Shown one piece after another: positions 1 to 64,000 of a DNA stretch of 64,000 nt (the stretch's first letter is position 1; each line of letters opens with the position of its first letter). The DNA is from an uncultured Desulfobacteraceae bacterium. Its GTDB lineage: Bacteria > Desulfobacterota > Desulfobacteria > Desulfobacterales > UBA5852. Where the stretch lies: NCBI GenBank assembly GCA_913060875.1, contig CAJXSL010000007.1:140769-204768 (forward strand), written 5' to 3'. The notes under the pieces were generated by a model that was not told the origin of the DNA, made no database searches, and was given only the letters and a program-made list of their open reading frames with translations. The position numbers and the translations under genes are program-made.

Positions 1-756
1 CACGTGAAAATGTTTGCCCAGCGGCAGGAAGCAAAGGAAAAAGAAAAAGGTCAGGTCGTGAATGAAATAGGCGGTGATATGCATGCTCTGGAGTTTGGCG
101 ATCGGCGCATCGAGCAGCATGTTGCGAAACAACCACGCCAGGGTGCCGGGGGCAACAAATTCAGCGGTCTGCAGCTGCTGAATCTGAGCGGCGGCAAGGG
201 AGGCTTCGAACAGGCTCTCGGATATCATCAATGTGGAAATCAACGCCAGGACGAACACCGCTTCACCGGTATGGTCCTTACCGTAGCGGGCGGGCACGGC
301 ATAACGCTCGGGACGGAAAATACCGCGCCGAATGGCGGCAATCACACAGGCAATCAACACCCATGTTGCCGCAAAATCCTTAAAAACATTATAAATATGT
401 CCAAAAGTGCCACCGAAACCGGGAAAAGTGAACTCTTCCCAGAACCCCATAAAAACCAGGGATGTGGATCGGATACTAAGGACCAAAAAACCGGCGAAGA
501 TAAAGATATGAATAACGCCTGCCATCATGTAGCGAGGCTGCCGCCATTGAGCCAGCCATATCTTGAGCACCCGCCAGATACGTGCCAAAGGCTGATCGAA
601 CCGATTGTCGGGCGCGGCTTTCAACAAAGGATCGATGCGCCGCTTCATGATATAAGCAAAAGCAGCCGTACCGGCCAGTGGGATCAGCAAGGCAAACAAT
701 GCGGTGGGAATGTGAAAAAACTTATAGGCAGCAGGTGATAACAAGGCTGGTTCCAT
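1..756 (-). CDS. Membrane-bound Fe-S oxidoreductase, ETF:quinone type, N-terminal part (cut by window edge)
   Basis: The minus strand is open from an ATG at 756 to the left edge (252 codons, 3' end missing). The visible part is a multi-span membrane domain like the gamma subunit of nitrate reductase, with hydrophobic segments near residues 10-35, 75-100, 120-140, 165-190 and 230-250. In family knowledge this domain is followed by cytoplasmic 4Fe-4S and CCG domains (DUF224 or EMO proteins) that pass electrons from acyl-CoA dehydrogenases through ETF to menaquinone; those domains lie outside the window. An AAGGGGG ribosome site lies 9 bases upstream of the ATG. The gene diverges from fadD and carries its own FadR-type box, which supports a role in beta-oxidation. 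Confidence 0.75.
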   Translation of the reverse strand, partial: MEPALLSPAAYKFFHIPTALFALLIPLAGTAAFAYIMKRRIDPLLKAAPDNRFDQPLARIWRVLKIWLAQWRQPRYMMAGVIHIFIFAGFLVLSIRSTSLVFMGFWEEFTFPGFGGTFGHIYNVFKDFAATWVLIACVIAAIRRGIFRPERYAVPARYGKDHTGEAVFVLALISTLMISESLFEASLAAAQIQQLQTAEFVAPGTLAWLFRNMLLDAPIAKLQSMHITAYFIHDLTFFFFLCFLPLGKHFHV

Positions 757-797
757 AAGTGTCTACCCCCTTTTAACGTGATATATAATGATCAAAC

Positions 798-843
798 TGA
801 ATGAACGCTCATTCATTTTAGTAGACAAATTCTGGTTCGTCAA
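798..843 (-). promoter_or_regulatory. Sigma-70-type promoter with FadR-type operator for the membrane oxidoreductase
   Basis: Read on the minus strand: TTGACG (843-838), a 17-base spacer, TAAAAT (820-815), then the perfect inverted repeat TGAATGA-N4-TCATTCA at 798-815. The box overlaps the expected transcription start, so binding would block initiation. The arms equal those of the Bacillus subtilis FadR (YsiA) box as recalled (TGAATGAMTAnTCATTCA). The same layout occurs upstream of the tetR gene. Confidence 0.75.
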
Positions 844-986
844 GAAAAAAACAACACTCCCAGGATTCGATACGGTTCAGAATAATCATAAGTAATATGA
901 CAATTTACGACATGTTTTGAGACCCAACCCAATTAAATACGGAGCGGTTTTTCAATCCATTTTCGATGCCACACCCAATTGTCGGC

Positions 987-1030
987 TTGACATTCGATAG
1001 GGTTTCCCCTAATCACTGAATTATCATTCA
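987..1030 (+). promoter_or_regulatory. Probable fadD promoter with imperfect FadR-type operator
   Basis: TTGACA at 987-992, 17-base spacer, weak -10 TAATCA at 1010-1015, then TCACTGAATTATCATTCA at 1013-1030. This matches the FadR-type consensus at 15 of 18 positions, with a perfect right arm. The transcript would carry a leader of about 200 bases before the GTG at 1220. The geometry matches the two better sites in this window. Confidence 0.5.
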
Positions 1031-1219
1031 TTTCAATATCAATCGAGACTTTTATAGACACATCGGCACACTTCAGGCGAATCACCGCCCGGCTATAGGT
1101 GGCCGTTTATCTTCTCTTTTGCGTAAATGGCCGACGCCAAGTGCCTGGAATCCTACGCCGGAACGATTGCAAACCATTAACGATAGCGTCAATTTGGTAG
1201 CAAGGAAAAGGAGGTCCAT

Positions 1220-2917
1220 GTGACAGAATCAATGGGGTACGAGGATAAACCATGGCTAAGGAAATACGAGTCAGATGTCCAGCCAACGGTGGATTACGAA
1301 ACGGAATGCCTGCCGGCATTTCTCGATCGCTCTGCGGCGCAATTCCCGGATCAGATGGCATTGCTTTTTCAAGGTTACAAAGTCAACTACCGCCAGTTGC
1401 AGGAGATGGTCAATCGCCTGGCCAAGGCCCTGCAATCCATGGGAATCGGCCAAGGTGACAGTGTCGCCATTCTACTGCCGAACGTGATCCCATGCGTGGT
1501 GGCCTACTACGCCATTTTGAAAATCGGTGCCCGGGTCGTCATGAACAACCCATTGTATTCGGACCGTGAACTGGCGCACCAATTCAATGACTCCGGATCC
1601 AAACTATTGATCACCCTGGACCTGCTTGCCAAACGCATGGTGGATCTGAGGCCCCAAACCAATATCAAAACCATTATTTACACATCCATTGGAGACTACC
1701 TGCCCTTCCCCAAAAACCTCCTTTTCCCATTGGTGGGAAAGAAAAAAGGACTGGCTGCCGACGTAGCGCCGGCCCCGGATCTGCTTAAATGGAAAGATGT
1801 ACTGGCCCAAAACGCCCCGACGCCTGCGGCCGTTTCGTTGTCTTTCGATGACATTGCGATGCTGCAGTACACCGGTGGCACGACGGGTGTATCCAAGGGC
1901 GTCATGCTGACCCACGGGAACCTCAGCAAGCAGGTCCAAGGCATTCGTGCCTGGTTTCCCCGCTTCAAAAAAGGCGAGGAAATCATGCTGGGAGCACTGC
2001 CCTTTTTTCATGTGTTCGGTCTTTCAGTAGCCATGAATTTCGCTATCTACATGGGGTGGGGGGACATCCTGGTACCCAAACCGCAACCAGAGCCTCTTCT
2101 GGAAACCATTGGAAAATTCCGACCGACCTTTGCCCCCCTGGTCCCCACCATGTACATTGGCATGCTCAACCACCCCAAGATCGAACAGACCGATCTTACT
2201 TGCATCAAGGGATGCTTTTCCGGCAGTGCTCCGTTGCCATTGGAAGTTATTCGTGATTTCGAAGGCAAAACAGGCGCCGTTATCGTAGAAGGCTTCGGGA
2301 TGACAGAATCGTCCCCGGTGACCCATATCAATCCGTTTGGTGGCGAGCGGAAGGTCGGCAGCATCGGCATTCCCATATCCGACACCGAAGCCCGCATCGT
2401 GGATTTGAATGAAGGCGCCAAAGAAATGCCGATAGGAGAATCCGGCGAACTGGTGGTCCGTGGTCCCCAGGTCATGCAGGGATACTGGCAACGACCGGAC
2501 GCCACGGATGAAACCTTGGTGAACGGTTGGCTGCACACGGGTGATATCGCCAAAATGGATGAAGACGGCTACTTCTATATCGTAGACCGCAAGAAAGACA
2601 TGATTATTTCCGGTGGCTACAATGTCTACCCGCGGGATATCGAAGAAGTTCTTTTCGAACACCCCCAAATCGCCGAAGCGACAGCCATAGGGGTTCCCCA
2701 CCCCAGTCGCGGAGAGCAGGTCAAGGTCTTTGCCGTGATTAAGGAGGGCGAAACAGCCTCTGCTGAGGAAATCATCGAATTCTGCAAAGGCAAGCTGGCA
2801 ACCTATAAATTGCCGACCGAAATCGAATTTATCAGCGAACTCCCGAAAACGAACGTCGGCAAAGTCCTCAAAAAAGACCTGCGAGCCGACGAATTGGCCA
2901 AACGCGGCCAAGATTAG
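1220..2917 (+). CDS. fadD: Long-chain fatty acid-CoA ligase (FadD)
   Basis: A 565-residue AMP-forming acyl-CoA synthetase that activates fatty acids to acyl-CoA with ATP at the inner membrane face. The P-loop-like motif YTGGTTGVSKG lies near residues 215-225, the A8-type region GWLHTGDIAKMDEDGYFYIVDR near 435-455, and the C-terminal PKTNVGKVLKK lysine motif near 545. Length fits the family. The GTG at 1220 is chosen because AAGGAGG sits at 1208-1214; the overlapping ATG at 1218 is followed at once by a stop. It diverges from the membrane oxidoreductase and lies tail to tail with the acyl-CoA dehydrogenase. A FadR-type site lies upstream. Confidence 0.92.
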   Translation: MTESMGYEDKPWLRKYESDVQPTVDYETECLPAFLDRSAAQFPDQMALLFQGYKVNYRQLQEMVNRLAKALQSMGIGQGDSVAILLPNVIPCVVAYYAILKIGARVVMNNPLYSDRELAHQFNDSGSKLLITLDLLAKRMVDLRPQTNIKTIIYTSIGDYLPFPKNLLFPLVGKKKGLAADVAPAPDLLKWKDVLAQNAPTPAAVSLSFDDIAMLQYTGGTTGVSKGVMLTHGNLSKQVQGIRAWFPRFKKGEEIMLGALPFFHVFGLSVAMNFAIYMGWGDILVPKPQPEPLLETIGKFRPTFAPLVPTMYIGMLNHPKIEQTDLTCIKGCFSGSAPLPLEVIRDFEGKTGAVIVEGFGMTESSPVTHINPFGGERKVGSIGIPISDTEARIVDLNEGAKEMPIGESGELVVRGPQVMQGYWQRPDATDETLVNGWLHTGDIAKMDEDGYFYIVDRKKDMIISGGYNVYPRDIEEVLFEHPQIAEATAIGVPHPSRGEQVKVFAVIKEGETASAEEIIEFCKGKLATYKLPTEIEFISELPKTNVGKVLKKDLRADELAKRGQD

Positions 2918-2962
2918 CCCACAAATAGGTTTAGTGTTTTCACTATAATACGAAACAAAAAA

Positions 2963-2988
2963 AGGGCCGTGGGAATTCCCACGGCCCT
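2963..2988 (-). terminator. Rho-independent terminator of the acyl-CoA dehydrogenase transcript
   Basis: A perfect 26-base palindrome (AGGGCCGTGGGAA and its complement) followed on the minus strand by a run of T. It sits 40 bases beyond the dehydrogenase stop, and could also slow fadD transcription coming from the other side, though that side lacks a T run. Confidence 0.85.
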
Positions 2989-3027
2989 CCTCCCATTGAG
3001 TGGCCTCAGACGTTCTGAAACGCCGGG

Positions 3028-4842
3028 TTACTTCGCTCCGAAAGCATCCTCAGATATATCGACCGCCGCACCATTATTGTTGAGGATGGCGTTCATTTTG
3101 CCCAAGGTGATGGGAAGAACCGATTTGACAAAAAATTCCGCCGACTTCAGCTGGCCTTCGTAGAAAGGCTTATCTTTCTTTTTCGCCTTCTCCAGCTTTT
3201 GAGCGGCCACTTGGGCACGCCACAGCAGCTGCCAGGCCATCGTGACATCGCCGCAAGCTTCCATGAAGGGGTGGGCAAAGGCAAACGCGTTGAGCACTTT
3301 TTCGGACATGGCCGTGGCGCCCATATGCATCGCGACTTCACCCAATTTATTGGCCACTTTCTCAGTCTCGGCCGCCAGTTCAGCCGTCGCTTCGATTTCC
3401 TTGGCGGCCGTAATCGTTTTTTGAATCTCGCCAAAAAGATCCATAACCGCTTTACCCTTGTTCAGACCAAGCTTCCGGCCCAAAAGGTCCATGGCCTGAA
3501 TGCCATTGGTGCCCTCGTAGATCATGGTAATGCGGCAGTCCCTCAGGAGCTGTTCCTGGGGGTATTCCTTGATGTAGCCGTAGCCACCGTAAACCTGCAT
3601 CCCCTGGCTGCAGACGTCAAAGGCCCGGTCGGTGATGTAGCCTTTGGCGATGGGGATCAATACATCGATGATACCCTGCAACCGCGCTTTTTCATTTTCG
3701 TCTTCGGCCAGCAGCTTCTGATCCTCGCAGAAACCCGTGTAATAAAGCAAACTGCGCATGCCTTCCACATAGGCTTTCATGCCCAACAGCATACGCCTGA
3801 CATCCGGATGCTGGATAATGGGGACCGCCGGTGCGTCTTTGTCAAACATCTGCATGAGGTTTTTACCCTGCACACGTTCCCGGGCATAGTTGACGGCATT
3901 CATATAGGAGGCGCTGGCACAGCAGAAGCCCTGCATACCGACCAGCAGCCGGGCGGCGTTCATCATCAGGAACATGGCCCGCATGCCTTTGTTCTCTTCG
4001 CCCAGCAGGGTTCCCCGGCATTGTCCCTTGCTGCCCATGGTCATGGAACAGGTTGAATTGCCGTGAATTCCCATTTTTTCTTCGATGCCGGTGCAGACGA
4101 TATCATTGGGTTCGCCCAGACTTCCATCATCGTTTACCCAAATTTTAGGCACCAGGAAAAGGGAAATGCCCTTGGTGCCTTCCGGGGCGCCTTCGATGCG
4201 GGCCAAAACAGGATGAATGATGTTTTCAACCAGATCGTGATCGCCACCGGAAATAAATATCTTGTTGCCGGTGATCGAGTAGGTGCCGTCTTCATTTTTA
4301 ACCGCAGTGGTGGTCAAAGCCCCGACATCCGACCCGGCTTCCGGCTCGGTCAGCAACATAGTGCCGCCCCACTCACCGGAATACATCTTTTTAAGAAACA
4401 ATTTCTTTTGCAAATCTGTACCGAAGGCCTCGACAAGCTTGCCGGCGCCATGGGTCAGTCCCGGATACATCATGAAGGCAAAGTTGGCACCGTTAAAATA
4501 GTCACTCGCCGCCAATGCCAATGTCGTGGGCATGCCCTGTCCGCCCCACTCCGGATCTTCGGACATGGCCAGCCACTCGCCTTCGACAAACAATTCGTAG
4601 GCCCGCTTGAATTCCTTGGGGGTCACCACCGTTCCATTCTCATATTGGGCCCCTTCCTTGTCACCGATTTCCTGGGTGGGCAGGATTTCTTTAAGGGCCA
4701 GGTTGCGGGCTTCACCGATGATCAAATCCACTGTCTTCTTATTGAATTCAGCAAACCGTTCATGTTTGCTGAACTGGTCGACACCGAGTTGTTCATGAAG
4801 TACAAAGTCCACATCCTTGCGGTCTGCGATCTGCTGTGCCAT
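3028..4842 (-). CDS. Acyl-CoA dehydrogenase (large, FadE-like)
   Basis: A 604-residue flavoprotein catalysing the first oxidation of beta-oxidation, with ETF as electron acceptor. It shows the N-terminal helical domain, the middle FAD/substrate motif LLTEPEAGSDVGA (near 165-180), the catalytic-loop region IYEGTNGIQAMDLLGRKL (near 450) and an extra C-terminal helical domain of about 120 residues typical of the roughly 600-residue ACADs. AAGGAG precedes the ATG. It is the second gene of a tetR-acd unit (53-base gap), and its transcript ends at the 2963 hairpin. Regulation is probably from the FadR-type box upstream of tetR. Chain-length specificity cannot be read from sequence. Confidence 0.92.
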   Translation of the reverse strand: MAQQIADRKDVDFVLHEQLGVDQFSKHERFAEFNKKTVDLIIGEARNLALKEILPTQEIGDKEGAQYENGTVVTPKEFKRAYELFVEGEWLAMSEDPEWGGQGMPTTLALAASDYFNGANFAFMMYPGLTHGAGKLVEAFGTDLQKKLFLKKMYSGEWGGTMLLTEPEAGSDVGALTTTAVKNEDGTYSITGNKIFISGGDHDLVENIIHPVLARIEGAPEGTKGISLFLVPKIWVNDDGSLGEPNDIVCTGIEEKMGIHGNSTCSMTMGSKGQCRGTLLGEENKGMRAMFLMMNAARLLVGMQGFCCASASYMNAVNYARERVQGKNLMQMFDKDAPAVPIIQHPDVRRMLLGMKAYVEGMRSLLYYTGFCEDQKLLAEDENEKARLQGIIDVLIPIAKGYITDRAFDVCSQGMQVYGGYGYIKEYPQEQLLRDCRITMIYEGTNGIQAMDLLGRKLGLNKGKAVMDLFGEIQKTITAAKEIEATAELAAETEKVANKLGEVAMHMGATAMSEKVLNAFAFAHPFMEACGDVTMAWQLLWRAQVAAQKLEKAKKKDKPFYEGQLKSAEFFVKSVLPITLGKMNAILNNNGAAVDISEDAFGAK

Positions 4843-4895
4843 CTGTCTTTTCTCCTTTTAAAATGTAAAGCTTACGCTACCCCGAGGCGGGACGC

Positions 4896-5537
4896 TCAGG
4901 CGTTCATTGCCTGTTGTGTCCCGATCCCCCGAATAAAAAGATCCACCAGGGGATCTCCCATGGAAGTAAGATCATATGTTCCGTCCGAATGAAGCCAGGT
5001 ATTGATCACTTCATCGACCCCACCGATAATGTAACGTTTAACCAGGCCGACATAGAGATCGCGGCGGATCGAGCCCTCCACCTGCCCCTGCTCCACAATC
5101 TCGGCAATCAGGTCCAGATACATTTTATGCATTTCACGAATCTGTTCTTCCGCCAGTCGATTCGTACGATGGGTTTCGGCCTGATAAAGCACGGCCATGA
5201 AGCGATCTTTCTGGAATTCATCCAGATGCCGCCGGATAAGATTGCGCAGTTTGTCGACAGCGGTCATCGCCTCATCGACTTCTTCACGAAAACGGGCAAA
5301 AACCTGGCGGGTCTTGTAATTGAAAAAATGGACCAAAATATCGTCTTTGTTCTTGAAATACAGATAAATCGTTCCATCGGCGACACCGGCGGCCCGTGCG
5401 ATTTGCGATATGGTCGATTCATGGAAACCGGAATTGGCAAACACGGTGACCGCTGCTTCCAGAATGCGATGATATTTATCGTTTTTGGCTTTGGTACTGA
5501 TGGCGCCCCCCTCGAGTGGTGCATCCCACCCTTTCAT
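4896..5537 (-). CDS. fadR: TetR-family fatty acid regulator, FadR/YsiA type
   Basis: A TetR regulator with the N-terminal helix-turn-helix (ILEAAVTVFANSGFHESTI, then GVADGTIYLYFKNKDDIL) closely resembling B. subtilis FadR as recalled, and a C-terminal ligand domain expected to bind acyl-CoA. The frame is open to an ATG at 5555, but that codon lies inside the predicted -10 element, so the next ATG at 5537 (213 residues) is chosen; it has no ribosome site and would sit about 10 bases from the predicted transcript start. Another possibility is initiation at a rare codon after the GAGGGGGG near 5510. The gene is autoregulated in this model and is followed by the acyl-CoA dehydrogenase. Confidence 0.85.
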   Translation of the reverse strand: MKGWDAPLEGGAISTKAKNDKYHRILEAAVTVFANSGFHESTISQIARAAGVADGTIYLYFKNKDDILVHFFNYKTRQVFARFREEVDEAMTAVDKLRNLIRRHLDEFQKDRFMAVLYQAETHRTNRLAEEQIREMHKMYLDLIAEIVEQGQVEGSIRRDLYVGLVKRYIIGGVDEVINTWLHSDGTYDLTSMGDPLVDLFIRGIGTQQAMNA

Positions 5538-5582
5538 GAATGAATACTCATTCATTTAACAGGATCGATTCGACCCTGTCAA
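5537..5582 (-). promoter_or_regulatory. Promoter and FadR-type operator of the tetR-acd operon
   Basis: Minus strand: TTGACA (5582-5577), 17-base spacer, TTAAAT (5559-5554), then TGAATGAGTATTCATTCA at 5554-5537. Read on the plus strand (TGAATGAATACTCATTCA) it matches the recalled B. subtilis FadR consensus at every position. Operator and -10 share one base, so binding should block RNA polymerase and give autorepression. Confidence 0.8.
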
Positions 5583-6260
5583 GGGAAAAGCGGTGGGATC
5601 AATTTTGGCATGCTATCATATAAAAATTGGGAACTTATCTATTAATCAGCCTCGATATGACATCCGACATGGTTAGCCTGTGCCCTGTATACCATAATGA
5701 ATTATTATTCATATTTTTTTGTCTCCCGTTCGGATTTCAATCCCCAAGAATATCCCAGACCGGGCGGGGACAGGCCGTGGAAGACCGGTTAAGCCAAGGG
5801 ACCAACCGAGTCGACCAATATCGCTATAGAAGGGACGAAAGAAGAACCGCGCCAAGAAGCCCCATCATGACCGCCTGGGCCGCTCCGCGTTGAAACATAG
5901 TTGCAATTCACGGCGAATTTTGAGACGATAATGATTAGTGGCAAAGCGTTCGAAGGCAGCGTCGTCATGATGGAAACGCCGCTTACGAAATCACCCCCGC
6001 AATAGGCTCCGAGATTCACCCGACACACTCAGCGGCACTGCCATCATTTCAACCGACCTTATCAGCCCACAACAGGACAGGGTTGGGAAGCCGAACGCCG
6101 ATGTTAAAAGTCCCCGCAACGGCTATCCAGCCCAGCCTCACGATACTGGCCGTGCCGTTGTGGCCAAATCCCACCCAAACAAACTCGGCATGCGGCGCAG
6201 GTACCTGAATTTTAAGGCCCGTTAGCACAGAGCAACCAGCACGAGGACTGACAAAAAACA
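5583..6260. other. Gene-poor stretch between fadR and the histidine kinase
   Basis: No convincing coding frame in about 680 bases. AT-rich around 5600-5720. A weak FadR-like sequence (14 of 18 positions) lies at 5694-5711. The kinase promoter presumably lies here but no strong sigma-70 match was found. Confidence 0.5.
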
Positions 6261-7430
6261 ATGGTCATTATCGACAGCCAAGACCCGTCCCTGGAAAGCC
6301 TTGAAGAACGACTTCGCCGCTCCAACACGTTTCTCACCAACCTGTTGCACAGCTCGGTGGACGGGGTTATCGCCGCCGACAAAACCGGCAAAATCCTGCT
6401 TTTCAACAATGCCGCCGCCGAAATCAGTGGGTACGACGAAGAAGAGGCCTTGACCACCCTTAATATCCGCGATGTCTACCCGGGAGACGGGGCCTATGAC
6501 ATCATGGCGGAGCTGCGCAGCGATCGGCACGGAGGGCCAGGCAAGCTAAAATCCTATCAGATCGATGTCCTGCAAAAGGATGGCACTCTGATACCCATCA
6601 GCTTGAATGCCGCCATTATATATGAAGATGGCCAGGAGACCGCCACCATGGGGTTCTTTCATGACCTGCGGGAAGCCATCCGTATTAAAAAGGAACTGGA
6701 AAAAACCCAGATCCAGCTACTGCAATCCGAAAAAATGGCATCGCTCGGTAAATTAGCCGCCGGCGTCGCGCATCAACTTAACAATCCCCTTGGCGGCATC
6801 ACCCTTTTCGCCCGCTTGATGATGGAAGAGTATGATCTGGAAGAAGACGCCCTCAAAGATTTGAACCGGATTCTCAAAGACGCCGAGCGCTGCCGGGATA
6901 CCGTCAAGGAATTGTTGGAATTCGCCCGCCAGACGCGGCATGAAATGCGCCCCCTGGACATCAACCGCGCTATCTCGCGAACACTTTTCCTGTTAGAAAA
7001 CCAGACCCTGTTTCAAAACATCGTTATTGAACGCCACCTATCAACCGAGATCCCCACCGTCAGGGGGGATACCCAACAGTTGAATCACATGTTCATGAAT
7101 ATCATCCTCAATGCGGCTCAAGCCATGGAAGGGCACGGAACTTTAGCTATCAGGACCTGTCTTGCCAGTGACGGCGAAAGGGTTGTCATCGAAATTACGG
7201 ATACCGGCCCCGGCATTGACGAAGATACACTGCCCCACATTTTCGAGCCGTTTTTTACGACCAAGGAGGAGGGTGAAGGTACGGGCATCGGCCTCAGCCT
7301 GGTTTATGGCATCGTTGAAAACCATGATGGCATGATCCAGGCGACCAACAACACACCCTGCGGTACGCGCTTTATGATTGAATTGCCTCTCAGTACCCCT
7401 GAAGACGAGGAGAATCCCAGTGAAAAATGA
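6261..7430 (+). CDS. PAS-domain sensor histidine kinase
   Basis: 389 residues: an N-terminal coiled stretch (8-25), a PAS domain (about 22-140), an HisKA dimerisation domain with the phosphorylated His at about 171 (VAHQLNNPLGG), and an HATPase_c domain with N box (NIILNAAQAM, about 280), G1 (DTGPGI) and G2 (GTGIGLSL) boxes. No membrane segment, so it is a soluble kinase sensing an internal signal or a partner. The ribosome site is weak (GAGG about 14 bases upstream of the ATG). Its stop overlaps the start of the next kinase by 11 bases, indicating translational coupling and a shared pathway. Confidence 0.88.
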   Translation: MVIIDSQDPSLESLEERLRRSNTFLTNLLHSSVDGVIAADKTGKILLFNNAAAEISGYDEEEALTTLNIRDVYPGDGAYDIMAELRSDRHGGPGKLKSYQIDVLQKDGTLIPISLNAAIIYEDGQETATMGFFHDLREAIRIKKELEKTQIQLLQSEKMASLGKLAAGVAHQLNNPLGGITLFARLMMEEYDLEEDALKDLNRILKDAERCRDTVKELLEFARQTRHEMRPLDINRAISRTLFLLENQTLFQNIVIERHLSTEIPTVRGDTQQLNHMFMNIILNAAQAMEGHGTLAIRTCLASDGERVVIEITDTGPGIDEDTLPHIFEPFFTTKEEGEGTGIGLSLVYGIVENHDGMIQATNNTPCGTRFMIELPLSTPEDEENPSEK

Positions 7431-8910
7431 CCGCGAAGACATCAAGGTACTGGTGATTGACGATGAGGATGGCATTCGGGAAGGTTCGGAAAGAATCCTG
7501 AGCCGCATGGGATGCGACGTTTATGGTGCTTCGCGTGGTGAAGAGGGTCTCGAAATCCTCAACAGCCGCAAGCCCCATATCGTACTGCTCGACCTTAAAA
7601 TGCCGGGACTGGATGGTATGGAAGTCATGCGCCGAATTCATGAACAAGACCCGAATATTCTGGTGATCATCATTACAGGATTTGCGACGGTCGAAACCGC
7701 CATCGAGGCCATGAAGCAAGGGGCTTACGATTTTATCCCCAAACCATTTGAACCGGACCCCCTGCGGATCGTGGTCAACCGGGCCAAAGAAAGAATCCTT
7801 TTAAGGCTGGAAACCGAGAAACTGGAACGGGAACGAAGGCGAAACCTGGCGGACCTGGGTATGGAGAAAAGCCGTATCCGCACCATTATCGAATCATTAC
7901 CCAACGGCCTGGTTGTCACCAATACGGAAGGGCAGGTGGTTCTGACCAACCCCACCTTCTGTCAATTGATCGGTATGGCCCCGAACGAAGCCACCGGGGC
8001 CCCTTTCACCGACTATATCAAGGACGAAGGGTTATGCCAGCTGGTAAAGGATATCTCCCGGGGCCGCTATGTTGATTTCGAAGAAATCCCCACTTACGAA
8101 TTCGTGCTTTCGGAGGATAAATACTTTCAAGTCAAAGGGCGTCCTGTTCTGGGCGGGCGGATGGAATGCCTGGGCGCCGTCATTTCGTTCCAGGACATTT
8201 CGGCCATGAAAGTTCTCGACCGGCTGAAAACCGAATTCGTGGCCAAGGTATCCCACGAATTGCGATCTCCGCTATCCACCATCCATGAGCAACTGGCCAT
8301 GGTGATGAAAGCCATGACCGAAGAGGAAACCGGAACGGATCAGCACCTGATCAGCCGCGCCAAAGAAAAAACCCAGGGCCTGATTTCCACCATCGGGGAT
8401 CTGCTCGACCTTTCAAAAATCGAAACCGGCAACGTCTGTCAGGAAGCCCGCGAATTCCGAATGGAAGAACTCCTTGAAAGTGTTGTTGATTTCCTCTCCA
8501 CCCAGGCCAGCGCCAAAAACCAGTCGATTGAACTTCAGATGCCGGATACCCCTCTGCCAACGTTTACGATGGACCCCCTCGCACTGGAAAGCATTGTCGG
8601 CAACTTGATTACCAATGCCATCAATTACACCCAGGAGGGTGGTGAAATCAGGGTCAATGCCGACCAGGTGGGGGACAATGTTCGCCTCGCCGTCCAGGAC
8701 AACGGTTTCGGTATCGAGGCCAAATACCTGGGAAAAATCTTCGACCGCTTTTATCGGGTCAAAAATGAAAAAACCCGTTTCATCACCGGCACCGGATTGG
8801 GATTGCCAATCGTCAAAGGCTTGGTGGATTCATTAGGAGGGTCCATCTCGGTGGAAAGCGAGCCGGGACGGGGCACCACGTTCACCGTGCTGATCCCCAT
8901 CCAGCGTTGA
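7420..8910 (+). CDS. Receiver-PAS-histidine kinase hybrid
   Basis: A 496-residue protein starting at GTG 7420 (GAGGAG at 7407-7412), not at the upstream in-frame ATG 7378, which would overlap the previous gene much more. Domains: receiver (6-120, phospho-acceptor Asp58 in LLDLKMPG, Lys108 in IPKPFEP), coiled linker (about 125-150), PAS (150-265), HisKA with His279 (KVSHELRSPLSTI), HATPase_c with DNGFGI and GTGLGLPI. The receiver-first order suits a kinase that takes a phosphate from the upstream kinase and passes it on. No output DNA-binding domain, so the lone receiver (10171) or the NtrC-type protein (11906) nearby are candidate targets. Confidence 0.88.
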   Translation: MKNDREDIKVLVIDDEDGIREGSERILSRMGCDVYGASRGEEGLEILNSRKPHIVLLDLKMPGLDGMEVMRRIHEQDPNILVIIITGFATVETAIEAMKQGAYDFIPKPFEPDPLRIVVNRAKERILLRLETEKLERERRRNLADLGMEKSRIRTIIESLPNGLVVTNTEGQVVLTNPTFCQLIGMAPNEATGAPFTDYIKDEGLCQLVKDISRGRYVDFEEIPTYEFVLSEDKYFQVKGRPVLGGRMECLGAVISFQDISAMKVLDRLKTEFVAKVSHELRSPLSTIHEQLAMVMKAMTEEETGTDQHLISRAKEKTQGLISTIGDLLDLSKIETGNVCQEAREFRMEELLESVVDFLSTQASAKNQSIELQMPDTPLPTFTMDPLALESIVGNLITNAINYTQEGGEIRVNADQVGDNVRLAVQDNGFGIEAKYLGKIFDRFYRVKNEKTRFITGTGLGLPIVKGLVDSLGGSISVESEPGRGTTFTVLIPIQR

Positions 8911-8924
8911 TTTTTCAGGGATAG

Positions 8925-8960
8925 CCCCTGATCAATGCGCTATGGCCCCATGATCAGGGG
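8925..8960. terminator. Hairpin between convergent genes
   Basis: CCCCTGATCA at 8925-8934 and its exact complement at 8951-8960, with a 16-base loop. It lies between the 3' ends of the kinase and the AroE-like gene. There is no T run on either side, so termination is only inferred from position. Confidence 0.4.
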
Positions 8961-9015
8961 AAGTGGGGGAAGCAATGTTGTGAGGATAAGGGCACCCAAA
9001 AGGGCGATCGGTGCT

Positions 9016-9885
9016 TCAGGAGATGTCCAGGGCACTGAGAAACTGGTTGGGCTCCACCTGGACACCGGTCCAAAGCGCAAAGGTACGGCGTGCCTGATAG
9101 GCCAACGTTCGCAGACCGTCCATGAACATCACGTCCGTCGTCAAAGCCTTCCGCTCCCAGATATTTTTCTCACGCCCGTAATTGAGATCCATCAGCAGTT
9201 GACAGCCATCCAGATCCAGACGATCAACCATCGCCGCGAATTCCGGTGATTCATCTTCACTCGAAACGGAAGTGGCATTGACCACCATATCGACACCCAG
9301 CGGTTCCGCGATGGCCTCCTCCAGCGATATGGCTTCCCCGCCCAGCCGCTCGGCCATTTCGCGCGAGCGGTTGTCATTGCGGGCGGCAATGTATACCGTT
9401 TCAGCCCGCAACCAGTTGAGAATGAAAACCACCGCCTTGGCCACGCCGCCGGATCCGAACACCAGGGCCCGTTTCCCCGGAACCTGATACGCGATTTCTT
9501 CCAATGTATCCATGAAGCCAATGGCATTGGTGTTGTACCCCTTGAGGACATCGCCTTCCCATGCGATGGTATTGATTGCGCCGATAATTTTCGCCCCCTC
9601 CGAAAGAACGTCCAGGAAAGGTATGACACATTCTTTGTAAGGTACGGTAATGTTCGCACCGGCAATGTTCAGAACCCGCATGCTGGACAGGGCCTCACCG
9701 ACGCTTTCTAAATGCGTCATAAAGGGGACATAAACGCCTTTCAGACCAACCTGCTGGAAGACAGCGGTAAACATATCGGGGGATTTGGAATTGAAAACCC
9801 GCTCATCACCCAAGATACAATAGACTTTGCACTGGATTTCAAAAGCAGATTTGGGATTCCGGAAGGATTTGGCATCAATGGCCAT
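9016..9885 (-). CDS. Shikimate dehydrogenase-like protein with altered catalytic residue
   Basis: A 289-residue AroE-fold protein. Shikimate-binding motifs are recognisable: SKSP (33-36), ANITVPYKE with the catalytic Lys84, and a Rossmann NADP site (VFGSGGVAKAV). The second catalytic residue, Asp in the family motif NTDG, is Asn120 here (GYNTNAIGF). The ATG at 9885 is chosen over the longer TTG frame (9942) because GAGGG lies 5 bases upstream. Family members with replaced catalytic residues may use other substrates (quinate/shikimate-like), so shikimate activity is uncertain. It faces the kinase pair and lies downstream of the lone receiver on the same strand. Confidence 0.75.
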   Translation of the reverse strand: MAIDAKSFRNPKSAFEIQCKVYCILGDERVFNSKSPDMFTAVFQQVGLKGVYVPFMTHLESVGEALSSMRVLNIAGANITVPYKECVIPFLDVLSEGAKIIGAINTIAWEGDVLKGYNTNAIGFMDTLEEIAYQVPGKRALVFGSGGVAKAVVFILNWLRAETVYIAARNDNRSREMAERLGGEAISLEEAIAEPLGVDMVVNATSVSSEDESPEFAAMVDRLDLDGCQLLMDLNYGREKNIWERKALTTDVMFMDGLRTLAYQARRTFALWTGVQVEPNQFLSALDIS

Positions 9886-10170
9886 CAAGACCCTCGCATC
9901 GACAGAAGAAGGCTCGCGCGAACAATCGGGGGTTACCGCCAAATCAAACGATTTTTCACGTTAACCCACAGGGAAAGATAATCCATAACGTTTCTGGCGG
10001 CTTTCTGCAAGTCGTTCCGCCTATCCGGCGACCGGATTCATCATAATGGTTGCGGCCTCCGCCAGGGAAGGTGGCCTTCCCCACAGCCGGTACCCGGACG
10101 ACCGGATGGGATAAGCCCTCTCCCCTAAACACGCCGGCCCCGGCGCCGATCCAAGGGTCTCTGCCTTTCC

Positions 10171-10563
10171 TCACGCCATATTCAGAAGGCTTTTAATACT
10201 ATCGGTAATCTCTTCGGCGGAGGCCGGTTTGGCGAGATAATCATCGGCCTCCATGCTCATGCCGTCAAAATGGGAATAACGGGTCGACGTAACGTGGTCG
10301 GCTACGGCCGTCAGCATCAGAATCGCAATATCCTCATAACGATCATCTTTCTTGAGTTCGGCACAGACTTCGTAACCGTCCTTTTCCGGCATCATAACAT
10401 CCAGTACAATGGCATCGGGAGGATTTTGTTTCACTTTTTCCAACCCTTCGACACCGTTATAGGCGACATCCACCTCAAAGCCTTCTTTCTCTAAATTGCC
10501 CTGTACCAGTAAAGCGAAATCGGGTTCGTCGTCCACGACCAGGATGCGCTTCTTTTCCGCCAT
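10171..10563 (-). CDS. Single-domain response regulator (receiver only)
   Basis: 130 residues forming one CheY-like receiver: acidic pocket DDE (11-13), phospho-acceptor Asp55 in VLDVMMPEKDGYEV, Thr in LMLTAVAD, Lys in YLAKPAS. An insertion (VADHVTSTRYSHFDGMSMEADDY) before the Lys is longer than in CheY. GGAGG precedes the ATG. No output domain, so it acts as a phosphate shuttle or by protein contact. It lies 15 bases downstream of the MetF-like gene, probably in one transcript. Confidence 0.88.
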   Translation of the reverse strand: MAEKKRILVVDDEPDFALLVQGNLEKEGFEVDVAYNGVEGLEKVKQNPPDAIVLDVMMPEKDGYEVCAELKKDDRYEDIAILMLTAVADHVTSTRYSHFDGMSMEADDYLAKPASAEEITDSIKSLLNMA

Positions 10564-10578
10564 TGGTATCCTCCTTAT

Positions 10579-11496
10579 TTATTGTCCGCGACGTAGCAGG
10601 GTCATGGATGGGGTCGGCGCCTTAGACCGGGAGACCCCCAGCAATGCCGACAGCCGATCGCCCCCACCAAGTGTTGTTATCTGCACGCCGCTAAAGCCTT
10701 CTGCTTCCAGAGCCGCCACCAATTCTTGTGTGATCCGCAGGCATTCCCGGCCCTTATCGGCAGCCGTCTGAATCCTCTGGATCATGGTTCGGGGAATATT
10801 AATATGCTTCAGATTGCGTTGGATGTAACGGGCCATCCCTAACGACTTGAGCAGCAGCACGGAAGGAATGATTTTATATTTTTTGCAGTCGACCCGTTCC
10901 CAAAAAGGGGCTATCTCGACGAGATCAAACACCGGCGGTGTAACGAAAAAACGAGCACCCGCCTCGTGCCGTCGGTTCATTTTTTCGATTTCCAATTCCA
11001 GGGCCTGCCCTTTGAGATTCGCGTTAACCGTCGAACCGATCAAAAAATGGGGTGCCCCGTCCAGATTTTTACCGGCCAGATCCTTGCCATTTTGCAAACC
11101 GCCAATGGCATAGAGCAGGTCAAGGTGGTCAAGGTCGTGCACCGCCACGGCCTGCTGATGATCGCCAAACGTCGGATCTTCTCCGGTAACCGCCATCAGG
11201 TTCATTATGCCGCACGCATTCGCACCTAAAAGATCGGCTTGCAGGGCTAGGCGGTTGCGGTCGCGCACACATACCTGCATCACGGTCTCCACGCCTTTAG
11301 ATTGCAGCAGCATGGCACTGCATAAGGCGCTCATGTGCATCATGGCGTTGCTCATATCCGTGACCACAAAGGCATCCACCATCTCCCGAACAGGCTGAAT
11401 GTCGGCCACCATGCGGGAAATATCCGTCCCTTTAGGGGGTTGCAACTCGGCCAGAAGCGCAAATTCACCGTTGTCGAATTTGCATTTCAAATGCAT
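10579..11496 (-). CDS. Methylenetetrahydrofolate reductase (MetF)-family protein
   Basis: 305 residues in the MTHFR TIM-barrel family: LLAELQPPKG near the N-terminus (catalytic Glu region), VVTDMS, CVRDRN, and GANACGIMNLMAVTGEDP around 110 (folate and FAD region). The family reduces CH2-H4folate to CH3-H4folate in methionine synthesis or the Wood-Ljungdahl pathway. Start at 11496 is chosen because GGAGG lies 7 bases upstream; a longer open frame begins at 11580 with no site. Its position among two-component genes and beside a receiver is unusual; no partner MetV or corrinoid gene is visible here. Confidence 0.78.
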   Translation of the reverse strand: MHLKCKFDNGEFALLAELQPPKGTDISRMVADIQPVREMVDAFVVTDMSNAMMHMSALCSAMLLQSKGVETVMQVCVRDRNRLALQADLLGANACGIMNLMAVTGEDPTFGDHQQAVAVHDLDHLDLLYAIGGLQNGKDLAGKNLDGAPHFLIGSTVNANLKGQALELEIEKMNRRHEAGARFFVTPPVFDLVEIAPFWERVDCKKYKIIPSVLLLKSLGMARYIQRNLKHINIPRTMIQRIQTAADKGRECLRITQELVAALEAEGFSGVQITTLGGGDRLSALLGVSRSKAPTPSMTLLRRGQ

Positions 11497-11794
11497 CACT
11501 GGTCCTCCAACCTCAGTGCAATACGATCTGTCCGTTCCTGCCAGCCAATCGGCCGGCCCTCTTCCAAAATGACACCCCAAGGTAAAAAACGTTCCGTGGG
11601 GATGAGTCTAAGCAAGTCTCAGGCCATTCCTCCGATATTCCTAAAATTATTAAAAAGGTTATCTTTTCAGGCAGTTTTAAACGAAATAGACCTTAGCGGG
11701 GGTAACAGTGGCCAAAACAAAAGCGAAAAATCCCTACCATTTTGGAACACTTCTCTTTACATTCCAATTAATATCAGATATTTATTCCACCGGT

Positions 11795-11822
11795 TCCATT
11801 TTGGCATAGTCCATTTTGGCAT
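11795..11822 (+). repeat. Two 13-base direct repeats upstream of the NtrC-type gene
   Basis: TCCATTTTGGCAT occurs at 11795-11807 and again at 11810-11822, a 15-base period. They lie about 85-110 bases before the ATG at 11906. Possible tandem binding sites; no regulator is known. Confidence 0.55.
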
Positions 11823-11905
11823 TATGCCCTCCGGCCCGGATGCGGAAGGACGGCACACATGAGATCAATCTGTGCACATTCTCATTTGATGTTGAGGTCG
11901 CTACC

Positions 11906-13288
11906 ATGCCCAATCGCTTCCTGATTATCGACGATGATCGTGACTACCTGGAAATCCTGAAATTAAAACTGGAGAACCTTGGTTATCAGGATATCACATG
12001 CAGTGACGATCCCCTGGAAGCCGCCACCCGGTTCGACGAGGGGGAAACCTTCGACGTTGCCCTGATTGATGTCACCATGCCGGACATGGACGGGATGGAA
12101 TTGTTGGAAATTATTAAAAACACGAGCCCCAATACCGAATGCATCATGATCACGGCCGTTAACGAAGCCCGGGTGTCGGTTAAATGCCTCAAAAAAGGGG
12201 CCTACGACTATCTCGTCAAACCGCTGCGTGAAGAAGGACTGGCCAAAACCATCAACCGCGCCTTGGAGCGCAAGCGTCTGCTGGATATTCTGGATATGGA
12301 TAAACGGGATGCTTTGCCCGAAGTCCAGAATAAAACGGCATTTCAAAGAATCGTAACGCGATCTCGGAAAATGATCCGTATCCTGAAGGAGGCTGAATTG
12401 CACGCCGCCAGTCCGTTTCCGGTTCTCATAACCGGGGAAAGCGGCACGGGCAAAGAATTGCTGGCAAGGGCCATCCATGCCGCCAGCCCGCGAGCGGCGG
12501 CGCCGTTTACGCCCGTCAACATGGCCGCGTTGAACAGCAATTTGTTCGATGCCGAATTCTTCGGGCATACCAAAGGGGCTTTTACCGGGGCGGAGCAGGA
12601 CCGCACCGGCTATCTGGAGCAAACCGACCAGGGGACGCTTTTTCTGGACGAAATCGGCATTCTGCCGCTGGAACTGCAGGGCAAACTGTTGCGGGTGCTG
12701 CAAAACGGTGAATATATGAAGCTGGGCACCAGCCTGCCGCGTCGCACCGATGTGCGCATCATTGCCGCCACCAACGAAGACCTCGACCAGCTCATCGACA
12801 AGCGCATGTTCCGCAAAGACCTGTACTATCGGATTCGCGGCGCATGGCTGCATCTGCCGCCCCTTCGCGAGCGCCGAGACGATATCCCCCTCCTCATCAC
12901 CGAACTGGCCAAACGAAACGGCTATATTCAGGATGGACGCGCCGTTGACGAAAATGCTCTGGAAGCCTTGATGCAACATGATTATCCCGGCAACATCAGG
13001 GAACTGGAGTCGATTCTGCGCTCCGCGGCCAACCTGGCCAGAGGACAAACCATCACGATGAAATGCCTCCAGGACCATCTCCATCAACGCCGGAAGCCTC
13101 TACCGCGGGAATGCCGGACAGCCGACACCCGTATGACGACTCTGGCAGAGGCTGAAAAATGTCATATTCTCAAAGTATACGCCCAGACCGGAAACAATAA
13201 GACCCAGTCCGCCAAGTTACTGGGGATTGGTCTTAACACCCTGCGGCGCAAGCTGCGGGCGTATGGTGCCGATCAGGACGACCAATAA
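11906..13288 (+). CDS. Sigma-54-dependent response regulator (NtrC family)
   Basis: 460 residues: receiver (1-120, Asp55 in LIDVTMPD), AAA+ activator domain with Walker A GESGTGKE (177-184), the sigma-54 contact loop GAFTGA (224-229), and FLDEIG Walker B, then a Fis-type helix-turn-helix at the C-terminus (NNKTQSAKLLGIGLNTLRRKL). It would activate sigma-54 promoters after phosphorylation. The ATG at 11906 has GAGG 8 bases upstream and starts right at the receiver; the open frame extends back to 11816 without a site. A cognate kinase is not adjacent on this strand, but two kinases lie 3 kb upstream. Confidence 0.92.
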   Translation: MPNRFLIIDDDRDYLEILKLKLENLGYQDITCSDDPLEAATRFDEGETFDVALIDVTMPDMDGMELLEIIKNTSPNTECIMITAVNEARVSVKCLKKGAYDYLVKPLREEGLAKTINRALERKRLLDILDMDKRDALPEVQNKTAFQRIVTRSRKMIRILKEAELHAASPFPVLITGESGTGKELLARAIHAASPRAAAPFTPVNMAALNSNLFDAEFFGHTKGAFTGAEQDRTGYLEQTDQGTLFLDEIGILPLELQGKLLRVLQNGEYMKLGTSLPRRTDVRIIAATNEDLDQLIDKRMFRKDLYYRIRGAWLHLPPLRERRDDIPLLITELAKRNGYIQDGRAVDENALEALMQHDYPGNIRELESILRSAANLARGQTITMKCLQDHLHQRRKPLPRECRTADTRMTTLAEAEKCHILKVYAQTGNNKTQSAKLLGIGLNTLRRKLRAYGADQDDQ

Positions 13289-13370
13289 AATCGGTCTTTA
13301 GAAAATGAAAAACCACCAGGTGTCGGGCTGTAATGCCGTCACCACCACTTCCAAAAGGTAAACTGACATT

Positions 13371-13625
13371 ATGAAAGACGAACGCGGACTTTACTACCTG
13401 CCCTACCCTCAGAATCCCCAGACCCGGATGTACGTCGTCCGGCGCCAGGATGATATCTACTTCCGACTCTGGAATGCCCAAGACCCTGAGTTATGGGAAA
13501 AGCATGACTGGGTTCCCTGGGGTGCCATCCGGAAAGCATCGAAAATGTACGAACAAAAAGGGCCCTTCGATCCGGGCCAGGCTTATGACATCAAGGTGGC
13601 CGAAGCCCTGCTCGCTGAAAATGCA
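13371..13625 (+). CDS. Small conserved-looking hypothetical protein
   Basis: 85 residues, rich in Trp, Tyr and charged residues, no membrane segment or recognised domain. The ATG follows AAGG at about 14 bases. The stop codon is TAG at 13626-13628, and its first two bases are the left end of a 146-base inverted-repeat element. Removing the element with one TA restores a TAA stop at the same place, so the insertion did not change the protein. Function unknown. Confidence 0.65.
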
Positions 13626-13771
13626 TAGAAGCTATCTCAAAAAAGCTTTTTTGCCCGATATCGGCGTTGATGCCTCGTCTCAAGTCCTCGCCATACTTGA
13701 GTATGACTGCGGGTTGATGTTCGGCCTCGCCTTGATCTCGAACAAAACCCCTAATTTTGAGATGGCTTCTA
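13626..13771. mobile_element. MITE-like element, 146 bp, with 17-bp terminal inverted repeats
   Basis: Left end TAGAAGCTATCTCAAAA (13626-13642) and right end TTTTGAGATGGCTTCTA (13755-13771) are inverted repeats with one mismatch. The element is bounded by TA, as expected for IS630/Tc1-type TA target duplication. An internal palindrome CATACTTGAGTATG lies near 13690-13703. It has no convincing gene and splits a small gene pair exactly at the stop codon of the first. Confidence 0.7.
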
Positions 13772-13777
13772 AAAGCT

Positions 13778-13960
13778 ATGGACGAAGCCGACCGGTTGAA
13801 AGCCGCCCGGGAAAAGGGCGCGGGGCCCCAGGCGCCATTCTGTGCCACCGGAAGCCACCGCATTATTTTAGATGCGGAATTCCTGCATCCAAACGCACAC
13901 CTGCGGATGGCGCAGGCCAGATTTAATGCGGTAGGGAAAAGGTTCGATGCCCCCTGTTGA
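13778..13960 (+). CDS. Small hypothetical protein downstream of the MITE
   Basis: 60 residues from ATG 13778, overlapping the helicase start by 14 bases. It has no ribosome site now, since the upstream sequence is the MITE end. It may have been coupled to the gene at 13371 before the insertion. No domain is recognised; it could be a decaying gene. Confidence 0.35.
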   Translation: MDEADRLKAAREKGAGPQAPFCATGSHRIILDAEFLHPNAHLRMAQARFNAVGKRFDAPC

Positions 13961-15326
13961 AATGCAGCTTTCCAACGTATTGAGCCTCCGGTCCTTGCCG
14001 GAACCCCTATCCGAATGGCTCATTTCCACGCTGACCATTCCCAACCCTAAATGGCTGGACAACGAGCGCATGGGGCGCTGGAATCGCAAAACCCCCAAGG
14101 AATTGAAGTTCTACCGCCGGGTCAGGGGCGGCGGAATGCGCATCCCCAGAGGGTTTACCGGCAACCTGCTGAGACATTGCCGCCGCATGGGCTTATCCTA
14201 CGAACTTGTCGACCGGCGCCGCAGGCTGCCGGAAACCGATTTTGAATTTAACGGCCAACTGAAGCCTTTCCAACAGGAAGCGGTGACCCAAATGGGCGCC
14301 AGGGATTTCGGCACCCTGAGTGCCCCCACCGGCAGCGGCAAAACCGTGATGGGACTCTTTCTGATTGCCCAGCGGCGCCAGCCCACCCTGATTATCGTCC
14401 ACACCAAAGACCTGGCCCATCAATGGGTGGCCCGCATCCACCAGTTTCTGGGCATTCCGGAAAAAACCATCGGCCTGATCGGCGGCGGACGTCGCAAAGT
14501 GGGCGCCCAGATCACGGTGGCCCTGGTCCAGAGTCTTTACAAATGCGCCCGCGAGCTGGCGCCCAAGGTTGGTCATCTGCTGGTGGATGAATGTCATCGA
14601 ACCCCCAGCCGCACTTTTACCGAAGCCGTCAAGGCTTTCGATGCCCACTACATGCTGGGGTTGTCCGCCACGCCCTGGCGGCGCGACCGTCTCTCCAAGC
14701 TGATCTTCTGGCATCTCGGGAACGTCCACCATGAAATCGCATCCGAAGGGCTGATCCAAAGCGGCGACGTGTTGCCGGCCGAAATCATCATCCGTGAAAC
14801 GGAGTTCCGGCCTTATTTCGATCCAGTAAGCGAGTATTCCCGCATGCTGTCCGAATTGACCGAGGACAAGGAACGCAATCTCCTCATTGCCGCGGATGTG
14901 GCCGAAGCCCATCGAACCAGCGCCGGGGTCTGCCTGGTGCTGTCGGATCGCAAGGCCCACTGCGAGAACCTCCGGGTACTCTTGAAGTACCGGCAGGGCA
15001 TCACGGCCGAAGTATTGACCGGCGACCTGCCCACCCGGCAGCGCCAAGCCCTCACCGAACGCCTCCAGGCCGGTGACGTCAGTGTATTGATCGCAACCGG
15101 ACAACTTATCGGGGAAGGCTTTGACTGCCCCCGGCTCGAAACCCTGTTTCTGGTCACCCCGATAAGGTTCAGCGGACGCCTGCTTCAATACCTTGGCCGG
15201 GTCCTGCGGCCGGCACCCGGCAAAAGGGAAGCCCGTGTATTCGACTATGTGGACGTCCACGTGGATACCCTGGTCAAGGCTGCCATGGCACGGCAGCGGG
15301 TCTACCCCCGCCCCATAAGGGATTAA
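13947..15326 (+). CDS. XPB/Ssl2-like SF2 DNA helicase
   Basis: 459 residues with the superfamily 2 motifs in order: Walker A APTGSGKT (126-133), DECH box (VDECHR, about 213), LSATP (motif III), and C-terminal motifs including IATGQLIGEGFD (V) and QYLGRVLRP (VI). The layout, with a short N-terminal domain of about 100 residues before the helicase core, resembles prokaryotic XPB-like or DEAD/DEAH restriction-type helicases. It uses ATP to remodel DNA; whether repair or defence is unclear, and no nuclease or methylase is adjacent. AGGGAAAAGG lies upstream of the ATG. Confidence 0.85.
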   Translation: MPPVEMQLSNVLSLRSLPEPLSEWLISTLTIPNPKWLDNERMGRWNRKTPKELKFYRRVRGGGMRIPRGFTGNLLRHCRRMGLSYELVDRRRRLPETDFEFNGQLKPFQQEAVTQMGARDFGTLSAPTGSGKTVMGLFLIAQRRQPTLIIVHTKDLAHQWVARIHQFLGIPEKTIGLIGGGRRKVGAQITVALVQSLYKCARELAPKVGHLLVDECHRTPSRTFTEAVKAFDAHYMLGLSATPWRRDRLSKLIFWHLGNVHHEIASEGLIQSGDVLPAEIIIRETEFRPYFDPVSEYSRMLSELTEDKERNLLIAADVAEAHRTSAGVCLVLSDRKAHCENLRVLLKYRQGITAEVLTGDLPTRQRQALTERLQAGDVSVLIATGQLIGEGFDCPRLETLFLVTPIRFSGRLLQYLGRVLRPAPGKREARVFDYVDVHVDTLVKAAMARQRVYPRPIRD

Positions 15327-15471
15327 AATGCCGCCCTTCCCGGCAGCGTTTCGCCCCATGAAACGGTTTGCAGCCCTCCCCACAAATCGCTTGCCCTAGA
15401 AACCAAACTTGACGATCTGGAGTTCATGACGCAGGTTGAAGCATCAGTAAAAAACAATTCCGGAGGGAACC

Positions 15472-16023
15472 TTGTATCCTTGTTTATCAAAAACGATCGT
15501 GTTTCTGTCGCTCCTCACATTTGCAGGGTGTGGCGTGCCAGAACCTATCCATACGGTTGATGCCGTAGATTTGCATCGATTTATGGGAGACTGGTACGTG
15601 ATTGCCAGCATACCGACGGTTTTTGAAAAAGAGGCTTTCAATGCCGTCGAGACCTACCGCCTTAACGACGACGGCACGGTAGAAACGACCTTTCGGTTCA
15701 ACAAGGGGGGTAGCGACGGTCCGGAGAAAATCTATCGATCCAAGGCTTATGTGCTGGACACGGCGTCCAACGCCCATTGGGGGATGCAGTTTGTCTGGCC
15801 TTTCAAGGCGGAATACAGGGTGATCTATCTGGCGGAGGACTACTCCCGTACCGTGATCGGGCGCAGCAAGCGGGATTATGTGTGGATCATGGCACGGAAA
15901 CCCGCTATTTCCGATCATGACTATGCGGAACTGATGCGTCTTCTGGCATCATATGGTTATGATACCGACAAGGTGCAAAAAGTATCCCAGCAAGCCGCCA
16001 ATCATTCGCCACCCGCAGATTGA
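15472..16023 (+). CDS. Lipocalin (Blc-type) lipoprotein
   Basis: 183 residues starting at TTG 15472, supported by GGAGGG at 15462-15467. A signal peptide ends in the lipobox TFAGC (Cys20), so it is lipid-anchored. The lipocalin signature follows: FMGDWYVIASIP (G-x-W-Y), then NDDGTVETTFRF, and the SCR3-like RSKRDYVWIMARKP. Such proteins bind lipids at the outer membrane. No clear operon partner; the next gene is convergent. Confidence 0.85.
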   Translation: MYPCLSKTIVFLSLLTFAGCGVPEPIHTVDAVDLHRFMGDWYVIASIPTVFEKEAFNAVETYRLNDDGTVETTFRFNKGGSDGPEKIYRSKAYVLDTASNAHWGMQFVWPFKAEYRVIYLAEDYSRTVIGRSKRDYVWIMARKPAISDHDYAELMRLLASYGYDTDKVQKVSQQAANHSPPAD

Positions 16024-16096
16024 TCTCCAATTTCACCGAAATTTCTAATCACCGGTGTCAGGCGATATCGCGCGCGTCACCATGCCGCACGCTTCA

Positions 16097-16313
16097 CTGG
16101 TGTCCGTCCATAAATGGTAGATTTTGTTTCCTGGCAAGGCCCGAGCGCGTTTTCCCGCTCCGCGGGATATGATCCCGCTACTCGGGACTTCCCGTCTAAT
16201 CGATTTCGGTCGGTGGGTGTCAACCGGAGGAATAGCCCGCTATTGCGAGGATTGAAAACGAGCGAGAACGCCGCCAGGGACCGAAAGATGCCATTTTGGG
16301 ATGGGCTCTCACT
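16097..16313 (+). repeat. Dispersed 217-bp repeat, copy 1
   Basis: About four-fifths identical by eye to 32287-32503, same length and orientation. Shared landmarks: ATGGTAGATTTTG near the left end, CCCGC-N3-GCGGGATATGATCCCGCTA in the middle, and AAAGATGCC then GGATGGGC near the right end. The two ends are imperfect inverted repeats, as in a non-autonomous element. It lies between convergent genes. A reading frame of 71 codons runs through it but is not conserved in length. Confidence 0.75.
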
Positions 16314-16338
16314 ATGTTTCGGCGCGTAACCGTAACCA

Positions 16339-18114
16339 TCAAGCCGCGTACATACTTTCGATTTGCTGAGCGTATTTCGAGTGAACGACCCGGCGCTTGA
16401 GCTTCATGGTGGGGGTCAATTCACCGCCATCGATGGACAGCTCTTCCGGCAGAACGACAAATTTTTTGATACCCCAGGCCCGGGGCAATGTCCCATTGAT
16501 CTGGTCGATGCGCGCCTGAAGGTAGGAACGGAATTGGGGGCAGGCCGCGGCTTCATCTGCGCTGACCGCCTTGCTGCCGGCTTCCATTGCCGCCGGTTCG
16601 ATTTTGGTGGGGTCCAGGGTCAACAGAGCCGCCATGTGCTTGCGCCGATCACCGATCACCACCACCTGACTGAGCACCGGTATGGCTTTGTATTTGCCTT
16701 CCAGAACCTGGGGGGGGACATTCTCGCCGCCGGCGGTGATAATCAATTCCTTCATGCGATCCGTTATTTTTAAAAACCCCTTGTCGTCAATCAGTCCCAC
16801 ATCGCCCGAATGCAGCCAGCCGTCGGCATCGATGGTTGCGCGGGTCGCTTCTTCGTTCTTGAAGTAGCCCTGGAACACATGGCGGCCGCGCATGAGCACC
16901 TCGCCGTTTTCCGCTACGGCGATTTCGGTCCCCGCCATGGCCGGTCCGGCCCAGCCGGTTCGGTATTTGAAGGGCTCCGGTGTGGACACCGTTCCCGGGC
17001 CCGTGCATTCGCTCATGCCGTAAACCTCGGTAATGGGGATATCCAGGCTCATGAAAAATTCCAGGGTATCCTGAGAAATCGGGGCTGCCGTGGCGATAAA
17101 CAGCCGGCAGCGGTCCAGGCCGAGACGCTCGTGGACCTTGGAAAACACCAGCTTGTGGGCCAGATTGAACATGGGGGGCGGCGGCTGCCCCTCCTGCCGG
17201 GCATACCCGTTGGCAAGGCCTTTCTTGCGCGCCCAGGCGGCGATTTTCTTTTTCAGCCAGGGATTCTGTGCGCCGGCGTCAACCATTTTAGCCTGAATCT
17301 TCTCCCAGACGCGCGGCACCCCGACGAAAAGGGTGGGGCGAACCTCGCGCAGGTTATCCCCTAACTGGTCCAAACCCTCGGCAAACCAGGTGGTGCAGCC
17401 AACGTTCAGCGGTACCAGCAGGCTGACCACCTGTTCCGCCACATGGCTCAGGGGCAGATAGCTGATCAGTTCGTCATTGGCCCGGACGCCGCAGGCCGAC
17501 GCTGCCTGCTTGGCTGTCCAGGTAATATTGTCATGGCTGATCATGACCCCTTTGGGATTTCCCGTAGTTCCGGAGGTGTAGATCAAGGTGCAGCAGTCGT
17601 CCGGTTCCTGGGACTCCATGCGCTCATCCAGTTCGCTTTCCGAAACCTTGCCGGCGATGGGCGGCAGGTCCTCCCATGCATAAACCCGCTCGTCCTCGTC
17701 CGTTCCATTCATCATGACCACCGCCTTGAGTTCAGGCAGTTGCGGCCAGATGATCTTGAATTTTTCCAGCTGCTCGGCGTTTTCCACCACGACGATATTG
17801 GCTTCGCTGTGTCCGGCAATATACTGGCACTGCTCCGGACTGCTGGTGGTGTAGATACCGCCGGGGATGGCGCCGGCAAATATGGCCGCCAGATCGCTGA
17901 TAAACCACTGGGGGCAGTTGTTCCCCAGGATGTTGACGGCTTTGCCTTTTTCAAGGCCAAGGGCCACAAAAGCCCGGGCCGTCGTCTTGACCTGATGATA
18001 GTACTCCCGCCAGGTCATGGCCTCCCATATGCCATCCCGTTTGGTTTTAAGGGCAATGTTGGCCCCGTGCTTGGAAACCGTATCACCCATCACTTCCATG
18101 ACCGTTCGCTTCAT
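16339..18114 (-). CDS. Long-chain acyl-CoA synthetase (FAA1-type AMP-binding ligase)
   Basis: 591 residues with the AMP-forming motif IYTSGTTGNPKGV (about 180), YGMSECTGPGTVS, GWLHSGDVG and DRMKELIITAGGENV, which is the long-chain FAA1 branch rather than the FadD branch of the gene at 1220. Converts fatty acids to CoA esters. Two adjacent ATGs (18117, 18114) follow GGAGGGGG; 18114 has the better spacing. The open frame continues upstream to 18231 without support. It is monocistronic as far as can be seen, and no FadR-type box was found upstream. Confidence 0.88.
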   Translation of the reverse strand: MKRTVMEVMGDTVSKHGANIALKTKRDGIWEAMTWREYYHQVKTTARAFVALGLEKGKAVNILGNNCPQWFISDLAAIFAGAIPGGIYTTSSPEQCQYIAGHSEANIVVVENAEQLEKFKIIWPQLPELKAVVMMNGTDEDERVYAWEDLPPIAGKVSESELDERMESQEPDDCCTLIYTSGTTGNPKGVMISHDNITWTAKQAASACGVRANDELISYLPLSHVAEQVVSLLVPLNVGCTTWFAEGLDQLGDNLREVRPTLFVGVPRVWEKIQAKMVDAGAQNPWLKKKIAAWARKKGLANGYARQEGQPPPPMFNLAHKLVFSKVHERLGLDRCRLFIATAAPISQDTLEFFMSLDIPITEVYGMSECTGPGTVSTPEPFKYRTGWAGPAMAGTEIAVAENGEVLMRGRHVFQGYFKNEEATRATIDADGWLHSGDVGLIDDKGFLKITDRMKELIITAGGENVPPQVLEGKYKAIPVLSQVVVIGDRRKHMAALLTLDPTKIEPAAMEAGSKAVSADEAAACPQFRSYLQARIDQINGTLPRAWGIKKFVVLPEELSIDGGELTPTMKLKRRVVHSKYAQQIESMYAA

Positions 18115-18635
18115 CATCCCCCTCCAATTTTGGTGGCAATCAAAAGAATCGGTTTTTCCGGCAAGCCAGCCGATGGTGCCCCCATCAGCGGCCATAGAGC
18201 ACGTCCGTGTGGCAGATTGAATTGTGATCAAACGGAATATTATGAAAGCGTTACGCGCCTTTCAGCGCGATTGCGATCTGGCGTGTGGCGGTATGTATGA
18301 CCATTAACTAAAGGGGATTGGGCATTTTTGTCAACCGGTGCCCGGGGATTGATTTAAATCAATTGGTCAATCATCGGCCCGCCCAGCTGGATGCCATGGT
18401 CGGTAGCGGAGATCGGGTGGCCTTGTTTCCCAAAGAATATCCCATATTTGTCGATTGGCACGCCTATCGCAATGTAAACGTGTGAAGGTGGCGCCCCGGC
18501 AGCAAAAAAATTAGGGATCTGCATAAAGCAGACCCCTCTCCATCGAGGTTGCCCCCCCAGCACGCACCTCGCCTCTCCGGGCTCGGCCAGCACCCTCACC
18601 CGGCCCAAGGAACCGATGAATCGACCATCAGCCGA
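18115..18635. other. Intergenic stretch with a sigma-54-like sequence
   Basis: No convincing gene. TTGGCACGCCTATCGCA at 18455-18471 (plus strand) fits the GG-N10-GC pattern of sigma-54 promoters, one base off TTGCA, but no plus-strand gene follows within 900 bases. A minus-strand frame at 18354-18608 has no ribosome site and is judged spurious. Confidence 0.4.
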
Positions 18636-18929
18636 TCATGCCTCATGCCGCACAGGTTCGCCCAATTCGTTCACGGAAAAGTTGTAAAACACATGGTGGC
18701 CGTCATAGTCCAGGACGCGCAGATCATCGGACTGCTTCAGATCCCCCAGAATTACATTGAATTGTTGTCCGTACTTCTCTTTCACGAGGTTTTCCGGAAC
18801 CTCGTACGCAATGTATTTCTTGATGCCTTTGGTGGCCAGCTTGGAGACCAGGGCGGGATCATTCAGGGCCTCATAGGATGTCAAAAGAAGGATGGGGCCT
18901 GTCCCGGTGAAAAAAATACCTGCCTTCAT
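18636..18929 (-). CDS. Hypothetical protein, 97 residues
   Basis: A small soluble protein with a strong ribosome site (AAGGAGG, 6 bases before the ATG). The sequence begins MKAGIFFTGTGPILLLTSYEA, like the start of an alpha/beta fold, and ends in a His/Glu-rich tail. No signal peptide. I do not recognise a named family. It stands alone, with long gaps on both sides. Confidence 0.75.
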   Translation of the reverse strand: MKAGIFFTGTGPILLLTSYEALNDPALVSKLATKGIKKYIAYEVPENLVKEKYGQQFNVILGDLKQSDDLRVLDYDGHHVFYNFSVNELGEPVRHEA

Positions 18930-19446
18930 GATGCACCTCCTTTTCCCGTATCATCTTTTTCGGATTTCAGGGCACCACTCCCTCGGAGACCTTTGTGCAG
19001 GAAATTGAACCCGTCTGAGTTTATAAAGGAGAGAGGCGATCAAACGACAAAAATCGTCTGCGGTAATGGGCGGAATGGGAAATGGTCATCCAAATCATCT
19101 GGAAAATACAACCAAAAGCCACATCAGAGATGAAATGCTATGAGATTTTGCGGGCGTTGGGATAACATTTTGCAGAATGGTGCTCGATTCCGAAACAGAT
19201 CTATAGCCCTAACATATTCTGACCTGCACCGTTGTCAAGGGGATGTGGAAGGCCTTCGTGTTGACAATCCCGAAAGGAATTGATTAAAGGCTGATGGCTC
19301 ATATGGTGGAAGCCGACAAGACCAACACATCTACTTCACTACCCTTCTTTAACTGCAGGCATCCCATAAAGCGCTCACAAATCCTCTTCCCATGGGGAAA
19401 TGGGGCACTATCCCAAAAATGATGCAATCCTGGAAGGAGAGACCTC
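18930..19446. other. Non-coding stretch upstream of the lipoprotein gene
   Basis: No open frame with a ribosome site. AT-rich around 19140-19220. Likely holds promoters for the two flanking divergent genes, but no clear match was found. Confidence 0.5.
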
Positions 19447-19950
19447 ATGACGATGAAACAGGAGCAACCCATTGATCGAATGGTAAAGGGCGTTTTGTGG
19501 GCCGTTTTTTTGCTGGCCTTGATGGCGGGATGTCAAACCAGCGGTCCAACCGTCTCCAATCGGACCGTTGCTGACGGAGAACAAATACCGGTTCTGGCCG
19601 GCGGACCGCATGCCGGCACGTTTGTGACCCGCGACATGACGATTGTTTATCAATATCAAGTCGTGAACAGCAAACTGCTCATTTCCGGAACCACCGATAT
19701 AAAATACGCCAATATCGAAAAGCTCTCGATGACGCTCTATTACCTTGATGGCAACGGAACCGTTATCGACTACTACCGTTTCTTCGCCCGACCGCGCAAA
19801 ACCAAAATGGGCAAAGTCATGGACAATACCTTCAGCCGGGAATTCGATCTGGCGGCCGGCGCCAAGGCATTCAGCATCGGGTATACGGGCAAAACCAGAG
19901 AAACGCAACGCAAAGGGAGTTGGGTTTTTCAACATTCGCCCTTCTTGTAG
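19447..19950 (+). CDS. Lipoprotein of unknown function
   Basis: 167 residues. AAGGAG lies 8 bases before the ATG. Signal peptide (hydrophobic 15-27) with lipobox LMAGC (Cys29). The mature part is beta-rich (KLSMTLYYLDGNGTVIDYYRFF, then FSREFDLAAGAKAFSIGYTGKT). A degraded relative (19991-20305, opposite strand) shares the same pattern of a strand, a DG turn, SR, and AGA. Probably envelope-anchored; role unknown. Confidence 0.8.
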   Translation: MTMKQEQPIDRMVKGVLWAVFLLALMAGCQTSGPTVSNRTVADGEQIPVLAGGPHAGTFVTRDMTIVYQYQVVNSKLLISGTTDIKYANIEKLSMTLYYLDGNGTVIDYYRFFARPRKTKMGKVMDNTFSREFDLAAGAKAFSIGYTGKTRETQRKGSWVFQHSPFL

Positions 19951-19990
19951 CATGCCGTCCGGCCTTGGCACTGTCGATCACAAAACGGGG

Positions 19991-20305
19991 TCAAGGCCGC
20001 ACCCAAACCTCCCAATCCGCGCGGGCCCCATCATCACCACCACTCTCTGAAAATGCGCCGCGATAACGGAACCCAATCGCCGATGCGCCGGCCGGGATAG
20101 ACAACTGCCGCGAAAACTCCCATCGGATCAGCTTCACATCTCTGCCAACCCCTGCGGACCATAGTCTCTCGCTCCCAATGATGGTGCCATCATCGGCAAC
20201 AAAATGAAGAGAAATCCGGAAAAATTGCGCGTATGAAAAATGTTTGATGGTATTAAGGCGGTCGGCCAGAAACCATTTGCACATGACCGGGCAAACCATT
20301 ATCAA
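19991..20305 (-). pseudogene. 5'-truncated relative of the neighbouring lipoprotein
   Basis: About 104 codons resembling the C-terminal two thirds of the lipoprotein at 19447 (ISLHFVADDGTIIG, then FSRQLSIPAGASAIGFRYRG, ending in an aromatic strand). There is no signal peptide, no lipobox and no ribosome site; the frame closes at a stop at 20330-20332. It meets the truncated gene at 20305 head to head, as if one deletion removed both N-termini. Confidence 0.55.
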
Positions 20306-20667
20306 TGGGCCGGCACAATGCCGACAATATCATCACCTTCCTCACGCGCCGTGGCCTGATTCTCGGGGAAGCGCCCGCGCTGCCGCCTCTTATCCGCGCG
20401 GCAACCCCTTTGAGCGGTGTTGAGCACATCAAGGCCCACTGCCCGGGTGTGGTGGTTTTCTTCAAAGAAGCCGGCGATACCGTCTCGGCCGGTGAAGTGG
20501 TGGCGGAGATCATCAACCCTCTGGCGGGCGCTTCAAGCGAACGTGTTTATCCGATCAAGGCAACCACCGACGGAATGGTTTTCGCCCGCAGTGTGGACCG
20601 CTTTGCCCGTCCGGGCCGCATATTGGCCAAAATTGCCGGGGAAAAACCCTTGAAGAACGAGGGGTAA
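20305..20667 (+). pseudogene. C-terminal fragment of a succinylglutamate desuccinylase/aspartoacylase-family protein
   Basis: 120 codons resembling only the C-terminal barrel domain of this M14-like family: ATPLSGVEHIKAHCPGVVVF, then GDTVSAGEVVAEIINPL, and TDGMVFARSVDRFARPG. The N-terminal zinc catalytic part (about 200 residues, with its H-x-x-E and His ligands) is absent, and no ribosome site precedes 20305. Expected to be inactive. It abuts the truncated lipoprotein relative. Confidence 0.65.
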
Positions 20668-20825
20668 AATCTTCTCACCGCCTAAGCCCGACAACGCCCG
20701 GGTGGTAAACGCCTGACCATCAGCTCTTCTTTTTGAAAAACATGCCGCAACAACGATAGAAGCTTCGCCACAGATCGGTCGAACCGCCCCCGGCCTTCCA
20801 CCGCTGGTGGCGAAGCAGATCAAAC

Positions 20826-22178
20826 CTATCCCCCGATCCAGTATCCGCCGAATCCCGCCAGGGCCGCCCCCAGAATCACCAATAAGATATCGACCCGGAA
20901 TACCTGCATGGCCACAAAAGCCCCCACACCGATACCGGCCGCCAGCCAATTGAAATGGCCACCGGCCGGCGACAACACCTGGTGGCCGAACCAGACCGCC
21001 AGATTCAGTACGACGCCGACCACCGCCGCCGTAATGCTGGACAAAGCCGCTGACAGACGCCGGTTGTCACGAAATTTTTCGATATAGGGCCCACCCAGAA
21101 ACACCAGGAAAAAACAGGGCAGGAAAGTGAAATAGGTGGCCACCAGAGAACCGACCAGACCGCCGACCACCGGCGACCAGTTGCCGGGATTATTCCAACC
21201 GGCCATAAATCCCACGAACTGCACCACCATAATCAGGGGACCCGGGGTCGTCTCGGCCAGCCCGAGACCGTCGATCATCTGGCCTCCCGTCAACCATCCA
21301 AACTGCCCCACGCCGGCCTGCCCGATATAGGCCAGCACGGCGTAAGCACCGCCAAATGTCAAAAAGGCCGCTTTGGTGAAAAAAAGCGCTTCATCGAAAT
21401 AGACCCGGTTGGCAAAGGAAAAATGAATAAACATCACCGGGAGCACCCACAACACGGCAAAACTGATCAGCAGTAAAACGCTTCTCCTGCGGGAGGGGTC
21501 GATATGGCAAACCGCGGGATCCTCGCAGATGGGCGCGTAACCCGCCTCTTCGGCATCCGTGCCGTGTCCCCGGATGACATCGAACGTGACCGGATATTTC
21601 AGGCTCCCGAAGTAGCCGATCAGGCCGGCGGCCAGGATGATGAGCGGGAAAGGTATCTTGAAGAAGAAAATCGCCACAAACGCCAAAGCCGCGATGGTCA
21701 TCATCACGACGTTCTTGAGCGCCTTTTGGCCGATTTTAATCACGGCGGCGAACACGATCGCCATGATGGCGGCTTTAAGCCCTTCGAATATGGCGGCCAC
21801 CCAGTTTACCGTGCCGAAGGCGGCATAGGTGTAGCTCAAGGCGAAGAGAATGAACATGGAGGGAATGACGAAAAGGGCCCCCGCCACGATGCCGCCGGGA
21901 ATGCGGTGCAGCAGCCAGCCAATGTAGACAGCCAATTGCTGGGCTTCGGGCCCCGGCAGCAACATGCAATAGTTCAACGCATTCAGAAAACGGGCATTGC
22001 TGACCCAGCGTTTGCGATCCACCAGCTCGTGGTGCATCACGGCGATTTGCCCGGCCGGGCCGCCGAAACTGATGAAACCGAGCTTCAACCAAAAACGGAA
22101 AGCGGCGCCAAAGGTCGGGGGCGTTTGGGCGTCACGATCTTCGCCAATGGCCGCCGGTTGTGAGTAAGTGTCATCCAT
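20826..22178 (-). CDS. chrA: Chromate transporter ChrA (long form)
   Basis: 450 residues, two homologous halves with many membrane segments, the long-chain CHR type. Family motifs: FGGPAGQIAVMHHELVDRKRWVS near residue 40 and FLTFGGAYAVLAYI in the second half, and LLPGPEAQQLA. Exports chromate in known members; some members carry other anions. The ATG at 22178 has AGGAGGGG upstream; an upstream in-frame extension to 22217 lacks support. It stands alone between the fragment at 20305 and the methyltransferase. Confidence 0.9.
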   Translation of the reverse strand: MDDTYSQPAAIGEDRDAQTPPTFGAAFRFWLKLGFISFGGPAGQIAVMHHELVDRKRWVSNARFLNALNYCMLLPGPEAQQLAVYIGWLLHRIPGGIVAGALFVIPSMFILFALSYTYAAFGTVNWVAAIFEGLKAAIMAIVFAAVIKIGQKALKNVVMMTIAALAFVAIFFFKIPFPLIILAAGLIGYFGSLKYPVTFDVIRGHGTDAEEAGYAPICEDPAVCHIDPSRRRSVLLLISFAVLWVLPVMFIHFSFANRVYFDEALFFTKAAFLTFGGAYAVLAYIGQAGVGQFGWLTGGQMIDGLGLAETTPGPLIMVVQFVGFMAGWNNPGNWSPVVGGLVGSLVATYFTFLPCFFLVFLGGPYIEKFRDNRRLSAALSSITAAVVGVVLNLAVWFGHQVLSPAGGHFNWLAAGIGVGAFVAMQVFRVDILLVILGAALAGFGGYWIGG

Positions 22179-22459
22179 AACCGTTCCCCTCCTGATAGCG
22201 TCTACAACGGATATCACCTTGTCGGAACAACATAAGCCCGGTTAATGGATATTCAAATCCTCTCCGGAGGCATTGCCCCTGCCGCCAAATTCCTGAGGAA
22301 GCTTTGCGCGCCGCCGCCTGCACAAATCGGGTCGGAATCGGCTCGTTTACAACAGGAAAAAGCAACCCGTTCCCGGTTTTCACCGGGAAGACAACACTTC
22401 ATTTGTGGATTGGCAGGGCTTGTCAGCAGGGTGAAGACGGGCGGGCATGATAAAAATCG

Positions 22460-23116
22460 TTATCGGTGCCCCATCAAAAGACGGTTTTTCGGCGTGATGT
22501 CGCCGGGGATGTGCTGGGTGACAACCCTATAGCCGGCATGTCGAAGACGCATGGCCCGCATGACGTCCACGGCCAGCGGTCCGTCGATCCATCCGGTCAG
22601 GCCGCCGGTTTCCGACCGGGCCAGGTCATGGCAGCAGGGCAATACCGCCAATCGTGCCCCGCCCTGAATGGCGCGGTCGATGATACAATCGGTAAGCTTG
22701 CCGCAGGCATGACTCGATACGACGACATCCTCCGGGGATAGTTCCAGGGATTCGATGGACGCCGTGTGATAATGAATACGCCCCCGCAGCCGCGGCCACG
22801 CGGAAAGGATGGTTTCGGAGAGTTTGCCGGCGTTTGGCGGGATGGCCGTGTCCACCGCCAGCGCACTCGGGGAGCTGTCATCCAGCAGGAGCATGATGTG
22901 GGCCAGCAGGCCGTGCCCGCACGCCAGGTCCAGCACACGCCCCCCCCTGTAACGTCGACGAACACGACGCGCCACTTCCCAGGCCTCGTAAAGCTCTTTG
23001 GCCGGAAGGGTTCCCGCCCGGCAAACCGCCCGGGCGATCCGGTCAAATAGCCTCTGGCCTGGGAATTCGGCCATTTGTTTGACCGTCAAACGGCTTTTCG
23101 AGGATTTTTTCATCAT
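22460..23116 (-). CDS. SAM-dependent methyltransferase-like protein
   Basis: 218 residues with a class I methyltransferase glycine motif (RVLDLACGHGLLAH, about 60-73), an acidic motif II (ALAVDTAI) and the SSHACGKLTD segment seen in the PF13679-type family, followed by CC near 160. Substrate unknown; relatives include putative RNA methylases. It ends an apparent pair with yciH (21-base gap), which hints at a translation-related role. Confidence 0.7.
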   Translation of the reverse strand: MMKKSSKSRLTVKQMAEFPGQRLFDRIARAVCRAGTLPAKELYEAWEVARRVRRRYRGGRVLDLACGHGLLAHIMLLLDDSSPSALAVDTAIPPNAGKLSETILSAWPRLRGRIHYHTASIESLELSPEDVVVSSHACGKLTDCIIDRAIQGGARLAVLPCCHDLARSETGGLTGWIDGPLAVDVMRAMRLRHAGYRVVTQHIPGDITPKNRLLMGHR

Positions 23117-23137
23117 TCCTCTATGCCATAATGGATG

Positions 23138-23491
23138 TCAGCCACCCGATCGTTTAACCGTGTAACCGCTCCGTTGCAGTTCATCCACCAGACGCTCGCG
23201 ATGATCCCCCTGGATTTCGATACAGCCGTTTTTTACGGTCCCGCCGGAGCCGCACAATTGCTTCAATCGCCGCCCCAGGGCTTTCAACTCGGGCGGCGGC
23301 AGCGGGACACCCGTAACAAGGGTAACACCCTTGCCCTTGCGCCCCTTGGTTTCCCGGGCCACCCGGACAATTCCATCCCCGGCAGATGGCTTTGTTGCCT
23401 TCCGGCATTCGCACGCCCTAACGCTTTGGCCGCATTTGGGGCACACCTTTCCCTTTTCGGTTGAATACACCAGACGACTCTCGCTACCCAT
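23138..23491 (-). CDS. yciH: SUI1/eIF1-like translation factor YciH
   Basis: 117 residues. An N-terminal cysteine cluster (CPKCGQSVRACEC) precedes the SUI1 fold: VRVARETKGRKGKGVTLVTGVPL, LKQLCGSGGTVKNGCIEIQGDHRERL. The family binds the ribosome near the P site and influences start selection. The Cys cluster suggests zinc. Followed by a methyltransferase on the same strand. Confidence 0.9.
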   Translation of the reverse strand: MGSESRLVYSTEKGKVCPKCGQSVRACECRKATKPSAGDGIVRVARETKGRKGKGVTLVTGVPLPPPELKALGRRLKQLCGSGGTVKNGCIEIQGDHRERLVDELQRSGYTVKRSGG

Positions 23492-23566
23492 ATATTCTTC
23501 CCTTCATTCGCGGCAGGCACGTCTTTTCAGCATCACCGCCTAATCGACCGGGGCTGTTTTACCGGA

Positions 23567-24493
23567 TCACCCCAATCCGCCGGCCAGAAACAGCCAGAAG
23601 CTGAAGGAACCTGCGGAAAGCAGTGTACTGGCGGAAATCGCCGCCACGGCGAAATCGGCGTCGCCTTGCATCTCCCTGGCCATCACATAGGTCACCGTCG
23701 CCGTGGGCGATGCCAGAAGAATCAGACCGGGCAGGTAATCGCCCGGGACCACGTGAAACAGACGATAAAATATCAGGCCGACGCCCGGCAATACCAAGAG
23801 TTTAATCCCCACTGCGCCAAGCACCGGAAGAAAATAGGTGCGCATGGCTTTGATGGATAAGGACGCTCCAATGAGCAGGAGGGCCGTGGGCAACGCCAGA
23901 CCGCTCAATATGTCCAGGCTGCGCTGGACCACCAAAGGGATTGGAAAGCCCAGGGCCGAGGCCAGGATGCCGGCCAGGGCGGAAAGGATCACCGGGTTGC
24001 CCAGCATGGCCGTGAGCACCCCCCGGCCCCCCGCAGCCTTTCGACCCGCTTGATGTGACTGGAGTGCAAATACCGACAGCATGTTTTGCAGGATGATGAT
24101 AAAACCCGCCATGAGGCTGGCCCGCACAAGCCCGGTCTCCCCCAGATAATAGAACGCCACGGAAAGCCCGATGTAGCCCAAATTGCCGTGTCCGGCACTC
24201 TGGATAAGCACTCCGGCGCGCGGCTTGGCAACCCGCCCCCAGTTGCATATTCCCCAGGCCGCAAGGTACGCCAGGGTGACGGCCGCCAGGGTCACGAACA
24301 GCACCGTGCCATGGAATTCGTCTCTCAAGGATGCTTTGGAAAGGACCCGAAAAATCATGGCCGGAATGGCCAGGTAGTAAACAATACGGTTCGCCGGTCC
24401 CAAAAACTCGGGCGGCATGAAGCCCTTCTGATGGGCAAGCCAGCCCAAAAGCACGACGGTAAAAATGGGAATGATGGTGGCAGCAATTTCCAC
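23567..24493 (-). CDS. AEC-family transporter (auxin efflux carrier type)
   Basis: 308 residues with about ten membrane segments in two halves and the AEC features PANRIVYYLAIPAMIF in helix 2 and LASPTATVTYVMAREM near the C-terminus. Members export organic acids such as malate. The GTG at 24493 is preferred (GGGAG at 8 bases); a TTG at 24499 is too close to the site. It stands alone. Confidence 0.85.
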   Translation of the reverse strand: MEIAATIIPIFTVVLLGWLAHQKGFMPPEFLGPANRIVYYLAIPAMIFRVLSKASLRDEFHGTVLFVTLAAVTLAYLAAWGICNWGRVAKPRAGVLIQSAGHGNLGYIGLSVAFYYLGETGLVRASLMAGFIIILQNMLSVFALQSHQAGRKAAGGRGVLTAMLGNPVILSALAGILASALGFPIPLVVQRSLDILSGLALPTALLLIGASLSIKAMRTYFLPVLGAVGIKLLVLPGVGLIFYRLFHVVPGDYLPGLILLASPTATVTYVMAREMQGDADFAVAAISASTLLSAGSFSFWLFLAGGLG

Positions 24494-24877
24494 GGCCAAG
24501 GCTCCCTGTTAATTTGGCATACATCCTATCGCCGCTCGCGAAGCAATCAGGGATCGCGATCATGGCATAAAGATGTCTAAAAAGAAACCGGCACCATTGT
24601 ATGGCCGAGCCCCTGTCCCAGGGTCCTTGAATTCACACCTCTGCGAAATTTATTCCCCAATTCGTTAGCCCGCAGCAAACCAATGAAGCCCCAACCTATT
24701 TGAAATACTGATATTATGATACGTTTTAGTTTTTCGGTATTTTTTTTGCATCCTATGATTTTAAACCATGCCAACTCGTCAATGCTGATCGGCGGGCGGA
24801 TCCTCCGGTGTTACGATAAAATTGCCACGATTTTGAATTGGGCGGGACCGCCATGACGTTGTTTCAAGGAGAAAATC
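24494..24877. other. Non-coding stretch before the DUF5658 gene
   Basis: No supported gene. AT-rich at 24700-24750. Must contain the promoters of the divergent AEC carrier and DUF5658 genes; none is clear by eye. Confidence 0.5.
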
Positions 24878-25369
24878 ATGCGGCGGATATCGAGCAGGCG
24901 CCTACACCAGACAACCGTTGCCGAGAGAAGATCCGGAATCGATCGACGCCGAAAAAAAAAGATCGATATGCGGGCGCTGCTTTTCGGTGGCAGGCGAAAA
25001 ACCATACGCCGGCAGGAAGACAGGCGGGAGACATTTTTGGTCGATCAATACCAGCAATCCCTTTTCGGTATCGTCGCCTTGATTCTTTTCTTCAGCGTTA
25101 TTGACGCCATCCTGACCCTTTTTCTGATCAATCATGGCGCCATCGAAGTCAATCCCGTCATGGCGTTTTACCTCAATCTGGGCCCCTACGTGTTCCTGGG
25201 TGTCAAATACGGGTTGACCAGCGTGGGACTGCTGATCCTGATCGTCTTCAAAGACATGTTCCTGCGGCCGGTACAAATGAGAACAGGCGTGGTTTTCTAT
25301 ATCATTCTGGCCGCTTTTGTGGGGGTCATCTCCTGGCAAATCTTCCTGATCCATAAAGTCATCATATAG
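24878..25369 (+). CDS. DUF5658 membrane protein with basic N-terminus
   Basis: 163 residues. The first 50 are strongly basic with clusters (RRRKKK, GGRRKTIRRQEDRR), then four membrane segments with the DUF5658 pattern: SVIDAILTLFLINHGAIEVNPVM, VKYGLTSVGLLILIVF and two further helices. AAGGAG precedes the ATG. Function of the family is unknown; the basic tail would be cytoplasmic and could contact phospholipid or nucleic acid. Confidence 0.8.
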   Translation: MRRISSRRLHQTTVAERRSGIDRRRKKKIDMRALLFGGRRKTIRRQEDRRETFLVDQYQQSLFGIVALILFFSVIDAILTLFLINHGAIEVNPVMAFYLNLGPYVFLGVKYGLTSVGLLILIVFKDMFLRPVQMRTGVVFYIILAAFVGVISWQIFLIHKVII

Positions 25370-25495
25370 AACAACCTACCACCGTCCCCTTCTTCAATCG
25401 AACGGCAAGCCCGCCGATCGGCTCTGCGCCGGGCTTCGCCAAAAAACCTTGAACATCTTCTTAAAATCCCATCGAGCAAACAATTATTTCCGCGG

Positions 25496-25630
25496 TCACC
25501 TTTCCAGGGCCGTGAACCCGGATCGGGCCACCTCGATAACCCGGTCGCGTCCGATAGCCTCCACGAAGTCGTCAATCCACTGGGATGTCCCGGCCAGGAA
25601 TATGTTGACGTGTTGCGCCAGAATGGCCAT
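25496..25630 (-). pseudogene. 44-codon fragment resembling a C-terminal regulatory segment
   Basis: From ATG 25630 the frame reads 44 codons including FVEAIGRDRVIEVARSGFTALER, recalling the end of acetolactate synthase small subunits (pattern of I-x-E-x-x-R-x-G). A stop lies just upstream in frame and there is no ribosome site. Probably a relic beside the branched-chain genes; the resemblance is weak. Confidence 0.25.
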
Positions 25631-25701
25631 GTTGGGTTACCGCCCGGCACAACAAACCGCTTCGACAATTGTCATCCATCCCGCAATCCAAAGGTGGCCC
25701 A

Positions 25702-27111
25702 ATGGGAAAAACGCTTTTCGATAAGATCTGGTCCGCGCACACCGTTCGGCAACTTCCGGACGGTGCGACCCTGTTGTACATCGATCGCCACTTGGTTCAT
25801 GAAGTCACCAGTCCGCAGGCCTTTGAAGGCATGCGAATGGCCGGACGCCAGGTCCGCCGCCCGGAGCTGGCATTCGCCACCATGGACCATAACGTCCCCA
25901 CGACCAAGGATCGCCTGAACATCGAAGACCCTATCTCCCGGGCCCAGGTGGAAGCCCTGCAGGCCAACTGCGAGGCATTCGGCATCAGGCTCTACGGCCT
26001 GGGCGACCGCCGCCAGGGAATCGTACACGTGATCGGACCGGAACTGGGGCTAACGCTGCCGGGACTCACCATCGTCTGCGGCGATTCCCACACATCCACA
26101 CACGGTGCCTTCGGTGCTCTGGCCTTTGGCATCGGCACTTCCGAAGTGGAGCACGTCCTGGCCACCCAGACCCTGCGGCAGCAGAAACCGGGGACCTACA
26201 GGATCGATTTCAACGGCCGTCTGGCACCCCATGTGTCCGCCAAGGACATGGTGCTCAAGATGATCGGCCTCATCGGAACGGCCGGCGGCACCGGGCATGT
26301 ACTGGAATACGGCGGCGACGCCGTGAGAACCCTGTCCATGGAGGGCCGAATGTCCATCTGCAATATGAGCATCGAAGCAGGAGCGCGGGCCGGCATGATC
26401 GCGCCGGATGAAACCACGTTCGACTATATCACACGGACCGAACGTCCCTACGCGCCCAGGGGCGCTGAGTTGGAACAAGCCCTTGCGTTCTGGCAAACCC
26501 TGCCCAGCGACGCGGACGCCGTTTTCGACCGCACCCTGACGATCGACGCCGCCAGGATCGCACCCCAGGTCACCTGGGGGACGAACCCCGGCATGGTCAT
26601 CGATATTGACCAGCACGTACCGGGTCCGGACACGGCGGAAGGCTACAGCCGCACGGACGTTGAAAACGCCCTTGCCTACATGGGTTTGACCCCCGGCGTC
26701 CGAATGACGGACGTCGATGTGGATGTGGTTTTCATCGGGAGCTGCACCAACTCAAGGATCGAAGATTTGCGTCTGGCCGCCGCCGTTCTCGATGGCCGCA
26801 AGAAAGCGGACCACGTCCAACTGCTCGTGGTGCCCGGCTCGCATGCCGTGCGTGAACAGGCCGAAGCCGAAGGCTTGGATCACATTTTTAAAGCCGCCGG
26901 CGCGGAATGGCGTTATGCCGGCTGCAGCATGTGCCTGGGTATGAACCCGGACCAGCTGCGCCCCCGGCAACGCTGCGCCTCGACCTCCAACCGCAATTTC
27001 GAGGGGCGGCAGGGTAAGGGCGGGCGCACCCACCTGGTCAGCCCGGAAATGGCCGCGGCGGCGGCCGTGGCCGGCCGTTTCGTGGATGTCCGCACTTGGT
27101 CCCCGAACTGA
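25702..27111 (+). CDS. leuC: 3-isopropylmalate dehydratase large subunit
   Basis: 469 residues of the aconitase superfamily; with LeuD it isomerises 2- to 3-isopropylmalate in leucine synthesis. Visible: SWITCH-free N-terminus [48 protein letters not shown] (first 4Fe-4S Cys, about 345) and [11 protein letters not shown] (other two). ATG 25702 follows AAGGTGG; the frame is open 33 bases further upstream without need. The length and motifs match bacterial LeuC. leuD follows after 97 bases. Confidence 0.95.
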
Positions 27112-27208
27112 AGCAACTACCGCAGCACGAGAAACATGACGCACCTTCAGGGGGCGTTTCAATCAACAATTTGATGGGAAGTGACAGACAGATCCAGGAG
27201 AAAAATCT

Positions 27209-27856
27209 ATGGAACCCCTGACCCAGCATACCGGCATCGTAGCAACCCTCGATCGGGCCAACGTGGATACGGATGCCATTATTCCCAAGCAGTTTTTAAA
27301 ATCCATCAAACGCACCGGTTATGGGCCCCAAGCCTTTTTTGACTGGCGCTACCGGCCGGACGGCACGCCGGATGATGGTTTCGAGCTCAACCACCCCCGC
27401 TTTGACGGCCGCTCCATCCTGGTCACGCGCAACAATTTCGGCTGCGGCTCCAGCCGCGAGCATGCGGTCTGGGCCCTGGCGCAGGACGGGTATCGTGCGA
27501 TCATCGCCCCCTGGAAGATGCTCAAGGGTGAACGCGTGCCGGGCTTCGCCGACATCTTCCGCACCAATGCCGTCAAAAACGGCCTGTTGACCATCGAGCT
27601 GTCCGAAGCGGAGGTCGATGCCATCTTCAAACTCGTCGGGGCTCATCAGGGACTCGAGGCCACCGCCGACCTCCCATCCCAGAAGGTTACCTTCCATGCC
27701 CGGGAGCCGCACGTATTCGAATTTGAAATTGACGCCGGCATAAAAGATAAACTGTTGCATGGCCTGGACGACATCGCCCAGACCCTGACCTTTGCGGCCG
27801 AGATCGATCGCTTTGAGGCCGACCATGAAACCTGGCGAGGGCAGCCGGCGGATTGA
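27209..27856 (+). CDS. leuD: 3-isopropylmalate dehydratase small subunit
   Basis: 215 residues, the swivel domain partner of LeuC, about 200 residues being usual. Motifs: NVDTDAIIPKQFLK (16-29) and ILVTRNNFGCGSSREHAVWAL (about 70-90). CAGGAG lies about 10 bases before the ATG. Transcribed with leuC; its 3' end faces ilvD 22 bases away, so the leucine and valine genes converge. Confidence 0.95.
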   Translation: MEPLTQHTGIVATLDRANVDTDAIIPKQFLKSIKRTGYGPQAFFDWRYRPDGTPDDGFELNHPRFDGRSILVTRNNFGCGSSREHAVWALAQDGYRAIIAPWKMLKGERVPGFADIFRTNAVKNGLLTIELSEAEVDAIFKLVGAHQGLEATADLPSQKVTFHAREPHVFEFEIDAGIKDKLLHGLDDIAQTLTFAAEIDRFEADHETWRGQPAD

Positions 27857-27877
27857 CCTTGGCCGCATTTCTACCGC

Positions 27878-29557
27878 TCAGGCGTCGGTAACGCACCCTT
27901 CCGAGGCGGAAGTCACCGTGCGAATATACTTGTAGAGAATACCCCGGGAAGCTTTGAGGGCCGGCGGTGTCCACGCCTTTCGACGGGCCGTCATTTCGTC
28001 AGTGTCCAGTGCTACATCGATGCGATTTTTCTCGGCATCGATGGTAATCATGTCGCCGTTGCGGATCAGCGCAAGGGGACCGCCAACCTGGGCTTCGGGT
28101 GCGATATGCCCGACAATGAACCCGTGGGATCCGCCCGAAAACCGTCCGTCCGTCAACAGCGCCACCGTTCCGCCAAGCCCGGCGCCCATGATGGCCGCAG
28201 TGGGGGTCAGCATTTCCGGCATGCCGGGCCCGCCCTGGGGCCCCTCGTAGCGGATGACCACTACGTCCCCGGAACGAATTTTGTTGTTTTCCAGAGCGGC
28301 CAGCATGTCCTCCTCGGAATCGAAGACATTGGCCGGCCCGGAAAATACCGATCCCTCCTTGCCGGTTATTTTACCCACGGCCCCATCCGGTGCCAGGTTT
28401 CCCCTCAAGATTTGAATATGCCCCCGGGGATGAAGCGGGGCTGTCAGTGGACGGATAATGTCTTGGTTTTCGTCCAGGGGGGCCAACGACGCGAGGTTTT
28501 CAGCCACGGTCTGCCCGGTAACGGTAAGGCAGTCACCGTCAAGCAAACCCGCCTGTAGAAGATATTTCATCAGCGCCGGCAACCCTCCGATGCCATCGAG
28601 GTCTTCCTGGACGTAGCGACCGCTGGGCTTCATGTCCGCCAGCAGGGGCACCCGGTCACTGACGGCCTGGAAATCGTCCAGGGACAGGGAAACACCGGCG
28701 GCCCGTGCCATGGCCAGCAGGTGGAGAACGGCATTGGTCGATCCCCCCAGCACCGTGATGACCACGAGGGCATTCTCAAAGGCCTGCCGGGTCATGATGT
28801 CCCGTGGCCGGATATCTTCTTCCAACAGGCGCCGGACAGCCGCTCCGACGCGGAAGCACTCATCCATTTTCTCCGAAGATTCGGCCGGTCGGCTGGCGCT
28901 GTAGGGCAGGGCCATTCCCATGGCCTCGATGGCCGACGCCATGGTGTTGGCCGTATACATACCGCCGCAGGCACCGGCCCCCGGGCAGCTTTTTTTGACA
29001 ATCGCCTGGCGGCGTTTCTCGTCGATGGTTCCCGCCAGGTATTCGCCATAACTCTGAAACGCCGAAACAATGTCGAGTTTGACGCCGTCGAGGTCGCCGG
29101 CCCGGATGGTGCCCCCGTAGACCATCAAAGCGGGACGATTGACCCTGGCCATGGCCATCAGGCACCCCGGCATGTTCTTATCGCACCCCGGCAGGGCGAT
29201 GTTGGCGTCATACCACTGGGCCCGCATGACCGTCTCGATGGAATCGGCAATAATGTCCCGCGACGGCAGGGAATAGCTCATCCCTTCCGTCCCCATGGAT
29301 ATGCCGTCGCTGACGCCGATGGTGTTGAAACGAAGCCCCACGAGACCGGCGGCCTCCACGCCTTTTTTGACCTCGGCGGCCAAGCGGTTTAAATGCATAT
29401 TGCAGGGGTTGCCCTCGTACCAGACGCTGCTGATGCCTACTTGGGCCTTGGTCATGTCGGCATCGGTAAGTCCGACCGCATAGAGCATGGCCTGGGAGGC
29501 GCCTTGCGATTTCGGTTCCGTGATGCGACGGCTGGTCCGATTGAGTTTCGATGCCAT
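27878..29557 (-). CDS. ilvD: Dihydroxy-acid dehydratase
   Basis: 559 residues, typical length. Dehydrates dihydroxy acids in isoleucine and valine synthesis with an Fe-S cluster: CDKNMPGC (about 122), [12 protein letters not shown] (about 195), and [32 protein letters not shown] near the C-terminus. ATG 29557 follows AAAGGAG; the frame is open upstream to 29698 but unsupported. No ilvBN or ilvC is visible nearby. Confidence 0.95.
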
Positions 29558-30003
29558 GGAGGTCTCCTTTCTGTGATCACATATCCGGGCATGGGGAACA
29601 CTCTTGAGGGGGCGGTCCCCGATCTGTGCAACATAATCCGGGAATCCCGGAAGGCAACTCCGGTAGCCGTCAAGCGGGATAAAATGGGCACGCAACACTT
29701 GGCAAATATGGCGAGGGGTAAAGGGCGCGGTTCGGAAGAAACGTCAGGGCATGCTATCCTGGCGGACGAAGTACTGGTTGGGGACCCAAGCCAGGAAGGC
29801 GGGCGTTTTTCGGTATCGCTTCAGCCGTAACGGCTCACGCGAGCATGGCCAGTGTCCATGCAGCCGTCAGCATGATAAACTAACTGGGTAGCCTCCGACG
29901 GGCCGATCGGTGGCCGACAGCCTCAAGTAGTCCCTGGGCCGGTCGGCGCACCTATCGTCCACCGGAGAATCGGAAAGCTTGCCATACAGACACTCTCTTG
30001 GCG
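29558..30003. other. Non-coding stretch between ilvD and the first SYLF gene
   Basis: About 450 bases with no supported reading frame, hairpin or repeat that I can identify. The ilvD promoter should lie near 29600-29700. Confidence 0.5.
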
Positions 30004-30585
30004 TCAAGGAAGCGGCTTGTATTCAAACTTCTGGCCGCCAACGGCCAACTCGGCCATGAGGCCTCCCTTGGTGTGGATAAAGGTGGCCATGCCGTTCGAA
30101 TAGTTGGCATGGGACTGGGCCCCGGTCTGGGGCCCGGCCGTGGCACTGGCGGAAGAGCCCGTGGTGCTGGCCTTCGCCGTGGCGGCTGCGGTTATGGCCA
30201 CCGCCGATGCTTTGGCATCGAACTCAAACTGACCGCGGGTGAAGGCGTCAAAAGCCCGCCTGTCCTGGAAAAAGATGATTTCGCTGAAGGCCTGCCCCCC
30301 CCATTGGAACCCGGCGGAGGCATGGAGTAGTTTCGCCGTCCCGGTCACCTGGTCACGCCGATAAACCTGGCCTTCTCCGTACGCGATGCCAATAACCAGA
30401 GCCGCTTTACCGACCACAGGGAAAAGGGCATATCCATAGGCATTTTCAAAATACCATTGCACCTGGGGGGATGATCGGAAAACATTTTTAGCTCTGGAGT
30501 AGTCCTTGACCTGCTGGGCGCTAACGGTGAGCGGCACCAGCACCATAGCCGCAAGAACAGCAATCCACCTTATTGATTTTATCAT
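30004..30585 (-). CDS. SYLF-domain (YSC84-like) exported lipid-binding protein, copy A
   Basis: 193 residues with a cleavable signal peptide (IAVLAAMVLVPLTVSAQQ). The domain shows YGYALFPVVGKAALVIGIAYGEGQVYR, FSEIIFFQDRRAFDAF and FEFDAKASAVA, and a glycine/lysine C-terminus (GGLMAELAVGGQKFEY). SYLF domains bind phosphoinositides or membranes in eukaryotes; bacterial members are periplasmic with unknown role. GAGG precedes the ATG. A paralogue lies 190 bases upstream on the same strand. Confidence 0.85.
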   Translation of the reverse strand: MIKSIRWIAVLAAMVLVPLTVSAQQVKDYSRAKNVFRSSPQVQWYFENAYGYALFPVVGKAALVIGIAYGEGQVYRRDQVTGTAKLLHASAGFQWGGQAFSEIIFFQDRRAFDAFTRGQFEFDAKASAVAITAAATAKASTTGSSASATAGPQTGAQSHANYSNGMATFIHTKGGLMAELAVGGQKFEYKPLP

Positions 30586-30776
30586 GGTTCACCTCGAGAA
30601 CGGCACTGGAAGATAAATTTACTGCCCGCCTGAAATGGCAAGGGCATTGACACGACGTAATTCACACCTGCAATCTAACGATCACCAGGCAGCGAAGCCC
30701 CATGTGGGGATACATTCAGCATCTGTAGGCATCACCACATGGCTGGGAAAAACAACCATTGCAGCATACGGCAGAA

Positions 30777-31352
30777 TTAGAGCGGTTGAAAACTGAATTT
30801 CTGCCCGCCGACAGCCAGCTCCGCCATCAATCCGCCTTTGGCGTGCACGAATGTGGCCATGCCGCTATTGTAGGCTGTCTCTGCCTGGGCACCGGTTTTG
30901 GGCCCGGCGGTGGCACTGGCCGATTTGCCGCTCGAACCGGCCTGGGCCTGGGCACCGGCAGTCACGGCCACCGCCGACATTTTGGCGTCGAACTCGAAAT
31001 TGCCGCTGGTAAACTCGTCATAGGCCCGCTTATCTTGGAAAAAGACAATCTCGCTGAAGGCCTTCCCGCCCAGTTGCAGGCCAAAAGAGGCGTGCATCAG
31101 TTTGGCGGTCCCGGTCACCTTGCCACCACGATAGACCTGGCCTTCGCCATAAGCCCCGCCCACGACAAAGGCCGCCTTGCCGACGGTGGGAAAAAGCGCA
31201 TAACCGTAGCAATTCTTGAAGAATGGCTGCACCTGCGGTGACGATTTGAAGACACCGATGGCTTTGGAGTAGTCTTTCGTCTCCTGAGCGTCTCCCGTCA
31301 AGGGCAGCAGAATCACCATTACCACTAACAAACACAACCCCATGTGTCTCAT
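30777..31352 (-). CDS. SYLF-domain (YSC84-like) exported protein, copy B
   Basis: 191 residues, a clear paralogue of the next gene (30004): the same signal-peptide layout (LLPLTGDAQ), VFKSSPQVQPFFKNCYGYALFPTVGKAAFVVGGAYGEGQVY, FSEIVFFQDKRAYDEF and the same end GGLMAELAVGGQKF. AAGGAGG lies 6 bases before the ATG, a stronger site than copy A. The pair arose by tandem duplication and has diverged mainly in the Ala/Gly-rich middle. Confidence 0.85.
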   Translation of the reverse strand: MRHMGLCLLVVMVILLPLTGDAQETKDYSKAIGVFKSSPQVQPFFKNCYGYALFPTVGKAAFVVGGAYGEGQVYRGGKVTGTAKLMHASFGLQLGGKAFSEIVFFQDKRAYDEFTSGNFEFDAKMSAVAVTAGAQAQAGSSGKSASATAGPKTGAQAETAYNSGMATFVHAKGGLMAELAVGGQKFSFQPL

Positions 31353-31784
31353 AATGACCTCCTTTGCGTTAACGACGGACGGTAATCAATTGGTTCCAAA
31401 TTAGGCATTGGCGTGTTGACTTACCAGTCATCCTTCGAACAGGCGCAAGTAAAAAAGGGAACGTGGGCATTCCACTCAGATGACCGGGAAACGGGCACCG
31501 CTGAAATTTCGCACCTGGCAAACAGAAGGATTGTCAAACCGGTCGGTCTATAGGGTAGGACTCAATTGCCTATTAGCAGGACTGCCCTGCCATGTCAAAG
31601 GAATATCCTTTGGAACTCGGTCCGTACAAGGTCGCCGTTTACGATGTCTTCCAACGTAAGGCAATGCAGCCGTCACGCAAGGGCAGTCCCTTTTCGCCCC
31701 CGATCCATCGCAGGCGGCCGTTTCAGGGCAAGCCCTTGACCCGAGCAGACAAGCCGAGGCAAGGGGCGATTATTGGAAGCCGGT
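31353..31784. other. Non-coding stretch upstream of copy B
   Basis: About 430 bases with no supported gene or repeat; a plus-strand frame at 31592-31813 has no ribosome site or familiar sequence. Confidence 0.45.
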
Positions 31785-32210
31785 TTATTTTAAATTCTGC
31801 AGAAATTTATTGAGGAAACGATGCAAGATGTAGGGCACATCATGCTCGTCGATGATACGTCGATTGCTGTAGGCATCCGAGGCACTTTCCAGCATGTTTC
31901 CCCTGCGATCGAAATAGAGGGAAAATAGTGTCAAGGGATGATCATCATGCGAGCCCTTGGGCAGTTCGAAATCAATCCGCCCCCGAAAAGAATGGTCCGG
32001 GGCTTGCGTCAGCCCGAAGCGAACGGTTACCGAGCGATCCATTACGAACCAGGTGGCGGTGTTGCCGTGGATTTCGCCCACCGCAATCTCGGGCAAATTG
32101 TTGTCCCGCGCCAATTGCTGGCAATGCTTGCCGAACTGGATGAATTTCAATTTGAACTGGCGGTAGTCCCCCACCATGGTTTTGATCTTGTTCAGCTCGG
32201 CCTGCCCCAT
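31785..32210 (-). CDS. Hypothetical soluble protein, 141 residues
   Basis: Starts at ATG 32210 after AGGGGGT; the frame is open to 32327 but without support. The sequence alternates short strands (TWFVMDRSVTVRFGL, FRGRIDFELPKG, LTLFSLYFDRRGNML) with a final helix (YILHRFLNKFLQNL). No signal peptide, membrane segment or named domain recognised. It diverges from the molybdopterin gene, with a dispersed repeat between. Confidence 0.6.
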   Translation of the reverse strand: MGQAELNKIKTMVGDYRQFKLKFIQFGKHCQQLARDNNLPEIAVGEIHGNTATWFVMDRSVTVRFGLTQAPDHSFRGRIDFELPKGSHDDHPLTLFSLYFDRRGNMLESASDAYSNRRIIDEHDVPYILHRFLNKFLQNLK

Positions 32211-32286
32211 ACTTACCCCCTGACATTTCAGCCCGAATATTAAATGAAATACTCGGGATCGCACCGACATAGCAATTGGTTGTTGA

Positions 32287-32503
32287 CGAGTGCTTGTCCA
32301 GAGATGGTAGATTTTGGTTCCGAGCAAGGCCTGAGCGATTTTTCCCGCTTCGCGGGATATGATCCCGCTAGACGGGACTTCCCGCCCGACCTATTCTCTG
32401 CGGTGGGTGGAAACCGCAGGAACGGCGAGCTATTTCGAGGATTTCAAAAGAGCGAAAACGCCGCCCGGGGTCAAAAGATGCCGTTTCTGGATGGGCACTG
32501 ACT
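32287..32503 (+). repeat. Dispersed 217-bp repeat, copy 2
   Basis: Partner of 16097-16313. The ends AGTGC-N3-TCCAGA at about 32289 and TCTGGATGGGCACTG at about 32486-32500 are imperfect inverted repeats, clearer here than in copy 1. It contains CCCGCTTCGCGGG and neighbouring short palindromes. It sits between divergent genes, so it may affect their promoters. Confidence 0.75.
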
Positions 32504-32758
32504 AGGTGCCTTATCCGCCGGGGTCTGTCAATTTTTTTATGTAAAAATTCATCATCTTCCGGTTTTGAAGCACCCACGGCCCGGAAAGTATGAAGCTCCT
32601 CCCGCAGAACGGGAGAAATAAAGTGGCCTCTTGATCTGTGGATGATATGACGACGGCGGCCAAGCCCTCATAAATCTGAAAACACTGGACAGCCCGGCTA
32701 AAGTGGTTCATAGGAAAAGGGCCTGATGCAATACTGCTTTCCCGGGGAGGAGAATCCT

Positions 32759-34996
32759 ATGACAATGTGGCACAAAACCAGTTGCGTCCTGTGCGCCCAG
32801 AACTGCGGTCTTGAAGTCCAGGTGGAAGACGGTCGCATGGTGAAAGTTCGCCCGGATAAAGAAAATCCCCGCAGTGAAGGTTATGTGTGCCGCAAAGGCC
32901 TCAATGTCCTTTACCACCAATACAACCAGGACCGGTTGACCAAACCGCTTAAACGGGTGGGGGATGAATTCCAGCCGGTTCCCTGGGCCCAGGCCATTGC
33001 CGAAATCGCCGGAAAAATGAGAACTCTGGTGGACCGCCATGGGCCGCGCTGCCTGGCCTACATGGGGGGCAGCGCCCAGGGCGGCCATTTTGAAGCGGCT
33101 TTCGGCCTGGCGCTGCTGCGGGGGATGGGATCCCGTTATTACTATTCTTCGGCCGGACAGGAATTCAGCGGAGCCTGGTGGGTGGCGGGCCGCGTCTTCG
33201 GTCGGCAGTACAATATCGCCATTCCCGACGAACATGCCGCCGACATGATCGTGGCCTGGGGATGGAACGGGATGCAGAGCCACCAGATGCCCCAGGCCCG
33301 CAAGGTCCTGACCGCTTTCAGCCAGGATCCCGATCGCCTTCTGGTCGCCATCGATCCGCGCCATAGTGAAACAGCCGCCATCGCCAACCGCCACCTGCCG
33401 GTGCGTCCCGGCACGGACGCCCTGCTCATGAAGGCCATGATCGCCATTATCGTGGTCGAAGGATGGGAAGCGGCCGAGTATATCCAGGCGCATGTGGACG
33501 GCTGGGACACCGTGCGCCCCTGGTTCGAAAGCTTCGATGTACCGGCGGCCCTGGCCGTCTGCGAACTCGAAGAGGCCCCCGTCAGAGAGCTCTGCCGTCT
33601 CCTGACCACCCGCCGCTGGTGCCTGCACCCGGACCTGGGAATCTACATGGGCCGCCACAGCACGCTCAACTCCTATCTGATGCATATTCTCGGCGCGGTT
33701 TGCGGCCTTTTCGGCCGACGTGGCGGCAATGTCATCCCCGGCATGGTCATGCCCATGGGGTTCCACGCCGACGAACGCGATCCCCAAAACTGGCGCACCG
33801 TCACCACCGATCTGCCGGCCGTGGCCGCCGGATCCTTTCCGCCCAATGCCATGCCGGAAGAAATTCTCAGCGATCACCCCGAACGCCTGCGGGCCGTCTA
33901 CGTCAGCGCCTGCAATCCCTTGCGGTCCTATGCCGACACAACGGCCTACGAGGCCGCCTTCGACCGGCTGGACCTGCTGGTGGTCAACGAAATGGTCATG
34001 AGCGAAACCGCCCGGCATGCCCATTATGTCCTGCCCTGCCGGTCCTATTACGAATCCTGGGACGGCACGTTTTTCCCCTGGACGTTTCCGGGGGTCTACT
34101 TCCAGATGCGGCCGCCCATTGTCGAACCGGCGGGCATGTGCCTGGAGGCTTCCCAGATCTTCTCCCTGGTCGCCGACAAGCTCGGCCTCGTGCCCGAGAT
34201 CCCCGAAAACCTGCACAAAGCTGCCCGGGGTGACCGCCGGGCCTTCGGGGCTCAACTGATGGAATGGGCCGCGGCAGAGCCCCGTGCCCTGAAGGCCATG
34301 CCTTTTGTGCTGGGCCGAACCCTGGGGCGGGAGTGGGGCAGCGCCAATCTGGCCGCCTTGTGGGGCCTGCTGATGACCGCCCCCGAGGCCTTCCGGAAGA
34401 ATGCCGCCCGGGCCGGATTCGAACCGGGACCGGATCAGGGCGAACGTATTTTCCAGGCCATTGTGAACACCCCTCAGGGTCTCTGGGTGGGTCATGCGGA
34501 TCCCGACGGCAATTTGGCGAATCTGCGCACCCCGTCGGGCAAAATCGAAATCCTGATACCCGAACTGGCCGCCCAGGCCCGGAAACTCGACGCGGTCAGT
34601 GAAGCCGCAGATCTTGTAATGCCGGACGAATTCCCCCTGGTGCTCAACGCCGGCCGTCACATGGACACCAATAGCAATACCCTCATGCGCAACCCGGAAT
34701 GGAATCGCGACAGGCGCGCCGGCACCATTGCCCTGAGTCCGGAGGACGCCTTGTCCCTTGGTTTGGAAGACGGCCAAACCGTCAGGGTCACCACCGCGGC
34801 CGGCAGCGAACAGGGAGAACTGGAGGTGTCCGACCAGGTTCGGCGCGGGATGGCGTTGATTCCCCATGGGTTCGGCCTGCTATATGACGGCAAAACCTAC
34901 GGCCTCAATGTCAATCGCCTGACCAAGAACACGCACCGTGATCCTTTGGGAACCCCACTGCATCGTTTTGTTCCCTGCCGGGTGGAGGCCGCCTGA
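32759..34996 (+). CDS. Molybdopterin (bis-MGD) oxidoreductase, DMSO reductase family
   Basis: 745 residues. The N-terminal 4Fe-4S site is C9-x2-C12-x3-C16-x27-C44; then the catalytic domains (GRHSTLNSYLMHILGAVCGLFGRRGGN around 300) and a C-terminal molydopterin-binding barrel (ILIPEL, LVLNAGRHMDTNSNT, GLEDGQTVRVTTAAG). No Tat signal, so it is cytoplasmic. GGAGGAG precedes ATG 32759. The Mo ligand residue could not be assigned. Substrate unknown; the gene is followed by a Rieske-like protein, perhaps an electron partner. Confidence 0.88.
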   Translation: MTMWHKTSCVLCAQNCGLEVQVEDGRMVKVRPDKENPRSEGYVCRKGLNVLYHQYNQDRLTKPLKRVGDEFQPVPWAQAIAEIAGKMRTLVDRHGPRCLAYMGGSAQGGHFEAAFGLALLRGMGSRYYYSSAGQEFSGAWWVAGRVFGRQYNIAIPDEHAADMIVAWGWNGMQSHQMPQARKVLTAFSQDPDRLLVAIDPRHSETAAIANRHLPVRPGTDALLMKAMIAIIVVEGWEAAEYIQAHVDGWDTVRPWFESFDVPAALAVCELEEAPVRELCRLLTTRRWCLHPDLGIYMGRHSTLNSYLMHILGAVCGLFGRRGGNVIPGMVMPMGFHADERDPQNWRTVTTDLPAVAAGSFPPNAMPEEILSDHPERLRAVYVSACNPLRSYADTTAYEAAFDRLDLLVVNEMVMSETARHAHYVLPCRSYYESWDGTFFPWTFPGVYFQMRPPIVEPAGMCLEASQIFSLVADKLGLVPEIPENLHKAARGDRRAFGAQLMEWAAAEPRALKAMPFVLGRTLGREWGSANLAALWGLLMTAPEAFRKNAARAGFEPGPDQGERIFQAIVNTPQGLWVGHADPDGNLANLRTPSGKIEILIPELAAQARKLDAVSEAADLVMPDEFPLVLNAGRHMDTNSNTLMRNPEWNRDRRAGTIALSPEDALSLGLEDGQTVRVTTAAGSEQGELEVSDQVRRGMALIPHGFGLLYDGKTYGLNVNRLTKNTHRDPLGTPLHRFVPCRVEAA

Positions 34997-35098
34997 CAGC
35001 GGATAAGGATAGCGACCGGCGCCGGAAGGTCCTCCACGCCATCGGGAGGGACAATCCGTTTGTTTGGTCCGGAATGGAACTGAAGAGAGGAGAAACCC

Positions 35099-35494
35099 GT
35101 GAAATGGCTTAAACGAATCTTCGGTATCAGCGCAACACCGCTGCCCGAAAATGACGACGACTGGACATTTGAGGATGGTTCGATCCGGCTGCAATTGGCG
35201 CAAATGCCTGAAATCAGGCACCCCGGAAGCGCCGTCCGCCTGGAGGGCAAGGGCCTGCCCGTGAGAGTATTGGTGGTTCATGGCCAAGACGGCCGCTTTC
35301 ACGCCTTGGCCAACCGCTGCACCCACATGGGCCGCCGCATCGATATACTTCCCGGAACCGACCGCATCGAATGCTGCAGCGTAAGTAAATCCACCTATGA
35401 CTACAGCGGCCAACCCCTGGGGGGAGCGGCCAAGAAACCCCTGCAAGTATTCACCGCCACATTATCCGACACGGAATTGACCATCAAACTGGGT
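35099..35494 (+). CDS. Rieske-like protein lacking one cluster ligand
   Basis: 132 residues from GTG 35099 (AGGAG upstream). The fold of a small Rieske ferredoxin is visible, with the first ligand pair C74-T-H76 in NRCTHMGRR. In the second pair (family C-P-x-H-x-S-x-F-D) the sequence is CCSVSKSTYD, so Cys93 is kept but the His is Ser96. A normal 2Fe-2S Rieske cluster is therefore doubtful. It lies 102 bases behind the molybdopterin enzyme on the same strand. Confidence 0.7.
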
Positions 35495-35500
35495 TAGTGC

Positions 35501-35632
35501 CGACGGCTGAAGTTTTACAAACCCAGAGCAGACCAGAATTTCGGTCGTCTGCTGGAGGAAATCGGCCTGGTCGGCACCGGCTTTCTGACTCACGCCCCGG
35601 TGGTGATCCCACCCGTCTATTATTTTAGATAG
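35501..35632 (+). pseudogene. Possible gene remnant behind the Rieske-like gene
   Basis: After the TAG stop, the same frame stays open and protein-like for about 40 codons (KFYKPRADQNFGRLLEEIGLV, then VVIPPVYYF) to a TAG at 35630. There is no start codon or ribosome site. It may be the end of a lost gene. The family was not recognised. Confidence 0.25.
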
Positions 35633-35714
35633 CGGAAGGCCTCAGATAGCCCCGTGAGGGCGCTAAAAGAGCGCTACTCTGTATCCCCTTAAAAGCAAAG
35701 ATTAGCCGTGGGTA

Positions 35715-36050
35715 TTAGTCGCCAATGTGCTGCACGCCGATGCTAACCGCACCATCAGCCGCAATGTGCTCATCGGCAACCCACTTAATCACCGATTGGT
35801 AGCTGCGGCAGGAGCCCTGCGGTCCTTTATCGCCGGCAACCGGATCGGGTCGGATGCAAACGACCATCTGGGGCGAAAAGCGGCCTTTCGACAAAATGCC
35901 AAAGCCGCCGTCATTGTAGTTGACGATCGTGGCGGGATAGATTCCCGAGCCAAATGCATTCGCATACTCAAGGGGAATATAAAACGATAGCTCAGCCGGT
36001 ATTCGGCAGTGCTGCCGCACAGCCTTTCTTCTCTCTCGGCTCGCAATCAT
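35715..36050 (-). CDS. PilZ-domain protein
   Basis: 111 residues forming a single PilZ-like domain: basic motif RERRKAVRQHCRIPAELSF (R-x-x-x-R type) at the N-terminus and YNDGGFGILSKG in place of the usual D/N-x-S-x-x-G. The changed second motif (GG for S-x) means c-di-GMP binding is likely but not certain. The start ATG at 36050 has only weak support. Isolated gene. Confidence 0.65.
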   Translation of the reverse strand: MIASRERRKAVRQHCRIPAELSFYIPLEYANAFGSGIYPATIVNYNDGGFGILSKGRFSPQMVVCIRPDPVAGDKGPQGSCRSYQSVIKWVADEHIAADGAVSIGVQHIGD

Positions 36051-36259
36051 GGGGCCATCCTTTCAGCTGTAATTGCCTCCCAAAAAAGAAGTCGATGGCT
36101 GTGCTTCAGACGGAGTGGACGCAGAGGTTGGCAACACACGAAGTAATGGCGAAAACCTCAGTGAGGGCTTGAGAACGGGTCAGCGCAGGGTTGCACGAAA
36201 AAATATCTCGATTGACCGAAGAAAATATTCACCTGATGTTTTTGACTTCTCCGGGTATT

Positions 36260-36625
36260 TCACTCCGCCGCCAGATAATCGATGGCATTGGCCGCGCTGA
36301 CCAGCTGCCCGTCCCGGACACGGCCGTCGAATTTGGCGCGAAAGGCCACCGGTTCATTGGAAGCCTTGCCGCGCGCCTTGACAACAAGGGCACAGGTCAC
36401 CTGGTCGCCGTTGCTCTCAAAAGACTCGAAATCCAGCCGGATGTCCGTCAGTTCTTCCTGGCTCTGGCGCGCCCTGCGGGCCCCATCCAACGCCCGTGGC
36501 GCCGCGTCCCCGGCATCGCATCCGGCGCGGGACCGATCCAGCAATGCACCGGGAGATGCCGCAACGCCATTTGTCCATACATCTTCAAACCAACCGAAGA
36601 ATAGCTCTGCACTTGTCTTTTCCAT
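36260..36625 (-). CDS. NTF2/SnoaL-like protein
   Basis: 121 residues from ATG 36625 (AAGGAAGGG upstream); the frame is open to 36667. N-terminal helix MEKTSAELFFGWFEDVW, a cone-shaped beta sheet (LDFESFESNGDQVTCALVVKARG, EPVAFRAKFDGRVRDGQLVSA) and a C-terminal ANAIDYLA typical of polyketide-cyclase-like small proteins. Catalytic residues could not be identified, so the ligand is unknown. Confidence 0.6.
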   Translation of the reverse strand: MEKTSAELFFGWFEDVWTNGVAASPGALLDRSRAGCDAGDAAPRALDGARRARQSQEELTDIRLDFESFESNGDQVTCALVVKARGKASNEPVAFRAKFDGRVRDGQLVSAANAIDYLAAE

Positions 36626-37232
36626 TTTTACCCTTCCTTTGGCATCCATGGTTCCCGGTTGTGGCAATCGGTTCGACTGCCGCCTATGACATCATAAGGT
36701 TGTCGCAAAGGGAGATTCAGGGGGTGCCAGTGACGTACCGGACAGGAGGAAATTCCAAAGCCCCCCGGCAAATCGTTCACTGGGGGGATGGTTTCGGTTA
36801 AAGCATGTTGCGTGCCAATCTATCCGACCATCGGACCGTTTTTTTAGCATCGCTTAAATGGTCTAAATTATACTGAAATCCGTGATAGCGTGCCTGGATG
36901 GGCCCTACCCTTGTCTTTTCCGGCTGCCAAAGGCATAGACGGCGGGTCAAGACCTGTGCCGATTCCCTTGACACGTCTTAAATTTTCCACAACATCCCGT
37001 GAGCTTCCGGTTGACGCCGTCCACTGGCTTGCAGTACAAATAAGGGTACGTCTCAAGACAGCGGCGTCACGTCTCTCAACGCCTTGCGCCAGTGACTGCC
37101 GTGCGGCACGCGAAGCCTCTCTGCGACCGAATGTATCCCCGTCCCGCCGACCACACCTCCATCACGCCGCAGGGCAACGGCTATTCAGCGTCAAGCCCAG
37201 ATAAGACGCATCTGCCCGGGAGTTCCATCCTG
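36626..37232. other. Non-coding stretch before the UbiB-like gene
   Basis: About 600 bases with no supported gene. The UbiB frame is open back to 37092 but the upstream part has no family-like residues. No repeat was recognised. Confidence 0.45.
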
Positions 37233-38960
37233 ATGACGACCGAAACGAACAGCCGGCCCGTGATCGAGCGTCAACGCTATCGACGCATCATCGCTTTTGC
37301 TGCCGGCGTCCTCTGCCAAACCCTCTGGTGGGATGTTCTCTTTGCCTTTCCCCTGCTGGATCGCTTACGCCCCGCCCCGCTTGAACGCTGGAAGACAATT
37401 GCCCGGCGATACCGCGATATTGCCACCGATATGGGAGGTGTGCTGATCAAACTGGGCCAGTTCCTCAGTACCCGGGTGGATCTGTTTCCCCCTGAGATCA
37501 CCCATGAACTGGCCGGCCTGCAGGACGAAGCCCTACCGGCCCCTTTTAAGAGAATTGAAAAGGTGGTGGAAGCCAGTTTCGGCGCCCCCCTTGCCCAGAT
37601 TTTCAGCTTTTTTGCCGACCAGCCAATGGGGGCCGCCTCCCTGGCCCAGGCACATCAGGCCCGGCTGCCCTCGGGGGAAGATGTCATCGTCAAGGTCCTG
37701 CGGCCCCACATTCACGACATCGTCGAGACCGATCTTGCCGCGCTCCGGCGCATCAAGGGCTGGCTCAAACAATTCCGACTCATCCGTCGGCGCATCGATC
37801 TCGACGTGCTGCTGGAAGAATTCACCCGCACCACCCGCATTGAACTCGACCTCCATCAGGAAAAAAACAATCTGCTGCGGTTCGCCGCCGACTTTGCCGA
37901 CTTACCCCACATTTATGTCCCCCGCATTCAGGAAGCGTACTGCACGTCCGCCGTCCTGACGCTGGAAAACGTGGCCTACATCAAAATTGGCGACATGGAT
38001 GCCATGGTCGCCGCGGGCATCGCCCCCGCACAGGTTGCCGCAGTGCTTTACGATGCTTACATGCGGCAGATCTTCGTTTCCAACTTTGTTCACGTGGACC
38101 CCCATCCGGGCAATCTTTTCGTACGGCCTCTGCCGCACCCGGAAGAATCCGATGAATCCTGCGAGGGCTTCCGCCCCGGCGAAAGCGTGCCCCATTGTGC
38201 CAACCGCCCCTTTCAGCTGGTATTTATCGACTTCGGGATGACCGCCGTCATTTCCGAACGCCTCAAGGCCGCCATGCGCTCGGCCGCCATCGGGCTCGGC
38301 ACCCAGGATGCGCGCAAAGTCATCGAAGCCTACGTTATCGCAGGCGCCCTGCAGCCCGGAACGGACCTGCGCCGCCTGGAGGAGATCCACCAGGACTGGC
38401 TCCAGCGCATCTGGGGCGTCCGGCTGGGGAAAATCCAGGAAACCGCATTTCGGGAAATGCGGTATTTCTGGCGGGAATACCGGGATATCATCGCCGAGGC
38501 GCCTTTCCAGATCCAGGCCGACATGCTGTTCATCGGTCGGGCCGTGGGTATCCTGGCCGGGTTGGCCACGCGCCTGGATCCGGATTTCGACCCCTGGACC
38601 AAGACCCTGCCCTACGCCCGCCGGTTTGCCAGGGAAGAACTGACCGGCGACTGGCAGGGTATCTGGGACGAACTGCTGATGCTGGGGCGCCACCTCTGGC
38701 GCATCCCCGGCCAGCTCGACCAGGTGCTAACCCGGGCCCGGCAGGGTGCTTTGACCATCCAGGTCTCCCTGTCTCCCGAAACCCGGCGGGCCATCCGGCG
38801 CATCGATCTTTCCGTAAAGCGGTTTGCCTGGATGGTGATCGCCGCCGCCCTCCTGCTGGCCGGTGTCAACCTTCACATCGCCGAGAAAAACCCGACGGTC
38901 GGTGTCCTGTCGATGGTCCTGGCCGGAATCGCTTTCCTGTGGGGCATGCGCAAAGAATGA
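37233..38960 (+). CDS. AarF/UbiB (ABC1) family protein kinase-like
   Basis: 575 residues. The ABC1 signature is clear: GVLIKLGQFLSTRVDLFP (KxGQ motif, about 70), GAASLAQAHQARLPSGEDVIVKVLRP (Ala-rich loop, about 140), HVDPHPGNLFV and FIDFGM. The last 40 residues form two membrane helices. UbiB proteins support quinone biosynthesis as ATPases or kinases. An anaerobe such as this would use menaquinone. The ATG at 37233 has only GGGAG at 10 bases. The SLC13 gene follows 154 bases downstream. Confidence 0.85.
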   Translation: MTTETNSRPVIERQRYRRIIAFAAGVLCQTLWWDVLFAFPLLDRLRPAPLERWKTIARRYRDIATDMGGVLIKLGQFLSTRVDLFPPEITHELAGLQDEALPAPFKRIEKVVEASFGAPLAQIFSFFADQPMGAASLAQAHQARLPSGEDVIVKVLRPHIHDIVETDLAALRRIKGWLKQFRLIRRRIDLDVLLEEFTRTTRIELDLHQEKNNLLRFAADFADLPHIYVPRIQEAYCTSAVLTLENVAYIKIGDMDAMVAAGIAPAQVAAVLYDAYMRQIFVSNFVHVDPHPGNLFVRPLPHPEESDESCEGFRPGESVPHCANRPFQLVFIDFGMTAVISERLKAAMRSAAIGLGTQDARKVIEAYVIAGALQPGTDLRRLEEIHQDWLQRIWGVRLGKIQETAFREMRYFWREYRDIIAEAPFQIQADMLFIGRAVGILAGLATRLDPDFDPWTKTLPYARRFAREELTGDWQGIWDELLMLGRHLWRIPGQLDQVLTRARQGALTIQVSLSPETRRAIRRIDLSVKRFAWMVIAAALLLAGVNLHIAEKNPTVGVLSMVLAGIAFLWGMRKE

Positions 38961-39114
38961 AACGCCGGTTTCCATCCCGGTGCCAAAACGCACCCATCAG
39001 ACTGATGCCGCCGCCGCTTGAATCCTTTCCCTGAGATGGCTGCCTTGAACAATTCGCGGACTTCCCTTAAAAAGGACGTTGGAAGAAAATCCGCCACCCT
39101 GCAGGAGATGCCGC

Positions 39115-40899
39115 GTGCCTATCGATGCCTATCTGACGCTATCCCTGATCGTGATGACTTTTCTGCTGCTGGTCCGGACCGCTATCCCGGCCGCCGCCGT
39201 TTTCTTCGGGGCCCTGGCCGTTGCCATGACCCTGGACCTTGCCCCACCGGCCGACCTGCTGAAGGGCTTCAGCAACCAGGGCACCCTGACCGTGGGCGTC
39301 TTGTACATCGTCGCCGCGGGCATGTATGCCACCGGGGCTATCAACCTCATCATGGAGCGCCTGATCGGCAAGCCCAAAAGCTTGCTTGGCGCCCAGTTCA
39401 AAATGCTGCCGCCAATCGCTTTTGCCAGCGCGTTTCTCAACAACACCCCGCTGGTGGCCATGATGATACCAGTCATCCGCGACATCAGCCGCACCTATCG
39501 TCTTACGGCCCGTCATCTGCTGATTCCACTGAGCTTCACGTCGATCCTGGGCGGTATCTGTACGCTGATCGGCACTTCGTCCAACCTGATCATCGCCGGA
39601 CTGGTGGCAGCGACGATTGCCGACAACACCAGCCCGGACCTGCGGTTCATTCGCATGTTCGACACGGCCTGGGTTGGCGTTCCGGCGGTCCTCATCGGCG
39701 TCCCGTTCATGATTCTGGCCGGCCGCTTTCTCCTCCCGGGCGCCTCTCAAAAGGTCAGCGAACGCCCCCTTCTGCGGCGCTACCGGGCTGAATTTCGAAT
39801 CGATCGGGAAACCTGCCTGGACGGCTGCCAAATGGATGAAACCGGGTTTACCGCCTTTGACAACGTCGACCTTTGCGGTGTTACCCGCAAGGGTAAAACG
39901 ATCCCCATCGATGACAACCTCCAACTGCAATCCGGCGACCGGCTGGCATTTACAACCGACCTGGGCGCCATAACCGATCTATGGCGGCAGGAGGGGTTGA
40001 CCCCGCACCTGTCCGGAACCCCCATGGAAAGCGAACGCCATACCCATCAGTTGATCAACGCGGTGGTTTCGCGGCGCAGTCCGGCGGTGGGCTGGAAGAT
40101 AGGGGACCTTCCCCGTCAGAAAAGCCCTTACCAGATCAAACTGGTGGCCTTGTCACGCCGTGCCGAGCCCCCCGACATGCCCCTGATGGACCTCACGGTG
40201 GAAGCCGGCGACAACGTTGTCCTGGAAGTAAATGATGCTTTCTTCTACGAAAGTCGGCTTGATATGGACTTTTCCGTGACCAAGCCATTGGAGGGCTACC
40301 GCTTGCAGCGAACCGACCGGGCAGTTGTGGCGGGTTTGATCACGCTGGGGATGATTCTGTCGGCCGCCATGGGATGGATGACGATGCTCAACGCCGGCAT
40401 GCTGGCCAGCGGGGCCATGCTGCTGACCGGCTGCCTCTCCCTGCGGACGGCGGCCCGCAGCATCGACTGGGGAACCCTGACCGTAATCGCCTGCGCCGTG
40501 GGACTCGAATCCGCCATCACCCACAGCGGTCTGGCCGACCAACTGGCCCTGGGGATTACCCGGATGGGCGGCGGCAACCCCCTCATGTCCCTTGCAGCGG
40601 TCTTCCTGGGGGCCACCGTCATTACCAATGTGATCACCAACAACGCCGCCGCGGCCTTCATGTTTCCCATCGCTTTGGCCACGGCCCAGCAGCTGGGGGT
40701 CAGTTTCATGCCCTTTGCCATCACGCTCATGGTGGCGGCGTCCTGCGCCTTCATTACCCCGACGGGCTACCAGACCAACATGATGGTCTGGAGCGCAGGC
40801 GGGTACCGCTTCACCGATTTTAGCAGGATCGGTCTGGTCATGACGCTTATTCTGGGCGTCACGACCCTGGTGATCACCCCGATTGTCTTCCCGTATTGA
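39115..40899 (+). CDS. SLC13/DASS-type anion permease with RCK_C domains
   Basis: 594 residues. GTG 39115 (GGAG 8 bases upstream) is chosen over an upstream in-frame ATG at 39079. Two membrane halves contain the SLC13 hairpin signatures (SAFLNNTPLVAMMIPV near 115 and NVITNNAAAAFMFPIA in the second half). Between them are two soluble RCK_C-like domains (about 220-300 and 315-400, RLAFTTDL and NVVLEVND). Carries sulfate, carboxylates or similar anions with sodium in known relatives. In a sulfate reducer sulfate uptake is attractive but not shown by the sequence. Confidence 0.85.
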   Translation: MPIDAYLTLSLIVMTFLLLVRTAIPAAAVFFGALAVAMTLDLAPPADLLKGFSNQGTLTVGVLYIVAAGMYATGAINLIMERLIGKPKSLLGAQFKMLPPIAFASAFLNNTPLVAMMIPVIRDISRTYRLTARHLLIPLSFTSILGGICTLIGTSSNLIIAGLVAATIADNTSPDLRFIRMFDTAWVGVPAVLIGVPFMILAGRFLLPGASQKVSERPLLRRYRAEFRIDRETCLDGCQMDETGFTAFDNVDLCGVTRKGKTIPIDDNLQLQSGDRLAFTTDLGAITDLWRQEGLTPHLSGTPMESERHTHQLINAVVSRRSPAVGWKIGDLPRQKSPYQIKLVALSRRAEPPDMPLMDLTVEAGDNVVLEVNDAFFYESRLDMDFSVTKPLEGYRLQRTDRAVVAGLITLGMILSAAMGWMTMLNAGMLASGAMLLTGCLSLRTAARSIDWGTLTVIACAVGLESAITHSGLADQLALGITRMGGGNPLMSLAAVFLGATVITNVITNNAAAAFMFPIALATAQQLGVSFMPFAITLMVAASCAFITPTGYQTNMMVWSAGGYRFTDFSRIGLVMTLILGVTTLVITPIVFPY

Positions 40900-40944
40900 C
40901 GACGGGCTTAATTCAAAATGCCCCCATTATCAGTAAGCCGCCGA

Positions 40945-42336
40945 TCATAAACCGGCCAACAAATCATCCTCGAAAAATGGTTTGAGCATGTAGATAATAT
41001 CGCTCTCGCGCGAGGGATACGGTGTCATCACGTGGCGCCAGTAGAGATCCTCCACACTGCGTTGGTCCAGCATGGCCTCCTTGAAAATGTTGATCAGACC
41101 GGCGGCATTGTCGGAAATAATATGGGCGCCTAGAACATGGTTGTCGTCGTCCACCATGATCTTGTAGGCGGCATGGGGCATGCCGATACGCCGGTAGGTG
41201 GGCCAGGCGAGGTTGCGGTCGCCGGTTTTGTAGTAGCGGATACCGTCGGCCTGTAGCGCTTCTTCGGTGGCCCCCACCATGGCATATTGAGGGTAGGTGA
41301 AAAGAATCGACGGCACGGTCCGGTGATCCACGCTCGCTCCGGCCCCCCCCTCGATTTCCGCCAGGATGTTTTTGGCCGCCACGTAGGCTTCGTAATCCGC
41401 CACCCGGGCCAGCTGGATGGTAGCAGCGCAATCCCCCACGGCGAAAACCCGCGGATTGGAGGTCCGCATTTCCGCGTTGACCGTGATCCCCCGGCGGCTG
41501 TGGGCCACGCCGCCGGCATCCAGTTGCAGTTCCCCGATGGACGGCACCCGGCCGGCCCCATGCACCACCAGGTCGGCCGTGATATCGTCGCCCCCCCGGG
41601 TCCGCACCACGAATCCGGAGCCGGTTTGCGTTACGCCCGTCAAATCCACCGCCGTCCGGATGTCGATCCCTTCGGCCCGGGAAGCAACCATGAGCTGCTC
41701 CACCATTTCGGCATCGAAGGGGCCTAAGGGACGCGGCAGCACTTCCAGAATCGTGATGGCTTCGGCCGGCCCCAGGCGGGCGGCAAAATGGGCGAACTCG
41801 AAGGAGATGAAACCACCGCCGATAAAGACGATCCGCGGGGGCAGGCGGTCCAGTTCCAGGAAATCACTGCTGGTGACGAGATGCTCGGCCCCCGGGAAGG
41901 GCAGCGGCATGGGATGGGCGCCCGTGGCCAGGACGATATACTTCCCCCGGATAGGGCGGCCGTCCACCGTCAGAGTGGTCTCATCCTGGAAAACCGCCGT
42001 TCCGTCAATAAAATCGATACCGGCCCCCACCAGCCCTTTGCGGGTACCCTCGGGAATGGGGTCGGTAAAGGCCCGCTTTTCATCCCGGATGCGGGACCAT
42101 TCCAGTTCCGGGGGCCGAACCAGGCCTTTGCCTTCCATATGCCGCGCCCGGGCCATGGTCTCCGTGGCTTCGTAATACCATTTCTTGGCCTGGCAGCCGG
42201 CCAGGGCGCAGATCCCCCCCGGGGTGGGGCTGTTTTCCACCACGGCCACGGAAAGTCCGTATTCCATAAGGGTATAGGCTGCGGTCTGACCTCCCGATCC
42301 GGAACCGACAACCACTACATCATAAGATTTCACCAT
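40945..42336 (-). CDS. Pyridine nucleotide-disulfide oxidoreductase family protein
   Basis: 463 residues: FAD Rossmann motif (VVVGSGSGGQTAA), disulfide pair C43-x4-C48 (GGICALAGCQAKK), NAD Rossmann (IVFIGGGFISFEFA), second FAD motif (VFAVGDCAA) and a C-terminal dimerisation domain. In dihydrolipoamide, glutathione and mercuric reductases the C-terminus carries His-Pro; here the matching stretch is MTPYPSRESD, Tyr for His. So it is not a standard dihydrolipoamide dehydrogenase, and the substrate is unknown. GGAGG precedes the ATG. Confidence 0.85.
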   Translation of the reverse strand: MVKSYDVVVVGSGSGGQTAAYTLMEYGLSVAVVENSPTPGGICALAGCQAKKWYYEATETMARARHMEGKGLVRPPELEWSRIRDEKRAFTDPIPEGTRKGLVGAGIDFIDGTAVFQDETTLTVDGRPIRGKYIVLATGAHPMPLPFPGAEHLVTSSDFLELDRLPPRIVFIGGGFISFEFAHFAARLGPAEAITILEVLPRPLGPFDAEMVEQLMVASRAEGIDIRTAVDLTGVTQTGSGFVVRTRGGDDITADLVVHGAGRVPSIGELQLDAGGVAHSRRGITVNAEMRTSNPRVFAVGDCAATIQLARVADYEAYVAAKNILAEIEGGAGASVDHRTVPSILFTYPQYAMVGATEEALQADGIRYYKTGDRNLAWPTYRRIGMPHAAYKIMVDDDNHVLGAHIISDNAAGLINIFKEAMLDQRSVEDLYWRHVMTPYPSRESDIIYMLKPFFEDDLLAGL

Positions 42337-42597
42337 TGACCTCCTTTCGATCTTCGCTCCGCATTAGGGTAAGACTGAACATAAGCTATTTCAAAGTTGA
42401 ACACCACAATCCCCTCCCACCGAAATGTGAAGCCGCCATGCCCGTGGTGAAAGGCATTGACGGAGACCACTCTATCGGCCTATATCTCATAACAAATCGC
42501 TGTCGGTTGCCTGCCTCCCGAAACGGAGGCCGTTTCTTATCGATGTCATTCAACCCCATAACCCCAGCAGTATCGTGGTAAAACGGAAGGAGCCCTA

Positions 42598-43434
42598 ATG
42601 AGCACCGTTCAGATTCTCTGCGACAACAACATCGGTCGGATCGACTTTCTGGGGGAGCACGGCTTTGCCGCGCTCATCGAGCACGATGGCAAAACCTATC
42701 TTTTCGACACCGGCCAGGGTCACACCCTGCCCCACAACGTCAAGGCCGGCGGTTTTCCACTGGAGGGGATCGAAGCCATCCTCCTGAGCCACGGCCATTT
42801 CGACCACACCGGCGGGCTGCCTTGGGTTCTGGGAGAAACCGGCCCTAAAAACATTATCGCCCATCCGGCCGTATTTGCACAGCACATGGCCCGCATCTCA
42901 CCCGACCCGGCGGTGGCGCCGATGTATATTGGTACGCCGAAAACCCAGGGGGCTTTTGAAGCCGATGGCGCCTCTTTTACCTTTATCGAAATAACCGAAG
43001 AAATTGCCCCGGGTTTTCATTTCATCACCGGTTACGCCCGTAACCCCGAACAAACCCCCGGCGACACCCAGTTGGTGCTGGCCGAAGGCGAAGGCCACAT
43101 TCCCGACCCCATCGCCGAAGACGCCAACCTGCTGCTGGAAACCCCTTCCGGTCCGGTCCTCGTTCTGGGATGCGCCCATGGCGGGGTGCTCAATATCATG
43201 GATCACGTCCGGGAAAAATTCGGCATCACCCGTCTGCATGCCGTGCTGGGGGGCACCCATCTGATGTTTTACGCACCGGAGCAGATCCAGGCCGCCATCG
43301 ACACGTTCGAGGCCTTCGAAGTGAAGTTGGTGGGCGTTTCCCACTGTACCGGGACCCAGGCCGGCATGGTTTTGGCCCAGCACTTCGGGGACCGCTTCCA
43401 GCAGGCGGCGGCGGGAAGCCGGTTTGAGTTTTAA
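42598..43434 (+). CDS. Metallo-beta-lactamase-fold hydrolase
   Basis: 278 residues, cytoplasmic. The binuclear metal motif HGHFDHTGG is at 65-73, with further His at about 94 (AHPAVF), 199 (CAHGG) and 256 (SHCTG). The layout and CAHGGVLNI motif match the family annotated as ribofuranosylaminobenzene phosphate synthase-like, though most bacterial members have no proven reaction. AAGGAG precedes the ATG. A 39-base perfect hairpin follows the stop. Confidence 0.85.
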   Translation: MSTVQILCDNNIGRIDFLGEHGFAALIEHDGKTYLFDTGQGHTLPHNVKAGGFPLEGIEAILLSHGHFDHTGGLPWVLGETGPKNIIAHPAVFAQHMARISPDPAVAPMYIGTPKTQGAFEADGASFTFIEITEEIAPGFHFITGYARNPEQTPGDTQLVLAEGEGHIPDPIAEDANLLLETPSGPVLVLGCAHGGVLNIMDHVREKFGITRLHAVLGGTHLMFYAPEQIQAAIDTFEAFEVKLVGVSHCTGTQAGMVLAQHFGDRFQQAAAGSRFEF

Positions 43435-43454
43435 CAAAGTGCCCTGTAAATAGA

Positions 43455-43493
43455 TAGAACGTATCTCAAATGTAAGATTTGAGATACGTTCTA
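43455..43493. repeat. Perfect 17-bp-arm hairpin, related to the MITE ends
   Basis: TAGAACGTATCTCAAAT, loop GTAAG, then the exact complement. The arm differs from the MITE end at 13626 (TAGAAGCTATCTCAAAA) at only three positions, so it may be a deletion derivative with nothing but the two ends. It lies 20 bases after the hydrolase stop and could act as a transcription stop, though no T run follows. Confidence 0.6.
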
Positions 43494-43512
43494 ACTTGAT
43501 CGGCCGGGTGGT

Positions 43513-43713
43513 TCATTTCTTCAATTGCGCCAACCGGCCGTGCCAGGCGCAGCGCTCGCAATATGCTTCGGTATCATTAATAATCGCCAACGCATCCGCA
43601 TCGGCCGATTCCGGTACCACCTCATCACCTTGAAGCGCAAAACGGTATTCTTCGTATTCATCCTCGGGGTCCCTGGCATAAAAATTGACACTTCCGCAGG
43701 TGGGGCATTTCAT
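43513..43713 (-). CDS. Small zinc-ribbon protein
   Basis: 66 residues with CPTCGS at the N-terminus and CERCAW near the C-terminus, a four-Cys zinc ribbon, separated by an acidic region (DPEDEYEEYRF). GGGAGA lies upstream of the ATG. Probably a nucleic-acid- or protein-binding adaptor; no partner indicated by context. Confidence 0.7.
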   Translation of the reverse strand: MKCPTCGSVNFYARDPEDEYEEYRFALQGDEVVPESADADALAIINDTEAYCERCAWHGRLAQLKK

Positions 43714-44195
43714 GGTGAGCCGTCTCCCTTCATTGTTCTATTCCGAATATTTCGTAAAATCTTCGGGATAGGCCTTCCAGCAGAGGTTTACACAATAGGG
43801 CAATCTAAAGCGCCGGATGCCCGTCGTCAAACGCACGGGAGATTAACCTGCCGTGGTTGAAGGCATGAGCCCTGATGACCGTCTGCCGGCGAGCTTTTGA
43901 TGCGGCCATACCCTCCGAGCGTAGCGGCCCAAGTGAACCCTCATGCTGCCCCAGCCGATCGAGAGGTTCTTCGCTGCCACGGCCAGGCGATATACCGTGG
44001 CACCTGCTGCATATAGCGCCGATAAGCATCGCCGTAGTGTTACGGCAGAAATCATTCCGCCTGCAAAATCTGGTAATGAATTCCCCCGATCGTTGCCACC
44101 GCAGTGGGATTGATCTTCCGCTTGTGATATGGTGGGTTGTTCTTTCAGTGTGAAAACCCGCCGTCATGGCACCCCAAGAAAAGGAGACGCCCGTC
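43714..44195. other. Non-coding stretch before the CitE-like gene
   Basis: About 480 bases; a long minus-strand frame crosses it (43805-44344) but runs on into the CitE-like gene and is a shadow. No gene or repeat is supported here. Confidence 0.5.
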
Positions 44196-45125
44196 ATGCT
44201 CCCCACACGCTCAATTCTTTCCGTTCCCGGCCATGTGGAGAAAATGCACGCTAAGGCCCTTGGCTCCAAAGCAGACGCCCTCCTGTTCGACCTGGAAGAC
44301 AGCGTCCCCCCGGAAGCCAAGGCGGACGCCCGCCGGATGGTCATCCGAACGCTTCAATCCGCCGGGAAACAGACGCCACAGTTATCCGTACGCATCAACG
44401 CCCTCGACACCCCTTTCGGCTACCGCGACCTGCTGGAGGTAGCCGAGGCTGCCGGGGACCGCATCGGCACCGTGGTCATTCCCAAAGTGAACCATCCCGG
44501 CGACATTCACTTTGCCGAACGCATGCTGGATGGCATCGAACTGGCCGCGGGCAAACCGCTGCCCATCGGCATCGAAGCCTCCATTGAAACCGCCCAGGGG
44601 CTCGAACGGATCAGGGCGATTGCCGATAGCAGTTCCAGGGTTAAAACCCTGGTCTTCGGCATTGCCGACTATTCCGCTTCGGTGGGCGCCCGCCTGGTTT
44701 CCCTCTCCGGCCATGGCGAAAAAGAAGACGATATCTACCCCGGACACCGCTGGCACTATGCCTTGAGCCGAATCGTCATGGCGGCCAAGGCCCATGGTCT
44801 TATGGCCATCGATGCGCCCTATGGGTATTTCAAGGACGATGCCGGGCTTGAAAAAGCCGCCACCATGGCCTGTGCCCTGGGATGCGACGGCAAGTGGGCC
44901 ATCCACCCCGCCCAGATCGACACCCTCAACCGCGTCTTCACCCCCTCCGCCGAAGACATCGCGCGGGCAAAAAAAGTACTGGCCGCCGCAGATGCCGCCG
45001 AAGCCAAGGGGCGGGGGGCCGTAGCCGTGGAAGGCCGCATGGTGGACCAGGCCACGGTGGGACTGGCCCGGCGGGTGTGGGAACAGGCCCGGGCGCTGCA
45101 CCTTTTCGATGCCGCCGATGAATGA
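44196..45125 (+). CDS. HpcH/HpaI or CitE-like CoA-ester lyase
   Basis: 309 residues in the CitE/malyl-CoA lyase family: RSILSVPGHVEKMHAKA, ALLFDLEDSVPPEAK (Mg ligand Asp/Glu), VRINALDTPF, IGIEASIETAQGL (second Mg ligand), FGIADYSASVGAR and KWAIHPAQID. Cleaves malyl-, citramalyl- or similar CoA esters. ATG 44196 (AAGGAG at 9 bases) is preferred over 44166, which lacks a site. Nothing nearby fixes the substrate. Confidence 0.85.
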   Translation: MLPTRSILSVPGHVEKMHAKALGSKADALLFDLEDSVPPEAKADARRMVIRTLQSAGKQTPQLSVRINALDTPFGYRDLLEVAEAAGDRIGTVVIPKVNHPGDIHFAERMLDGIELAAGKPLPIGIEASIETAQGLERIRAIADSSSRVKTLVFGIADYSASVGARLVSLSGHGEKEDDIYPGHRWHYALSRIVMAAKAHGLMAIDAPYGYFKDDAGLEKAATMACALGCDGKWAIHPAQIDTLNRVFTPSAEDIARAKKVLAAADAAEAKGRGAVAVEGRMVDQATVGLARRVWEQARALHLFDAADE

Positions 45126-45175
45126 CCCCAAACGCACTACCCACCCGTGCGGATTCTGTTTCCGGTAGGGTGTCG

Positions 45176-46003
45176 TTATCGGTCTGCCGCACCGTTTCCG
45201 GTGTAGCCTGCCCGGGCTAAGATGCGATAGGCGAATAGGGCCTGGCGATAATACCGGTCGATATCGTCTTGGCTTTCGGCGTCCTGGTTCATGAAGGTGG
45301 CGTAGAATAGAAAAAGTTTGTCGTAAACGGCGGGACGCACCTTGCCGGCATGCAACAGGCGCGTCAGGATGCGGATCTCGGCCCGGTTGCTGATGCCATG
45401 GCCTGTGTAGGTCGCTACCGCCTGGCGCTGCCGGAGGGCATACCATTCCCCCACATGCGCAATTTCATGGCAGATGAGGAGATTGCGGTAGAGTGCCAGC
45501 ATTTCGGGATCGGCCGCCAGCATGCGGCACATGCGCTGGTTACGGAGGGCGTCCGGGTCCATGGCCGGGTCCATGTCGTTTCGGGCCGAAGGGGTACCGG
45601 CAAACAAACCGGCCCGGACATAGACATGCCGGTTGGTGGTGGTTCCGAACATGCGGATGATTCCCTTGTCGTTCAGGCGCTGCTCAAGGAGAGTCAGCGT
45701 AAACGGATTTTCATAGGACAGGGGATCGAATCCGAGGCCGGCCCGGACTTCTTCCTGATCGAGAAACTGCCGGATTTCATGTTCGATCCAGGGGTGCCGC
45801 TCGAGCAGACCGTTGGCGTGGATGACCAACCCCGGAGGCGTATCGAGAGAAGCCGGCGGCGCCGGTGAAACGGCACAACCCGACAGGACCCCAAAGATTG
45901 CCCACCAGATCCACAGCTTCGCAATCGGCTTGCACGTGGCAACGCCCGGCAATCGGGTCTGGCCGCGGTCTCTCCGGCGTGGTATGAGAGTATGCTGCGC
46001 CAT
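45176..46003 (-). CDS. Lipoprotein with an HEIAH metallopeptidase-like motif
   Basis: 275 residues. A hydrophobic segment (31-42) ends in the lipobox VLSGC (Cys43), though it follows a rather long polar N-terminus, so the true start may be Met further in or the signal may be atypical. The sequence ICHEIAHVGEWYAL gives a zinc-binding H179-E-x-x-H183. No third ligand could be assigned. Probably an envelope zinc protein or peptidase. No ribosome site is clear. Diverges from the PLP enzyme gene. Confidence 0.65.
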   Translation of the reverse strand: MAQHTLIPRRRDRGQTRLPGVATCKPIAKLWIWWAIFGVLSGCAVSPAPPASLDTPPGLVIHANGLLERHPWIEHEIRQFLDQEEVRAGLGFDPLSYENPFTLTLLEQRLNDKGIIRMFGTTTNRHVYVRAGLFAGTPSARNDMDPAMDPDALRNQRMCRMLAADPEMLALYRNLLICHEIAHVGEWYALRQRQAVATYTGHGISNRAEIRILTRLLHAGKVRPAVYDKLFLFYATFMNQDAESQDDIDRYYRQALFAYRILARAGYTGNGAADR

Positions 46004-46080
46004 TTATTTAATTTATAACTGCTCGAATCAAAGGTCAACCAGCGCAATCCGGCATAACGCCCCAGGATAAGGAAACCGAT

Positions 46081-47220
46081 ATGATACCCTGCCAGCGCGA
46101 CCGCTTCAGCATCCCGGACGACGTGGCCTATTTCAACTGCGCCTACACCTCCCCGTTGCTCAAAACGGCCGAAGCCGCAGGGAATAGCGCCATCGTGCAA
46201 AAAACCAACCCCTGGGCGCTGAGCACCGATTTCTTTTTCCGTTATCTCAATGAAAACCGGGCCCTCTTTGCATCCCTGGTGGATGCAGCGGCCGGCGACA
46301 TCGCCGTCATCCCCTCCGTCTCCTACGGCATCGCCCTGGCCGCCCGCAATCTTCCCGTGGGGGCAGGCCAGACCATTGTGGTACTGCAAGACCAGTTTCC
46401 ATCCAACATCTATTCCTGGCTTCGGACGGCGAAAACAAACGGAGCCGAAATCATCCCCGTACCGCGACCGTCGGACGGCAACTGGACGCCTGCGGTCTTG
46501 GACGCGATAACATCCCGTACCGCCGTGGCGGCTCTGCCCCACTGCCACTGGACCGACGGAACCATTGTCGATCTCAGGCAAGTGGGGGAAAAATGCCGGG
46601 CCTGCGACGCTGCCCTTGTGGTGGACGGCACCCAGTCCATAGGGGCCATGCCTTTTCCGGTCCCTGAAATTCAACCGGATTTCCTGATCACCACGGCGCA
46701 CAAATGGCTCCTGGGACCATACAGCTATGGTTTCTGCTATGTGGCCCCCCGATGGCAGCAGGGGCGCCCCCTGGAAGAGAACTGGATGAATCGCGAGGAT
46801 TCGGAAGACTTTGCCCGCCTGGTGCAGTACCGGGATAACTACCAGGAGGGGGCCAAACGGTTCGATGCCGGCGAGGCCAGCAACTTCATCCTGTCGCCCA
46901 TTGCGGGCGCCGCCCTGAAGCAAATCCTGTCCTGGGGCGTGGATGCCATCGCCGCCACCCTGCGCTCCCGGACCGATGACATCGCCGCCCGGGCGGAAGC
47001 CCTTGGACTGGAGGTAGCGCCCGCCATAAATCGTGCGCCGCACATGCTCGGTTTACGGCATCCCCAGGGCTTTCCGGACGACCTGCCGGCCAAACTGGCC
47101 CAGGCCAATGTTTTCGCCAGTGCCCGCGGGGATTCCATCCGAATCGCCCCCCACGTCTACAACACCGATGCCGATGTGGTGCGGTTGTTTGGTGTTCTGG
47201 AAGAAAATCTTGACCGGTAA
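46081..47220 (+). CDS. Class V aminotransferase-fold PLP enzyme
   Basis: 379 residues. PLP-binding Lys208 in TTAHKWLLGPYSYGF; VVDGTQSIG carries the pyridine-ring Asp; ALPHCHWTDG precedes. Resembles cysteine desulfurase/kynureninase relatives, but there is no cysteine in the C-terminal mobile loop region, so a standard cysteine desulfurase or selenocysteine lyase role is doubtful. It converges with yedF of the selenium operon 48 bases away, which may be coincidence. An AAGG lies near the ATG. Confidence 0.8.
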   Translation: MIPCQRDRFSIPDDVAYFNCAYTSPLLKTAEAAGNSAIVQKTNPWALSTDFFFRYLNENRALFASLVDAAAGDIAVIPSVSYGIALAARNLPVGAGQTIVVLQDQFPSNIYSWLRTAKTNGAEIIPVPRPSDGNWTPAVLDAITSRTAVAALPHCHWTDGTIVDLRQVGEKCRACDAALVVDGTQSIGAMPFPVPEIQPDFLITTAHKWLLGPYSYGFCYVAPRWQQGRPLEENWMNREDSEDFARLVQYRDNYQEGAKRFDAGEASNFILSPIAGAALKQILSWGVDAIAATLRSRTDDIAARAEALGLEVAPAINRAPHMLGLRHPQGFPDDLPAKLAQANVFASARGDSIRIAPHVYNTDADVVRLFGVLEENLDR

Positions 47221-47268
47221 GGCCGCTCGGACAGCCTCCGTGAAGAGGGCCTGGAATCGGCTTTAGGG

Positions 47269-47865
47269 TTAGAGGCTGATTACTTTATCGGCCAACTGCA
47301 TGGCGGTGACGATGTCCAGCATGTTGGTGGTCACACCCACCCGTTTGCGCGCCAGGAGGTCGAAATGCTCCAGGCAGGTGCCGCATACCAGGATGGTGAG
47401 TCCCTTGTCTTCCATTTCCCGCAAATCATCCAGCACCGCGGAACCGTCGATCGTGAGCATGACCCCGTTGTTGACAAAGACCAGCCGCCAGAGTTCGGGG
47501 CCCATTTCTTTCAGGGTGCGCAGAAAATTAACCATCAATTTCAGGCCCAGTTCATTGTCTCCGAAGCCCATGCGGTCGGTGGCGCACATGACCATGATCT
47601 TCCGGGTCTCGGTTTGCGGTTCAGCGTTCGCCTCGGGCTGGGATGCCGGCACGGTTCCGCCGCTTCCGATGACCAGGTAGTCCGATCCGTCTTCCTCGAT
47701 TCGGGTCTCGAATCCCTGGGACTCCAGAAACCGCTGAACGTTCTGCTGGGCGGCGGCGTTGTCCACCGTCACGGTTACCCCTTCCAGCTGACCTTCATCC
47801 AGGGCCGCCTTGGTTTGCAGTACGGGCGCCGGGCAGGACAGCCCGCGGGCATCGATTTCTTTCAT
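47269..47865 (-). CDS. yedF: Selenium metabolism protein YedF (TusA-DsrE fusion)
   Basis: 198 residues. N-terminal TusA-like domain (1-70) with the sulfur- or selenium-carrying motif GLSCPAPVL (Cys10); a linker; then a DsrE/F-like domain (90-198) with VCGTCLEHFDL. The fusion matches YedF proteins, which co-occur with selenium use. GAAAGG lies upstream of the ATG. Last gene of the selenium operon, 81 bases after selD. Likely moves reduced selenium, though the exact step is unproven. Confidence 0.88.
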   Translation of the reverse strand: MKEIDARGLSCPAPVLQTKAALDEGQLEGVTVTVDNAAAQQNVQRFLESQGFETRIEEDGSDYLVIGSGGTVPASQPEANAEPQTETRKIMVMCATDRMGFGDNELGLKLMVNFLRTLKEMGPELWRLVFVNNGVMLTIDGSAVLDDLREMEDKGLTILVCGTCLEHFDLLARKRVGVTTNMLDIVTAMQLADKVISL

Positions 47866-47946
47866 GCATCAGCCTTTCTGTTCGTCTTGGTCTTTATATA
47901 CGTCGTATGCTGAAGGGTTGGAACCAAAAGTCGACGATAGATGGCC

Positions 47947-48996
47947 TCATACCAACCGGATCTTTTCGTCCGGATCATCGAGGACCTCCCCGATCAGGGC
48001 GGCTTCGGCCATTCCGGCCGCTTGCAATTCGGCAACGAGGGCCTCGGCCTGGCTCTCTCGCACACCGATCAACAGCCCGCCCGACGTCTGGGGATCGAAA
48101 AGGATGTCCTGCACCGCCCGCTCCACATTTGGCGCCATATCCACCATGGCCGCACGGAACTCACGGTTTTTATAGGCGCCGGCAGGAATCAGGCCCATGC
48201 CGGCAAACGTCAGGGCGTCTTGAATCACGGGGATTTGGGCGGCAAAAATCCGGGCGCTCCGACCGGACCCGCCCACCATCTCGGCCAGGTGTCCCAGCAG
48301 GCCGAACCCGGTAACATCGGTGCAGGCGCTCACATCGAAACGGGCCATGATTTCCGCGGCCCTGCGGTTCAGATCCGCCATCAGGCGGGTCACCGTCTCC
48401 GTGAGGCCGGCGGATGCCATGCCCGCCTTGATGGCAGTATTGACAATGCCCGTCCCCAGCGGTTTGGTCAGCACCAGCCTGTCCCCCGGCCGCAGGTCCT
48501 GTTTGGTCAGCACCCGGTCGGGGTGCACGAAACCCGTCACGGACAGGCCGTACTTCAACTCCTTGTCCTCGATGCTGTGCCCGCCCATGAGAACGACTTC
48601 GGCTTCCGTCATTTTGTCGATCCCGCCCTGGATGATCCGGCGCAGCACGGACAAATCCATGTCCTTGACCGGGAACGCCACTAGGTTCATAGCCGTCTTG
48701 GGAATACCCCCCATGGCGTAGACGTCGCTCAGGGCGTTGGCGGCCGCGATCTGGCCGAACATGTAGGGATCGTCCACGATGGGAGTAAAAAAATCCACGG
48801 TCTGGATCAGGGCCAGATCGTCGGAAACTTTGTAAACCCCGGCATCGTCCGCGCGGTCCAGCCCCACCAGGACGTTCCCGTCGGTGGGAAACACCATGCC
48901 GCATAAGGCTCGGTCCAGGTCCCCTGGCGCCAGTTTCGACGCTCAGCCGGCCCCCGTTACGGTTTGGGTCAGCCGTATTTGATCATCATCCGCCAT
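47947..48996 (-). CDS. selD: Selenide, water dikinase with selenocysteine (UGA codon 18)
   Basis: 349 residues, reading through TGA at 48943-48945. Makes selenophosphate from selenide and ATP. The frame after the TGA shows DDAGVY, TVDFFTPIVDDPYMFG, NALSDVYAMGG, GGHSIEDKE, DVTGFGLLGHL and DPQTSGGLL. The N-terminus is IRLTQTVTGAGUASK, aligning with E. coli IRLTQYSHGAGCGCK, so U18 equals catalytic Cys17 and K21 equals Lys20. GGAG lies 8 bases before ATG 48996, which overlaps the kinase stop by 11 bases. A hairpin follows the TGA. Gene callers would start it at 48897 and lose the active site. Confidence 0.93.
48915..48927 (-). promoter_or_regulatory. Candidate bacterial SECIS hairpin in selD
   Basis: Minus strand: CCAGG-GGA-CCTGG, beginning 15 bases after the TGA, with G at the first loop positions as in SelB-binding SECIS loops. 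Distance from TGA to loop is 20 bases, within the usual range. Pairing was judged by eye. Confidence 0.6.
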
Positions 48997-49873
48997 GCCT
49001 TACGCTCCGCTTTTCCTTTTGATCCACCAGACCCGCCAAAGCCCGGGGGATATTATCGATCAATTCCGGCACCTGGGTGGCCGGGGTGGGATCACACAGG
49101 GCACCGGTCAGACGGTTGGCCCGGGCCGCCAGGAGGGCAGCCTCGGTCCGCTCAAAACCGCTCCCGGCCAAAACCGTCAACAGACCGGTCAGACTGTCCC
49201 CCGTACCGCCGATCGCCTCCATGGCCTCGAAGGCCGGGGTATCCACCGTGGCGACAATATTTCCGTTTTCAACGATATAATCGGTCCGGCCCTTCACGAC
49301 CATAGCCTCGGCGGTATTGCCGTGTCCATGGGCCTGGCGGATAAGATCGGGGACCTTGTGCTCCCGGTGCAGAATAAATCCCCGGGTGTAAAAGGGATGG
49401 GGCGCTTGGGCATCGGCCAAAAAGGCCAGTTCGCCCACGTCCGGCGTAAAAAAATCGTAATGCCCGGATTGGCCGCCCATTTTGGCAGCATACATGAAAC
49501 CGGCATCGGCGATCAATAACGGTCGCTGCGGCATGGCCTGGGCAGCCAACAGCACCCGGCCATGCCAGTCCACGTCCGGCTGCAGATAATGGAAGGTCAA
49601 CACCTGCAAATCGAATTCGGACAGATGGCGGGCCAGGAACCGGTATAACCGGCGGCTGCCCTCGCCCTGGCCGGTGTCCCCCACCAGAAAGGCATAGACA
49701 TCCTGGCCACCGATGCATTCGGAAGCCCTCAGGGCGGCGGCCAAAAGGGCGGGCGTGCCCCGATTGACGGGAATGCTGCGGCCGTCGATGCCAATCCGCC
49801 GGCCTTCCCAGCGGACTCTGCCATGGGCCAGCGGAAACTGGAGGTCCGGAACCGTACCGACAATGCCTAACAT
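48986..49873 (-). CDS. Ribokinase-like (YjeF C-terminal type) protein in the selenium operon
   Basis: 295 residues. The C-terminal part carries the ribokinase-fold anion hole AIGGTGDSLTGLL (about 240-252), as in NAD(P)H-hydrate dehydratase and hydroxymethylpyrimidine kinases. LLIADAGFMYAAK and FFTPDVGELAFLAD match the preceding strands. The N-terminus (MLGIVGTVPDLQ) lacks the long YjeF N-domain. It overlaps DUF3343 by 7 bases and selD by 11, so it is translationally coupled to both. Its substrate, and any role in selenium handling, are unknown. Confidence 0.8.
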   Translation of the reverse strand: MLGIVGTVPDLQFPLAHGRVRWEGRRIGIDGRSIPVNRGTPALLAAALRASECIGGQDVYAFLVGDTGQGEGSRRLYRFLARHLSEFDLQVLTFHYLQPDVDWHGRVLLAAQAMPQRPLLIADAGFMYAAKMGGQSGHYDFFTPDVGELAFLADAQAPHPFYTRGFILHREHKVPDLIRQAHGHGNTAEAMVVKGRTDYIVENGNIVATVDTPAFEAMEAIGGTGDSLTGLLTVLAGSGFERTEAALLAARANRLTGALCDPTPATQVPELIDNIPRALAGLVDQKEKRSVRHGG

Positions 49874-50415
49874 GTTCGCTGCAACTCCGTGAAGGCCAGT
49901 TCAAGGGCATACCCGCACAGGGTGTGCCCCAGATCCCGGGGCCGCGGTGCGTCCGCCAACGTTTGGCCGATCATGGCCTCGGCCAGATAGGGCACATCCG
50001 GGCACCCGCCGCCTGAAATATTTACGATCCGCCGGCTGTCTTTGGCCACCGTAATTTTCATGTTCGCGGCACGCACCATCAGGTAATCGCCGAAGTCCTT
50101 GGTTTGAAAGAGATCCACCGGGGCCAGCAAAGGCGCGCTCACCGGCACCACCTGTGTCGGCGCAATCCCGGCACTTTCCAAAGCGCGCAGGATATTCAGT
50201 TCCTCGATTAAGGGGAAGACGACCACCAGATCACAGCCGGTGCGAATCTCCGGAGGCGGTCCCATGACCTTGACAGGCCAGCCGGCCTTTTTGAGTTGGT
50301 TTTCGGCCTGGATCACCTCACTGGTGTTTTCGAACACCAGAAGCCCCCGATCCACTGATGATTGGGGCTCCCGTTGTCCGGACACCGTCTTCTTCTTTTT
50401 GAAAAACCCGAACAC
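49867..50415 (-). CDS. DUF3343 putative selenium/sulfur carrier protein
   Basis: 182 residues from GTG 50415 (AAAGGA upstream). After a basic start (FGFFKKKKTV) comes GLLVFENTSEVIQAENQLKKAGWPVKVMGPP, the DUF3343 (PF11823) fold, which family annotation links to selenium or sulfur carriage. A second half contains ISGGGCPDVPYLA and Cys near the end (LQRTC). It starts 3 bases after the TusA-like stop. The C-terminal extension beyond the usual 80-residue domain is unexplained. Confidence 0.8.
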   Translation of the reverse strand: MFGFFKKKKTVSGQREPQSSVDRGLLVFENTSEVIQAENQLKKAGWPVKVMGPPPEIRTGCDLVVVFPLIEELNILRALESAGIAPTQVVPVSAPLLAPVDLFQTKDFGDYLMVRAANMKITVAKDSRRIVNISGGGCPDVPYLAEAMIGQTLADAPRPRDLGHTLCGYALELAFTELQRTC

Positions 50416-50418
50416 TAT

Positions 50419-50637
50419 TTATCCTTTGGTAAGAGCGATGCGATATCCCTCGCCTTCCGAAGCCACATCCGTAATCCGGCAGCCCTGGCTTTCCGCCGCC
50501 CGCACCACGTTTTCCTTGGATGTATCCGTGTCCACGAGGACAATCATCTCGTTGTCGCTGCCCTTCTTGATTTCATCCAATGTCATGATCACCGGCTGCG
50601 GACATGAAAGCCCCCGTGCATCGACTGTCGCTGCCAT
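50419..50637 (-). CDS. TusA-like sulfurtransferase of the selenium operon
   Basis: 72 residues, one TusA/SirA domain with ARGLSCPQPVIMTLDEI (active Cys12, CPxP motif). AAAGGAGG lies before ATG 50637; the longer frame upstream is unsupported. TusA-like proteins beside YedE are thought to take up or pass selenium. Sits between yedE and DUF3343 in one transcript. Confidence 0.9.
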   Translation of the reverse strand: MAATVDARGLSCPQPVIMTLDEIKKGSDNEMIVLVDTDTSKENVVRAAESQGCRITDVASEGEGYRIALTKG

Positions 50638-50681
50638 CGCTAACCTCCTTTGAATCTGAAAAAAGAAAACCCGAATGACGC

Positions 50682-51773
50682 CTAAGCGCTTTTTCCCCGC
50701 ATGGTAAATCCAATAAACAGACAGACTAGGAGCCCCACGACCACCGCGGCGATGCCGTGCGGGCCGACGCCTTTGGGCGAACTGGCCAGTCCGAAATTGT
50801 GGGCGAATCCCGCCCCCACGATCATGCCCATGACGAACACGGCGGCATCGCCATCCCCTTCCCCGGCGAGAAACAATTGGCGACCGGGGCATCCGCCGGC
50901 CAGGGCAAACGCCAGACCGGCCAAGGCCATACCGGCAAAATTCCAGATATGCATGGTGTGGGCCACCGGCTGCCCTGCAAATCCGGCTTTGAACTGGCCG
51001 AGCAGGAGATTGGTCAAAAAAGCCACTACGGTCAGGGCGATGAAGCCACTCAGCAGATGGGTCTGGCCAAAGAGAACCGTGTCCCGAATGGCCCCCATGG
51101 TGCAGAAGCGGCTGCGCTGGGCCAGAAAACCAATGCCCAGCCCCACAACCAGCGACAGGAGCAAAGGCGCATGCATGGCGCCGGGTCCTTTAAGACTGTA
51201 GAACAGAACACCGCTTTTGGCCTGCTCCGGAACCTGGGGAAACATCAGCAGCAGGGCAAACATCCCCACCATGAATAACGGCAGCATCCAGCCAACGGTA
51301 GCATGGGTCACCTGCGTACGGCCCAGGTTGTAGCCCTTTTTGAGGAAGAGCGTGCCGATCCATATGCCGAAGGTCAGACCCAGCAAGCCCAGAATCGCAT
51401 TCCCGTCGCCGCCGGCCAGCCGCAGCACAGCCCGCCAGGGACAGCCCAGAAACACCAGGGCGCCGATCATGGCAAAAGCCCCTAGAATGAACCGGACGAT
51501 GGGGGCCGAGCCCACCCGCGGGCGAAATTCTTTGAAAAGGTAGGCGGCTGCCATGGATCCCAGCACGAAGCCGATGATCTCGGGACGCAGGTACTGCACC
51601 ACCGCCGCCCGGTGAAGCCCCACGGCACCGGCGATGTCCCGCTCGAAGCAGGCCACGCAAATTCCCATATTGCCGGGGTTGCCGAGCTTCTGCAATAGTG
51701 GCGCCAAAATGCCAATCAAGGCGCCCACACCGATGATGCCCCACCGTGTCGCAAAAATGTTTTCCCCTTGCAT
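50682..51773 (-). CDS. yedE: YedE-type selenium transporter
   Basis: 363 residues with about ten membrane helices in two repeats (sulf_transp/YeeE family). Conserved cysteine motifs: GICVACFERD (38-47), FLGCPWR, RSRFCTMGAIRDT and GGCPGRQL. This is the form annotated as selenium metabolism membrane protein YedE, expected to import a reduced selenium species. AGGAGG lies before the ATG. Followed by the TusA-like gene with a 44-base gap. Confidence 0.88.
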   Translation of the reverse strand: MQGENIFATRWGIIGVGALIGILAPLLQKLGNPGNMGICVACFERDIAGAVGLHRAAVVQYLRPEIIGFVLGSMAAAYLFKEFRPRVGSAPIVRFILGAFAMIGALVFLGCPWRAVLRLAGGDGNAILGLLGLTFGIWIGTLFLKKGYNLGRTQVTHATVGWMLPLFMVGMFALLLMFPQVPEQAKSGVLFYSLKGPGAMHAPLLLSLVVGLGIGFLAQRSRFCTMGAIRDTVLFGQTHLLSGFIALTVVAFLTNLLLGQFKAGFAGQPVAHTMHIWNFAGMALAGLAFALAGGCPGRQLFLAGEGDGDAAVFVMGMIVGAGFAHNFGLASSPKGVGPHGIAAVVVGLLVCLFIGFTMRGKSA

Positions 51774-51812
51774 CTACACGAGCCTCCTTCCTGATAAGTC
51801 AACGCAGATTGA

Positions 51813-52013
51813 TCAACTGAACGGACACGCTAATTCACTGGCATGATAGACATGCATTTTTCCGCAAAAGGGACAAGGTTTGTCCAGCGCAACCTTGGCA
51901 TCCAGCGAGCGCTGGCCGGCCGCATCACACACGACCCCCTTGTTCTCCACCACCTGGTAATGCTCGCTTTCAAACACCTTGTTGTGATCCGGGCAGACAA
52001 AGATCAGTTTCAA
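51813..52013 (-). CDS. Small cysteine-rich protein heading the selenium operon
   Basis: 66 residues from TTG 52013 (GAGGGG at 6 bases). Contains CPDHNK, VVCDA, CPFCGKMH and a final CPFS, so zinc or other metal binding is likely. It lies 39 bases upstream of yedE on the same strand. I considered the final TGA as selenocysteine, but reading through adds only a short tail and ends before the yedE start. No named family recognised. Confidence 0.65.
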   Translation of the reverse strand: MKLIFVCPDHNKVFESEHYQVVENKGVVCDAAGQRSLDAKVALDKPCPFCGKMHVYHASELACPFS

Positions 52014-52248
52014 AACAGCCCCTCTTAAAGCCCGCCGCTGGCGATGCGACGCCAGGGCGGGCGTTTACGAGCAATTTCTCGATTTCAAGGCATAGATATA
52101 TAAGCTTCCCCACACGGTCAAATCGTTTAATCGAATACAAATGGGGGGAATCTATTGGTTTCGGGAATAGGTGTGGAGGGCACCCGTCGGTTGGCGTGTG
52201 CCGCAATGGTGGCAGGATCATGGCGCGGCCCAAGCATCAGAGGGTGCG

Positions 52249-53157
52249 CTACAGGAATTTTTGACGCGTTTTCAAATGCCGCTCCATCCCTGTCGGATGA
52301 AAGCCTAAAATCATTTTGGAAGCCTGGTCCGGATCACCGATCCAGTCGTGCCGGTCGAAATAGTCGAGCAGGCCCACCCGTGAAGCCCCCGTGGGAAAAG
52401 CCCAGCGGAAAGCCAGCGGTTGAAGGGCCTTCAGCACGGGAAGAAACCAATGCCCCAGCAAGCGCAGACGGCATCCCGTGGCCGCTTCATAGGCCCGGGC
52501 CACCTCTTGCAGGGTGCGTGCCCGGGGTTCGATAACATCCACCGCACCATACAGGATCTGGCCGTAGCGCATCAGCAGGGTGGCGGCCCGGGCCACATCC
52601 GGCTCGGATGTAAAGCTGAAACGATGGCGCGAGTTAATCGGAAACAGGTAGAACCCCCGTTTCATAAACGGGCGCAAAAAGGCCAGCCAGGCATCCATGT
52701 AGCAACCGGTGCGCAGGCTCGACCAGGGAATACCGCTGGCGGCGATCAGGCGCTCGATGTCCCGTTTGACATCCAGCATCGGCACGCCGGTGGGATGGGA
52801 TGGCTGGATAAGGGAAACATAGATCAGGTGGGGCAGGCACACCCTTCGGGCCGCCGCTACGGCGACGCGGGCCGCCCGCAACTCGATGGCCGTATTATCA
52901 TTGCCGCCCACCGGCGTGATGAGCAGGGCCCCTTTGGCGCCGGCCATTGCGCGGCAGGCACCGGCCACGTCCAGCATACTCCCGCGCAGCACTTCGACAC
53001 CGGGAAAGCGCGCGGCCACGGGACCGGGTTTCCGGGCCAGGATGCGCACCCCCACCCCCTGGACCGCGAACTCGCGGATAAAAGCCCGGCCGAAGGGGCC
53101 CGTGCCCCCAAGGACGGCTATCGTGACGGCATCCGATGTATCCGGCACGGGGTTCAT
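52249..53157 (-). CDS. NmrA-like NAD(P)-binding atypical SDR
   Basis: 302 residues with an N-terminal Rossmann motif VLGGTGPFGRAFI (15-27), then LITPVGGND and LIYVSLIQPSHP, an NmrA/HSCARG-type extended SDR without a clear Tyr-x-x-x-Lys catalytic pair. It may be a nucleotide sensor or reductase. AAGGAG lies 11 bases before the ATG. It diverges from an epimerase-type gene. Confidence 0.8.
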   Translation of the reverse strand: MNPVPDTSDAVTIAVLGGTGPFGRAFIREFAVQGVGVRILARKPGPVAARFPGVEVLRGSMLDVAGACRAMAGAKGALLITPVGGNDNTAIELRAARVAVAAARRVCLPHLIYVSLIQPSHPTGVPMLDVKRDIERLIAASGIPWSSLRTGCYMDAWLAFLRPFMKRGFYLFPINSRHRFSFTSEPDVARAATLLMRYGQILYGAVDVIEPRARTLQEVARAYEAATGCRLRLLGHWFLPVLKALQPLAFRWAFPTGASRVGLLDYFDRHDWIGDPDQASKMILGFHPTGMERHLKTRQKFL

Positions 53158-53488
53158 GATCCCGGCTCTCCTTCCGGCCTATCAAGCAGACACCCGGCAG
53201 TCGCGTGGAAAAGATAAAGACGTCAGGCGCCAGAATCCAAAAGGCACTATTGATGGCATAGGTCTGATTTTCCTTTCAGCTTGACGCTTTGAGCTTGGCG
53301 CTTTTTTCATAGAAGCCTGGCGCTCAATATGCCATCCGTTTCATCTTCCGCTCGTTACCTGGCCCCTCATGAACGCTCGGGAAATAACCTCTAACTAAAA
53401 TTAATGGGCATCTTGACCCCTCGCAAGCGGATTCCTAGCTTTTGGCAGAGATGGCGGACGCTCGCCATTCCTTCCGCAGGACGGCATC
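53158..53488. other. Intergenic stretch with one copy of an exact 33-base repeat
   Basis: No gene is supported. Bases 53270-53302 are the reverse complement of 63707-63739. Both copies contain the pair TTGACGCTTTGAGCTTGGCG on this strand. Promoters of the divergent flanking genes should lie here. Confidence 0.5.
53270..53302 (-). repeat. 33-bp exact dispersed repeat, copy 1
   Basis: Identical, inverted, to 63707-63739. Built from a short internal direct repeat (GCCAAGCTC / GTCAAGCTG). Only two copies were seen here. Confidence 0.7.
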
Positions 53489-54586
53489 ATGAGCCATCGG
53501 TCGGTCATCGTTACGGGGTCGTCAGGCTTTCTCGGAGCAGCCATTTGTGTTGACCTGAGCCGGGACCACCAGGTCTTCGGCATCGACCGCCGGGAGCCTT
53601 CCCAAGCCCTGCGAGCCGCTGCGCCTTCGGTTCAATGGGTGACCATGGACATTGCCGACCGCAACAGCGTCGACACTTTCTTCAATACCATCGATGACCG
53701 CTGCCGGCCTTTGGACTTTGTGCTCCACATGGCCGCCTTCTACCACTTCGGCCAGTACTGGCAGCCCGAAGACGAGCGCACCAACGTCCAGGGCCTGCGC
53801 AATATCCTGGACGGAGCCCGTCGCTTGGGAACCCGCCGTTTCACCTTTGCCGGCAGCATCGCCTCGCTGCCGTCTCCGGCCCCCGGCCAGGCACTGACGG
53901 AAGCGTCCCAGCCCATAGCCTCCCTTGCCTATCCCCGGGCCAAAAGCCTCGGCGAAAAAATGCTGGCCCGATACACGGCAGCGATGCCCACGGTGGCGCT
54001 GCGCATCGCCGGGGTCTTCAGCGACTGGTGTGAACTGCCCCCGCTGTTCAGCCTCATGAAACTCTGGAGCAGAACCGGCCTGTTGGGGCGCTTCATCCCC
54101 GGCCGGGGCAACTCCGGCTTCCCCTACATTCACCGGCAAGATCTGGTGGCGTGCATCCGCCAGATCATCACACGGCACGAACAACTGGCGCGCAGTGAAA
54201 CGCTTTTCGCCTCGCCCGATGGATGCACGACCCACAATGCGCTCTTTCCCGTCATCCGGCGCAACGCATCTCACCGCTTGTCTCCCCAGCCGGTCTATGT
54301 CCCGACCTGGGCGGCCCAATGGGGATTGTTTTTCAAAAACAGCATCAAGGTGTTGATTCAGCAGGAACGGTATGAACGCCGATGGATGATGGCCTATGTG
54401 GACCGGCCCCTGGTGGTGGACACGGCCTACACGCGGAAGGTTTTGGAGTGGTCCCCGGCACCCGAGAGGGGCATCCTCGAACGCCTGCCGGTCATGATGA
54501 AGCGTTTCCGGGAGGATCGCCATGCCTGGGAGCACCGCAATATCCGCCGCAACGAGGGCGACTATCAGTATGGCGAAAAAAGCTGA
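53489..54586 (+). CDS. NAD-dependent epimerase/dehydratase-family protein
   Basis: 365 residues: Rossmann motif VTGSSGFLGAAIC (8-20), DIADR, HMAAFYHFG, FAGSIASL, and Y-P-R-A-K (catalytic Tyr-x-x-x-Lys, about 149-153) in SLAYPRAKSLGEKML, an extended SDR. The C-terminus is long and basic (WMMAYVDRPLVVDTAYTRKVLEW, then HRNIRRNEGDYQYG). Resembles sterol- or sugar-type 3-beta-hydroxysteroid dehydrogenase relatives; substrate unknown. Ribosome site weak (AGGACGG). Confidence 0.8.
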   Translation: MSHRSVIVTGSSGFLGAAICVDLSRDHQVFGIDRREPSQALRAAAPSVQWVTMDIADRNSVDTFFNTIDDRCRPLDFVLHMAAFYHFGQYWQPEDERTNVQGLRNILDGARRLGTRRFTFAGSIASLPSPAPGQALTEASQPIASLAYPRAKSLGEKMLARYTAAMPTVALRIAGVFSDWCELPPLFSLMKLWSRTGLLGRFIPGRGNSGFPYIHRQDLVACIRQIITRHEQLARSETLFASPDGCTTHNALFPVIRRNASHRLSPQPVYVPTWAAQWGLFFKNSIKVLIQQERYERRWMMAYVDRPLVVDTAYTRKVLEWSPAPERGILERLPVMMKRFREDRHAWEHRNIRRNEGDYQYGEKS

Positions 54587-54711
54587 TTTTTATCAGGTTT
54601 TTCAATTTGCATTTCAAGGAATTCCAGGGTATGGCAACTCATTTCTCGAAGACACCCGGCGCAAAACCGCCGGCGGGTGCCGGTTTGATCAACAATAAAA
54701 CTTTGACCACC

Positions 54712-54830
54712 CCGTAAAAAGTAATATAGCTGTCATTCCGGACTTGATCCGGAATCTCTAACCGTTTGATACCACAAGATTCCGGCTTCCGCCGGAATGA
54801 CGTCCAAACGGCAGCGGTGACTTTTTACGG
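54712..54830. mobile_element. Nested palindromic element, 119 bp (MITE-like)
   Basis: Ends CCGTAAAAAGT (54712-54722) and ACTTTTTACGG (54820-54830) are perfect inverted repeats. Inside, 54732-54801 is a second inverted repeat with GTCATTCCGG and CCGGAATGAC ends, each arm holding a smaller hairpin. The type recurs in many Desulfobacterota and other Proteobacteria from memory. No gene inside. It fills most of the gap upstream of the YkgJ-like gene. Confidence 0.65.
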
Positions 54831-54876
54831 CTCCATCAACTTTAGTTTCATAAGGTCGGACTGAAGTCGCATATCA

Positions 54877-55488
54877 ATGAAGCAAAAATTCAAAGCACTG
54901 CAGGGAATTTACGAGGCCTTCGCCCGCGAAACAGCCCCGTTCCGCCGTGAGGCCGCCTGCACCAAGGGCTGTGCCTTCTGCTGCACCGATGCGGGCCGCA
55001 TCGACTGCACGACCCTGGAGGGATTGGCCATTCGCGATCATATCCAACGGATGCCCCGCGCCCGCCAGACCAGCGTTAAAAAAGCCTTGAAGCAGGATAT
55101 GAAAAGACGCGAAGCCGGCCGGCCCTCGCCCTGCCCCTTCCTCATGAAGACCAGGGCCTGCATGATCTACGACATTCGCCCTTTCGCCTGCCGGCGCATC
55201 TACAGCCTGCATCGCTGCTCCAAAGAGCAGCCGCCCCTGATCAGCCGCCAGGTAATGGCCCTTGCCGCCGGCACCATCAAGGCGCTCCAGCACCTGGACG
55301 ACAACGGCTACTCCGGCCACCTGTCCTACATCCTGCACATGCTGGATGCCCCGCGGTTCCTGGCCACCTACCGGGCTGGGAAATTCAAGCCGGAAGAAGT
55401 CATGGCCTTCGGTAAATCCCACGGCATCGTCATCAATCGCATGATGCGGGACGCCGTGCCATCTCCCCCCCCTGACAACGCCCCTTAA
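54877..55488 (+). CDS. YkgJ-type CxxxCxxCC protein
   Basis: 203 residues. The metal-chelating motif C28-x3-C32-x2-C35-C36 (CTKGCAFCC) is followed by CPFL and PFACRRIY, the layout of the Fe/Zn-chelating YkgJ domain (PF03692). Members may be metal carriers or protein-maturation factors. There is no clear ribosome site before the ATG at 54877. It converges with a small membrane protein gene (stop overlap of about 4 bases). Confidence 0.8.
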   Translation: MKQKFKALQGIYEAFARETAPFRREAACTKGCAFCCTDAGRIDCTTLEGLAIRDHIQRMPRARQTSVKKALKQDMKRREAGRPSPCPFLMKTRACMIYDIRPFACRRIYSLHRCSKEQPPLISRQVMALAAGTIKALQHLDDNGYSGHLSYILHMLDAPRFLATYRAGKFKPEEVMAFGKSHGIVINRMMRDAVPSPPPDNAP

Positions 55489-55730
55489 CCGCCAGAATGA
55501 TGATGTCGGGAATCCCCTCGGGACCGGTGGTTTGCTTTCCAGGCATCCGCCACAGGGACGAGGAAAACAAGGCAGGCCACCAAAAAAGCAAGGCTGCCGG
55601 CGACCGCCATAACATCCCGGTTTTTCAGACTGGAGAACAGGTAGAACAACGCGCATAGGATAAACAGCATCCATCCCACCAGTTGGCACTTCAGCTTGCG
55701 GTCTTCTTGTCGATTGCGTTCGTTTTTCAT
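55485..55730 (-). CDS. Small two-helix membrane protein
   Basis: About 81 residues: a basic N-terminus (MKNERNRQEDRKLK), two membrane helices (QLVGWMLFILCALFYLF and VAGSLAFLVACLVFLVPVA), and a His-rich tail (RHHHSGG). ATG 55730 has AAGGTG at about 12 bases; another in-frame ATG at 55763 would overlap the radical SAM gene. Function unknown. Its position behind a radical SAM gene suggests a shared transcript. Confidence 0.55.
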   Translation of the reverse strand: MKNERNRQEDRKLKCQLVGWMLFILCALFYLFSSLKNRDVMAVAGSLAFLVACLVFLVPVADAWKANHRSRGDSRHHHSGG

Positions 55731-55749
55731 TCGGGCTGATTCACCTTTT

Positions 55750-56652
55750 TTATGCGAGGCCATAAACTTGACGGGGGGCCAGATATTCGGGATAGATACC
55801 GACAGCGGTCTTGCGCACGGTGTAGCAAAAATGGCAGGCATCAATATACCCAGCCTCCGGAGCGATGCCCAATGCGCCCGCCAAGGCCGACGGCCCGCCT
55901 TCAATCAGCGGCCCACAGACCGGGTGATCCATCGGACGGTATTGCCGCACGAGTTGGGAAAGGGGCGTCGTCCACATGTTACCCATGCTGATGCCTTGGC
56001 ACAGGTGAACATGTCCGAAAGGATCGATGTGCACCCGCGACGGGTTTTCCAGGTCTTCATAGGGGCATTCCCGCATCGCCTGCGGGGGGCTGAGCGGAAG
56101 GCCGCCGGACAGTTTTTCGACGGCCCGCCCCCTGAACTTGGCGCCGCCGCCGATGACCGGGTTGCCCTTGCCACCGGCACCATCGTCCGCAGATTCCACT
56201 TCCGGCGCTTCGATGCAGATAGACGATGTCTCGATGCCCAGCCGCCGGGCCGCCTTAAATGCCGTGGCGGCAGGGTTTTCCGACGTGTCGCCGTAGTGAA
56301 AGCGGTCATTGCTGATGCTGAGATAGGACAGACCAGCCGCGGCAAGGGGTTTCAGCCACAACGCCGCGTCTTGATCGGAAATAGCGCCATAGGCATTGGT
56401 CACCACTCCCACCTTGAACCCTTTGGCATGGGCACGCCGGATACCCTCCACCAGCAGAGGATAAAAAAGAAACGGCTCCCCGCCCTCGAAGAATATCCAC
56501 TCGATGGTCCCGATCTTCTCGGCCTCGGCCAGCGTCCTGTCCACCTGCCCGATAGTAAAGGTGCCCTGTGCCTGCGGGCTGCTGAAAAGAAAGCAGTGGT
56601 CGCATTCGAAATTGCACGTGTAGGTCAGGATAAAGTGGATTCCGGTCAACAT
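55750..56652 (-). CDS. Radical SAM/SPASM-type protein
   Basis: 300 residues. The radical SAM cluster motif is C13-x3-C17-x2-C20 (CNFECDHC), followed by FFEGGEPFLFYPLL and VVTNAYG. The C-terminal part has CPYEDL, HLCQGISMGN, CGPL and CHFCYTVR, consistent with an auxiliary 4Fe-4S (SPASM or twitch) domain. Such enzymes often modify peptides or proteins. ATG 56652 is preferred (GGGG site) over 56688. No precursor peptide was found next to it; the small membrane protein downstream is a possible partner. Confidence 0.85.
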   Translation of the reverse strand: MLTGIHFILTYTCNFECDHCFLFSSPQAQGTFTIGQVDRTLAEAEKIGTIEWIFFEGGEPFLFYPLLVEGIRRAHAKGFKVGVVTNAYGAISDQDAALWLKPLAAAGLSYLSISNDRFHYGDTSENPAATAFKAARRLGIETSSICIEAPEVESADDGAGGKGNPVIGGGAKFRGRAVEKLSGGLPLSPPQAMRECPYEDLENPSRVHIDPFGHVHLCQGISMGNMWTTPLSQLVRQYRPMDHPVCGPLIEGGPSALAGALGIAPEAGYIDACHFCYTVRKTAVGIYPEYLAPRQVYGLA

Positions 56653-56748
56653 GGCCTTGCCCCCCTTCTCCTTCAATTGGTTACGCAAATTTGTAATTCT
56701 TAAGCGGTTATCCAGAAAGACCAGGTTTGGTTAAATGCAACAGCTTGA

Positions 56749-56828
56749 ACCACGAAGATTACGAAGGACACGAGGGGGCTCAACTGCTCTGGCCGGTTTT
56801 TCTTCGTGCTCTTCGTGCTCTTCGTGGT
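56749..56828. repeat. CCACGAAG-type inverted repeat
   Basis: Left arm CCACGAAGATTACGAAGGACACGAG and right arm built from repeated CTTCGTG units (CTTCGTGCTCTTCGTGGT) form an imperfect inverted repeat of about 80 bases. The same motif is widespread in bacterial intergenic regions from memory. Its tandem-like look is not a CRISPR array. Confidence 0.65.
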
Positions 56829-56862
56829 AAATTCTTGTTGACGGGAGCTTTGCAGAGAACCG

Positions 56863-57111
56863 TTAATTCTTATCCCCTCGATGCAATTCCTTTCTAACGG
56901 CATCAAGAATTTTATTCTTATCCGGAAATTTGAGCCGATCCTTCTCCTCAACGCACTTGCCGTTTACCCAAACCGTAAACTCACCCAGTTTACCGCCCGG
57001 ATCGATGTCAACTTCGATGCCGGATTCTTTTTTGATATAAGCCGCCACACGGGCGGCAAACAAACGATTGTGAAGTCAAACTTTACAATATCGTATGGTG
57101 ACTTTTTCCAT
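56863..57111 (-). CDS. SelW-like (Rdx family) selenoprotein with C-x-x-U motif
   Basis: 82 residues reading through TGA at 57076-57078. The start is MEKVTIRYCKVULHNR, the Rdx redox motif C9-K-V-U12 after the first strand, then FAARVAAYIKKES, a DPGGKLGEFTVWVNGKCV strand pair, and LKFPDKNKILDAVRKEL, the pattern of SelW/SelT thioredoxin-like proteins. ATG 57111 has GAGGT 6 bases upstream. Without readthrough only a startless 66-codon frame remains, so automated callers would miss or truncate it. A 6-bp hairpin lies 18 bases after the TGA. Function: small thiol/selenol redox protein, partner unknown. Confidence 0.9.
57041..57057 (-). promoter_or_regulatory. Candidate bacterial SECIS hairpin in the SelW-like gene
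   Basis: Minus strand: GCCGCC-CGTGT-GGCGGC, six pairs, starting 18 bases after the TGA; loop 24 bases after it. The loop holds GU, in keeping with SelB recognition. Found by eye. Confidence 0.6.
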
Positions 57112-57744
57112 TGAACACCTCTTTTTAATCGGCGCGGGAACAGCCGGTTGCGGTTTATGCGGTTGGCGCACCACTCAAAAAATTGGAGAAAACCCTGCAA
57201 TTGAAACAATCATAATATAGTTCACCCGGATATTTCACGCGTTCGAGATGTTCATTGACAAGGCATCAGGGGCGCCGCTGTACGCCTGTACCGCAAGCGC
57301 CTGATAACGCGGTCAATGGGCATCTCGGGCGCGCCCGCAGGGTGAAACTTTTTCTATGATTATGGAAATCGGCGAAGAGCACAACGTGTCACCTGAAAAT
57401 TATACCCCGATAGCGTTTATACCCTTGAATAGTTGCCTAAAATTTATTGTGTAGGGAAAATTTCATGAAATATCCGGGTTAAGGCATTTTATTGCAGCCA
57501 TATCGGGCTTTATCATAAGACATGGGCATCATCAATCAATCGACAGGCCCGTTGGGACGAGGTCAAAATTCTTGTTCCGTATGCTACAGAGATCACCCAT
57601 ACCAACGTTTTTTATCGCCGGTCCAGGATCGCCCGCAAAATTTAAGTACGAACCATTGATTTTCAAATCGGACAGGCGCATAACATCGGCGGAAAAAAGC
57701 GGATGGTTCGATCGAGCGCTGGAAAACGAGGACACAAAGCTGAT
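57112..57744. other. Intergenic region mostly occupied by a 262-bp inverted-repeat element
   Basis: Only non-coding sequence is recognised here. The element at 57221-57482 takes up about 40 percent. The amine oxidase frame is open back to 57703 but unsupported. Confidence 0.5.
57221..57482. mobile_element. Non-autonomous element, 262 bp, 17-bp terminal repeats
   Basis: TTCACCCGGATATTTCA at 57221-57237 and TGAAATATCCGGGTTAA at 57466-57482 are inverted repeats with one mismatch. The interior is GC-rich on the left and AT-rich on the right and carries no transposase. Similar CCCGGATATTTCA ends are familiar in this group from memory. No target duplication was clear. Confidence 0.6.
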
Positions 57745-58824
57745 ATGCATTCTGAAAACGTTGACACCATCATCATTGGAGGTGGCCTCAGCGGCATTTA
57801 CACGGCCTTTTTGCTGGCGGCCCAAAAAATGCCGTTCGTCTTGCTCGAAGCCCGATCCCGCTTAGGCGGCCGCATCCTAAGCCCTGAGCACCAGGGCTTT
57901 TTTGCCGACCTGGGGCCATCCTGGTATTGGCCCATGATCAACCCCCACATAACCGCGCTGATAAAGACCCTGGGGCTTGAAGGATACCCCCAGTTTGAAA
58001 CGGGGCTGTGCCGATTCCAAGCCAAGGACGGCCACACGGAAACCATTGAAGGCTATCCAATGGAGCCGCCCGGATGGCGGCTTAAGGGCGGCATGATATC
58101 CCTTGTTCAGGGGCTTGGCACCCGGATTCCCCGGGAGGCCATCCGGCTGAATCATCCGGTCTGCGAAATCGAACGGCAGGACAGAGGCATTCGGGTGACG
58201 GTGGGGCGTCTCGACCAGGCCCCCCTCTGCCGGCTGACGGCATCCCGGATCATCCTCGCATTGCCGCCCCGGCTGGCAGCGCGCTCCATTTTATTTACAC
58301 CGGATTTGTCCTACGATCTTACCCAGGCCATGTTGAGGTCAAGCACCTGGATGGCAGGACACGCCAAATTCTTCGCCCTTTACGACAAGGCGGATTGGCG
58401 AAAGATCGGCCTCTCCGGCCAGGGGTTCAGCCTGTGCGGCCCCATGGGAGAAATTCATGACGGATCCGGCGAGGCCAGCAGGCCTTACGGACTGACCGGA
58501 TTTCTCGGCACCCCGGCATTGCGGCGCAAGGATAAGGAAACCATGATCCAGGCCATCCTCGCCCAGCTTCCCCTGCTTTACGGGCCGGAGGCCGGCCATC
58601 CCGTCAAAGTATATTATCAGGATTGGGCCCGGGAAGAATTTACGGCCACGGAATATGACCAGCGGTCCGCCCATAATCATCCCGAATTCGATCCCCCCGC
58701 CGGGAAAACCAGCATCTGGGACGACACCTTCCATTTTGCCGGCACCGAAACCGCCGACCATCTGCGCGGCTACCTCGAAGGCGCTTTAGCCAGTGCGGAA
58801 CGCGCGGCGTCGGCGGTCATCTGA
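57745..58824 (+). CDS. FAD-dependent amine oxidase-like protein
   Basis: 359 residues: FAD motif IIIGGGLSGIYTAFLL (9-24) with ALLE-type acid (VLLEARSRLGGRI), the flavin amine oxidase signature, and a C-terminal FHFAGTETADHLRGYLEGALASAERAA that contacts the flavin. Substrate unknown: monoamines, carotenoid-like or protoporphyrinogen-type compounds are possible. ATG 57745 has GAGG about 13 bases upstream. Next gene on the other strand overlaps its end by 8 bases. Confidence 0.82.
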   Translation: MHSENVDTIIIGGGLSGIYTAFLLAAQKMPFVLLEARSRLGGRILSPEHQGFFADLGPSWYWPMINPHITALIKTLGLEGYPQFETGLCRFQAKDGHTETIEGYPMEPPGWRLKGGMISLVQGLGTRIPREAIRLNHPVCEIERQDRGIRVTVGRLDQAPLCRLTASRIILALPPRLAARSILFTPDLSYDLTQAMLRSSTWMAGHAKFFALYDKADWRKIGLSGQGFSLCGPMGEIHDGSGEASRPYGLTGFLGTPALRRKDKETMIQAILAQLPLLYGPEAGHPVKVYYQDWAREEFTATEYDQRSAHNHPEFDPPAGKTSIWDDTFHFAGTETADHLRGYLEGALASAERAASAVI

Positions 58825-59326
58825 TGTTTCTTTTCGGATTGAATTCCAGAGAAGAAAAAGGGCCGAGGGTTCGAGATGAGAAAAGATGGACGGTGTAGTG
58901 TTTGGGCGTTTCATATCGGCTATTAGGAAAACCTCTGTAAGGGGTCAAAAATTGAGGTGAATAATTTGATGTATCAGTATACCAGAAGGGAGTTTTACTT
59001 CGTTTGCATAATTGGTTAGATATTACAGACCTAATCGAAACTTCGATTCGCTCTAATGCGTCAATTACCAAAAGACGAAGTTTGCGGTCCTTTACGTACA
59101 AATCAAGTACGTTATCGAATATTACACCAGTCTGGAAATTACTATCAGGGTCAGCTTGATAGGGTTTAAAATAGGCAGACAACCGGTAGTAGCCGATGGT
59201 TTCAATATATTGTTTGGCGCGGTCCTTATCGGGAATAATCAGGTTTCGGGATTCAAGCAACTCGATATGCTGATCTGGTGAGAGGGGTTGTTTTTGAAAA
59301 TAGGTTGGTTTCCATTTACCCGATCT
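58817..59326 (-). pseudogene. Abi-2/AbiD-F-type abortive infection gene, truncated
   Basis: The frame carries the start of the Abi_2 domain: PLSPDQHIELLESRNLIIPD, IGYYRLSAYFKPYQ and LRLLVIDALERIEVSIRS. No ATG, GTG or TTG lies between the in-frame TAG at 59327 and the domain, so the start is lost (a +1 shift gives an ATG at about 59314). After about 110 residues it leaves the family pattern and ends at 58817, half the usual length of about 300. Likely a dead defence gene. Confidence 0.6.
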
Positions 59327-59824
59327 CTATCCAAGGGTCGGAAACCCAAAACAGCCACTCAATCTTTGCATAGTTATCAGGGCAATATGCCCCAAAAAAC
59401 CGAGCATCAGAGGTGGACGGGAACGAACCGATCCGGTGTCAAAGATAACTTAATCAATAAAGGCAGAATATTAGCGCGCCTTTAATGGCGTATTTTGCGC
59501 CTATTTTGGCATGTTCTATCAAACACTTGGTTTAATTGCTATTTCAATCCTGTTTGCCGACTTTCAGTGCCATTTTTGGCGCACCTATACTGCACGCGCC
59601 TAATCTGAAATCCTCCCTCTGATCGTGCCGCATAAAAAAATTTGACATGCTATTTTAGTTAGTTAGCCTTCATCCCACCCAAAAGGGCTCCCCTCTGGCA
59701 CACCCCTTGTAAATGCCCCTCCCCACAAGTTTTCCCGTACAAAATGCTTTAGGGGACAATTCTCGTAAATTCTATCCCGCCGGGATTACAGGACATATAG
59801 CTGGAAAACGGTGAGGACGCCGTT
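59327..59824. other. AT-rich stretch upstream of the hydrogenase operon
   Basis: About 500 bases, more AT-rich than its surroundings at 59500-59680, with no supported gene. It should hold the promoter for the HTH-ech transcript; none is clear. Confidence 0.5.
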
Positions 59825-60253
59825 GTGCATCACCCCAAGAAATTTGTGTCGCCGCTTTCGCCGGAAGCGGTGGCCGGGCTGGAAAAACTGATGAAGCAGG
59901 ACCTGTCGGCCCGGGTCCGCATGCGGGCCCACAGCATCCTGCTGAGCCATCGCAAAATGAGCATCGGTGTCATCGCGGCCTTTTACAATGTCAGCCGCGA
60001 TACGGTGTCCGGATGGATCGACCGCTGGGAGCAGGAGGGGTTGCAAGGACTGCGGGACCGGCCGCGCAGCGGCGCGCCGCGTATGATTACCGAGGCCGAC
60101 CGGGCGTTGATTCGCTCCCTGGTGCGCCGGTACCCGCACTCCAGCCGCACCGTCATTAACATATTTGCCGCCCGCACCGGCAAAACCATCAGCGAATCCA
60201 CGATTCGCCGTATTTTGAAAGAAGGCCCGAAACCCTGTAACCGCTTTGCCTGA
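59825..60253 (+). CDS. IS630-type helix-turn-helix protein without a transposase catalytic domain
   Basis: 142 residues from GTG 59825 (GAGG at 9 bases). It contains two helix-turn-helix units like the N-terminal half of IS630-family transposases: SIGVIAAFYNVSRDTVSGWIDRWEQEGLQGLRDRPRSGAPR and TEADRALIRSLVRRYP to TISESTIRRILKE. The DDE catalytic domain is absent and the stop lies 10 bases before echA, whose ribosome site follows at once. So it appears to be a regulator-like protein coupled to the hydrogenase genes, or a chance remnant. No terminal repeats bracket it. Confidence 0.75.
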   Translation: MHHPKKFVSPLSPEAVAGLEKLMKQDLSARVRMRAHSILLSHRKMSIGVIAAFYNVSRDTVSGWIDRWEQEGLQGLRDRPRSGAPRMITEADRALIRSLVRRYPHSSRTVINIFAARTGKTISESTIRRILKEGPKPCNRFA

Positions 60254-60263
60254 AAGGAACTTC

Positions 60264-62171
60264 ATGCCGTCGCTGCTGCTTTTCATGTGCATTCTGGTCC
60301 CCATCATCGCCGGGGTACTGTGCTACCTGGTGCGCATCGGCTTTGCCCGCACCCTGACCGTCCTGGTCACGGGGGCGGTGTTGACCGCCGGTTCGCTGAT
60401 GCTCCTGGGCCACGGCACCTTTACCTATGTGCCGCCGTCGCCCTGGGCCGGCCTGGTGAACACCGCCATCACCCTGGCCGACTTCGCCCTGCTGGCGATC
60501 ATGTTCGGTATCGCGCGCAAACACCGCAGCAAGCTGATCATGACCCTGGTGGTCCTGCAGGCGGTGCCCCTGCTCTTTTTCGAACTGTTCATGGTGGATC
60601 ACGGTGCGCCGGCCCCCGGCTTCTATGGCGACAACCTCTCCCTGATCATCACCCTGCTGGTCTCCATCGTCGGCTCGCTGATCTGCGTGTTCGCCCTGCC
60701 CTACATGCAAAAGCACGAAGCGCACCTGCACCTGAAGCGCTCCCGCCAGCCGCAGTTCTTTTTTCTGCTGCTGATCTTTCTGGGCGCCATGAACGGGCTG
60801 GCCCTGTCCAACAATATCGCCTGGCTGTACTTCTTTTTCGAGGTCACCACGTTCTGTTCGTTCATGCTGATCGGCCATGACGGCACCCCGATCGCCGTTA
60901 AAAACGCTTTGCGGGCGTTGTGGATGAACTCCCTGGGCGGCGTGGCCTTCGTCTTCGGCATGATCGGCGCCCATCATATTGCCGGTACCACCGACATCCA
61001 GCAGATCATCGCTTCGGGCCCTATGGGCGGCGCCCTGCTGGTGCCCCTGGCCCTGCTCTGCCTGGCCGGGTTCACGAAATCGGCCCAGGTGCCTTTCCAG
61101 AGCTGGCTGCTGGGCGCCATGGTGGCCCCCACCCCGGTATCGGCCCTGCTGCACTCGAGCACGATGGTCAAAGCCGGTGTCTACGTGATCTTCCGGTTTG
61201 CCCCGACCTTTGCCGGCACCTTTTTCAGCCAGGGTTTGGCCATCGTAGGGTCGTTCACGTTCCTGGTGACCATCGCCCTGGCCCTGGGCCAGCGCAACGG
61301 CAAAAAGATTCTGGCCTACTCCACCATCTCCAACCTGGGCCTGATCATTGCCTGCGCGGGCATCAACACGCCCACGGCCCTGGCCGCCGGCATCCTGCTG
61401 ATCATCTTCCACGCCATTTCCAAAGCCCTGCTGTTTCTCTGTGTCGGCACCATCGAACAGGAAATCGGCAGCCGGGACATCGAAGATATGCGCGGACTTT
61501 TCGCCGTCAAACCCCGCATTGCCGTGATCACCGTGATCGGCATCATGACCATGCTGCTGCCGCCCTTCGGGGTGTTGATCAGCAAGTGGATGGCCATCGA
61601 GGCCGCCTCCAACAATCTGCCCGCGGTGGGTATGATCGCCATGGGCAGCGCCCTGGGCTTCGTGGTCTGGGGCCGCTGGGCCGGGATCCTCATGAGCGCC
61701 TCCTATAAGAAAGGCCTCAAGCCGGAGCCCATGTCCGCCTTTGTCAACGGCCCCCTGAGCGTGCTGGCCGGCGGTGCGGTCCTCTTCAGCCTGGTGCTGC
61801 CCTGGATCTACAGCCTGCTGGTGAAGCCCATGCTGGCATTCGCCCCTTACCAGGTCCATTTCGGCAGCCTCGACAGCAGCATCGGCGGCTTCACCGTGAT
61901 TCCCATCTTTCTCATCCTGGCGGCCGGGTTCGTCTATGCCCTGAAACAGGCCCAGAAAACCCGGGCGCGCCACGTGGCCCCCATGTACATGTCCGGCGTC
62001 CACAGTGGCGGTCCGGATGACGAAACCTTTCGCGGCCCCATGAACAAGATCGTCCAGATCGAAACCGGCAACTACTACCTGACCCGGCTCTTCGGCGAAG
62101 AACGGTTGACCTTCTGGGTCAACAACGTTGCCGTGGCCCTGCTCGTTCTCATGATGGGAGGTGCCCTGTGA
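60264..62171 (+). CDS. echA: Ech hydrogenase subunit EchA (NuoL/MrpA-like)
   Basis: 635 residues, about 16 membrane helices of the proton-antiporter (complex I ND5) family. Recognised: WLYFFFEVTTFCSFMLIG, LCLAGFTKSAQVPFQSWLLGAMVAPTPVSALLHSSTMVKAGVYV (channel Lys and His) and a long C-terminal amphipathic region. Start ATG 60264 with AAAGGA upstream; an upstream in-frame start at 60246 would overlap the HTH gene. First structural gene of the ech order. Confidence 0.88.
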   Translation: MPSLLLFMCILVPIIAGVLCYLVRIGFARTLTVLVTGAVLTAGSLMLLGHGTFTYVPPSPWAGLVNTAITLADFALLAIMFGIARKHRSKLIMTLVVLQAVPLLFFELFMVDHGAPAPGFYGDNLSLIITLLVSIVGSLICVFALPYMQKHEAHLHLKRSRQPQFFFLLLIFLGAMNGLALSNNIAWLYFFFEVTTFCSFMLIGHDGTPIAVKNALRALWMNSLGGVAFVFGMIGAHHIAGTTDIQQIIASGPMGGALLVPLALLCLAGFTKSAQVPFQSWLLGAMVAPTPVSALLHSSTMVKAGVYVIFRFAPTFAGTFFSQGLAIVGSFTFLVTIALALGQRNGKKILAYSTISNLGLIIACAGINTPTALAAGILLIIFHAISKALLFLCVGTIEQEIGSRDIEDMRGLFAVKPRIAVITVIGIMTMLLPPFGVLISKWMAIEAASNNLPAVGMIAMGSALGFVVWGRWAGILMSASYKKGLKPEPMSAFVNGPLSVLAGGAVLFSLVLPWIYSLLVKPMLAFAPYQVHFGSLDSSIGGFTVIPIFLILAAGFVYALKQAQKTRARHVAPMYMSGVHSGGPDDETFRGPMNKIVQIETGNYYLTRLFGEERLTFWVNNVAVALLVLMMGGAL

Positions 62172-63019
62172 TCAAGGATACCCTGCTCGTTCTCTTCGCC
62201 CTGGCGGGTGCACCGCTGCTGGGCGGCTTTATGGCCGGCATCGACCGCCGCATCACCGCACGCCTGCAGGCGCGCTTCGGCCCGCCCATCATGCAGCCCT
62301 TCTACGATGTGGCCAAACTCTTCGGCAAACAGATGATCGTGCCCAACTCGTGGCAGGTCTTCTGCGCCTATGTCTACCTGGTGGGCGCCGTGCTGTCGGT
62401 GGTGCTCTTCTTTCTGCAGTCGGATCTCCTGCTGATCTTCTTCGTCCAGGCCGTGGGGGCGGTCTTCCTGGTCCTTGGCGGCATGGCCGTGCCCTCGCCT
62501 TACGCCCAGGTGGGCGCCCAGCGGGAACTGATCCAGGTGCTGACCTACGAGCCCCTGTTGATCCTGGTATTCGTCACCATCTATTCGGTGACCGGCAGCT
62601 TCAAGATCTCCGCCATCTACGCCCACGAGGCGCCCCTGCTGAAAGAGCTGCCCCTGATTTTCATCGTCTTGACCTATGCCCTGACCATCAAACTGCGCAA
62701 GTCGCCCTTTGATTTTTCCACTTCCCACCATGGTCATCAGGAAATCGTCAAGGGCGTGCTGACCGAGCACTCCGGCCCCATCCTAGGCCTTATCGAGGTG
62801 GGGCACTGGTATGAGACGGTTTTGATCCTGGGGCTGTGCGCCCTGTTCTGGGCCACCAGCCCGGTGGGTATGATTATCCTGATCACCGCCACCTATTTTG
62901 CGGAGCTGATCGTGGACAATGCCATGGCCCGCATGACCTGGCGCTGGATGCTGGGCTACGTCTGGAGCGTGGGACTGGCCATGTCGGTTATTAACATAAT
63001 CTGGCTTTACGCCAAGTAA
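62168..63019 (+). CDS. echB: Ech hydrogenase subunit EchB (NuoH-like)
   Basis: 283 residues, eight membrane helices of the complex I ND1 family, with ARLQARFGPPIMQPFYDVAKLFGKQ and AQRELIQVLTYEPLLIL, conserved loops facing the cytoplasm. The GTG start overlaps the echA stop (GTGA at 62168-62171), so translation is coupled. The stop TAA at 63017-63019 overlaps the left end of an inserted inverted-repeat element. Confidence 0.9.
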   Translation: MIKDTLLVLFALAGAPLLGGFMAGIDRRITARLQARFGPPIMQPFYDVAKLFGKQMIVPNSWQVFCAYVYLVGAVLSVVLFFLQSDLLLIFFVQAVGAVFLVLGGMAVPSPYAQVGAQRELIQVLTYEPLLILVFVTIYSVTGSFKISAIYAHEAPLLKELPLIFIVLTYALTIKLRKSPFDFSTSHHGHQEIVKGVLTEHSGPILGLIEVGHWYETVLILGLCALFWATSPVGMIILITATYFAELIVDNAMARMTWRWMLGYVWSVGLAMSVINIIWLYAK

Positions 63020-63161
63020 GGTCCTTTCAGAAATGGTCTTTTTGAACCTGCTCGTCGTTCTCCGCAGATTTTCCTGCTGCGGCGTACCAAAGTACGCCTC
63101 ACAGCAAAACCCTTGTGCGGCCTTGATCAGGATCAAAAATCCTCACTTCTGAAAGGACCTT
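63018..63161. mobile_element. MITE-like element, 144 bp, 15-bp perfect terminal repeats
   Basis: AAGGTCCTTTCAGAA at 63018-63032 and TTCTGAAAGGACCTT at 63147-63161. An inner palindrome GCGTACCAAAGTACGC and a CTTGATC stretch sit in the same order as in the 13626 element, so the two may be cousins. It is inserted inside the ech operon at the stop codon of echB, 45 bases before echC. Confidence 0.65.
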
Positions 63162-63205
63162 GCGATAATCTCGCCCGACCAATTTATAAAGAGAAGAAAA
63201 ACACC

Positions 63206-63649
63206 ATGATCAAAGACTTCATCGAAAAATCACGCGCCAAATCCCCATGGATGGTTCACTTCGACTGCGGCAGCTGCAACGGCTGCGACATCGAAACCCT
63301 GGCCTGCCTGACGCCCATCTATGACGTGGAGCGCTTCGGGGTGGTGAACGTGGGCAACCCCAAGCACGCCGACCTCCTGATGGTGACCGGGGCCGTGAAC
63401 CACCGCAACAAACACGCCCTCAAAAAAATCTACGACCAGATGCCGGATCCCAAGGCGGTTGTGGCCATCGGCGCCTGCGGCCTGTCCGGGGGCGTATTCC
63501 GGGAAGCGTACAATGTGGTGGGCGGCATCGACAAGGTCATCCCCGTGGATGTCTACGTCTACGGTTGCCCCCCGAAACCGGAAGCCATTATCGATGGCGT
63601 GGTCAAGGCCATCGAAACCTTCAAGGCCAAGGCCCGTGAAGCGGCGTGA
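63206..63649 (+). CDS. echC: Ech hydrogenase small subunit EchC (NuoB-like)
   Basis: 147 residues. The 4Fe-4S ligands of a group 4 hydrogenase small subunit are present: CGSCNGCDIETLAC (21-34), GACGLSGG and YGCPPKPEAII. Carries electrons between ferredoxin-linked clusters and the NiFe site. ATG 63206 follows AAGAGAAG; the frame is open to 63113 through the MITE, which is unsupported. Follows echB after the inserted element and precedes echD. Confidence 0.92.
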   Translation: MIKDFIEKSRAKSPWMVHFDCGSCNGCDIETLACLTPIYDVERFGVVNVGNPKHADLLMVTGAVNHRNKHALKKIYDQMPDPKAVVAIGACGLSGGVFREAYNVVGGIDKVIPVDVYVYGCPPKPEAIIDGVVKAIETFKAKAREAA

Positions 63650-63838
63650 AGCTAATGGGCCAGGGGTTCAAGGATTCGAGGGGGCGAGTGAAAGGTTCTT
63701 ATAGGAAGCGCCAAGCTCAAAGCGTCAAGCTGAAAGGAACAGCAGGCGTTGCTGGAGGTTTGAGGTTGGAGGAACTATCCGGGCCGCTGAAACAGGACAT
63801 CAGAAAACCGTGATTCAGGAAAACAGGAAAAACAGATC
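63650..63838. other. Spacer between echC and echD
   Basis: 189 bases, unusually long for an operon. It contains the second copy of a 33-base repeat (63707-63739) and a purine-rich run (GGAGGTTTGAGGTTGGAGGA). No gene. Confidence 0.5.
63707..63739 (+). repeat. 33-bp exact dispersed repeat, copy 2
   Basis: Reverse complement of 53270-53302, identical by eye over all 33 bases. Contains AGCGCCAAGCTC and GCGTCAAGCTG sub-units. Lies inside the ech operon spacer. Confidence 0.7.
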
Positions 63839-64000
63839 ATGATCGAAAATATGTATTCCATCAGCGTGGATGAAATCGTTGGCCAGGCCGGCCGCATGAA
63901 GCAGGACGGCTACCGCCTGGTGACCCTGACGGCGGTGGATCTCAACGAGCATGAGGTGGACCTTATCTATCACTTCGACCGGGACCTGAAAATGAAGCAT
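63839..64000 (+). CDS. echD: Ech hydrogenase subunit EchD (NuoC-like), 5' part
   Basis: The first 54 codons only; the gene runs off the window. It reads like the N-terminus of NuoC/EchD (VDEIVGQAGRMKQDGYRLVTLTAVDLNEHEVDLIYHFD), a soluble subunit contacting the large subunit. ATG 63839 has GGAAAA upstream. Its place after echC fits the ech order. The large subunit (echE) and ferredoxin-type subunit (echF) should follow. Confidence 0.75.
   Translation, partial: MIENMYSISVDEIVGQAGRMKQDGYRLVTLTAVDLNEHEVDLIYHFDRDLKMKH

Follow-up and report, generated by a model that had tools for sequence, protein, structure and literature searches.

A minus-strand reading frame interrupted by an in-frame TGA raises the question of whether it is broken at that codon or continues through it with selenocysteine (Sec). 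The frame lies in the window, the whole 64,000-nt stretch of DNA analysed here, from an uncultured Desulfobacteraceae bacterium. A sequence-only reading had proposed that a startless 66-codon frame becomes a complete 82-residue protein of the Rdx family if the TGA is read as Sec, and this was borne out, on the minus strand, which that reading had left unstated. The gene begins with ATG at 57111-57109 and ends with a TAA stop at 56865-56863, and its post-TGA portion is the 66-amino acid ORF that the list of open reading frames starts at a TTG. Read on the plus strand, 56863-57111 is unrelated to the selenoprotein frame, and that reading was set aside. As argued below, the locus is very probably a functional selenoprotein gene in which the TGA is read as Sec. 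The features on which the argument draws are these:

56863..57111, minus strand: putative Rdx/SelW-like selenoprotein gene, ATG..TGA(Sec)..TAA, 82 residues
57076..57078, minus strand: in-frame TGA, predicted selenocysteine at residue 12, motif C9-K-V-U12
57116..57122, minus strand: ribosome-binding-site-like AGAGGTG, read from the sequence
57041..57057, minus strand: predicted bSECIS hairpin, 6-bp stem, 5-nt loop CGUGU, UGA-to-loop distance 24 nt

The ribosome site that had been claimed is present as AGAGGTG at 57122-57116, and its GAGG is separated from the ATG by 6 nt. The family assignment also stood, the window protein scoring 34.2 bits against Pfam PF10262 (Rdx; cut-off 22.6 bits) over residues 3-74 of 82, and 33.6 bits with 11 upstream residues added. 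Pfam Rdx was matched at E<=0.01 by all 14 scanned members of the clade described below. The label 'SelW-like' holds at the level of Pfam and of fold, but not against the NCBIfam SelW/T/H model TIGR02174 (CXXU_selWTH), where the window protein reaches 23.6 bits under a curated cut-off of 34.2; against NF041051 (SelTWH_Campy) it reaches 32.6 bits under a curated cut-off of 88. These two are the closest NCBIfam models and the best NCBIfam matches, and 14/14 members scanned matched both at E<=1, the comparison with the cut-offs being one of the window protein alone out of the 14. Taken by itself, the post-TGA part scores 20.7 bits against Rdx and has a TTG available, and it might be supposed to encode a separate short protein with an internal start and a chance resemblance to Rdx. 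This is scarcely conceivable, since residues on both sides of the TGA are conserved together and the pre-TGA part raises the Rdx match from 20.7 to 34.2 bits. Support for the selenoprotein reading is far above chance because of the two Rdx scores (34.2 bits, and 20.7 bits for the post-TGA part) and the 14 other intact members that carry the same TGA.

In a single-sequence AlphaFold model of the window protein (pLDDT 82, pTM 0.70), the order of strands and helices is E-H-E-E-E-H and the CxxU motif sits in the beta1-alpha1 loop. Foldseek placed 2fa8, 3dex and 2p0g at the top ranks for this model, two of which (2fa8 and 2p0g) carry selenoprotein W-related titles. In VIA-align, the bacterial structures 3dex, 2fa8, 2obk, 2p0g, 2oka and 2ojl scored Z 10.0-10.8; 2obk is titled as a putative Se-binding protein, and 3dex, 2oka and 2ojl we take to be Rdx proteins too. 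Mouse SelW followed at Z 8.1, a value that is uninformative by itself because two RNA 3'-cyclase chains, non-Rdx by title, equal it at Z 8.0-8.1. The sole PDB sequence match at E<=1 was human MIEN1/C17orf37 (2ljk; E 3e-4, 76 residues). This eukaryotic Rdx protein has the same fold as the window model (VIA-align Z 8.5) and 20% identity in the structural alignment, but carries Cys where the window protein has Sec. For the 82-residue product we predict a thioredoxin-like Rdx fold.

Relatives of the gene were sought at several taxonomic depths. A search of 389 genomes of the class, using as query an alignment of eight members with Cys at the Sec column, gave matches in 29 genomes and intact close members (E < 1e-35) in 14, counting the window genome. 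Among 86 genomes of one family, G774 was found to hold a fifteenth intact copy; a second family, with 30 genomes searched, gave four hits, all known already, and no new member. Across 395 genomes of the phylum, the best match outside the window genome scored 34.6 bits and was not a clade member. A separate scan of genome contigs gave a single locus (L022, Maribellus luteus) with a 26-residue match, for which no YC..U/C motif was shown, and this was dropped as a chance match. The 15 intact members, window gene included, are spread over six families of one bacterial order (f1, f9, f15, f30, f35 and f36, the window genome belonging to f1), with 44-76% identity between the window protein and each of the remaining 14.

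A tree was built from 55 Rdx proteins, 15 of them clade members and 40 of them other Rdx rows. The branch that has all members on one side carries support of 100/99 and was recovered in all of 200 bootstrap trees; this tree is rooted at the midpoint only, and it comes with a warning of long branches meeting. Outside the clade, 56 candidate loci had been taken; three yielded no row (L097, L102 and L104) and 13 were duplicates, which leaves the 40 rows. An earlier tree of 48 rows (14 members and 34 others), from which Rdx rows failing a motif pattern, such as L014 and L019, had been omitted, supported the clade branch at 100/100.

Codon 12 is UGA in 15/15 intact members and Cys in none, even though the query profiles had Cys in that column. 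The aligned position is Cys in distant Rdx relatives (CITC in L011, CGVC in L063, and Cys also in L064). The predicted C-x-x-U motif is present, as C9-K-V-U12 in the window protein. The sequence-only reading had named the lack of any homologue with Cys or Sec at this site as a refutation, and homologues of both kinds exist. The sequence past the UGA is free of stops for 62 codons in 13/13 sequences tested, with a median dN/dS of 0.12 and a maximum of 0.30 (48 of the 78 pairs had usable dS). We conclude from these comparisons of sequences that the post-UGA region is under purifying selection, and we take translation through the UGA to be shown to be under selection.

These findings bear directly on the possibility that the Rdx gene is decaying and the TGA is a true nonsense mutation. 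Such a pseudogene would have a frame interrupted under the standard code, as is seen here; it would also agree with the lack of the gene from the same-genus genomes searched and with the state of one clade copy, in G091, which is broken after about 26 codons with its UGA retained. We nevertheless consider decay very improbable, given that the TGA occupies the same codon in 15/15 intact members from six families and that the post-TGA dN/dS is about 0.12; for the clade as a whole it is already refuted. In the G091 stretch (L084, around 1316), an opposite-strand ORF of 409 amino acids spans from 44 nt past the UGA onward. An insertion is a possible cause of the broken copy. No copy was found in four genomes of the same genus or in one of the same family, which are 80-97% complete; loss or horizontal spread would each fit this absence and the differing gene neighbours described below.

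A census of Rdx proteins over 291 genomes of the order gave 35 matches, spread over 33 of them, with TGA in 32 of the 35; three of those 32 are clade members, and the three matches lacking TGA comprise one with Cys and two that are partial. The census is a lower bound because several clade members, and the window gene too, escaped it. The window genome has two Rdx matches, with one in-frame TGA each.

The host genome scores over the cut-off for SelA (616.4 bits), SelB (355.6 bits) and tRNA-Sec (75.6 bits), the last also reported by ARAGORN as tRNA-SeC with anticodon TCA. Among 14 control genomes, one exceeded the cut-off for SelA, two for SelB and five for tRNA-Sec. SelD and two other selenium genes are encoded within the window:

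47947-48996, minus strand: SelD, 378.7 bits (cut-off 125)
47269-47865, minus strand: YedF, follows SelD
50682-51773, minus strand: YedE, putative selenium transporter, 484.6 bits (cut-off 200)

SelD contains an in-frame UGA of its own at 48945-48943, corresponding to residue 18 (GAGUASK). A second YedF-like ORF, sub-threshold at 48.2 bits against a cut-off of 110, adjoins YedE within 50422-51773 on the minus strand. The selenoprotein gene lies away from the selenium operon, as had been claimed, about 5 kb from the window's selenium genes at 47269-51773. Judged from these matches, the Sec machinery (SelA, SelB, SelD and tRNA-Sec) is present in the host genome.

Readthrough of the UGA by some means other than Sec insertion, for example suppression that places Trp or Cys there, would also yield a full-length protein, and the relation between the downstream hairpin and readthrough is one that we infer. 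Even so, we judge such readthrough highly unlikely: SelA, SelB, tRNA-Sec and a UGA-containing SelD are all found in the genome, the UGA-less relatives read (L011, L063 and L064) have Cys and not Trp, and the hairpin conforms to the rules for bacterial SECIS elements in PMC13188914. Those rules call for a stem of 4-16 bp, a loop of 3-9 nt with G in one of its first two positions, a distance of 16-37 nt from the UGA, and a minimum free energy (MFE) of -7.5 kcal/mol or lower. The window hairpin (57057-57041, GCCGCC-CGUGU-GGCGGC) starts 18 nt past the UGA, where it had been expected, and agrees with each of these rules (6 bp, CGUGU with G second, 24 nt, -13.3 kcal/mol). The hairpin alone is not convincing, because 18/200 dinucleotide shuffles fold as well (z only -1.4).

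Comparison covered a set of 15 sequences, the 14 intact members other than G774 plus the broken copy. Two of the 15 miss the energy limit of -7.5 kcal/mol, and five have another minimum-energy fold (structures compared by eye). Standard pairs occupy 87.8% of helix cells, vs 81.9% in shuffles, and the covariation score is 0.303, vs 0.176; none of 500 shuffles was as high in either measure. Helix cells changed on both sides number five, vs 1.4 in shuffles (1/500). Two further counts showed no excess in this set, namely pairs with a change on both sides (409/500 shuffles as high) and further pair types (178/500). Control helices slid along the alignment were lower both in cells paired and in covariation score.

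One pair joins columns 24 and 36, each the third position of an Ala codon. The bases there are CG in seven sequences, AU in three, UA in two, UG in two and unpaired in one, so that 14/15 are paired vs 4.3 expected from rough local codon usage; the corresponding P of 3e-7 assumes independent sequences, which they are not. In G774, inspected by eye, this synonymous pair is C-G and the next pair is broken. RNAalifold alone favours pairing columns 21-24 to 33-36, a slid helix that has no covarying pair, and against a synonymous-codon null the mean z is -1.07 for bases 16-45 and -0.31 over the whole 51 nt, three members having no energy excess over that null. The pair count speaks for the hairpin more strongly than either of these analyses. 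A scan with Rfam gave no match anywhere in the window at gathering scores. We read the hairpin as a real but weak-to-moderate bSECIS, mainly on the synonymous covariation.

If the TGA is read as Sec, the SelB-GTP-Sec-tRNASec complex would recognise the hairpin and insert Sec at the UGA. The 82-residue product would adopt the thioredoxin-like Rdx fold and place Cys9 and Sec12 just ahead of helix 1. As family, motif and fold suggest, this pair may cycle between a reduced thiol/selenol and an oxidised Cys9-Sec12 selenenylsulfide, and the couple may, as inferred from the family, serve to reduce a substrate, either a protein or a small molecule.

The 2005 Sargasso Sea survey (PMC1088965) describes SelW-like CxxU selenoproteins, and they are abundant in the GOS data (PMC2398784); both of these marine surveys report the SelW-like family as their most numerous selenoprotein family. 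Desulfotalea psychrophila and Geobacter sulfurreducens are listed with such proteins in PMC1794560, and the 2022 and 2026 reviews (PMC9312934, PMC13188914) include the family as well. Its function is called unclear or largely uncharacterised in PMC1088965 and PMC13188914. The window protein resembles bacterial SelW-like proteins in the place of the CxxU motif, in belonging to Rdx, in its length of about 80 residues, and in a UGA followed by an apical hairpin; it is a divergent member of these already known selenoproteins and not a new kind. Its own genome also encodes an ordinary SelW-like selenoprotein (L001, C-S-Q-U-N-Y), on the same contig about 59 kb beyond the window; the window protein is 32% identical to L001 and is a divergent paralogue of it.

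Several differences set the clade apart. Where canonical SelW-like proteins have U-N-Y-x-P, the clade has U-[LVI]-[HR]-N, and V-W-V occurs within a strand in 15/15 members. Relative to five of the six non-clade relatives aligned, the clade has one extra residue before strand 3 and another right after Sec; the latter is not unique to the clade, because the Cys relative L063 has one too. The distance from UGA to loop is 24 nt in the window gene; it is shorter in a canonical gene, L013 (21 nt), and in the paralogue L001 (22 nt). A Cys form of the clade was not seen in the genomes searched, and a canonical SelW paralogue shares the cell with a clade member in at least two genomes (G000 and G318). 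It is conceivable, though we lean against it, that the clade constitutes a distinct Sec-only SelW subfamily restricted to one bacterial order. In that case the conserved V-W-V strand, together with the changed loop around Sec (C-x-[VI]-U-x-[HR]-N), would imply a substrate unlike that of the canonical SelW paralogue, and Cys would be unable to replace Sec. A description of the clade was not found in the selenoprotein literature searched, and an earlier one may exist. With Sec in 15/15 intact copies, the clade offers a clean set for asking what Sec, as opposed to Cys, contributes in this fold. Ordinary gene calling probably truncates or misses clade genes; omission by a gene finder, which the sequence-only reading had also expected, is plausible and agrees with the window protein scoring under both NCBIfam cut-offs.

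Inspected by eye in 15 stretches (14 intact members, the window genome included, plus the broken copy; G774 left out), several of them cut by contig ends, the neighbourhood contains no neighbour common to the whole set. Two same-genus genome pairs, L079/L081 and L076/L084, have neighbours in common. Context gives no partner because the neighbours vary across genomes and the gene is missing from close genomes. Downstream on the same strand lies a Radical SAM protein (55750-56688, minus strand; Pfam Radical_SAM, 40.1 bits), and the same-genus genome G164 has a 65-66% identical Radical SAM neighbour without the Rdx gene. When window positions 50000-64000 were compared by blastn with the 8-kb stretch of G164 as a candidate empty site, nothing else matched, and an empty site did not emerge.

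The gene had also been placed between repeat elements, and there are repeats on both sides. An element of 106 bp at 56740-56845 carries inverted CCACGAAGA-type arms; counting the element itself, the genome has 33 matches at E<=0.001, and eight of these are full-length at 92-100% identity. Upstream of the selenoprotein gene, a 17-nt inverted pair (57221-57237 and 57466-57482) is 94% complementary, with 228 nt between its arms. Further upstream, a 147-amino acid Abi_2 (Abi-like) protein at 58817-59260 on the minus strand covers only the first 84 of the 184 profile positions.
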